Shown piece by piece: positions 1-32,719 of a stretch of 32,719 bases of DNA. Made by a program: the position numbers and the translations under genes. Position 1 is the first letter of the stretch; every line of letters begins with the position of its first letter. Location: contig JAPLTR010000850.1 of NCBI GenBank assembly GCA_026398065.1, positions 1 to 32,719 of the forward strand, read 5' to 3'. The notes below the pieces were generated by a model. The model saw nothing but the letters and a program-made list of their open reading frames with translations. It made no database searches and had not been told where the DNA came from. The stretch is from Verrucomicrobiota bacterium. Lineage in GTDB: Bacteria; Verrucomicrobiota; Verrucomicrobiia; Opitutales; Opitutaceae.

Positions 1-202
1 GCCGAAGGATGCGCCGGACCGGAGGATCCGGCGGCACAAGGGCGCGCCGGCGGGGTGAGCGGGGCGATCCGGGCGGGCGGCAGGGATTGCGTATGCGAAT
101 TTCGGAGGCGTGAAACGGCCCGCCCGGAGGCCGGACGCGGCCGGCTGAATCCAGCCCATCCGGTGCGCGTCGGGCAGCGGGCGCTCCGGGCGCGAGCCCG
201 GG
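1..202. other. Gene-free left edge
   Basis: No convincing coding frame is visible in this GC-rich stretch, which lies downstream of the minus-strand secreted repeat protein. The only structure I can support is the hairpin at 186-201. Whatever lies further left is outside the window. Confidence 0.5.
186..201 (-). terminator. Stop-adjacent hairpin, possible terminator or REP-like element
   Basis: A perfect 6-bp inverted repeat, CCGGGC (186-191) and GCCCGG (196-201), closes a GCGA tetraloop. It ends one base before the stop codon (203-205) of the minus-strand repeat protein. There is no T-tract on the transcribed side, so intrinsic termination is doubtful; a role in mRNA 3'-end stability is equally possible. 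Confidence 0.4.
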
Positions 203-2323
203 CTAGGGATTGAGGAGAAACACCTCGGCCACGACCACCCCGGTTTGCTGGGGGTCGCGCGAGCGGACGTGCAGCGTGTAACTGCCCCGCGGCAGCGTCA
301 CGACGAGCGCGGCGTCCTTGGAGGCGGAGATCAGCGGCGCGGCCCCGGCCAGTTGGGCGGCCTGGAGCACGGAGGGCGGGAGAGTCGCACCGGCGGCGGC
401 GGTGGCGGAGTCCGCGGACCAGTTGTCGCCATAGGCGACCGGCGTGCCGTCGGCGGCGTAAAGCGTGATTTCCGGATCGGGCAACGCGTCGGTGATGCCA
501 TACTGCCTGAGCTGGGGCCCCAGGGCCCGGACCAGCAGCCGCGCGGAGCCATCCGCCACCACGATGCCGGGGATGAGAATCCGGTCGCCCGCCCCGATGC
601 GGCAGCGCGTGGAGAGATTGGCGATGCGCGGTCCGGCGGTGTTGCCGGCGCCCGCGTCGTAGATTTCCACCAGACCCACGGTCGGCGCGCCGGTGCCGGC
701 GCCAACCAGGTGGGCGGTATAGGCGCCCGGCCCGAGATCGAGGACCAGCGCCGCATCCCGGCTGCCGGCCGGCAACGGAAAGGTGCCGAGGGCCGTGACC
801 GCCGCCGCGACGCGATCGGCGACCTCGCGCGAGCTGTCCCAATTGTCGCAGCGGGCGATCTCCCGGTTAGACCCATCGTAGATGACCAGGGTCGGATCCG
901 TCTCGGCATCGGCGACGCCGAAGTCCCGGAGGGCCGGACCGACGGCGCGAAACAGGAGGCGCCGGGTCGCCAAGGCGCTCGTGGGCGAAGGGCTCAACAC
1001 CAGGCCGGCGATCAGGGTGTCGGCGTCCTGGCCCCCGGGCGCCCGGCTGGCGACGTTGAGCAGCCGCGAACTCGTCGCGGCCGCAGTGACCGTCACCCGG
1101 GCCGGGTCGCTCCGGGCGGTCCCACCCGGGGCGATGACCTCCAGCTGATAGTCGCCCGCGTCCGCGGCGGTCAGACCGGAGAGGGAAAATTTCGCCGAAT
1201 GGGTCCAGCGTTCGCCGCGCGGAGTTGTCCAATGAAACTGGATACCGTAACCGTTGGTGACCGGGGTGGAGGAGGGAGGGAGGGACTGCTCGCCGGCGGG
1301 GATGCCGATGACCTCGGCACTGAGGGCGAGGGTCGCTCCAGGCTCCAGGGCCCGCGGCTCCGGGCCGGCCAGGAGCTGGGGCTGGCTCAGCGGCCGGGGC
1401 GTGACCGGGAAGTTGGCCGCGACCAGCAGCAAGGTGCCGTGGACCGATTCGCGGTCCGGCTCGGACTGGGTCCACGAAATGCTGACCGGGCCGACGTCCG
1501 CCGCATACGCGGTGGCCACTCGGACGTCCGGCCGCCGGCGGGTGAAACCGGGCAGGGAGCTGATGCTCCCGTCGCTGGAGCGGACGGGGGTGCCGCCACC
1601 GAGCGCACCGAGCGTGAGCTGTTGGACAACCAGCAGGGTTTCGAAGGTGCCGAGGTTCGTCGTGGTCGTGAGCGCGTTGCCGACCTCGGTCTTCATTTCG
1701 CCGCCGAGGCCGGTCGTCGGCCGACCGGAAACCGACTCGGTCATGAGCGCATAGGACAATGTGGGGATTCCGCTGCTCAGCTGCAGCCGCCGCGGCAGTG
1801 CCCGCAGGCCGCCGTCGGCGAACGTGCGGTCCAAGGTCGGCAGGCCGGGTGAGTTCGAAACCGTTTTGGTGGTCAAAACCCGGTCGCCGAGGGACGATAC
1901 GACGCCGGAAATGGTCGTGACTGCGGTTGCGGTCCCGAATGTCACCGTGTGGCGCACGGTATACTCCACGATGGGGTTGGCCTCCGGGCCGGTGCGGGTG
2001 GCCGACAGGACCTCGACCTTCAGCTCCGCCGGCTGGATCACCCGGCTGTTGGAGATCGTGCCGCGATACTGCCAGGTGTAGCCGGCCACCAACGGCTGCA
2101 GACGCAGGTAGTCGTACTCTGGCTGGACTCTGGGGCCCTCCCCGGAGCCGACCACCCCGGAGGGAGGGAAGGTCACCTGCACGAGGCCGATGCTCTCGCT
2201 GGCCGAATAGCTGAAGGGAAAGTGCGCCCGGGCGCAGGCCGTCACGACGAGAGCGGCGACGATCCAACGCCAGGAGCACAGGGGGCGGCGCGGAGGTGCG
2301 AACGGGCTGAACGGCAGAGCCAT
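203..2323 (-). CDS. Secreted/lipoprotein Ig-like protein with two C-terminal Opitutaceae-type repeats
   Basis: This is a 706-residue exported protein of unknown function. The chosen ATG gives a hydrophobic N-terminus ending in a lipobox-like V-T-A-C with Cys30, so lipid anchoring is plausible; a TTG further upstream (2410) would place an unlikely Pro-rich stretch in front. Residues about 50-310 match no family I recognise. Residues about 325-412 look like an Ig-like domain, with the typical L-T-A-A-D-A-G-D-Y segment at 384-392. Two homologous repeats of about 137 residues follow (about 420-556 and 567-704). Each has the pattern R-A-(V/L)-G-P-x-L at its start, a D-N-W near its middle, a (S/A)-x-D-A-A-L-V strand, G-x-Y-T-x-H, and V-E-I-Y or A-E-V-F at its end. 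Such repeats are, to my knowledge, common at the C-termini of secreted Opitutaceae proteins. The role is probably surface or periplasmic adhesion or scaffolding (inference). Confidence 0.75.
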   Translation of the reverse strand: MALPFSPFAPPRRPLCSWRWIVAALVVTACARAHFPFSYSASESIGLVQVTFPPSGVVGSGEGPRVQPEYDYLRLQPLVAGYTWQYRGTISNSRVIQPAELKVEVLSATRTGPEANPIVEYTVRHTVTFGTATAVTTISGVVSSLGDRVLTTKTVSNSPGLPTLDRTFADGGLRALPRRLQLSSGIPTLSYALMTESVSGRPTTGLGGEMKTEVGNALTTTTNLGTFETLLVVQQLTLGALGGGTPVRSSDGSISSLPGFTRRRPDVRVATAYAADVGPVSISWTQSEPDRESVHGTLLLVAANFPVTPRPLSQPQLLAGPEPRALEPGATLALSAEVIGIPAGEQSLPPSSTPVTNGYGIQFHWTTPRGERWTHSAKFSLSGLTAADAGDYQLEVIAPGGTARSDPARVTVTAAATSSRLLNVASRAPGGQDADTLIAGLVLSPSPTSALATRRLLFRAVGPALRDFGVADAETDPTLVIYDGSNREIARCDNWDSSREVADRVAAAVTALGTFPLPAGSRDAALVLDLGPGAYTAHLVGAGTGAPTVGLVEIYDAGAGNTAGPRIANLSTRCRIGAGDRILIPGIVVADGSARLLVRALGPQLRQYGITDALPDPEITLYAADGTPVAYGDNWSADSATAAAGATLPPSVLQAAQLAGAAPLISASKDAALVVTLPRGSYTLHVRSRDPQQTGVVVAEVFLLNP

Positions 2324-2520
2324 GGGGGACGGTGGGAACGCCCGGGGCGAGGGGCAAGGCGCTATATTGAGTGAGACCGCCGGAGCAAATTTAAGTCCCG
2401 CTCCTAACAAGGCCGATTATCATCCTCGATGCAGAAGGCAGCCCCGCTCCGGCGGTGACGAGGGCGGCAGATCGTTTCCATGACCGGCCGACGAGGCCGA
2501 TTGGGAGGTGGGCCCTTCGC

Positions 2521-3726
2521 CTACGGCACGAGGTCGAAGGTGCGGACGTCTTTCTGGACCTCGCGGGTGCCGCTGAGGAAGCGGAAGGCGAGTTCGGTCG
2601 AGGTCTTGACGAGCTGTTCGTAGCGGTTGAGGTCCCACTTGGCGACGGGCTCCTCGTTGACGTGGGTGAGGAGGTCGCCCGGGCGAATCTCGGCTTCGTC
2701 GGCGGGCGACTGCGGGACCACGCTGGCGACGCGCCAGTAGGCCGGGGTCTTGGTGAAGCTGAGGCCGGCGCTGCGGCGGGGCGGGGAGACGATGGGCGCA
2801 CGCGTGTCGCGCTGAAAATAAACCCGGTCGTGCTCCTGGTCGAAGGTGACGCTGAAATTCTTCAGGATCTCGCCGCCGATGGAGGAGAGTTCGTCGGTGA
2901 GGTCGACGAGGGGGCGGGGAAACTGGTAGTCGCCGATGCCGAGCGTCTCGGTGAGCCGGCCGATGCGTTGCGCGCGGTCGCCGGTGAGGGTGCCGACGGT
3001 GGAGCCGGCGCGGGGCGGGACGGCGAAGGTGGGGTTGAGGCCGACGGGATTGAGGCTGAGCGGGGCGTCGCTGCCGGAGTCGATCAGCGCGACGAAACTG
3101 CGGTCGCCGAGGCGCAGGGCGATGAGCGGGGTCTTGCTGGCGTCGTTGAGCGGGATGGCGACGCCGGGGACGAGGGCGGTGTTGCGCGTGGACTGGAGGG
3201 TCACGCGGGCCTGGGGATAGTCGAGGGTGAGCAGGGCCTCGCGAAAGAGGGGGAATCCGAGGACGCCGTCGATCTTCACGCCGAGGTGGGCGGAGAGCGT
3301 CGTGCAGTCGTAGAGCAGCGCGAAGACGTCGTCGAAGCGGGCGTCGCCGAGCGAAATCTGCTCGATGGTGGTAGGGGAGAGCTCGGTGGTCTGGCCGTCG
3401 GCGGAGAGCACCTGGACGCGCGGGGCGTTGGGGGGCGGGGCGTCCTTGGACGCGTAGCGTTTGGCGAACGCGGGGGTGACGAGGGTGACGGACGAGCCGG
3501 TGTCGATGAGGAAGTGGTAGGGGCCGGAGCGGTCCCACTTGGCCTCGACGACGAGGTAGTTGCCGATGGCCTTGGTGGGAACGACGACGAGCTTCGAGCC
3601 GAGGGTGGTGCGGCCCGGGCGGGGCGGCGTGCGGCGAAAGGCCGAGGGGAGCGAGGAAAGCGAGACGCAGCCTCCGAGCATCAGCAGCGCGGCGCAGGCG
3701 GCGAGCAGCGGCAGGAGGCGCTTCAT
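2521..3726 (-). CDS. Lipoprotein aspartyl protease with two DTG/DSG motifs and a PDZ domain
   Basis: A 401-residue predicted envelope protease. The start ATG is followed by a lipoprotein signal ending L-G-G-C at Cys20. Residues about 50-180 form a retropepsin-like domain with the catalytic motif D75-T-G-S-S. A second half, about 185-305, carries D216-S-G-S-D. The chain therefore has both aspartates needed for an active site, a pepsin-like arrangement in one polypeptide instead of a retropepsin dimer. Residues about 320-401 are a PDZ domain (S-P-A-D-E-A-E-I-R-P-G-D pattern) that would bind peptide C-termini. The start lies 2 bases after the stop of the MFS exporter, so the two are probably co-transcribed and translationally coupled. 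The substrate is unknown. A longer frame reaching to 5121 exists but only shadows the MFS gene; the lipoprotein signal fixes the start here. Confidence 0.82.
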   Translation of the reverse strand: MKRLLPLLAACAALLMLGGCVSLSSLPSAFRRTPPRPGRTTLGSKLVVVPTKAIGNYLVVEAKWDRSGPYHFLIDTGSSVTLVTPAFAKRYASKDAPPPNAPRVQVLSADGQTTELSPTTIEQISLGDARFDDVFALLYDCTTLSAHLGVKIDGVLGFPLFREALLTLDYPQARVTLQSTRNTALVPGVAIPLNDASKTPLIALRLGDRSFVALIDSGSDAPLSLNPVGLNPTFAVPPRAGSTVGTLTGDRAQRIGRLTETLGIGDYQFPRPLVDLTDELSSIGGEILKNFSVTFDQEHDRVYFQRDTRAPIVSPPRRSAGLSFTKTPAYWRVASVVPQSPADEAEIRPGDLLTHVNEEPVAKWDLNRYEQLVKTSTELAFRFLSGTREVQKDVRTFDLVP

Positions 3727-3728
3727 CG

Positions 3729-5072
3729 TCACTTCACGGGTTTGGGCAGCCGCGTGCTGAGAACGAGGGCGACGACCGAAAGGATGGCGGCACAGATGAA
3801 CAGCGTCCGGCCGCCGAACACCCAGAACACGGTGCCGGCGAGCACGGGGGTGATCGCGCGGGAGAGGGAGCCGAGGGAACGGAAGATGCCGAGGACGCGG
3901 CCCTGCTCGGCCGCGCTGGCGTAGAGCGAGATCAGGCCGGTGGTGGCGGGATTGACGAGGCCGGAGCCGAGGGCGAGGAAGGCGAGGCCGACGTAGAGCA
4001 GCCACGGCTGCATGGCGAAGCCGATCAACACGAGGCCGACCGCGGAGGCGACCAGGCCGGCGGAGAGGATGCCGGTCTCGTTGCGCCGCTTGAGCAGTTT
4101 CCGGACGAGCCAGCCCTGGACGACGATGGCGCAGAGGCCGAGGAAACCGAGCAGGTAGCCGTTCTGGCGGGAGGTGTAGCCGAAGCGTTCGGCGGCGAGG
4201 AAGGTGAGGGAGGTCTCCATCGCGACGAAGGCGAGGGAGAAGATGAAGGCGACGACGTTGGCGCGGCGGACGTCGGCGTTGTCGAGCATCAGGATCGCGC
4301 GGAGGGGATTCTTGGTGCGGGGCTCCTTCGCCTCGGCGCGGGTGGCGGGCGAGAGGGTTTCGGTGAAGCGGAGGGAGATCCAGACGAGATTCACCAGGCA
4401 CAGGGCGAACGCGATCAGCGCGGGGACGGTGAAGGGATTGACGCCGTACTGGGCGAGGCCGGGGTGGGCCTGGAGGAGATTGAGGTGGGAGGTGAAGGCG
4501 CCGATGGTGGGGCCGGTGACGAGGCCGAGGCCGAAGGCGGCGCCGACGAGGCCCATGGCCTTCGAGCGCTCGTCGCGGCTGGTGACGTCGGCGACGGCGG
4601 CGGTGGCGACGGAGAGATTGCCGCTGAACGCGCCGCTCACGAGGCGGGAGAGGAGGAAGAGCCAGAACGAGCCGCTGACCACCCAGATGAGGTAGCCGAG
4701 GGCGGTGCCGGCAACCGTCCAGCGGAGGACTCCGCGGCGGCCGAGGCGGTCGCCCAGGCCGCCCCAGAGCGGCGAAAAGATGAACTGCAGGATGGAAAAG
4801 ACGGAGCTGATGACGCCGCCGAAGAGGACGGCGGCGAAGTTGCTGTCCTTGCCCAGGGCGTGGGCGATGGAGTCGAGGTGGGCGAGGAGCCAGCCGAGGA
4901 CGCCGGAGTGGCCTTCGAGACCGAGGTAGTGGTTGAGGAGATCCGGCCCGAGGGGAAAGATGATCGAGAAGCCGATCAGGTCGATGTAGAGCGTGAGAAA
5001 GATGACGCCGAGGGAGAGTTTGCGCGGGGGCGCGGAGGCGGGGGGGACGGAGGAGGTGGCGGCGTGGGACAC
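3729..5072 (-). CDS. MFS transporter (DHA1/TetA-like exporter)
   Basis: A 447-residue major facilitator with about 12 hydrophobic segments. The conserved loop 2-3 motif G-G-L-G-D-R-L-G-R-R is present near residue 105, behind F-S-P-L-W, as in TetA-like drug:H+ antiporters. A segment G-P-T-I-G-A-F fits motif C of exporters. The start is a GTG giving Met-Ser-His-Ala; the frame runs further upstream to 5228, but that part is composition-biased and lacks family similarity. No Shine-Dalgarno motif is visible. The gene is followed after 2 bases by the aspartyl protease gene. The substrate cannot be inferred. The spacer of 166 bases from the upstream MmcQ-like gene carries a hairpin, so this may be a separate transcript. 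Confidence 0.85.
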   Translation of the reverse strand: MSHAATSSVPPASAPPRKLSLGVIFLTLYIDLIGFSIIFPLGPDLLNHYLGLEGHSGVLGWLLAHLDSIAHALGKDSNFAAVLFGGVISSVFSILQFIFSPLWGGLGDRLGRRGVLRWTVAGTALGYLIWVVSGSFWLFLLSRLVSGAFSGNLSVATAAVADVTSRDERSKAMGLVGAAFGLGLVTGPTIGAFTSHLNLLQAHPGLAQYGVNPFTVPALIAFALCLVNLVWISLRFTETLSPATRAEAKEPRTKNPLRAILMLDNADVRRANVVAFIFSLAFVAMETSLTFLAAERFGYTSRQNGYLLGFLGLCAIVVQGWLVRKLLKRRNETGILSAGLVASAVGLVLIGFAMQPWLLYVGLAFLALGSGLVNPATTGLISLYASAAEQGRVLGIFRSLGSLSRAITPVLAGTVFWVFGGRTLFICAAILSVVALVLSTRLPKPVK

Positions 5073-5217
5073 GTGAAAGGGGGGGAGCAAAGACCTTCCG
5101 CACGAAGACGCCAAGGCGCAAACGGAAGTTCCGTCATCGGGCGCAAAGCAGGTTTCGCGGTTTGACGCAGCGGGGCGCGGACCAGTGGAGCGCTCGGCTT
5201 GCCGGGGGGCGAGCCAA

Positions 5218-5238
5218 GGCGTCTGCAAGACAGACGCC
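5218..5238 (-). terminator. Perfect 8-bp hairpin abutting a stop codon
   Basis: GGCGTCTG (5218-5225) and CAGACGCC (5231-5238) pair perfectly around a CAAGA loop. The hairpin ends exactly next to the stop codon (5239-5241) of the minus-strand MmcQ-like gene. No T-tract follows, so it may be a REP-like mRNA-end element, not a classical terminator. Confidence 0.5.
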
Positions 5239-5589
5239 CTACAGGCCGAGCTGGGCGCGGAGTTTTTTGGTGAGCTTGGCGACGACGAGGTCGTAGCTGC
5301 GGCGGATGCGGCGGTCGAGTTCGGCGGGGGGCAGGGCGGCGAGGTCGCCGACGCGGACCCAGTGGCGCTTGGCGCAATACGGCGCCTGGATGATGCCGTC
5401 GAGGTCGGTGAGGTCGTCGAACTCGTCGGGCGTGCACTTGAAGATCACGCCGTCGAGGGTTTCGCCGTCGAGGGCGAGGAGGAGGAACATCTTGCCGGCG
5501 ACCTTGAAGACGAGGCACTCGCCCCACTGTTTCACGACGGTGGTGTGGGGGAGGGCGAGCGCGGAGGCTTTGAGGTGGGCGAGGCGCAT
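5239..5589 (-). CDS. MmcQ/YjbR family protein
   Basis: A 116-residue protein of the MmcQ/YjbR family, small cytoplasmic proteins with a double-wing, CyaY-like fold that has been linked to DNA binding; the biochemical role is not established. Visible family features are the N-terminal L-P-x-(T)-x-x-x-x-x-W-G-E segment, the central V-A-G-K-M-F strand, and the K-R-H-W-V-R segment near residue 74-79 before the C-terminal helix. Length fits the family (about 115-120). The start ATG lies 26 bases after the stop of the 1045-residue hybrid kinase, so the gene is probably the last member of the kinase transcript. No functional link to the kinases is known. Confidence 0.82.
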   Translation of the reverse strand: MRLAHLKASALALPHTTVVKQWGECLVFKVAGKMFLLLALDGETLDGVIFKCTPDEFDDLTDLDGIIQAPYCAKRHWVRVGDLAALPPAELDRRIRRSYDLVVAKLTKKLRAQLGL

Positions 5590-5615
5590 GGCGGGAGGGC
5601 GTGCGGGCGGCCCGG

Positions 5616-8600
5616 CTAGCCGGTGCGGGGGAATTTGCCGAGGAGATCGGAGAGTTCGAACGGTTTCGCCATGAACTCGCTGGCGCCGAGGGCGGCGCAG
5701 CGGCGCATGGTGTCCTCCTCGCTGTAGCCGCTCATGACGATGACGCGGACGTGGGGGTTGAGGACGCGGAGGCGGCGGAGGGTTTCCTCGCCGGAGATGC
5801 CGGGCATCGTGAGGTCGAGGAGGACGGCGACGATGGCGTCGGGCTGTTCCTGATACCGCCGGAGGGCCTCCTCGCCGTCGGCGACGGCGATCACGTGGAG
5901 GTTCTGGCGGCGGAGGGCGGCGGAAGCGATGATGCGGACGGCCTCCTCGTCGTCGACGATGAGGACGGTCCCGCGCGGCTGCTCCGCCTTTGCAGCCGGG
6001 GCGGCGGCGACGGGGACGAGCGGGGTGGATGTCGGCGAGGGGGCGGGCGTGGCGTCCGAGGCGGGCAGGAGGAGGCGGAAGGTCGAGCCGCGGCCCACAA
6101 CGGACTCGACGTAGAGGGCGCCCTGATGGCTTTGCACGATGCCGAGGACGGCGGCGAGGCCGAGGCCGCGGCCGGAGAACTTGGTGGTGAAGAACGGTTC
6201 GAAGATGCGCGCCATGGTTTCGGGCGTCATGCCGGAGCCGTTGTCGGAGACCTCGAGGCCGACGTAGCGGCCCGCCGGGAGGTCGGGGCGGTGGAGCGCG
6301 GCGCGGAGCAGTTCGGTGCTGGCCTCACGGACGAAGGTCGTGACCGCGATCTCGCCGGGTTTCTCGCCGATGGCGTCGGCGGCGTTGATCACGAGATTCA
6401 TCACGATCTGCTGGAGCTGGGAGGCGTCGGCCATCACGGCCGGCAGACCGTCGGGGAGAGTGAGGGTGAGGCGGGTGTTCTTGTGGATCGAGACGGAGAG
6501 GAGGGTGGCGGTGGAGCGGACGAGCTCGGTGAGGCTGGTGGCGCGGGTGACGAGGGTGCGTTTGCCGGCGTAGGCGAGCATCTGCTGGCAGAGATCGGCG
6601 GCGCGGCGGGCCGCGGCCTCGATCTGGTCGAGATGGGAGGTCGCGGGGCTGTCGGCCGCGACGGCGAGGCGCGCAAGGGTGGCGTTGCCGAGCATCGCGG
6701 TGAGGAGGTTGTTGAAATCGTGCGCGATGCCGCCGGCGAGCACGCCGAGGCTCTCGAGCTTCTGGGTCTGGAGCAGCTGGCGCTCGAAGGCGAGTTTCTC
6801 GGCCTCGGCGCTCTTGAGTGCGGTGACGTCGATGGCGAGGCCCTCGATGAAGCGCAGGGAGCCGTCGTCGGCGAAGACGGGCCGGCCGCGGACGAGGGCC
6901 CATTTGACGCGGCCGTCGCGGTGGCGGATGCGGTATTCGACCTCGAAGCTGCGGCGCGCCTGCATGGCTTCGCCGACGGCGCGCCGGGTCGAGGCGCGGT
7001 CCTCGTCGACGGTAAGGTGGGCGAGGTGGACGCGGCCGCCGAGGAAATCGGCCGGCGGGTAGCCGGTGAGGGGGAGCAGGCCCTCGGTGCCGAAGAGGAG
7101 GGTGAGGTTGTCGTCGAACCCGCACCGGAACGCCGCGCCGGGGAGCTGCCCGAGGAGGTTGCCGAGCTGGCGCCGGCTCTCCTGCAGCTCGGCCTCGGCG
7201 CGTTTGCGGGCGGTGATCTCGGTGGCGATGCCGCAGAGCGCGTAGATCTGGCCGTTGGTGGCGCGAAGGGGAAATTTCTGGACGATGTGGGTGCGGGGGC
7301 CGTCGGGTCCGGGGCTGGACTCCTCGAATTCCATCGGAATGCCGGCGTCGAGGACGAGGCGGTCGTTGGAGCCGAAGATCGCGGCCTGGGTGGTGGGAAA
7401 AAGGTCGGAGTCGCGCTGACCGATGATGCCGGACTGATCCCGCCCGACGAGGAGTTCGAAGGGGCGGTTGGCGAGGACGTAGTAGCCGGCCGGGTCCTTC
7501 ACGAAGATGCAGGCGGGGCTGTTGTCGAGGATGGCCTGGAGGCGGGCCTCGCTTTCGCGGAGCTGCCGCTCGATCTCCTCGCGGCGCTGGATGTCCTCCT
7601 GCAGGGCCTCCTGGACGGCGCTGAGTTCGGCAGTGCGGCGGGCGACCTGGCGTTCCACATGGGCGGAGCGGCGCTGGGCGCCGAAGAACCACGCGCCGGC
7701 CGTGCCGGTCAGCGCGAGGCCCAGGGCGAGGGTCAGCCAGCCCCGGAAGCCGGATTGCTGGGCCTGCCACTCGGGGGTGGGGCGGAACCACAGCTCCCAT
7801 TTTCGTCCGCCGTGGTCCAGGGGCACGCGGAGATGGAGTCCGGCGGCCATCTGCCCGGCCGTGGGCGGGGGGGCGGTGTGATCGGCGCGCGGCGAAGTGG
7901 AGCTGTAGTGGAGGAACTGACGGTCTTCGGTGGCGGAGCGGTCGAGGAAGAGGACCTCAAGACCCTGGGCATCGCCCGACTTGAAAAACGACTCGAGCAC
8001 GTCGCTGATGCGAAAGATGCCGAACACAAATCCCCGGAGGGCGGCCCGCCGGGCGTCGGGGGTGTCGGCCGCGAGCGGGACGTGGTAGACGGGCAGCTCC
8101 ATGATGTAGCCCCAGCTTGAGCCGCCGCGGCGGTCGAGCAGAGGCAGGCGCCCGGAGGAGGCGAGCAGGCCGGTGCCGGCGATTTCCTGGAGTTGTGACC
8201 AGGTGACCCCGGAAACCAGATCGAAGCCGAGCGCGGGCTCGTTGCCCGCATAGGGTTCGATGTAGAGCACGGGGAAATACTCGGGGCGCGCGGCGGCGGG
8301 CCGGAGGGTGTTGCCGGAAACCCGTTCGGTCAGTTGAAACCCGGGGAAGCCCTCCGCCCGTACGGCCGACTCGAAACGCTCCCGGTCCGGCCCGGGGAGC
8401 CGCACGATCCACTCCAACGCCTGGACGCCGACCTGCCGCGAGATGATGTCGCGGGCCGCGCCACCGAACTCCTCGCGGGTCACCTCTCCCGAGTAGTGGA
8501 ACAGGCTGCGGAGGGTGTAGAGGGACTCCTGGTGGCGCTGCAGGCGATCGGAGGCGATGCTGGTGAAGTTCTGGGCCCGGCGGGCGAAATCCGCCTCGGA

Positions 8601-8753
8601 TTTTTCCCGCTCCTGCCCGCGGACCGCCAGGAACGCCAGCACGCTCAGGATCCCGCCGATGACGACGACGAGCACGGCCGCGCGCTCGCGCAAGACGACC
8701 GATTGTGCAGCGGACCGGTCGAACGGCGAATTGGACGGCGGGTCCTGGCTCAT
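5616..8753 (-). CDS. Hybrid sensor histidine kinase: CHASE, two PAS, HisKA, HATPase, receiver
   Basis: A 1045-residue membrane-bound hybrid kinase. TM1 is at about 25-44, a CHASE-type extracytoplasmic sensor at about 70-320, TM2 at about 338-358, then a short coiled coil and two PAS domains (about 403-520 and 530-650). The dimerisation/phosphoacceptor motif G-G-I-A-H-D-F-N-N gives His678. The ATPase domain has an N-box M-N-L-V-I-N-A-A-D (about 785-793), D-N-G-S-G (837-841) and G-R-G-L-G-L. The C-terminal receiver (about 928-1043) keeps Asp934/Asp935, the acceptor Asp980, Ser1008 and Lys1030, so phosphorelay should work. CHASE domains sense small extracellular ligands; this ligand is unknown. 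The gene lies 49 bases after its paralogue (8803-11460), which shares the layout but has one PAS domain. No output regulator is adjacent. Confidence 0.92.
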   Translation of the reverse strand: MSQDPPSNSPFDRSAAQSVVLRERAAVLVVVIGGILSVLAFLAVRGQEREKSEADFARRAQNFTSIASDRLQRHQESLYTLRSLFHYSGEVTREEFGGAARDIISRQVGVQALEWIVRLPGPDRERFESAVRAEGFPGFQLTERVSGNTLRPAAARPEYFPVLYIEPYAGNEPALGFDLVSGVTWSQLQEIAGTGLLASSGRLPLLDRRGGSSWGYIMELPVYHVPLAADTPDARRAALRGFVFGIFRISDVLESFFKSGDAQGLEVLFLDRSATEDRQFLHYSSTSPRADHTAPPPTAGQMAAGLHLRVPLDHGGRKWELWFRPTPEWQAQQSGFRGWLTLALGLALTGTAGAWFFGAQRRSAHVERQVARRTAELSAVQEALQEDIQRREEIERQLRESEARLQAILDNSPACIFVKDPAGYYVLANRPFELLVGRDQSGIIGQRDSDLFPTTQAAIFGSNDRLVLDAGIPMEFEESSPGPDGPRTHIVQKFPLRATNGQIYALCGIATEITARKRAEAELQESRRQLGNLLGQLPGAAFRCGFDDNLTLLFGTEGLLPLTGYPPADFLGGRVHLAHLTVDEDRASTRRAVGEAMQARRSFEVEYRIRHRDGRVKWALVRGRPVFADDGSLRFIEGLAIDVTALKSAEAEKLAFERQLLQTQKLESLGVLAGGIAHDFNNLLTAMLGNATLARLAVAADSPATSHLDQIEAAARRAADLCQQMLAYAGKRTLVTRATSLTELVRSTATLLSVSIHKNTRLTLTLPDGLPAVMADASQLQQIVMNLVINAADAIGEKPGEIAVTTFVREASTELLRAALHRPDLPAGRYVGLEVSDNGSGMTPETMARIFEPFFTTKFSGRGLGLAAVLGIVQSHQGALYVESVVGRGSTFRLLLPASDATPAPSPTSTPLVPVAAAPAAKAEQPRGTVLIVDDEEAVRIIASAALRRQNLHVIAVADGEEALRRYQEQPDAIVAVLLDLTMPGISGEETLRRLRVLNPHVRVIVMSGYSEEDTMRRCAALGASEFMAKPFELSDLLGKFPRTG

Positions 8754-8802
8754 GGCCGTCGGGAAGAAATCGGGGGGCGGGCACGCATGGGACAGAGGGG
8801 AA

Positions 8803-11460
8803 CTAGCCGAGCAGCGCGCGCAGCTTTACCTCCAGCGCCTCGCGAGTGAAGGGTTTTTGCAGGAAGGCGAGGGGGCTGCGGGCGTCGGCCAGGCGGCGGA
8901 GCAGGTCGCCCTCGTTGTAGCCGCTGATCAGGAGGACGCGCACTTCGGGTCGGAGCCGGCGGAGGGCGACGAGGGTCTCCTCGCCGGACAGGCCGGGCAT
9001 CAGCACGTCCAAAATGACGATGGACCAGCCCGCCGGGTCGGCGCGAAAGAGGTCCAGGCCCGTCTGACCGTCGGTCGCGGCCTGCGCCGACAGGCCGAAG
9101 GTCGTGAGCATGGCCGTCGTGACGGTCCGCACGGGCTCCTCGTCCTCGATGACGAGGGCGCGGCCGGGGTGGCGCCAGGAGCCGCCGGGGCGGTCGCCAC
9201 CCTCAGGTCGAGCCGGAGCGGAGCCGGCGGGAGTCGGGGGCAGGATCAGCCGGAAGCGGGAGCCGCGCTCCGGTTCGCTTTCCACGAGGAGGGCGCCCTG
9301 ATGGCCCCGCACAATGCCGAGCACGGCGGCGAGGCCGAGGCCGCGGCCGGCGAATTTCGTGGTGTAAAACGGGTCGAAGATTTTCGCCACCACCTCGGCG
9401 GACATGCCGCAGCCATTGTCGCGCACTTCCAGGAAAACATAGTCACCCTCCGGGAGGTCGGCGCCGGTCGCGCAGGACCGGAGCACGGCCCGGTCGGCGC
9501 GCATGACCCCGGTGGTGAGCACGATCTCCCCGTTTTTTCCGCCGGTGGCGTCCGCGGCGTTGAGCACGAGGTTCATCACGATCTGCCGGAGCTGGGTGGC
9601 GTCGGCGAGGACGGTGGGCAGCGAGGGGGCGAGGTCGAAGCGGAGGGCGGCCTTGCGGGCGATGGAGACCTCGAGGAGCGGGACGAGATTGGAGGCGAGG
9701 GCGCCGAGATCGACGGGCTCGACCACGAAGCGACCCTTGCCCGCGTAGGCGAGCATCTGGCGGCAGAGCTCGGCCGCGCGCAGCGACGAGGTCTCGATGG
9801 CGCGGAGCTGCGGATCCACTGCCGAGCCGGCCGGGAGCAGGAGGCGCACGAGGTTGGCGTTGCCGAGGATGCCGGTCAGGAGGTTGTTGAAATCGTGCGC
9901 GATGCCGCCGGCGAGGACGCCGAGGCTCTCCAGCTTCTGGCCCTCGAGCAGTTTCCGTTCGAGTGCGATGCGCTCCTGTTCGGCGTGTTTCTGCGCGGTG
10001 ATGTCGATCGCGAGGCCCTCGACCACGGGAATGCCGTCCTGGCTCCGGCCGGTGGGGTGGCCGCGGGACAGCACCCATTTTTCGGTGCCGTCGCGGGCCC
10101 GGACGCGGTATTCGAGTTCCACCGGCCGGCCGGCGGCCATCCGTTCGCGGGTGTGCTGGCGCACCCGGGCCAGATCGTCGGGATGGATGAGGTCGCGCAG
10201 ATGCACCCGGCCGAGGACAAAGTCATCCGGCGGATAGCCGAGCAGGGCGAGCGATCCGGCGCTCACGTAGGAAACCGTGAAACCCGACTGGTACACGCCG
10301 CGGTAGGCCATGCCGGGAAGCGAGGCGAGAAAACTGTCCAGCTCGCGCCGGCTTTCGGTGAGCTCGGCGGTGCGCTCGGCGACGGTGCGGGCGATCACCT
10401 CCGTCTGGCGGCCCAGGGTGTGGACCAGGCCGGCGACCAGTCCGGTCATCAGCAAAATGCCGGCGGAGCGCACCCACGGCACGACGAGGGCCTGTTCGCC
10501 CAGCCACTGCGGGGTGGGGCGGTAGACCACCCGCCAGTCCCGCCCGCCGATCGGCAGCGGGAACTCGCGATACAGCCCGGCCCGGAACTCCCCATCCGAC
10601 GGCACCGGTCCCGGGGCCGGCTGGCCGGACCGGGCGCCGGCCGGGCGGTAGTAGAGCAGCCGTCTCGCCGGGTCGGTCTCGGATGTATCCACAAACATCA
10701 TATCGAGGTCGGTTTCGGACTGCCGCGACAGCACCGCCTCGAAAATCTGACGGGTGCGGAGGACGGCCTGCACGAAACCGAGAAAGGCGCCGGGCTCGAC
10801 CGAGGCCTCGGAGCGGCGGAAAACGGGCCAGGCCATGACGAAGGCCCAGGATTCGTCCTCTCCCTGGACCAGGCGGATCTGGCCCGTGACCATCATCTGG
10901 CGCTCCACGCGGGCGCGCTCGAGGATGTCCCGGGTGGGGCCGGTCTGCAGGTCGTAGCCCCAGGCCCGCTCGTTGCCGGGGACCGGATGCACGTAGACGA
11001 TCGGATAGTAAAAGGGCCGGTCCCCCGCCCGCACCAGCTGCCCGTCGGGGGCCAGTTCCTTGAACTCAAACGGCTGGCCGTAGGCCTTGCCGGTGGCCTC
11101 CTCGGTTTCCGCGCGGTCCTCGCGCGGGACAAACGGCACCCATTCCAGGGCCTGCAGGCCGTCATAGCTGCCCTCCAACCACCGGGTGGTGCGCACGAAC
11201 GTGTTGCGGGGCACGCGGCTTTCGACCGAGAACATCGTCCGCAGCGTGAAGAGCAGATCCTGATAGCGGCCCAGTTGCTCGGCGGTGACGGAGTGACGGA
11301 CGGCGGCCTGGCGGGCAAAGGCCGTTTCGGCCCGCTCGTGTTCGCGGGCGCGCGCGTCGCGATAGGTGAGGGCGCTCAAGACCGCCCCGACCACTACGAC
11401 GACCACGGTGAGCGTGGCGGGGCGACGAAAGAAGGGCGTGGGTTGGCGCGGGGCGTCCAT
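8803..11460 (-). CDS. Hybrid sensor histidine kinase: CHASE, PAS, HisKA, HATPase, receiver
   Basis: An 885-residue paralogue of the following kinase. TM1 is at about 15-33, the CHASE sensor at about 60-310, TM2 at about 327-348, and a single PAS domain at about 370-490. The phosphoacceptor is His522 in G-G-I-A-H-D-F-N-N. The N-box M-N-L-V-L-N-A-A-D (about 629-637), D-N-G-C-G (681-685) and G-R-G-L-G-L of the ATPase are present. The receiver (about 767-884) has Glu772/Asp773, acceptor Asp818, Ser846 and Lys869. The ATG chosen gives a short cytoplasmic tail before TM1; the frame could extend about 34 residues, but that part has no membrane-protein logic. It is probably the first gene of a kinase-kinase-MmcQ transcript. 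The periplasmic halves of the two kinases differ much more than the catalytic halves, suggesting different ligands. Confidence 0.92.
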   Translation of the reverse strand: MDAPRQPTPFFRRPATLTVVVVVVGAVLSALTYRDARAREHERAETAFARQAAVRHSVTAEQLGRYQDLLFTLRTMFSVESRVPRNTFVRTTRWLEGSYDGLQALEWVPFVPREDRAETEEATGKAYGQPFEFKELAPDGQLVRAGDRPFYYPIVYVHPVPGNERAWGYDLQTGPTRDILERARVERQMMVTGQIRLVQGEDESWAFVMAWPVFRRSEASVEPGAFLGFVQAVLRTRQIFEAVLSRQSETDLDMMFVDTSETDPARRLLYYRPAGARSGQPAPGPVPSDGEFRAGLYREFPLPIGGRDWRVVYRPTPQWLGEQALVVPWVRSAGILLMTGLVAGLVHTLGRQTEVIARTVAERTAELTESRRELDSFLASLPGMAYRGVYQSGFTVSYVSAGSLALLGYPPDDFVLGRVHLRDLIHPDDLARVRQHTRERMAAGRPVELEYRVRARDGTEKWVLSRGHPTGRSQDGIPVVEGLAIDITAQKHAEQERIALERKLLEGQKLESLGVLAGGIAHDFNNLLTGILGNANLVRLLLPAGSAVDPQLRAIETSSLRAAELCRQMLAYAGKGRFVVEPVDLGALASNLVPLLEVSIARKAALRFDLAPSLPTVLADATQLRQIVMNLVLNAADATGGKNGEIVLTTGVMRADRAVLRSCATGADLPEGDYVFLEVRDNGCGMSAEVVAKIFDPFYTTKFAGRGLGLAAVLGIVRGHQGALLVESEPERGSRFRLILPPTPAGSAPARPEGGDRPGGSWRHPGRALVIEDEEPVRTVTTAMLTTFGLSAQAATDGQTGLDLFRADPAGWSIVILDVLMPGLSGEETLVALRRLRPEVRVLLISGYNEGDLLRRLADARSPLAFLQKPFTREALEVKLRALLG

Positions 11461-11552
11461 TGAACGGGTGGCCAAGGATGCGGTGCGCCTGTCCGCGGGC
11501 AATTGTTTCCGCCTGAGGGAATTCCTGACATTCGTTAGGTACAAAATGCAAG

Positions 11553-11578
11553 CGACCGGCACCTTGCGGTGCCGGTCG
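11553..11578 (-). terminator. 11-bp hairpin between glyA and the kinase genes
   Basis: CGACCGGCACC (11553-11563) and GGTGCCGGTCG (11568-11578) form a perfect 11-bp stem with a TTGC loop, 35 bases downstream of the glyA stop. On the transcribed minus strand the stem is followed by CTTGCATTTTG, a weak T-rich run, so this is a plausible terminator separating glyA from the kinase operon. Confidence 0.6.
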
Positions 11579-11613
11579 TCAGTCGAAACTGCGCCGCTGG
11601 CCGCGTGGCGCGA

Positions 11614-12879
11614 TCAGAGCACGTAGGGCAGCGGGTGGCGCGCCGTGATGGCGGCGACGCGCTTTTTCACCCCGTCGATCGCGGCGGCCTCACCGGGCGT
11701 GCCGATGGCGGCGAGCACGGTGTCGATGCAGCCGGCGACCTCGGCCATCTCGGACTCGACGAAGCCACGCGTGGTGATCGCGGGCGTGCCGAGGCGGATG
11801 CCGGAGGCCTGGAAGGGCGAGCGGGTCTCGAAGGGCACCGTGTTCTTGTTGCACGTGATGTGCGCGCGATCGAGGGTCTCCTGGGCGACCTTGGCGGTGA
11901 GCTCAGGGAACTTGGTGCGGAGATCGACGAGGAAGAGGTGGTTGTCCGTGCCGCCGGAGACGATCTTGTAGCCCATCGCGGTGAAGGCGGCGGCGAAGGC
12001 GCGGCTGTTCTTCACGATCTGCTCGGCGTAGGTCTTGAACTCGGGCTTGAGGCACTCGCCGAAGCACACGGCCTTGGCGGCGATCACGTGCATGAGGGGG
12101 CCGCCCTGGTTGCCGGGGAACACGGCGGAGTCGAGGGCCTTGGCGTGGGCGGCCTTCGCGAGAATCAGGCCGCCGCGTGGGCCGCGCAGGGTCTTGTGCG
12201 TGGTGGTGGTGACGAAATCGGCGTGCGGCACCGGCGAGGGATGGACGCCCGCGGCGACGAGGCCGGCGATGTGGGCGATGTCGGCGAAGAGATAAGCGCC
12301 GACGGAGCGGGCGATCTCGCCCATGCGGGCGAAGTCGATCACGCGGGAGTAGGCGCTGGCGCCCACGGTGATCATCTTGGGCTTCTCGCGCTGGGCGACG
12401 GCGGCGAGCTCGTCGTAGTCGATCAGGCCGTTGTCCTCGCGGACGCCGTACTGGACGAACTGATACAGCTTGCCGGCGAAATTGGCGGGGTTGCCGTGGG
12501 TGAGGTGGCCGCCGTGGCTGAGGTTCATGCCGAGGACCTTGTCGCCGGGGACGAGGACGGCGGCGTAGACGGCCGCATTGGCCTGGGAGCCGGAGTGGGG
12601 CTGGACATTGGCGTACTCGGCGCCGAACAGCTTCATCGCCCGCTCGATGGCGAGGACCTCGACCTTGTCGACGAACTCGCAGCCGCCGTACCAGCGCTTG
12701 GCCGGATAGCCCTCGGCGTACTTGTTGGTCAGCACGCTGCCCTGCGCCTGCATGACGGCGGGATAGGTGAAGTTTTCCGAGGCGATGAGCTCGATGTGGC
12801 TCTGCTGGCGGGCGAACTCGGCGGAGATGGCCGAGAACACTTCGGGATCGAGGGACGGAAGCGGCGTGGAGTTGAGCAT
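11614..12879 (-). CDS. glyA: Serine hydroxymethyltransferase
   Basis: A 421-residue PLP enzyme that interconverts serine plus tetrahydrofolate with glycine plus 5,10-methylene-THF in the cytoplasm. Diagnostic features are [10 protein letters not shown] near residue 28-37, the N-K-Y-A-E-G-Y-P segment (52-59), H-S-G-S-Q-A-N (95-101), and the PLP lysine Lys229 in [14 protein letters not shown]. Length matches bacterial GlyA. The ATG chosen is at the family's usual N-terminus; a further 19 upstream codons are open but not conserved in style. It is probably the last gene of purD-(secreted protein)-phosphatase-glyA, with 96-base gaps between the last members. GlyA supplies the glycine that PurD uses. 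Confidence 0.97.
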
Positions 12880-12975
12880 GGTGGCGTACGAGGGAGGGAG
12901 CGTGGCGTGAAAACGGAAGGCGACACGCTCACGCAACCGCGGGCGGACGCAAAGAATTTTTTTTCCGCCCGGCGA

Positions 12976-13464
12976 TCAGGCCCGCGGGGGAATCTGCGTC
13001 TTAAGGTATTCCAGCAAACTCGGGATGGCCTCAACCATCTCGTCGCGGGTGGACTCGTAGAGCTTGAGGGGGCCGCCAAACGGGTCGCCGATCTCCTTGT
13101 CCCCGCGCTGGGGCATGAATTCGCGAAAGAGATGGAGGCGTTTTGGCATCCGCTCGGCCTGCAGCTGGATCATCGCGCGGTGCGACTCGGTCATGCCCAG
13201 GACCAGAAAGGCGCGGTCGAGCATCTCCTGGGTCAGCGCGGTGCTTTTGTGGCCGGCGATGTCGAGGCCGACCTTCTTCAGGGCAATGACGGAGTTTTCG
13301 GACACGGTGTCGCCGTTGCGGGCCGCGACGCCGGCCGAGATCACGTTGAGCGAGCGCAGGGGCTCGGGCTGGGCCGCGAGGGCGTGCTTCAGGAGGGCCG
13401 CGGCCATCGGGCTGCGGCAGATATTGGCCGTGCAAACGACAATGATGGGTCCGGGCGCGGGCAT
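12976..13464 (-). CDS. Low-molecular-weight protein tyrosine phosphatase family
   Basis: A 162-residue cytoplasmic LMW-PTP. The P-loop C11-T-A-N-I-C-R17-S holds the nucleophile Cys and the phosphate-binding Arg (C-x5-R), and Asp127 in D-P-F-G is the general acid. The protein-arginine phosphatase YwlE has Thr after the P-loop Asn where tyrosine phosphatases have Ile; here the residue is Ile15, which favours phosphotyrosine (inference from family knowledge). The ATG places the P-loop 10 residues from the N-terminus, as usual. Upstream and downstream gaps are both 96 bases, so membership in one transcript with glyA is plausible but not certain. In other bacteria such enzymes often oppose BY-kinases of polysaccharide export; none is present here. 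Confidence 0.9.
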   Translation of the reverse strand: MPAPGPIIVVCTANICRSPMAAALLKHALAAQPEPLRSLNVISAGVAARNGDTVSENSVIALKKVGLDIAGHKSTALTQEMLDRAFLVLGMTESHRAMIQLQAERMPKRLHLFREFMPQRGDKEIGDPFGGPLKLYESTRDEMVEAIPSLLEYLKTQIPPRA

Positions 13465-13536
13465 GGAATCGAGAGGGGAAGGGACACGGTTTCCGGCGAA
13501 AGGCAAAGCCGGAGTAATCCGGGGCTTTATGGCAAT

Positions 13537-13554
13537 CGGCCCGGGAGGGGGCCG
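13537..13554 (-). terminator. 6-bp hairpin downstream of the small secreted-protein gene
   Basis: CGGCCC (13537-13542) and GGGCCG (13549-13554) pair around a GGGAGG loop, six bases past the stop codon at 13561. No T-tract follows on the minus strand. It is another member of the stop-adjacent hairpin pattern in this window. Confidence 0.35.
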
Positions 13555-13560
13555 GCTTGA

Positions 13561-14223
13561 TCAGATTTTCTTCAGGGCCTTGAGCGAGCGGTGGAGCTGG
13601 ACGGCGCGCTGGAGGGCGGAGTCGATCAGCGGGGCGGGGGCCTTGGGCGGGACGGGTTTCTCAGTGGCGGGGGCGTCCTCGGTCCCGTCGTCGGCGGGAG
13701 TCCGGGCGGGATCCGGCTGTCCGTGGTGGTCCTGGGCCAGGCGGGCCTCGTCGTTGCGGGTCTTCTCCGGGGTGTCATTGAGGAGCGACTCGACCGGAGT
13801 GCCGGCGGCGAGCGCGCCATAGGCGCGGCGCTCGTCGACGGAGGCGATCTTCAGCTCGAGGTCCGGAGTGAGGCCGGGCGAGGCGGAGCCGATCACGATG
13901 AGGCCGGCGAACGGCAGGCGGTCGGCCACCGGAGCGAGGAGCGCCGCGGACGTGTCGGCATTGACGAGCAGGAAGACCGGCGTGCGCACGGCGGCATGGA
14001 ACTTCAGCCAGGCCAGCAGGGCGGTGCCGGCGGCGGTATCGCCCTCGGCGTAGCGCAGGTCGAGCACGCACGGTTGCTTCCGGTCGGCTTCTCCGGTCGG
14101 GAGATCGGCCGGGACCGTGGCGGCGCGATGGTAGGCGAGGCCCTGGCTGAGGTCGCGGGTGAGGGGCGCGGCGTGGGCCGAAAGAAAGAGAACGAGAAAT
14201 AGGAAAGAGAAAGACGACTTCAT
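13561..14223 (-). CDS. Secreted protein of unknown function with faint S41-protease-like pattern
   Basis: A 220-residue predicted periplasmic protein; I do not recognise a named family. Residues 1-18 are a clear signal peptide ending A-H-A. Residues about 50-125 follow the strand order of S41/ClpP-like folds: V-L-D-L-R at 53-57, then P-V-F-L-L-V-N-A-D-T-S-A-A (82-94), then I-V-I-G-S-A-S-P-G (109-117). The catalytic Ser of S41 proteases would fall in the middle motif and seems replaced by Ala, so any relation would be to an inactive form. The tail (about 150-200) is acidic and Pro-rich, ending in a basic helix. The ATG overlaps the purD stop (ATGA), so translation is coupled to purD. Function unknown. 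Confidence 0.7.
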   Translation of the reverse strand: MKSSFSFLFLVLFLSAHAAPLTRDLSQGLAYHRAATVPADLPTGEADRKQPCVLDLRYAEGDTAAGTALLAWLKFHAAVRTPVFLLVNADTSAALLAPVADRLPFAGLIVIGSASPGLTPDLELKIASVDERRAYGALAAGTPVESLLNDTPEKTRNDEARLAQDHHGQPDPARTPADDGTEDAPATEKPVPPKAPAPLIDSALQRAVQLHRSLKALKKI

Positions 14224-15518
14224 CGGCGGTTGAGCTGGCGGGCGCCGATGTCGCGGCGAAAGTATTTGGACGTGCACTCGATGGCTTCGCAGGTGGCGTA
14301 GGCGTTGGCGGCGGCGGCCTGGAGCGTGGGTGCGAGGGCCGTGGCCCCCAGCACGCGCCCGCCGTTGGTCACGATCTGACCGGCGGCATTCCGGGCGGTG
14401 CCCGCGTGATAGACGAACGTGCCGGGGGGCAGGGCCTGCGCGGCGGGAAAGGTGATGACGTCGCCCTTCGGATACGCGTCAGGATAGCCGCGGGCGGCGA
14501 TGACGACGCACACGGCGTAGTCCGGTTTCACGGCGAGCGGGAAACCGGCGAGCCGGCCGCAGGCGGCGGCCCAGAGGAGGGCGAGGAGATCGGTGGCGAG
14601 GCGCGGGAGGACGACCTGGGTCTCGGGATCGCCGAAGCGGGTGTTGTACTCGATCACGCTCGGGCCCGCGGGCGTGAGCATGATGCCGATGAAGAGCGTG
14701 CCGCAAAACGCGATGCCCTCGTCGGCGATGGCGTTGACGGAGGGGCGGACGATCTCGTTTTCGATGCGGGCGAGGAGGGCGGGCGTGACGACCTCGGCGG
14801 GCGAATAGGTGCCCATGCCGCCGGTGTTGGGTCCGGTATCGCCATCGCCGATCCGCTTGTGGTCCTGCGATGTCGGCAGGATCACGTAGTCGCGGCCCGA
14901 TACAACCACGAGGATGGAGGTCTCCTCGCCGAAGAGGCAGTCCTCGACGAGGAGCTGGCGGCCGGCGGAACCAAATTTGCCGCCATCGAGCATGTCGCGC
15001 ACCGCGGCCTCGGCCTCGGGGAGGGACTGGGCGACGATCACGCCCTTGCCCGCGGCGAGACCGTCGGCCTTGACCACGATGGGGATCGAGCGCGTGCGCA
15101 GATACGCCAGCGCCGGGGCGACCTCGCTGAAAAACGCGGCGGGGGCGGTCGGGATGCGGTGCTTGAGCAGGATCTGTTTCGTGAAAATCTTGGAGGCCTC
15201 GAGGCGGGCGCCGTCGGCCTTGGGGCCGTAAACGGGGATGCCGGCCTCCTGGAGGCGGTCGGCGAGGCCCAGCGAGAGGGGTACCTCGGGCCCGACCACG
15301 ACGAACTCGATCTTTTCGCGCTGTGCGAGGGCCACGAGCCCGGGGACATCGTCGGCGGCGACGGGGGCGCAGGCCGTGTCGAGGGCGATGCCGGCATTGC
15401 CGGGGGCGCAGAGGACGCGGGGTTGCGCCGGCGACGCGAGGAGCGCGCGGACGAGGGCATGTTCGCGCCCGCCGGAACCGACGACGAGAACGGAGCGAGG
15501 AAGTGCGGTGGAAGCCAC
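14220..15518 (-). CDS. purD: Phosphoribosylamine-glycine ligase (GAR synthetase)
   Basis: A 432-residue ATP-grasp enzyme that joins phosphoribosylamine and glycine to GAR, the second step of purine synthesis. Diagnostic motifs are G-S-G-G-R-E-H-A-L near residue 14-22, V-V-G-P-E-V-P-L, the ATP-grasp V-V-K-A-D-G-L-A-A-G-K-G-V, G-P-N-T-G-G-M-G-T-Y-S-P, and the metal-binding segment E-Y-N-T-R-F-G-D-P-E. Two in-frame GTG starts exist, 15530 and 15518; the second gives Met-Ala-Ser-Thr and a length nearer to the family (about 430), so it was chosen, with modest certainty. It begins the minus-strand block and is divergent from the permease gene, with a palindromic operator-like site in the shared 134-base spacer. 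The last four bases overlap the start of a secreted-protein gene. Confidence 0.95.
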   Translation of the reverse strand: MASTALPRSVLVVGSGGREHALVRALLASPAQPRVLCAPGNAGIALDTACAPVAADDVPGLVALAQREKIEFVVVGPEVPLSLGLADRLQEAGIPVYGPKADGARLEASKIFTKQILLKHRIPTAPAAFFSEVAPALAYLRTRSIPIVVKADGLAAGKGVIVAQSLPEAEAAVRDMLDGGKFGSAGRQLLVEDCLFGEETSILVVVSGRDYVILPTSQDHKRIGDGDTGPNTGGMGTYSPAEVVTPALLARIENEIVRPSVNAIADEGIAFCGTLFIGIMLTPAGPSVIEYNTRFGDPETQVVLPRLATDLLALLWAAACGRLAGFPLAVKPDYAVCVVIAARGYPDAYPKGDVITFPAAQALPPGTFVYHAGTARNAAGQIVTNGGRVLGATALAPTLQAAAANAYATCEAIECTSKYFRRDIGARQLNRR

Positions 15519-15602
15519 GTCGCGAAACACTCAGAGCCGCGCGCGCGTGGCAAGGCCCGGTTGCAGGGTCCGGTCGCGCGACCCTTTTCGGCCCAATGCC
15601 CA

Positions 15603-15623
15603 TTTTCACTTATTAAGTGAAAA
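15603..15623. promoter_or_regulatory. 21-bp perfect palindrome, candidate operator
   Basis: TTTTCACTTA (15603-15612) and TAAGTGAAAA (15614-15623) are perfect inverted halves around a single central T. The AT-rich site stands out in a region that is otherwise about two-thirds GC. It lies between divergent purD and the permease gene, with its centre 40 bases before the permease ATG. A one-base centre is poor for an RNA hairpin and typical of a dimeric repressor site. I cannot name the regulator. Confidence 0.55.
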
Positions 15624-15652
15624 AGCGGGCGGGTTGCGGGTACTACTACCTA

Positions 15653-18142
15653 ATGTCCACCCCCACTGACTCCCCTTCGGCCGGTCTGTTCACTGGCGTT
15701 TCCGGCGACCTGCGGCATGCGTTACGCTTGCTCTGGAAGGGCAAGGGGCTGACGGCCACGACCCTGCTGACCCTGGCGCTCTGCATCGGCGCCACCACGG
15801 CCATCTTCTCGACGGTGTATGCGTTGCTGCTCAAGCCGCTGCCGTTTCACGACCCCGCGCCCATCGTGGAGCTCTACAGCTCCGCCGCGAAGGCCGGGCT
15901 CAACAAGATGCCGGCGAATGTCCCCATCTATCTCGATTATTCGAAGAATGCGACGTCCTATGAAACGCTGGCGCTGTGGTCGTTTTCCCAGCAGATGTTT
16001 GGCGAGGATCAGTCGGCGGTGCGGCTCGAAATGGGGAGTGCGACGGCGGACCTGTTTGCGATCCTGCGGCTGCAGCCTTTGCTCGGGGAGTTCTTCACGA
16101 AGGAGCAGAACAAGCAGGGCGCCGACAAGGTGGTCGTGTTGACGCAGTCGTTCTGGCGGACCCAGTTTGCCGAGGACCCGCAGGTGGTGGGCAAGGAGGT
16201 CCGGCTCGCGGGCGAGACCTACAAGGTGATCGGCGTGGCGCCGCGGCTCTTCGAAGCCTGGGATGCACGCGTAAAATACGTGACTCCGCTCTCGTGGCCG
16301 GCTCAGGCGGAGAATCCGCAGGGGCGCTACGGGGTGGGGCTGCAGTTGTTTGGCCGGCTTAAGCCGGGCGTACCGGTCGGTCAGGCCGACCTCGAGGCCA
16401 AGGCCCTGGAGCGCCGCTACGTGGAGGCCTCGCCGCCGCCGGTCCGGGGCTTTGTCGAGCGGTCGGGCATGACGATGAATGTCGGAGGGGTGCAGGATCA
16501 GCGCGTCGCGCCCGTGCGTACGACCCTGTATATATTGCAGGGTGTCGTCGCCTTCGTGCTGCTCATCGGCTGTGTCAACGTGGCCAACCTGCAGCTCGTG
16601 CGCGCCAATGCCCGCCAGTCGGAGCTCGCCATCCGCGCGGCGCTCGGGGCCACGCGCGGCACCATCGCCCGCCAGCTCATTCTGGAAAGCCTGCTCCTCA
16701 CGACGCTCGGGGCGCTGCTCGGGGTGGCGCTGGCGTGGGGCGCGCTGTCCGCGAGCAATTTCTACGTCGCGAAGATGCTGCCCCAGGCGCTGCCAGCGGT
16801 GCTGGACCTGCGCGTGCTGGGCTTCGCCGTCGCGCTGACGCTCGTGATCGGCGTGGTGATCGGGCTGATCCCGGTGGGGCTCATCCTGCGCACCAATCTC
16901 GCGCGCGTGATCCAGAGCAACTCCCGCGGCGCGTCGTCCGGCAGTGGCGTCCGCACCGTGAGCAGCATCCTGGTCGTGATGCAGGTGGCGGTGGCGCTGA
17001 TGCTCCTGACGGGCGCGGGGCTGCTGATCCACAGCTTTGCCAAGGCCCTCGGGGTCGATCCGGGTTTCAACCCCAAGGGCGTGGTGACCGCGCGCATCGT
17101 CGTCCCGGCCGCGCACCGGGCCAGCGCAGACGCCGCCGCCAAATTCCAGGAGCGGCTTGCGCAGACCCTACGTGAACTGCCCGGCGTGGCCGCCACGGCG
17201 TTTTCGGCCTCGACCCCCTTCCAAGGCGGGTTGCCGATCAATGCCTTTACGCTGGAGGAGGACACGCTGCCGCCGGGCTCGCCGCAGCCCGGCGCGTACC
17301 GCGTGCAGGTCACGCCCGGCTATCTCGAAACGCTCGGCCTGAAACTGGTCGAGGGCCGTTTCTACGAGGAGGCGGACCGCGATCCGAAACGCCGGGTGTT
17401 CGTCGTGGACGAGAGTTTCGCGAAGCGATATTTTCCCAACCGTTCCGCCCTCGGTGGCCGATTTGTCTTCGGCAACCGGCCCGAGAAGCCCGAAGACTGG
17501 CCCTCGATCATCGGGATCGTGCGCGACATCCCCCACAACGGCGTGGAGGAGAAAAGCGGCAATCCCTTCATCTACCAAGTCATCCAGCAAGGCGCCCGGC
17601 CCGGCGGCATGACGCTCTTTTTGCGGACCGGACGCCCCGCCGAGGAGCTGATCCCCGCGCTGCGCGCCAAGCTGCGGGAGCTCGATCCGACGATTTTCAT
17701 GTACGATGCTGGAGCGCTGGAGAAGGCGGTGGGCTCATCGTTCGACAACCGCCGCGCAGTCATGCTCCTGCTCGCGGCCTTTGCCGGGCTGGCGCTGTTT
17801 CTCTCCTCGTTGGGAATCTACGGCGTCCTCGCTTACGATGTGTCGCAGCGCACGCGCGAGATCGGCATCCGCGGGGCGATCGGCGCCTCGCGGGGCCAAA
17901 TCGTGGGCATGGTGATCAAGCAGGGGCTCTGGAAAAGCGGCCTCGGGATCGGGCTGGGGCTGACGGGTTCGTTTCTGCTCAGCCGCTACATGACCAGCCT
18001 GCTCTTCGGCGTGCAGCCGACGGACCCGCTGGTGTACGCGGCGGGTTCGGCCGTGCTGGTCGCGGTGGCGCTGCTGGCGAGCTACCTGCCGGCACGGCGG
18101 GCGGCGAAGATCGATCCGCTGGTGGCACTGAGGGATGAGTGA
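15653..18142 (+). CDS. ADOP-type ABC transporter permease (MacB/FtsX family, duplicated)
   Basis: An 829-residue inner-membrane permease with two MacB-like periplasmic domains and two FtsX domains. The first TM is at about 35-58, followed by a periplasmic domain to about 285, FtsX domain 1 at about 290-425 (with E-L-A-I-R-A-A-L-G-A), a central TM at about 440-460, a second periplasmic domain to about 695, and FtsX domain 2 at about 700-829 (with R-E-I-G-I-R-G-A-I-G-A). It ends K-I-D-P-L-V-A-L-R, the classic family C-terminus. This matches the acidobacterial duplicated orphan permease type. No ATPase partner and no PadR-type regulator, often found near ADOPs, is present in the window. The ATG at 15653 is favoured over one 12 codons upstream, which would overlap the palindrome. 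Substrate unknown. Confidence 0.88.
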   Translation: MSTPTDSPSAGLFTGVSGDLRHALRLLWKGKGLTATTLLTLALCIGATTAIFSTVYALLLKPLPFHDPAPIVELYSSAAKAGLNKMPANVPIYLDYSKNATSYETLALWSFSQQMFGEDQSAVRLEMGSATADLFAILRLQPLLGEFFTKEQNKQGADKVVVLTQSFWRTQFAEDPQVVGKEVRLAGETYKVIGVAPRLFEAWDARVKYVTPLSWPAQAENPQGRYGVGLQLFGRLKPGVPVGQADLEAKALERRYVEASPPPVRGFVERSGMTMNVGGVQDQRVAPVRTTLYILQGVVAFVLLIGCVNVANLQLVRANARQSELAIRAALGATRGTIARQLILESLLLTTLGALLGVALAWGALSASNFYVAKMLPQALPAVLDLRVLGFAVALTLVIGVVIGLIPVGLILRTNLARVIQSNSRGASSGSGVRTVSSILVVMQVAVALMLLTGAGLLIHSFAKALGVDPGFNPKGVVTARIVVPAAHRASADAAAKFQERLAQTLRELPGVAATAFSASTPFQGGLPINAFTLEEDTLPPGSPQPGAYRVQVTPGYLETLGLKLVEGRFYEEADRDPKRRVFVVDESFAKRYFPNRSALGGRFVFGNRPEKPEDWPSIIGIVRDIPHNGVEEKSGNPFIYQVIQQGARPGGMTLFLRTGRPAEELIPALRAKLRELDPTIFMYDAGALEKAVGSSFDNRRAVMLLLAAFAGLALFLSSLGIYGVLAYDVSQRTREIGIRGAIGASRGQIVGMVIKQGLWKSGLGIGLGLTGSFLLSRYMTSLLFGVQPTDPLVYAAGSAVLVAVALLASYLPARRAAKIDPLVALRDE

Positions 18143-18289
18143 CGGATTGAATGACGGATGACGAATATCGATAGGGGCGTGAGAATGGGGTCCGTGGTCT
18201 GAGATAGATCACTTGCGCACCCGTCGCGGAGTTGCTGTGCTTGACTCGGCTTCTATCGCCCCGGCTTCCGACCCTGACAAAGCTTTTCC
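18143..18289. other. Spacer of lower GC before the DUF4268 gene
   Basis: A 147-base spacer with no gene. It starts with near-repeated TGACGGAT units (about 18141-18163) and becomes less GC-rich towards the following gene. No promoter could be assigned with confidence. Confidence 0.4.
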
Positions 18290-19423
18290 ATGTTTCGCAT
18301 CGATCGCAGCACCAACACGATTTCCAAGTTGAAGTCCGTCAAATTTGCCGACCTTGGATTCAAGGAGCGGGAGCACCTGCAGGAGTGGTTGGCCAGTCAA
18401 CCAGACGCCCTTGGTGAAGAACTCCTTATCGTACAAAAAGAATTTTCCGGGTTTGACGATACGCGGGAGCGCCTCGACCTGCTAGCGCTCGATAAAAACG
18501 GAGGACTGGTGATCATTGAAAACAAACTGGATGACTCAGGTCGGGATGTTGTGTGGCAATCGCTCAAGTACGCTTCGTATTGCTCCACTCTTTCGAAAAC
18601 GAGCATCGCGACGATTTATCAACAGTATCTCGACCAGCATGGTATGCACGGCAATGCGCAGGAGCGGATTTGTGAATTTCTAGAGCAGGAGGATTTCGGC
18701 GAGGTGAAACTCAATAGCGGTATTGAGCAACGCATCATCATGGTTGCGGCGCAGTTTCGAAAGGAAGTCACCTCGACGGTCCTGTGGTTGCTCAAGCATG
18801 ACGTTAAAGTACAGTGCTTCAAAGCCACCCCGTTTCAGCATGAGGACAGCATGTTTCTCAATCTAGAACAGGTGATCCCGTTGGCTGAGGCTGAGGATCT
18901 GATGATCGGCATCACGGAGAAGGAAAAAGAGGAACATACCACCGAGCGGGGGCAGGCGTCGCGTCATTCCATCCGTACGGAATTTTGGCATAAGATGCTT
19001 GAGGCGCTTGAAAAAGCGGACGTGGATTTGTATGAGAATATCAGTCCGAGCCGGGATCATTGGTTGAGCGCGGGGTCCGGCCTTGCTGGCGTTCACTACA
19101 ATCTGATCTTCAGCAAGAGTGGCGTGCGAGTGGAGTTTGTCATGGCTCGGGGGACGAAGGAGAAAAACAAGGCCATGTTCGATCATCTGCTGGGTAAAAA
19201 GGAACGGCTGGAGAAGCTGTTTGGCGCTTCCTTGGACTGGCGGCAGATGACTGGAAACAAGGCTTCGATAATTTCCTTTGGGAAAGAATTTGAAGGCTAT
19301 GACCGCAACAATTGGACGGAAATGATTTCGTGGCTAACCGAGCACATTCGGAGAATGGAGGCCGCCTTCGGACCCGAAGTGGATGATCTCAGGCAATTGT
19401 TGCGGACGAGGTTTCCGGGGTAG
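18290..19423 (+). CDS. PD-(D/E)XK nuclease-like protein with DUF4268 C-terminal domain
   Basis: A 377-residue protein whose function is unproven. The N-terminal part fits a NucS/DUF91-like PD-(D/E)XK nuclease core: a Glu near 43-44, Asp63 in R-L-D-L-L-A-L-D, Glu77-Asn-Lys79 in V-I-I-E-N-K, and Q90-x-x-x-Y94 in W-Q-S-L-K-Y. All core positions are present, so nuclease activity is possible. The C-terminal part (about 225-375) resembles DUF4268, including W-x-x-(M)-(L)-E-A-L-E-K, a V-E-F-V-M-A-R segment and a final helix. Base composition is about 50-52% GC in the parts I counted, far below the neighbours, which suggests horizontal transfer. It stands alone, with no methylase or restriction partner nearby. 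A DNA-maintenance or defence role is inference only. Confidence 0.78.
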   Translation: MFRIDRSTNTISKLKSVKFADLGFKEREHLQEWLASQPDALGEELLIVQKEFSGFDDTRERLDLLALDKNGGLVIIENKLDDSGRDVVWQSLKYASYCSTLSKTSIATIYQQYLDQHGMHGNAQERICEFLEQEDFGEVKLNSGIEQRIIMVAAQFRKEVTSTVLWLLKHDVKVQCFKATPFQHEDSMFLNLEQVIPLAEAEDLMIGITEKEKEEHTTERGQASRHSIRTEFWHKMLEALEKADVDLYENISPSRDHWLSAGSGLAGVHYNLIFSKSGVRVEFVMARGTKEKNKAMFDHLLGKKERLEKLFGASLDWRQMTGNKASIISFGKEFEGYDRNNWTEMISWLTEHIRRMEAAFGPEVDDLRQLLRTRFPG

Positions 19424-19638
19424 TTTTCCCAAAACTCGATCACCATAAGGCGAGGCGCGAGAACCGGGAACGAAAAGAATTCATGTCTCCAGAGCAACCG
19501 AGGGACAAATGCGCCATTGGTTGGGGAAATCTCTGTTGGCGGCGAGGATGCGCTTAGATGACTGGCTCCGGTTCGCTCGTTGGCGTTCGCTGCAGCTGAA
19601 AGGCGTGCTGCGTTGTGGCGGGCGGAAGCCCGCCCACT
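19424..19638. other. Gene-free spacer between convergent genes
   Basis: A 215-base spacer between the convergent DUF4268 and LOG-domain genes, partly AT-rich. It begins with AGTTTT-CCC-AAAACT (19422-19436), which overlaps the stop codon of the DUF4268 gene, and ends with the hairpin at 19617-19634. No frame in it looks coding. Confidence 0.45.
19617..19634 (-). terminator. 7-bp hairpin next to the LOG-domain gene stop
   Basis: GGCGGGC (19617-19623) and GCCCGCC (19628-19634) form a perfect stem with a GGAA tetraloop, four bases past the stop codon (19639-19641) of the minus-strand gene. The bases between stop and stem are AAAG on the transcribed strand, and no T-tract follows. It could be a REP-like element or terminator. 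Confidence 0.45.
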
Positions 19639-21495
19639 TTACAGCACCTGCAGCTTCTTGCGGTAGAAGGCCACGACCTCGTCGGGGTCGTCGGTGAAGA
19701 GGATGTAGTCGGCGATCCAGGCCGGGGCGCGTTTGCTGCGGATCATCTCGTTGATCTGCTTGCGGAGATCGCCCCAGAACTTGGCGTTGAAGAAGACGTA
19801 GGGGACGCGCGGACGGATGCCGAGCTTCAGGTTGCAGAGCTCGATGCCGACCTCCTCGAGGGTGCCGACGCCGCCGACGTTGAAAATACAGAAATCGGCC
19901 GCCTCGAACCATTTTTGGCGGAAGTGGCGCGACGACTCCTGGAAGGTGTTGAAGAAATCGACGCCGAGCTCGGGGGGCTGGGCCTCGAGTTCGAGGAAGC
20001 ACGCGCCGGTGAGCGCGCCCTTGTTGCGCGCCTGGTCGGTGGCGAGTCGCATGACGCCACCGCCGCCGCCGGTGAGGACGCCGAGGTTGCTGCCGATGAA
20101 GCTGGTGAGCTTTTCGACAAGCGCGGAGATGCGGTCCGTGTCGGCCTGGTTGAGTCCCACGGCGGAGCCGTAGAACGCGAGGACTGTCGCCTCCTGGAAG
20201 CGACGGGCCATCTCCTCGCGGACGAAGAAGCCGTGGTCCTTCTTGTAGACGTGCTGGTAGATGTCCTTCGTGAGTTCGTCGTACCAGTAGACCTTGAGGC
20301 CGATGCTATCGAACATATCGAGGCGCGCGTGGGCGTTGCTCGAGAAGAAATAGCCGTGCGTGCGCGAGGGCTTGCGGAAGACGATGCGCTTCAGCTTCAC
20401 GTCGCCGAGGCGGGTGACGAGTTCGATGTGCTCGAGCAGGTCGGGGAAGTAGTCGGTGATGAGGGTGTCGGCGTCGGCGGGCGCGGCGTCGAGGGCCTGG
20501 ATCATGGTGCGGCTGCCGACGGGGCAGACCTCGCCTTCGAGGAATTTGCGGAGGTCCTCATTGGCGCGGACGACGACGGCGCGGTTTTCCATGGCACCGC
20601 TCTGGCCGCGGACGAGGTTGGCGGAGGTGGCGAGGAGCCGCTGGCGTTTCTTCGCGAGGGACTTGGTCTCGGGATCGTCGGCCTCGGGGGCGCGGTAGAT
20701 CTCGACGGAGACGACGGGATTCACCACGGGCTGGTCGCCGGTGTTGTAGATTTCCAACATGACGTTCGTGCCGAACGTCTTGATCGGGTCGAGGAGGACG
20801 GCGCTGGTGTGGATGCCGAAATTGCCGGGGCCGGGGTTGAGGACGACGAAGTGCTCCTTCAGGTACATCGAGCAGCTCGTGAGGATGCCGGAGCGCGGCG
20901 TGATCGAGAGCGGCGAGGCGTCGTGGCGGACCTGGACCTTGTCGAGAAACCCGCGGCCGGCGTGACCGCTGACGATGCGCTCGAAATTGAGCCGCGTGAG
21001 CTTCTGGCTGAGCGTGTAGCTGACCTGGTGCGGCGTGAGGAAGACCGAGCCGCGGCTGTCGATGCTGATGGTGTTGGGGAGCTTGAGACTGTTGGACTTG
21101 ATGGCCTCCCAGATCTCGGCGCTGTTGAGCTTGGCGGCCGCGGGGGCGTAGAAGAGCCGGCCGACGGGCGAGCCGATGCGGAGGAGCTTCTTCCAGTAGG
21201 GGGCGTTGGGGAAGCTGGTGTCGTAAATGAAGGCATCGGCATCCAGCTCGATGCGGTTGCCGGCGACGCGGGGCGCCCCGGTGATGAGCATTTCTATCCC
21301 AATGCGGGCGAGGGAGCTGCGTTCGGTGAAGCGGAGGGCGGCGACGTGAGTTTGGAGGGCTTCGAACTCGGCCGGGTGCCGCGGCCAGAAAGCGAGGGTC
21401 AGGGCGACGGTGCGCTCGTCCTTGTTTTTGACGGTGAGGATTTGGCCATCCTGACTGGTCCAGAATTGATCGGGGTGCATTTTTAGAACGGACAT
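19639..21495 (-). CDS. Two-part protein: unknown 420-residue N-terminus and LOG-family-like C-terminal domain
   Basis: A 618-residue cytoplasmic protein. The C-terminal about 190 residues form a Rossmann-type LOG (lysine-decarboxylase-like/TIGR00725-like) domain: F-Y-G-S-A-V-G near 441-447, T-G-G-G-G-G-V-M at 475-482, and V-G-G-V-G-T-L-E-E-V at 540-549, the counterpart of the nucleotide-binding P-G-G-x-G-T-x-x-E. The Pro is replaced by Val but the Gly, Thr and Glu are kept. LOG enzymes release free bases from nucleoside monophosphates (as in cytokinin activation). Residues 1-420 match no family I recognise; they contain alternating strand-rich segments and a possible alpha/beta domain near 325-415. 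No signal peptide is seen. The ATG giving Met-Ser-Val-Leu-Lys was chosen; an ATG five codons on (21480) is also possible. It is divergent from the FKBP gene. Confidence 0.8.
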   Translation of the reverse strand: MSVLKMHPDQFWTSQDGQILTVKNKDERTVALTLAFWPRHPAEFEALQTHVAALRFTERSSLARIGIEMLITGAPRVAGNRIELDADAFIYDTSFPNAPYWKKLLRIGSPVGRLFYAPAAAKLNSAEIWEAIKSNSLKLPNTISIDSRGSVFLTPHQVSYTLSQKLTRLNFERIVSGHAGRGFLDKVQVRHDASPLSITPRSGILTSCSMYLKEHFVVLNPGPGNFGIHTSAVLLDPIKTFGTNVMLEIYNTGDQPVVNPVVSVEIYRAPEADDPETKSLAKKRQRLLATSANLVRGQSGAMENRAVVVRANEDLRKFLEGEVCPVGSRTMIQALDAAPADADTLITDYFPDLLEHIELVTRLGDVKLKRIVFRKPSRTHGYFFSSNAHARLDMFDSIGLKVYWYDELTKDIYQHVYKKDHGFFVREEMARRFQEATVLAFYGSAVGLNQADTDRISALVEKLTSFIGSNLGVLTGGGGGVMRLATDQARNKGALTGACFLELEAQPPELGVDFFNTFQESSRHFRQKWFEAADFCIFNVGGVGTLEEVGIELCNLKLGIRPRVPYVFFNAKFWGDLRKQINEMIRSKRAPAWIADYILFTDDPDEVVAFYRKKLQVL

Positions 21496-21629
21496 ACATG
21501 ACGCGGTCGGGCGGGTGAGACAAGCGGGGAGTAATTGGTTGCTTTCAGGGGGGCGCGCTGGCAGACCCGACAACTTTTACGGCACAAACCACCCTGCGCC
21601 GTGACTCTACGCCTTCCCAAAAACATCGC

Positions 21630-22430
21630 ATGAAACTCAACTACACCGCCACGATTTCCCTGCTCGCGCTCGGCCTCGCCGCCGCGCACGCCGAAGAAAA
21701 GCCCATCTCGGTCCCCGGTCTCGCTCCGGCCGCCAAGGCCCCTGCGGCCCCCGTCGCTCCGGCCTTTACGGAAGCGCAGATCGTCGAGGAGTTCGGCTGG
21801 TTCGTCGGCAAGCGCGTCGGTCTCACCGAACTTGAGTTCACGCCGGCCGAGGTCGCCGCGTTCGTGAAGGGTGTCTCCACCGCCGCGGCGGGTAAGGACA
21901 CGCCGTTCGAGCTCGAGAAGATCGGGCCGCTGATGGACGAGTTCATGCAGAAGAAGCAGGCCGCGTTCACCGCCAAGGCGAAGACGAAGAGCCTGGCCGC
22001 CGCCACCGCCTTTTTCGCCAAGCTGAAGGAAAACAAGAATGTCGTCGAACTGCCCAGCGGTCTGCGCTACGAGATCGTGAAGCCCGGCGAGGGCGCGTTC
22101 CCGAAGGCGTCCGACACCGTCAAGGTGCACTACGTCGGCACCCTGATCGACGGCACGGAATTCGACAGTTCGGTGAAGCGCGGCGAACCCGCCGAGTTCC
22201 CGCTCGAGGGCGTGATCCCCGGCTGGACCGAGGGTCTGCAGAAGATCAACAAGGGTGGTAAGCTCAAACTCTACGTGCCCCCGCACATCGCCTACGGCGA
22301 CGACGGCAAGGGTGGCATTCCCCCCGGTTCGACGCTGATTTTCGAGGTCGACCTGCTCGAGATCAAGGCTCCGGGGGCCGCGGCTCCCGCTCCGGCGGCG
22401 CCTGCCCCGGCGGCGCCCGGCGGCAAGTAA
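21630..22430 (+). CDS. Secreted FKBP-type peptidyl-prolyl cis-trans isomerase (Mip/FkpA-like)
   Basis: A 266-residue periplasmic prolyl isomerase and probable chaperone. Residues 1-21 are a signal peptide ending A-H-A. After an Ala/Pro linker, residues about 45-135 form the helical FKBP_N dimerisation domain. The FKBP domain spans about 140-246, with active-site residues Tyr168, Phe178-Asp179, Val195-Ile196, Trp199 and Tyr222. The tail is an Ala/Pro-rich low-complexity stretch that might reach the peptidoglycan or outer membrane. Family members speed protein folding at Xaa-Pro bonds in the envelope. The gene is monocistronic: it is divergent from the LOG-domain gene with a 134-base spacer, and a strong terminator follows at 22463. 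Confidence 0.94.
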   Translation: MKLNYTATISLLALGLAAAHAEEKPISVPGLAPAAKAPAAPVAPAFTEAQIVEEFGWFVGKRVGLTELEFTPAEVAAFVKGVSTAAAGKDTPFELEKIGPLMDEFMQKKQAAFTAKAKTKSLAAATAFFAKLKENKNVVELPSGLRYEIVKPGEGAFPKASDTVKVHYVGTLIDGTEFDSSVKRGEPAEFPLEGVIPGWTEGLQKINKGGKLKLYVPPHIAYGDDGKGGIPPGSTLIFEVDLLEIKAPGAAAPAPAAPAPAAPGGK

Positions 22431-22462
22431 GCCGACGAATCGATTCGGCACGCATTTGATGA

Positions 22463-22490
22463 GGCGGGGTCTTCGGACCCCGCCTTTTTT
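22463..22490 (+). terminator. Rho-independent terminator of the FKBP gene
   Basis: GGCGGGGTC (22463-22471), a TTCG tetraloop and GACCCCGCC (22476-22484) form a perfect 9-bp stem followed directly by six T (22485-22490). It lies 32 bases after the FKBP stop codon. The T-tract is on the plus strand only, so it acts for the FKBP transcript. Confidence 0.92.
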
Positions 22491-22554
22491 GTGGGCGGCG
22501 GACGCCCGGCGACTCAATGAGGCGGGAGCGAGGAAGCACCCGCGAGCGGGCGGC

Positions 22555-23610
22555 CTACGGCTGCAAAGCCGCGCGGGCGTCCGCGAGGAAGGCCGCGACT
22601 TCGCTGTCCTGCGTGGCCCAGGAGCACATGAGGCGATACCCGTGGTCGCCGATGAATTTGTAGAAATGCCAGCCGCGGGCCTCGAGCGCGGCGACCGCGG
22701 CGGGGGCCAGCTCGACGAAGACGCCGTTGGCCTCGCAGGGCGCGAGCAGCCGGCAGCCGAGGGCGCGCAGGCCGGCGGCGAGGGTTTGGGCGTGGCGATT
22801 GGCATGGGCGGCGTGGCGCAGCCAGACGTCGTCGCGCAGGACGGCGTCCCACTGCGCGGAGGCGAAGCGCAGCTTGGAGGCGAGCTGGCCGGACTGTTTC
22901 ACACGGTACTCGAATTCGTGCGCGAGTTCGCGATTGAAAAACACCACGGCCTCGGTCGTGAGGAGGCCGGTCTTCGTGCCGCCGAAGCAGAGGACGTCGA
23001 TGCCGGCGCGCCACGTGAGGTCGGCGGGGGTCGCGCCGGAGCGGTCACGGAGCGTGGCGGCGGCGTTGGCGAAGCGCGCGCCGTCGAGATGGACGAAGAG
23101 GCCGTGGGCGTGCGCCCAGGCGGTGAGAGCGCGGGTCTCGTCGGGGGTGTAAACGGTACCGAGTTCGGAGGACTGGGTGAGGGAGAGGGCGCGGATCTTT
23201 GGGAAATGCACGCCGTGGCCGCGGTGGAGGACGGGGGCGAGGTCGGCGGGGCGGAGCTTGGCGTCGGGCGAGGAGAGGGGCAGGAGCTTGCTCCCGCCGG
23301 TGAAAAACTCGGGGGCCGCGCACTCGTCGGTCTCCACGTGCGATAGGGCGTGGCAGAGGACGCCGTGGTGGCGCTGGCAGATCGCGGCGAGCGCGAGGGC
23401 GTTGGCGGCGGTGCCGTTAAACACGAAGAAGACCTCGCACTCGGTGGCGAAGATCTCGTTGAAGCGCTCCTTCGCCCGCGCGGTGGGCGCGTCGTCGCCG
23501 TAGCTGGGCACGCAGCCGGCGTTGGCGGCGGCGAGGGCGGCGAACGCCTCGGGGCAGACCCCGGCGGTGTTGTCGCTGGCGAAGGCGAAATTGGGGCGGG
23601 GGGCATTCAT
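22555..23610 (-). CDS. Threonine aldolase family PLP enzyme (low-specificity L-threonine aldolase-like)
   Basis: A 351-residue fold-type I PLP enzyme, expected to split L-threonine or L-allo-threonine into glycine and acetaldehyde. Features are the N-terminal F-A-S-D-N-T-A-G segment, G-D-D near residue 38-40, F-N-G-T-A-A-N (64-70), H-x-E-T-D-E-C (91-97), H-L-D-G-A-R at 174-179, and the PLP lysine Lys213 in F-G-G-T-K-T-G. Length fits the family. The ATG chosen leads directly into the first conserved segment. It is divergent from aroK with a 55-base spacer. Together with glyA and purD it is the third gene in this window touching glycine, though it lies 8 kb away. Confidence 0.92.
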   Translation of the reverse strand: MNAPRPNFAFASDNTAGVCPEAFAALAAANAGCVPSYGDDAPTARAKERFNEIFATECEVFFVFNGTAANALALAAICQRHHGVLCHALSHVETDECAAPEFFTGGSKLLPLSSPDAKLRPADLAPVLHRGHGVHFPKIRALSLTQSSELGTVYTPDETRALTAWAHAHGLFVHLDGARFANAAATLRDRSGATPADLTWRAGIDVLCFGGTKTGLLTTEAVVFFNRELAHEFEYRVKQSGQLASKLRFASAQWDAVLRDDVWLRHAAHANRHAQTLAAGLRALGCRLLAPCEANGVFVELAPAAVAALEARGWHFYKFIGDHGYRLMCSWATQDSEVAAFLADARAALQP

Positions 23611-23665
23611 GAAAATTTGGAGTTTGGCAACGTCGCCGGCGGCGCGTTTTGTGACAGCGCACGCG

Positions 23666-24217
23666 ATGAACGCAGCGGACGTCAACCTCTACCTCGTCGG
23701 ATTCATGGGCACGGGCAAAAGCACCGTCGGACGGGCGGTCGCGCACAAACTGGGCTTCGGCATGGTCGACAGCGACCACGAGATCGAGCGGCTGGAGAAG
23801 AAGACGATCCCGGAGATCTTCGCCCAGGACGGCGAGCCGGCGTTTCGCGCGATGGAGCGGGCCTTTGTCGAGGGCGGGCACGCGGCGGAGCGGACGGTGG
23901 TCTCCTGCGGCGGCGGGCTGGTGGTGCAGCCGGGCATGCTGGCCTTGCTCAAGACGAAGGGCGTCGTGATTTGCCTGCATGCCTCGGTCGAGACGATTCT
24001 CGCCCGCACCTCGCGGCAGCAGAACCGGCCTCTCCTGGTCGCGGAAAACCCCGAGGAGCGCATCCGCACGCTGTTCGCGCAACGGGAGCCGATTTACAAG
24101 CAGTCGGGCACGGTGATCCTCACGGACTCCCGGCCGCTGGCGGACATCGCGGGGCACGTGATGCGGGCGTGGCGGCGCGACGCGGGGGATTTTGTCCGGG
24201 CGCGGGGTTCACGCTGA
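23666..24217 (+). CDS. aroK: Shikimate kinase
   Basis: A 183-residue cytoplasmic kinase that phosphorylates shikimate at the 3-OH in the aromatic amino-acid pathway. The Walker A motif G-F-M-G-T-G-K-S-T lies at residues 12-20. Other motifs are V-D-S-D-x-x-I-E, which binds shikimate, F-R-x-M-E, S-C-G-G-G-L-V, and the LID Arg in N-R-P-L-L. Length fits (about 170-190). The ATG at 23666 puts the P-loop at the usual distance; an upstream ATG at 23609 is in frame but overlaps the start codon of the divergent aldolase gene. The stop overlaps the queG start by one base (TGATG), so the two are translationally coupled. Confidence 0.95.
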   Translation: MNAADVNLYLVGFMGTGKSTVGRAVAHKLGFGMVDSDHEIERLEKKTIPEIFAQDGEPAFRAMERAFVEGGHAAERTVVSCGGGLVVQPGMLALLKTKGVVICLHASVETILARTSRQQNRPLLVAENPEERIRTLFAQREPIYKQSGTVILTDSRPLADIAGHVMRAWRRDAGDFVRARGSR

Positions 24218-25374
24218 TGGACCCGCGGCAGGAGGAACTGCGGCGCCGGCTCGGCGCGCTGGGCTTCGACGACGTGCGGTTTGTCGCGCTCACGGCCGGC
24301 CACGACGACGGGCTGCGGGCGTGGCTTGCCGCGGGGATGCACGGCGAGATGGGCTGGATGGAACGCTCCTTGGAGAAGCGCGCCGACCCGCAGTTCGTGC
24401 TGCCGGGCGCGCGGTCGGCGATCATGCTGGGCGTCAGCTACGCGGGCGCGGCCGAACCACGGGAGGGCCGGCCGGCGTGGGCGCGGTACGCGCTGCACGA
24501 GGACTACCACGACACGATGAAGCCGGGGCTGGTCGCGGCGGGAAAGTTGATCGAGGAACTCTACGGCGCGGGTGAGCGCGACTACCGGTACTATGTGGAC
24601 ACGGGTCCGGTGCTGGAGCGGGGCTGGGCGGCGCGGGCGGGACTGGGGTTTGTGGGTAAAAACGCGATGCTCATTTCCCGGCGGCATGGCAACTGGCTGT
24701 TTCTCGCCGAGCTCCTGACGAAGGTGGACTTCGTGCCCGACGAGCCAATCAAGAAGAGTGTCGAGAATCTGGATACGCAGCAGGCGGGCGGCGTCGGGCT
24801 GCTGTGCGGCAAGTGCACGCGCTGCCTCGACGCCTGTCCGACGGACGCCTTTGCGCGGCCGGGCGTGGTCGACGCGCGGCGTTGCGTCTCTTACCAGACG
24901 ATCGAGAACAAGGGGATCATCCCGCGCGGCCTGCGCGCCGGGATCGGCCACCGGATCTACGGCTGCGACGCGTGCCTGGAGGTGTGCCCTTGGAACCGTT
25001 TTGCGCAGGCGGGGCGGAAGCTGCTGCTGGCCGCGCGCGGCGAGATCGCGGAGCTGGAGCTGCGGGAGCTGCTGGAGCTGACGCCGGTGCGGTTTGCGGA
25101 GGTGTTCCGGCGCACGGCGATCAAGCGGGTGAAGCTTGGCGGGCTGCTGCGCAATGCGTGCGTGGTGGCAGGGAACTCCGGCGACGCCGAGCTGCTTCCG
25201 GTGCTCGTGCGGCTGGCGGGCACGCATGAGCTGCCGCTCGTGCGGGCGCATGCGGTGTGGGCGGTCTACCGGCTTGGGGGCGGGGCGCAGCTCGCGGCGG
25301 CGCGTGCCGGAGAAATGGATACCGCGGTGCTGGCGGAGTACGCGGCGGAAGACGGGCCGGCTACGGGGGCGTGA
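24217..25374 (+). CDS. queG: Epoxyqueuosine reductase
   Basis: A 385-residue cobalamin-dependent iron-sulphur enzyme that reduces epoxyqueuosine to queuosine in tRNA, the last step of the pathway. Two [4Fe-4S] motifs are visible: C197-G-K-C-T-R-C-L-D-A-C207-P and C250-D-A-C-L-E-V-C257-P. The Y-Y-V-D-T-G-P segment with Asp128 holds the proposed catalytic acid, and K-N-A-M-L lies near 148-152. The C-terminal part (about 310-385) is HEAT-like. The start ATG overlaps the aroK stop by one base. The 3' end overlaps the convergent thioesterase gene by 14 bases. No other queuosine gene is in the window. Confidence 0.95.
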   Translation: MDPRQEELRRRLGALGFDDVRFVALTAGHDDGLRAWLAAGMHGEMGWMERSLEKRADPQFVLPGARSAIMLGVSYAGAAEPREGRPAWARYALHEDYHDTMKPGLVAAGKLIEELYGAGERDYRYYVDTGPVLERGWAARAGLGFVGKNAMLISRRHGNWLFLAELLTKVDFVPDEPIKKSVENLDTQQAGGVGLLCGKCTRCLDACPTDAFARPGVVDARRCVSYQTIENKGIIPRGLRAGIGHRIYGCDACLEVCPWNRFAQAGRKLLLAARGEIAELELRELLELTPVRFAEVFRRTAIKRVKLGGLLRNACVVAGNSGDAELLPVLVRLAGTHELPLVRAHAVWAVYRLGGGAQLAAARAGEMDTAVLAEYAAEDGPATGA

Positions 25375-25768
25375 AGACCGCGTTCATCCGCGCGACGAAG
25401 GCGGGCGGCGGGCGGGTGGGGCGGCCGGTCAGGTCGCAGAACGCGTGGGCGCTCTCGCCGGTGGCGAGCAATTCCTCGCCACGGAAAACCTCATAGGCGA
25501 TGCGGATGCGGAGGAGGGGTTTCTCGCGGATCGTGGCGACGATGGTGAGGGTGTCGTCGTAGAGGGCGGGGCGGCGGTATTTCGCGGAGACCTCGAGGAC
25601 GGGGATGCGGTAGCCGTCGCTCTCGAGCTGGCGGTAGGGAAAGCCCTGTTCGCGGAGCAGTTGGGTGCGGGCGACCTCGAACCACGGGAGGTAGTTCGCG
25701 TGGTAGACGATGCCCATCATGTCGGTCTCGGCGTAGCGGACCGTGACCTGCGCGCGCGCCGTGATCAT
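25361..25768 (-). CDS. 4HBT-family acyl-CoA/acyl-ACP thioesterase (YbgC/FadM-like)
   Basis: A 135-residue hot-dog thioesterase. The motif Y-A-E-T-D-M-M-G-I-V-Y-H-A-N-Y at about 12-26 is the YbgC/FadM signature, with Asp16 as the catalytic residue. Length fits the family. It would hydrolyse an acyl-CoA or acyl-ACP thioester. The ATG overlaps the stop of the upstream GT4 gene by four bases (ATGA), so the two are co-translated. Its neighbours across the divergent promoter are an ACP-dehydratase fusion and a ketosynthase, which suggests it releases or edits acyl chains made by them (inference); a housekeeping YbgC role is the alternative. Its end overlaps the queG end. Confidence 0.9.
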   Translation of the reverse strand: MITARAQVTVRYAETDMMGIVYHANYLPWFEVARTQLLREQGFPYRQLESDGYRIPVLEVSAKYRRPALYDDTLTIVATIREKPLLRIRIAYEVFRGEELLATGESAHAFCDLTGRPTRPPPAFVARMNAVFTPP

Positions 25769-26931
25769 ACCTCGGCGTCGGCGGCGACGGGGCTGAAGAG
25801 GGCCTCGGCGGATTCCTTCCAGCAGTTGCGCGTCGCCCACGCGCGGCCGGCGGCGCCGAGCTTTTTGCGGAGCGGGGCGTCGTGGATGAGTTTTTCGAAG
25901 GCGGCGGCGAGCTGGGCGGGGCGGTGCGGCGGCACGAGCAGGCCGGTGACACCCTCCATGACCGCCTCGGAAACGCCGCCGACGTCGTGGGCGACGACGG
26001 GCAGGCCGTGGGCGGCGGCTTCCAGGTAGACCAGGCCGAAGCCCTCCACACTGTGTCCGACGTTGATGCTCGTCATCGCGAAGATGTCGGCACGGTCGTA
26101 GAGGTCGGAGAGCTCCTCGTCGGGGATGTTCCCGAAGAAGCGGACCGTGAGGTCGGGCTTTTCCGCGGCGGCGGCGCGCAGGTTGCTCTCGTAGGTGCCC
26201 TTGCTCTGGGTGCCGACAACCCAGTATTCGAGCCGGGCGCGCACGTCAGGGGTGAGCATCTGCAGCGCCTGCAACGTGAGGAGCTGTCCCTTCCGCGGGT
26301 GGAGGCGGCCCACGGTGAGGACGACGATTTTCTTGCGCGGCTTCTCGGGCTTCGGGGGCACGACCGCGAAGTCTGAGCGGAGGGCGCCGGGGGTGAGGAA
26401 GATCTTGTCGGCCGCTCCAGGGAAATGGGAAAGGAGCAGCTCCTGAGTATAGTTCGTCAGCGTGCTGACGCGTGTCGCACGGCGGATGAGCTGGCCAGCC
26501 AGCCAGCGGCGGAGGGGGCTGCGGGCGAACTTAAGAATTTCAGAGCCGTGAAACGTGAGGACCAGGCGGCGCGGGCGGAAGGCGTGGAAAAACTGGAGCA
26601 GCATCATCGTCATCATCGGTCCCGGTTCGGGGAGGTAGACGGTGGCGTGGCGGAGATCGCGACGGTGGCGGATGAGTTCGCGGGCGAGCTGAACCTGGCA
26701 CCACAGGTCGTGCGTCCCCTTGAGCGGCAGACGCCGGAGGCGGAAAGGCCAGTCGGTCCGCTCGACCGCCGGCGGCGCGGACTGGGCCCAGACCTCGATG
26801 TTGTAGCCCAAGCTGGCGCTGGCGCGGGCGATCTCCTCGGTAAAGGTGGCGATGCCGCCCCGCACGGGATAAAACTCGTGAGTGATGAGGAAGACCGGCC
26901 GTTGGGCGGGAGCGGTGGAGGAGACAGACAT
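25765..26931 (-). CDS. GT4-family glycosyltransferase
   Basis: A 388-residue retaining glycosyltransferase of GT-B fold. The N-terminal domain has the G-G-I-A glycine loop at 25-28 after H-E-F-Y-P; the C-terminal domain has V-G-R-L-x-x-R-K-G (207-215) and the E-x7-E motif Glu296/Glu304 in E-G-F-G-L-V-Y-L-E. It transfers a sugar from an NDP-sugar at the cytoplasmic face of the membrane; donor and acceptor are unknown. It is translationally coupled to the thioesterase gene and divergent from the ACP-dehydratase fusion across a 230-base spacer, which supports a role in glycosylating a lipid or polysaccharide (inference). Confidence 0.9.
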   Translation of the reverse strand: MSVSSTAPAQRPVFLITHEFYPVRGGIATFTEEIARASASLGYNIEVWAQSAPPAVERTDWPFRLRRLPLKGTHDLWCQVQLARELIRHRRDLRHATVYLPEPGPMMTMMLLQFFHAFRPRRLVLTFHGSEILKFARSPLRRWLAGQLIRRATRVSTLTNYTQELLLSHFPGAADKIFLTPGALRSDFAVVPPKPEKPRKKIVVLTVGRLHPRKGQLLTLQALQMLTPDVRARLEYWVVGTQSKGTYESNLRAAAAEKPDLTVRFFGNIPDEELSDLYDRADIFAMTSINVGHSVEGFGLVYLEAAAHGLPVVAHDVGGVSEAVMEGVTGLLVPPHRPAQLAAAFEKLIHDAPLRKKLGAAGRAWATRNCWKESAEALFSPVAADAEV

Positions 26932-27161
26932 GCGCTGGTGTGGAAGGACGAACGGCGGACGTTTGGTGGACGCGCCGGAGTGACAAAAGGTAAGCTAGGT
27001 CACGACCGGGCGTTCTGGCAAGCATCGCCATGGACCCCGCCGGGGGCCAAAGTTCATGAAAACACGGCAGTTGTCGCAACATCTGTGCACCGCAAGGGTC
27101 TCCGTAGCACCCAAAAAATGGGTTTACATTCCGGGGCCCCGTAACATACAAGAAACGAATA
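26932..27161. promoter_or_regulatory. Divergent spacer, likely promoters of the lipid cluster
   Basis: The 230 bases separate the minus-strand GT4 gene from the plus-strand ACP-dehydratase gene and must hold promoters for both. The right end (about 27060-27161) is AT-richer, with TTTACA near 27123, the 10-bp palindrome CGGGGCCCCG after it, and an A-rich stretch before the ATG. Exact promoter elements cannot be fixed by eye. Confidence 0.35.
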
Positions 27162-28154
27162 ATGCCAGACGCAGTTCTATCAAATCCGGGCGCAAACAAG
27201 CCGAATCCGCCGACACCGAAGCCCTTTGCGCCCGAAGACGAAGCCGCCCTGCGTGAGGCCCTCAAACGCTGCTCTCCGTCTGCGTTTGAGGCTGCCGTGC
27301 AATTTCGTAAGACCGGTAATGCTGAGCATGTTCCGGCAGTGGTGATCGGCGTGATCGAGCGCTTCGTCGAGCCCGACCTGCGGGTGAAATTGAAGGATGC
27401 GGACGACGACCTCCGCCTGATCGAGGACCTCGGGATCGACTCCCTGACGATGATGGAAATCGTCATCCTCGTGGAGGACGTCCTCCAGATGACCATCAAC
27501 AACGATGAGCTGCGCAACTTGCGCACGGTAGGAGATGTGAAAACTTTCATCGACTGCAAGATCCGCGGTCTGCCGCTCCCCAAGCCCACCAAGTTCATCC
27601 CGATCGAGCACATCGGGGCGGTGATGCCCATCCAGCCGCCGTTCCTCTTCCTGAACGAGGCCTCGGTGAGTTCCACGGCGGCCAACGGGAAGTACAAGAT
27701 CACGGGTCAGGAGTTTTTCCTCCAGGGCCACTTCAAGGATAATCCCGTGATGCCCGCCTCGATCATGCTGGAGGCCCTTGGCCAGCTCGCCGTGCTTTAT
27801 CTGTTGGAAGGCGCCCCGACTGAGCCGGGCAAGGTCGTGAGCGCGCAGACCATTTTCTTCACCGGTTGCGAGGGCGTCCGCGCCCACCGCATCTGCAAGC
27901 CGGGCGACATCCTGACGTTGTCGATCAAGCCGAAGCGCATGAAGATGCCGCTCGCGACCTTCGAGGGCGCGATCCGCGTCGGCCAGGAAAAGGCGGTCAT
28001 CGTCGAGGAAATCACGCTGACGTTCGGGATCGTCGACGCGGCCAATGCGCCGGTGCCGATCAACGGCCAGACGACTCACCCCTCTGCCGCCAATGGCTCG
28101 ACTGCCACCCCGGCGGTGGTCGCCCCGCCCCTGCGCGTGGCGTTCAATACCTGA
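27162..28154 (+). CDS. Acyl carrier protein fused to a FabZ-type 3-hydroxyacyl-ACP dehydratase
   Basis: A 330-residue two-domain protein. After a Pro-rich start, residues about 55-135 form an acyl carrier protein with the phosphopantetheine site Ser94 in L-G-I-D-S-L-T-M-M-E. A short linker leads to a hot-dog dehydratase (about 145-295). The segment G-H-F-K-D-N-P-V-M-P-A-S with His190 and E-A-L-G-Q with Glu204 is the FabZ active site; Glu instead of Asp argues against FabA. A low-complexity tail of about 35 residues follows. In ordinary type II fatty acid synthesis these are separate proteins, so the fusion points to a dedicated acyl-chain pathway. It is the first gene of the plus-strand cluster and is followed by a strong terminator and then a ketosynthase. 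It should carry and dehydrate beta-hydroxyacyl intermediates. Confidence 0.92.
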   Translation: MPDAVLSNPGANKPNPPTPKPFAPEDEAALREALKRCSPSAFEAAVQFRKTGNAEHVPAVVIGVIERFVEPDLRVKLKDADDDLRLIEDLGIDSLTMMEIVILVEDVLQMTINNDELRNLRTVGDVKTFIDCKIRGLPLPKPTKFIPIEHIGAVMPIQPPFLFLNEASVSSTAANGKYKITGQEFFLQGHFKDNPVMPASIMLEALGQLAVLYLLEGAPTEPGKVVSAQTIFFTGCEGVRAHRICKPGDILTLSIKPKRMKMPLATFEGAIRVGQEKAVIVEEITLTFGIVDAANAPVPINGQTTHPSAANGSTATPAVVAPPLRVAFNT

Positions 28155-28205
28155 GCGGGCGTGGCTCGCGCAGCCCCGGCCTCCGCGCGGGCGATTAAAA
28201 ATTCA

Positions 28206-28231
28206 GGGCGACCGTCGTGGTCGCCCTTTTT
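28206..28231 (+). terminator. Rho-independent terminator after the ACP-dehydratase gene
   Basis: GGGCGACC (28206-28213), a GTCGT loop and GGTCGCCC (28219-28226) form a perfect 8-bp stem followed by TTTTT-G-TTTTTT. It lies about 50 bases after the stop codon. This implies that the ketosynthase downstream has its own promoter in 28232-28345, or that termination is partial. Confidence 0.9.
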
Positions 28232-28345
28232 GTTTTTTGTGGTGACCGCCTCCCGCGTTGACCGGGGCGGGCGAACCCCTTCTCTTTGGCGTCCGGTCGG
28301 CGCACTCCTGCTTTGCTGGCGTGTCCAACCGCGCCACACCAACGC

Positions 28346-29608
28346 ATGCCCCGAGTTTTCATCACCGGCCTAGGATTCATCACGAGCATCGGCAACGACG
28401 CCGCCACCGTCACGCGGAACCTCCGCGAGCTGCGCCATGGCTTCGAGGTCTTCCCGCCGTTTCAGAAACCGGAGATCCCGGTGAAGGTGATCGGCACGAT
28501 CAAGGACTTCACGACGGATTCGACCGATCCGGAAGACTGGACGTTTCCCGCGGCCTACAAGATCAAGCGCGAGCTGCTGCGGACCATGGCGCCGAACGGC
28601 CTTTTCGCCCACTGCGCGATGCTGCAGGCGGTGGCCGACGCGAAACTCACCGAGCCCGATATTTCCAACCCGGAGACGGGGCTCTACGCGGCCTCGGCCG
28701 GGTCGCCCTACCTGCTGCACTACCACAACGACCGGCTCAACAAGCTCGGCGTGATGCGGTGCTCGCCGCTCGGCATCGTGGCGTCGATCGCGGGCACGCT
28801 GAATTTCAACCTGATCGCGGCCTTCAAGATCCAGGGGTCGTCCTGTGGCTTCTCCTCGGCGTGTGCGTCGTCCGCGCATGCCTTGGGTTTTGCGCTCGAT
28901 GACCTCAAGCTCGGGCGGCAGAAGCGGATGTTTGTCGTCGGCGCGGAGGACGGGAATGTCGACGCGATCCTGCCCTTTGCCGGCATGCGCACGCTCTCGC
29001 TGCAGACCGATCCGAACCTCGCGTCGCGGCCCTTCGACGCGGGCCGGGACGGTTTTGTCGGCACCGGCGGCGGTGTCGCGATGGTGCTGGAAACCGAAGA
29101 GGAGGTCCTGCGCCGCGGAGTGAAACCCTATGCGGAGGTGCTCGGCTGGGGGCAGGCGTCCGACGGCTGGAACGTCGCGATTTCCCACCCCGAGGGCAGC
29201 GGCTCGGCCGCGGCGATGACGCTCGCGCTCAAGGCGAGCGGCGTGGCTCCGGAGAACGTCGACTACGTCAATGCCCACGCGACGTCCACGCTCATCGGCG
29301 ACGTGTCCGAGGCCCGCGCGCTGCGCTCCGTCTTCAAGGATGCGGCCAAACGGCCCGCGGTCAGCAGCACCAAGGCGCTGACGGGCCACGGTCTCTCGCT
29401 GGCGGGCGCGATGGAGAGCGCGTTTTGCGCACTGGCGATCCGCGACGGCTTCATCCCCGGCAACGCGCACCTCGTGAAGGTCGATCCGGAGTGCGAGGGT
29501 CTGAATCTGCCGCGCACCACCGAAAACACGGCCCCGAACATCGTGATCAAGAACAGCAGCGGCTTTGGCGGAGCCAATGTCGCGCTCGTCTTCAAGCGGG
29601 TCGCCTAG
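28346..29608 (+). CDS. Beta-ketoacyl-ACP synthase (KAS I/II family)
   Basis: A 420-residue condensing enzyme of thiolase fold. The catalytic triad is complete: Cys173 in S-A-C-A-S-S, His311 in N-A-H-A-T-S-T, and His348 in T-G-H-G-L. F-D-A-G-R-D-G-F-V (230-238) and the glycine-rich C-terminal N-S-S-G-F-G-G-A-N (403-411) are also typical. It would elongate an acyl chain with malonyl-ACP. Residues about 40-75 are an unusual insertion-like stretch compared with FabF, and the final GH motif reads S-T-K-A-L-T-G-H-G instead of S-T-K-S-x-x-G-H, so it is likely a specialised member. The ATG chosen begins at the first family strand. It lies 191 bases after the ACP-dehydratase fusion; a separate ketosynthase next to a fused ACP-dehydratase suggests a dedicated elongation set. 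Confidence 0.92.
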   Translation: MPRVFITGLGFITSIGNDAATVTRNLRELRHGFEVFPPFQKPEIPVKVIGTIKDFTTDSTDPEDWTFPAAYKIKRELLRTMAPNGLFAHCAMLQAVADAKLTEPDISNPETGLYAASAGSPYLLHYHNDRLNKLGVMRCSPLGIVASIAGTLNFNLIAAFKIQGSSCGFSSACASSAHALGFALDDLKLGRQKRMFVVGAEDGNVDAILPFAGMRTLSLQTDPNLASRPFDAGRDGFVGTGGGVAMVLETEEEVLRRGVKPYAEVLGWGQASDGWNVAISHPEGSGSAAAMTLALKASGVAPENVDYVNAHATSTLIGDVSEARALRSVFKDAAKRPAVSSTKALTGHGLSLAGAMESAFCALAIRDGFIPGNAHLVKVDPECEGLNLPRTTENTAPNIVIKNSSGFGGANVALVFKRVA

Positions 29609-29817
29609 CGCCGTGGTCACCATTTTCCGGTTACAGGAGTCGTCGGCGCGCGGCGCGGCGGGCGGGATGGCGGATTTTCCGCCGCCGGCTGTCGTGGTCA
29701 GGGTGTGCCCTGGCGACAGTCGAATTTGTCGGAGCGGCGGTCCGCTGGCCGGCGGCTCCGGTGCAGACGCAGGTTCGCCGGGCGGTGGGGCGGACGGCGG
29801 GAGCGTTTCCTAAGCGA
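29609..29817. other. Spacer with a hairpin, no gene
   Basis: The 209 bases between the ketosynthase and the next glycosyltransferase hold no convincing frame. A hairpin, GGCGGA (29669-29674) and TCCGCC (29678-29683) with a TTT loop, is the only structure I can support. It has no T-tract behind it. Confidence 0.4.
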
Positions 29818-31056
29818 ATGTCCAAGCTCCGCATCCTCGTCCTCACATCCAGCACCGGCGGCGGTCACGACGCGCGCGCGGAGGCGTTTGCGGAGTGGTG
29901 TTTCCAGCTCTACCGCCACGACGTCGACGTGCGCATCGAGCAGATGCTCGAAAAGTCCTCGGTGGTGAATCGCACGGGCGTGAACCTCTACAACCGCATC
30001 CAGCGGCTGGCGCCGTGGATGCACAAGGTGTTCTACGCCGTTGTCGAGGTGCTGAGCTGGCTCAACCGGCGCAAGGTCACCTTTGGTGCGGCCTACTACC
30101 TCAAGGTGCTGAAGGACTACAAACCGCACCTCGTGTTCAGCGTCCACGACTGCCTGAACCGCGGCTATTTCCAGCTGGCGCGGGAGACGCTCGGGGCGGA
30201 CAAGGTGCGCTGCGCGACGTATTGCGGCGAGTTTTCCGGCGGCTGGGGCTATTCGCGCAACTGGATCGAGCCGACGGTGGACCTCTATTTTTCGCGCACG
30301 CCCACGGCGGCCGACTACGCGGTCAAGTGCGGGATCCCCCCGGAACGGTCCAAGGTGCGCGGCTACCTGATGCTGCCCCGCTCGCACCTCGAGGTGCTCG
30401 GCCCGGTCGAACGCCGCGTGTTCCAGACCAAGCGCCTCGGGCTCGATCCGGAAAAATTCACGGTGTTTCTCGCGACGGGCGGGAATGGCGCGAACAACCA
30501 CTTCGACCTGCTGCCCGCGCTGGTGAAACACGCGGACCGCGTGCAGGCCATCGTGATCTGCGGGAAGAACAAGGAGACCTACAACGACCTCGTTCACTGG
30601 CGCGCGCTCCACCCGGAATTCGACTGCCACATCGAGGGCTACTCGGAGATCGTGCATCTTTACATGCAGGCCAGCGAGGCGATCGTCACGCGCGGCGGCA
30701 CGACGACCTGCGCGAAGGCGCTGCACTTCCAGTGCCCGATCATCTTCAACGCGTTTGGCGGCATCATGCCGCAGGAGGAGCTTACCTGGAAATTTTTCCG
30801 CAACGGGGCCGCCTCCGAAAAGATCGAGGAGGCCGCCGACTTCGCCCGGTTGATCGACCGCTGGATGGCGGACCGGACGACCTACGACCGTGTGCGGGAA
30901 AACTTCCTGAAGCTCCGTTACGAGGAGGACCCGACGATCCTGATCGAGGAGCTGGTCGGGCTCGCCAACGAGGTCGCGGGTGCGAAGCTCAAACGCCGGG
31001 CGTTTCCGCCGGCGAACGGCAATGGCAACGGGCACAAGCCCGCGACCGCGCCGTGA
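29818..31056 (+). CDS. MGDG-synthase-like glycosyltransferase (GT28 type)
   Basis: A 412-residue GT-B glycosyltransferase resembling monogalactosyldiacylglycerol synthases and bacterial processive diacylglycerol glucosyltransferases. The N-terminal loop S-S-T-G-G-G-H-D-A-R-A-E-A (about 11-23) and a C-terminal E-G-Y, then V-T-R-G-G-T-T-T-C-A-K-A-L near residue 288-300, match the donor-binding parts of that family. The acceptor would be a lipid such as diacylglycerol at the inner membrane. The C-terminus is a short N-G-N-G-N-G-H low-complexity tail. The ATG was chosen because the family strand L-R-I-L-V-L-T follows directly. Its place behind an ACP-dehydratase and a ketosynthase suggests that the acyl product is built into a glycolipid (inference). 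Confidence 0.85.
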   Translation: MSKLRILVLTSSTGGGHDARAEAFAEWCFQLYRHDVDVRIEQMLEKSSVVNRTGVNLYNRIQRLAPWMHKVFYAVVEVLSWLNRRKVTFGAAYYLKVLKDYKPHLVFSVHDCLNRGYFQLARETLGADKVRCATYCGEFSGGWGYSRNWIEPTVDLYFSRTPTAADYAVKCGIPPERSKVRGYLMLPRSHLEVLGPVERRVFQTKRLGLDPEKFTVFLATGGNGANNHFDLLPALVKHADRVQAIVICGKNKETYNDLVHWRALHPEFDCHIEGYSEIVHLYMQASEAIVTRGGTTTCAKALHFQCPIIFNAFGGIMPQEELTWKFFRNGAASEKIEEAADFARLIDRWMADRTTYDRVRENFLKLRYEEDPTILIEELVGLANEVAGAKLKRRAFPPANGNGNGHKPATAP

Positions 31057-31133
31057 GCCGCCGGACCGCCCGCGCGAATCCGGATGCAATCCGCTTGGCC
31101 GCGATGCGGCGGGCACTCTAGCTTTCCCCTACT

Positions 31134-32345
31134 TTGCCGACCGAAGCGCCCGTCATCGCCTACCTTTTCACGACGTTCCCGAAATCCACGGAGACGTTTC
31201 TCCAGCGCGAGATCATCGCGATGCGGGCGCACGGGGTGAACCTCCGGCTGTATTCGCTGTGGGGCGGGGGCGGCTCGTTTCGCGGCCTGCCGGTCAAGAA
31301 ATTCAGCATGTGGCGGCTGCTGACCCTCGTCTGGATGATCCCCTACGAGTCGTGCCGGCGGCCGGAGGTCCTGAAGCAGGTGGTGCACGGGTTGTTCACG
31401 CGCCGCGCTCCGTCGTGGATGAATTTCTGGGAGAACATGCTCGGGGCCGGGTTTGCCTGCCTGTTTGCCGGTGAGTTTCGGAAGCTGCGTCCGGCGCTCG
31501 TCCACGCCGCATGGGGCGGGGCGCCGGCGACGGGTGCGTGGCTGCTGTGGCGGCTCGACGGCCACCGGTTCAGCGCCGCGGCGCACGCCTACGACATCTA
31601 CGAACATGGCGGCGACTGGTGGCTGAAGGACAAGCTGGAGCACGCGGCGTTTGTCCATACGTCCACGGAAATGGGCCGGCGGGCGCTGATCGCGCGCGGC
31701 CTCGCGCCGGAAAAGGTGTTTTGCATCCGTCGCGGCCTCGACCGGCTGCCGGTCTTCAAGCGGCTGCGGTCCTCCCGCCGCCCGCTGCATCTGGTGTGCG
31801 TCGCGCGCCTGGTGGAGAAGAAGGGGCTCGACCACCAGCTGCGCATCTACGCGGCGCTGCGGGCGGGCGGCGTGGATTTCGAGGCCCGGATCGTGGGCGA
31901 GGGGCCGCTGTTGCCGGAACTGGAAAAGCTCGCGGGCCATCTCGGGGTCGCCGCCCAGGTCACCTTCACCGGCCACCTGCCGCACCACGAAGTCTGGAAT
32001 CAATTGGAGTGGGCGGACGTGCTGCTGCATACGGGGGTGATCGCCCCGAGCGGCGACCGCGACGGGCTGCCGAATGTAATCCCGGAGGCGCTGTCGGTCG
32101 GAGTGCTGGTGGTCACGTCGCCCGCGGCGGCGACCACCGAGGCGGTCACGCATGGCGTGACCGGCCTGGTGGCCGACGTCGAGACGGCGGACGTCTGGGT
32201 GGAGGGACTGCGGCGGCTGTCGACCGACGATGCCTTTGCCGAAAAGCTCCGCGCGGCGGGCCGGGCCTGGGTGGAGGAGAACTTCAACGCGCACCGGAAT
32301 GCGGAGCGGGTGCTCGCGCAGTTCAAGCGGGCGATCGGGCCATGA
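31134..32345 (+). CDS. GT4-family glycosyltransferase, WcaL/AmsK-like
   Basis: A 403-residue GT-B glycosyltransferase. The N-terminal A-Y-L-F-T-T-F-P-K-S-T-E-T-F (9-22) is typical of colanic-acid type GT4 enzymes. H-A-Y-D-I-Y (151-156) and V-A-R-L-V-E-K-K-G (223-231) follow, and the C-terminal donor site is D310-G-L-P-N-V-I-P-E318-A. The start must be TTG at 31134: an in-frame TAG at 31119-31121 lies only four codons before it and no other start precedes the conserved N-terminus. It probably adds a further sugar to the product of the cluster. The stop overlaps the start of the next gene (ATGA). Confidence 0.9.
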   Translation: MPTEAPVIAYLFTTFPKSTETFLQREIIAMRAHGVNLRLYSLWGGGGSFRGLPVKKFSMWRLLTLVWMIPYESCRRPEVLKQVVHGLFTRRAPSWMNFWENMLGAGFACLFAGEFRKLRPALVHAAWGGAPATGAWLLWRLDGHRFSAAAHAYDIYEHGGDWWLKDKLEHAAFVHTSTEMGRRALIARGLAPEKVFCIRRGLDRLPVFKRLRSSRRPLHLVCVARLVEKKGLDHQLRIYAALRAGGVDFEARIVGEGPLLPELEKLAGHLGVAAQVTFTGHLPHHEVWNQLEWADVLLHTGVIAPSGDRDGLPNVIPEALSVGVLVVTSPAAATTEAVTHGVTGLVADVETADVWVEGLRRLSTDDAFAEKLRAAGRAWVEENFNAHRNAERVLAQFKRAIGP

Positions 32346-32719
32346 TCTTTTTCGACGTGACCAAGGCGGGGGGGGCCGGGCACCGCTCGGGGCTGATGCG
32401 CGTGAGCGCGCGGCTGGCCGACGGGTTGCGGGACGTCGCGACGGAGGTGCGCTGGGGCGCGTGGGACCGCGCGAAGGCGGGGCCCGACGACTGGTTTTTG
32501 ACGGGCGAGCTGTTTTCGGAGGAGGAGCGCCCCGGGTTCACGGAATTCCTGGCGCGGCCGCCGTGCCAGCTGGCGGCGATCTTTCACGATGCGATCCCGC
32601 TGAAGCATCCGCACATCACCTGGCCGCAAAGCGTGGCGCGGCATCCCGGCTACCTGAAGCTGCTCGCGCGTTTCGACCGGGTGTGGGCGGTGTCGGAGGC
32701 GAGCCGTGACGAGTTGGTC
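32342..32719 (+). CDS. Glycosyltransferase, N-terminal part (cut by window edge)
   Basis: An open frame of 126 codons from an ATG that overlaps the previous stop (ATGA) and runs off the window. The start M-I-F-F-D-V-T-K, the segment A-I-F-H-D-A-I-P-L-K-H-P near residue 79-90 and the end V-W-A-V-S-E-A-S-R-D-E-L are typical of the N-terminal domain of GT4-like glycosyltransferases. The translational coupling makes it the next member of the cluster. The donor-binding domain is outside the window, so specificity cannot be judged. Confidence 0.8.
   Translation, partial: MIFFDVTKAGGAGHRSGLMRVSARLADGLRDVATEVRWGAWDRAKAGPDDWFLTGELFSEEERPGFTEFLARPPCQLAAIFHDAIPLKHPHITWPQSVARHPGYLKLLARFDRVWAVSEASRDELV

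Follow-up and report, generated by a model that had tools for sequence, protein, structure and literature searches.

What lipid might be made by a bacterial locus that places genes for building an acyl chain beside genes for several sugar transferases? The window analysed here, a stretch of 32,719 nucleotides from a member of the Opitutaceae (Verrucomicrobiota), is one whole MAG contig (G000:C699:1-32719) whose right end falls inside its last gene. Within positions 25361-32719, a unit for a thioesterase and a glycosyltransferase (GT4a) diverges from a unit for an ACP-FabZ fusion, a beta-ketoacyl-ACP synthase (KS), an MGDG/UgtP-like enzyme, GT4b and a cut GT4c. Sphingolipids are membrane lipids better known from animals and plants. 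On balance, we think that this cluster represents most of a conserved set for a sphingoid-based glycolipid, with its own acyl-extension module feeding a serine palmitoyltransferase (SPT).

Organization of the locus

Profile searches and inspection of the sequence placed every gene named in the initial annotation, as well as the two divergent units sharing one spacer, where that annotation had them. On the minus strand, the 4HBT (YbgC/FadM-like) acyl thioesterase gene (25361..25768; PF13279, E 1.1e-18; NCBIfam TIGR00051, 89.1 bits against a cut-off of 68.7) overlaps by 4 bp the gene for GT4a (25765..26931; PF00534, E 5.3e-38), with which it is paired in relatives. The spacer (26932..27161), an arrangement that relatives retain, separates this unit from the plus-strand genes. 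The first of these (27162..28154) encodes an N-terminal extension followed by ACP and FabZ-type dehydratase domains (PF00550, E 2.5e-6; PF07977, E 9.5e-15; both exceed the cut-off). It is followed by the gene for a KS of the FabB/FabF type (28346..29608; PF02801 and PF00109), with the catalytic Cys, His and His motifs in place. The starts at 25768 for the thioesterase and 28346 for the KS are most likely the true ones, instead of the longest-ORF starts. Beyond a 209-bp gap (29609..29817) lie the genes for the GT28/MGDG-synthase/UgtP-like lipid glycosyltransferase (29818..31056) and GT4b (31134..32345; PF00534, E 5.4e-26), the latter overlapping by 4 bp that of GT4c (32342..32719). GT4c is only a fragment because the contig ends there, and the 125 codons searched gave no family match by themselves; its full homologue in the same genus (L055) is a GT4, in agreement with the third glycosyltransferase proposed initially.

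Alignment of the fusion protein (A2; without L044, which has a stop in the chosen range, and L058, with a stop reported in the gene) showed ACP Ser94 and FabZ His190 and Glu204 to be invariant in 22 of 22 rows, so that the catalytic His and Glu expected of a FabZ dehydratase are present. Likewise invariant is a Pro-Ala-Ser motif at a site where many FabZ proteins have Pro-Gly-Val. The predicted structure of the fusion is poor (pLDDT 50.1) and carries no weight in our conclusions. Two other alignments were made without L184 (stop), L177 and L185 (A3) or with 23 loci picked from 60 full-length ones, plus the window (A4). The MGDG-like enzyme exceeds the cut-off of the MGDG_synth family (PF06925, 28.2 bits against 25), and its best NCBIfam model, diglucosyl diacylglycerol synthase, scores 89 bits, far under the cut-off of 500. 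Its predicted structure (pLDDT 82.7) has MGD1 as best PDB fold (4wyi, rank 1, TM 0.72/0.87). It thus shares with MGD1 and the UgtP-type processive diacylglycerol glucosyltransferases the family, the fold and a Gln-Glu pair common in the alignment, but is just 19% identical to MGD1 over the fold match. Its acceptor may be a ceramide or a long-chain base.

Conservation of gene order

Of 313 related stretches, the best 80 were compared with the locus; flank length determined the denominators, and for most genes matches with less than 35% identity were disregarded. Among these 80, the KS is present in 71 of 73 and the MGDG-like gene in 60 of 62 loci with enough flank, and GT4a plus thioesterase in all 74 with a left flank. 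Gene order, lack of which would have spoken against a functional cluster, is therefore conserved in many genomes of related bacteria from the environment, well past this strain, and such recurrence makes the arrangement more than a product of chance. In a genome from another order of the same class (G148, L244), GT4a, ACP-FabZ, KS, short-chain reductase (SDR), MGDG-like, GT4b and SPT genes lie within 17 kb at 36-53% identity, the MGDG-like gene (37%) being on the opposite strand. Several other families keep ACP-FabZ, GT4b and SPT together.

The 209-bp gap corresponds to the position at which 50 of 71 related loci (again from the best 80 of 313) carry an SDR gene between KS and MGDG-like genes. 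The window has no SDR; when the gap was searched for a degraded copy, the only similarity, of 18-19 bases to part of the SDR gene in several relatives, lacked significance (E 0.2-0.7). The remark that no ketoreductase is in view is thus correct for this strain, but the suggestion that it might lie further to the right is not borne out. The SDR beside the KS belongs to a generic family: the KdsR model exceeds its cut-off in none of 76 genomes, yet gives a signal in 11 of 14 control genomes. As this model does not discriminate, we rejected the SDR as a proven 3-ketosphinganine reductase; from its sequence it is a candidate ketoreductase or 3-ketosphinganine reductase. No enoyl reductase was recognised adjoining the KS, SDR and ACP-FabZ module.

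An SPT-type enzyme accompanies the ACP-FabZ fusion in many relatives

In many relatives the gene following GT4c, on the opposite strand, is SPT-like; it occurs in 29 of 51 loci with more than 8.5 kb of right flank among the best 80 of 313. Neither an SPT nor the missing half of GT4c was found in the window's own assembly (weak paralogues only for the latter), and since the adjoining sequence is missing, this genome cannot decide on SPT. In another genome of the genus (G007), a contig breaking inside GT4c overlaps by 141 exact bases another contig that leads into SPT.

The 18 cluster enzymes aligned fall on one side of a 100/100 branch in a midpoint-rooted tree, where they group with three known SPTs and the canonical-type SPT of G017 (97/92); KBL, BioF and a Thermus enzyme lie outside this group. 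Their best PDB match is the Sphingobacterium SPT (326 bits; next different molecule, 265). This Bacteroidetes enzyme (8guh/3a2b) is the closest solved structure, and the seven active-site positions compared have identical residues. Active-site residues named in PMC9304779 were mapped onto the cluster rows by spacing and alignment: the SPT Asn, His, Lys and Arg are found in 18 of 18 rows. According to PMC9304779, one position is Lys in cysteate transferases (SulA Lys281) and Ala in SPT. It is Ala in all 18 cluster rows and the three known SPTs, Asn in six KBL-group rows, Thr in BioF and the Thermus enzyme, and Val, Val and Cys in three other paralogues. The NCBIfam SPT equivalog cut-offs are missed (388 against 640 bits for CFB, 351 against 500 for beta, 288 against 670 for alpha), and the score of the BioF model is only somewhat lower (332 bits against a cut-off of 426). 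The tree and the diagnostic residues support assignment of the cluster enzyme as an SPT-type alpha-oxoamine synthase (AOS), likely the key enzyme of the pathway.

Among relatives having both genes (fused ACP-FabZ at E <1e-80, SPT at E <1e-95, thresholds of our choice), a hand count put SPT within 10 kb of ACP-FabZ on the same contig in 30 of 55. In the other 25 it lies beyond 10 kb or on another contig; seven of these are accounted for by contig ends or short contigs and about 18 look truly separate. Phylum-wide, at chosen thresholds of 1e-25 and 1e-80, 29 of 193 genomes have either gene: 22 have both (G218 by a match over the ACP part only), four an ACP-FabZ-type gene only and three SPT only, with neither in 164 (raw counts, kinship ignored). 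In two genomes of one genus (G067 and G223), ACP and FabZ are unfused or split by a stop, and SPT is absent. The fused form thus tracks SPT, with G068 as the sole exception beyond incomplete or broken assemblies: this genome, 100% complete, has the fusion, KS, MGDG-like and GT4b genes without SPT.

As for ceramide formation, a yghO/aca-type ceramide synthase is strong in only seven of 76 genomes (two more weak), in three of the seven near a different AOS; none was found in the window's genome. No recurring N-acyltransferase family was recognised by eye around SPT in 26 chosen loci.

Discussion

The initial idea of a special acyl chain destined for a glycolipid holds insofar as a dedicated acyl-extension module does lie, conserved, beside lipid-type glycosyltransferases. 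What changes is the product: a sphingoid-based lipid is more probable than an acylated glycerolipid, because many relatives encode an SPT-type enzyme past GT4c. Going by the families present, KS and ACP-FabZ, joined in most relatives by the neighbouring SDR, would extend or tailor an acyl chain on the dedicated ACP. From this acyl-ACP and serine, the SPT-type enzyme would then form a 3-keto long-chain base by condensation; that it uses the cluster's ACP is suggested by co-occurrence, by linkage and by the analogous AcpR of Caulobacter. The reduction step, and any N-acylation, would fall to the SDR or to enzymes encoded elsewhere. The MGDG/UgtP-like enzyme may put the first sugar on the lipid and GT4b, GT4c and GT4a lengthen the head group, the thioesterase presumably editing or recycling stalled acyl thioesters. 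A bolder version, which we consider improbable, has the module handing (E)-2-enoyl-ACP to SPT to give a 3-keto-(4E)-sphingoid base, the sphingosine double bond being set during chain building with no desaturase.

Could the KS and ACP-FabZ rather supply a special fatty acid to a diacylglycerol-based glycolipid formed by the MGDG/UgtP-like enzyme, with SPT belonging to another pathway? That enzyme has its closest counterparts in MGD1 and the UgtP type, users of diacylglycerol, the module occurs without SPT in G068, and SPT is unlinked in many genomes. We nonetheless find this rather unlikely: SPT co-occurs with ACP-FabZ and recurrently adjoins it, even in families lacking an adjacent KS or MGDG-like gene, and the seven cluster genes include no dedicated acyltransferase. 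The latter observation, in the form of a missing LpxXL-like enzyme within the same seven genes, also weighs against an AcpXL/FabZXL-like role in which ACP, FabZ and KS supply an unusual acyl chain to lipid A or another envelope glycan. This reading draws on genomes without SPT, namely G063, where unfused FabZ and KS directly precede a gene that by eye is Kdo-transferase-like (L201), and G067 and G070, with unfused ACP, FabZ and KS. As the fused form tracks SPT, G068 excepted, we judge it improbable for the cluster described here.

A set of KS, dehydratase, ACP and thioesterase lacking an enoyl reductase resembles aryl-polyene or flexirubin-like pigment clusters, and contig C235 of the window's genome carries genes for an ACP and for a KS with 56% identity, next to others with weak resemblance to acyltransferases. 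When the acyltransferase-like proteins encoded there and the second KS of C235 served as queries, however, they were not found in the 80 loci (best of 313), where several glycosyltransferases and SPT are present instead. No matching gene set being found with these queries, a pigment cluster is very unlikely. Still less credible is a capnine-type sulfonolipid cluster encoding a cysteate transferase. SulA is closely related to SPT and takes acyl-ACP (PMC9304779), but the diagnostic residue is Ala and not the SulA Lys281 in 18 of 18 cluster rows, which disfavours this reading, and the PDB score for cysteate transferase is 204 bits against 326 for SPT.

Rhizobial AcpXL/FabZXL/FabF form a long-chain lipid A module, similar to the present set in that a dedicated ACP, dehydratase and KS serve one envelope lipid. 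It differs in that ACP and FabZ are fused here, no LpxXL acyltransferase lies in the cluster, and SPT and glycosyltransferases are linked in many genomes. AcpXL is also named in a lipid A context in PMC9386255, which describes the ceramide genes of Caulobacter and E. coli BL21 (spt, acpR, aasR, epi, aca). There too, SPT is encoded near a dedicated ACP, the preferred acyl donor (PMC9386255). In the Verrucomicrobiota loci, the ACP instead forms part of a fusion with FabZ and has KS (and SDR) rather than an acyl-ACP synthetase beside it, several glycosyltransferases are linked and no linked ceramide synthase was seen; the E. coli SPT is 36% identical to that of the cluster. SPT-like genes are already known in this phylum, Spt-like proteins having been reported in 22 Black Sea Verrucomicrobiota MAGs (PMC11334938). 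The Spt section of that paper does not describe an ACP-FabZ/KS/glycosyltransferase cluster, and the terms "glycosyltransferase" and "acyl carrier" are absent from its main text. Nor did titles and abstract openings yield a description of the cluster among the matches listed for sphingolipids and glycolipids of bacteria at large or of Verrucomicrobia/Opitutales, for gene sets of this type, or for an ACP-FabZ fusion in connection with sphingolipids, subscription journals being mostly outside this search.

If the sphingoid-based reading is correct, a bacterial order would possess a pathway to sphingolipid-type glycolipids with its own FAS-like module as the source of the acyl chain, where Caulobacter instead loads free fatty acids. 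The presence of ACP-FabZ near SPT would then be a marker for assigning environmental glycosphingolipids to their producers. With this system one could also test directly if a dehydratase is able to introduce the sphingosine double bond, which, if so, would constitute an independent route to a 4,5-trans sphingoid base.

Gene content and conservation of the cluster

The window spans a whole contig (G000:C699:1-32719); the MAG it comes from is fragmented (7.2 Mb in 1004 contigs, completeness 89.5%). Its 25361-32719 portion holds two units: a leftward one, with the glycosyltransferase gene GT4a followed by a YbgC-like 4HBT thioesterase gene, and a rightward one encoding an acyl carrier protein-dehydratase fusion (ACP-FabZ), a ketosynthase (KS), an MGDG/UgtP-like glycosyltransferase, GT4b and the start of GT4c, which the contig end cuts. 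The ACP serine and the FabZ histidine and glutamate are invariant in all 22 ACP-FabZ proteins aligned. A motif pattern check found the Cys, His and His motifs of the KS all present; the third is missing from the KS of G068. The predicted structure of the MGDG-like protein (pLDDT 82.7) has plant MGD1 as its top solved fold match, and a sequence search of solved structures (E 0.1) returned only MGD1 and processive diacylglycerol glucosyltransferase. Matches to this protein occur in 60 of 76 genomes, G000 counted, and in 48 of 49 within the family, those in G009, G013, G042 and G048 being remote (31-37% identity).

Related loci were collected by scanning the ACP-FabZ alignment against named genome records and retaining the best 80 of 313 stretches, whose record titles mostly name Opitutaceae, Opitutae or Opitutus and in some cases just Verrucomicrobia or bacterium. 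Counting, in these best 80 of 313, only loci with sufficient flank, we found KS in 71/73, MGDG-like in 60/62, GT4a and 4HBT each in 74/74, GT4b in 44/58, GT4c in 39/51 and an alpha-oxoamine synthase in 29/51; the right half is thus more variable than the left. In one locus (L055, 12547-18611) and similar ones, a further glycosyltransferase gene (GT4d) and large proteins, apparently membrane-embedded as judged by eye, lie beyond the synthase; they perhaps serve head-group extension or belong to an adjoining polysaccharide locus.

An SPT-like enzyme encoded past GT4c in many relatives

In many relatives the gene next after GT4c, on the opposite strand, encodes this alpha-oxoamine synthase. In G007, of the same genus, one contig likewise breaks inside GT4c; its end overlaps a second contig by 141 exact bases, and the latter runs from GT4c into the synthase gene. 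By sequence criteria the enzyme is serine palmitoyltransferase (SPT)-like. Its best PDB match is Sphingobacterium SPT (326 bits; next different molecule, 265); 18 cluster enzymes fall on one side of a 100/100 branch, joined with three known SPTs at 97/92; and all 18 carry Ala at the position reported to distinguish SPT from cysteate transferase (PMC9304779). The enzyme scores under the NCBIfam SPT cut-offs, and the BioF model does not score much lower, so any SPT assignment would make it a divergent member of that group. Spt-like genes were reported earlier in Verrucomicrobiota MAGs (PMC11334938); among the matches listed (titles and abstract starts) in the literature on bacterial or Verrucomicrobia sphingolipids and glycolipids, none described the cluster.

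Co-occurrence was tallied by hand in 76 genomes (fused ACP-FabZ, E < 1e-80; SPT, E < 1e-95): 55 have both, four only ACP-FabZ (G000, G003, G018, G068), three only SPT (G013, G059, G064) and 14 neither. Among 193 phylum-wide genomes, where ACP-FabZ-type genes were counted, the figures are 22 (including G218, where the match covers the ACP part only), four (G068, which has the fused gene; G000, whose contig is broken; G067 and G223, whose genes are unfused or stop-split), three (G189, G124, G225; 39-42% identity) and 164. Fisher tests were run on both tables, ignoring shared descent. By hand count, 30 of the 55 genomes having both carry SPT and ACP-FabZ on a single contig within 10 kb of each other; of the remaining 25, seven are cases of a contig end or a short contig, and in about 18 the two genes seem genuinely separate. 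A core of ACP-FabZ, GT4b and SPT, at times with GT4c or KS, recurs in several families outside the window's (G074, G065, G051, G075, G061). In G148, from another order of the same class, 17 kb contain GT4a, ACP-FabZ, KS, a short-chain reductase (SDR), MGDG-like (on the opposite strand), GT4b and SPT.

Against a strict link, acyl modules also occur in genomes where SPT was not found: the complete genome of G068 has ACP-FabZ, KS, MGDG-like and GT4b, and in G063, G067 and G070 the ACP, FabZ and KS genes are present in unfused form. In G063 (L201, 9278-12280), FabZ and KS directly precede a gene that by eye resembles a Kdo transferase, and this module may serve LPS. G000 itself carries a second locus (L039, contig C235, about 1600-7060) with a KS 56% identical to that of the cluster, another KS-like protein, an ACP whose N-terminal part is similar, and genes resembling lipid A acyltransferase (weakly, below the Pfam cut-off) and PlsC (below the NCBIfam cut-off); a cluster of the aryl-polyene or resorcinol type is one possibility. 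ACP paralogues without a FabZ match are found in G000 (contig C437; L040, 2705-3130) and in G008:C80, G005:C617, G002:C25, G033:C110, G041:C7, G014:C17, G028:C1 and G023:C24. Such paralogues share 44-64% identity with the ACP portion of the cluster protein, and in the five contexts examined (L195-L198, L202) the other query genes were not found.

Probable acyl extension and possible product

The SDR gene sits between KS and MGDG-like in 50 of 71 loci with enough flank (best 80 of 313). At E 1e-30 the SDR is matched in 50 of 76 genomes, among them all eight others of the window's genus (G001-G008); no match at this threshold exists anywhere in G000, and a search of the window's 209-bp KS/MGDG-like gap for an SDR remnant gave nothing significant. 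The KS-SDR adjacency, kept in G148 and G082 (same class, other orders), fits a role as ketoreductase of the acyl module. The SDR could also be a long-chain-base reductase, a distinction that family models do not make. The 21 loci of 71 that lack it suggest that its role can be filled by a different reductase.

The SPTs of Caulobacter and E. coli BL21 are reported to prefer a donor whose acyl chain is carried by a dedicated ACP, with an acyl-ACP synthetase doing the loading (PMC9386255). In the present cluster, by contrast, the dedicated ACP forms one protein with a dehydratase and is accompanied by its own KS and often the SDR; the chain is therefore probably extended on this ACP. Since no enoyl reductase was recognised beside KS, SDR and ACP-FabZ, an (E)-2-enoyl-ACP could conceivably be the SPT donor, which would yield a 4E long-chain base.

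Strong matches to a known bacterial ceramide synthase occur in seven of 76 genomes. In G044 (L203) and G048 (L204) the homologue directly adjoins a different oxoamine synthase; this enzyme belongs to a separate long-branched group and has Val at the position diagnostic for SPT and Tyr in place of Asn53. In G017 the distance to a second SPT (50% identical to the E. coli enzyme) is about 6 kb, and AasR and CerR homologues are also present; this locus (contig C13, L205) is a separate Caulobacter/E. coli-type sphingolipid set that this one member of the family has besides the present cluster. Inspection by eye of SPT surroundings in 26 loci revealed no recurring N-acyltransferase family. Given this and the scarcity of ceramide synthase, the product may not be a ceramide as such; possible products are a glycosylated long-chain base or one N-acylated by another kind of enzyme.
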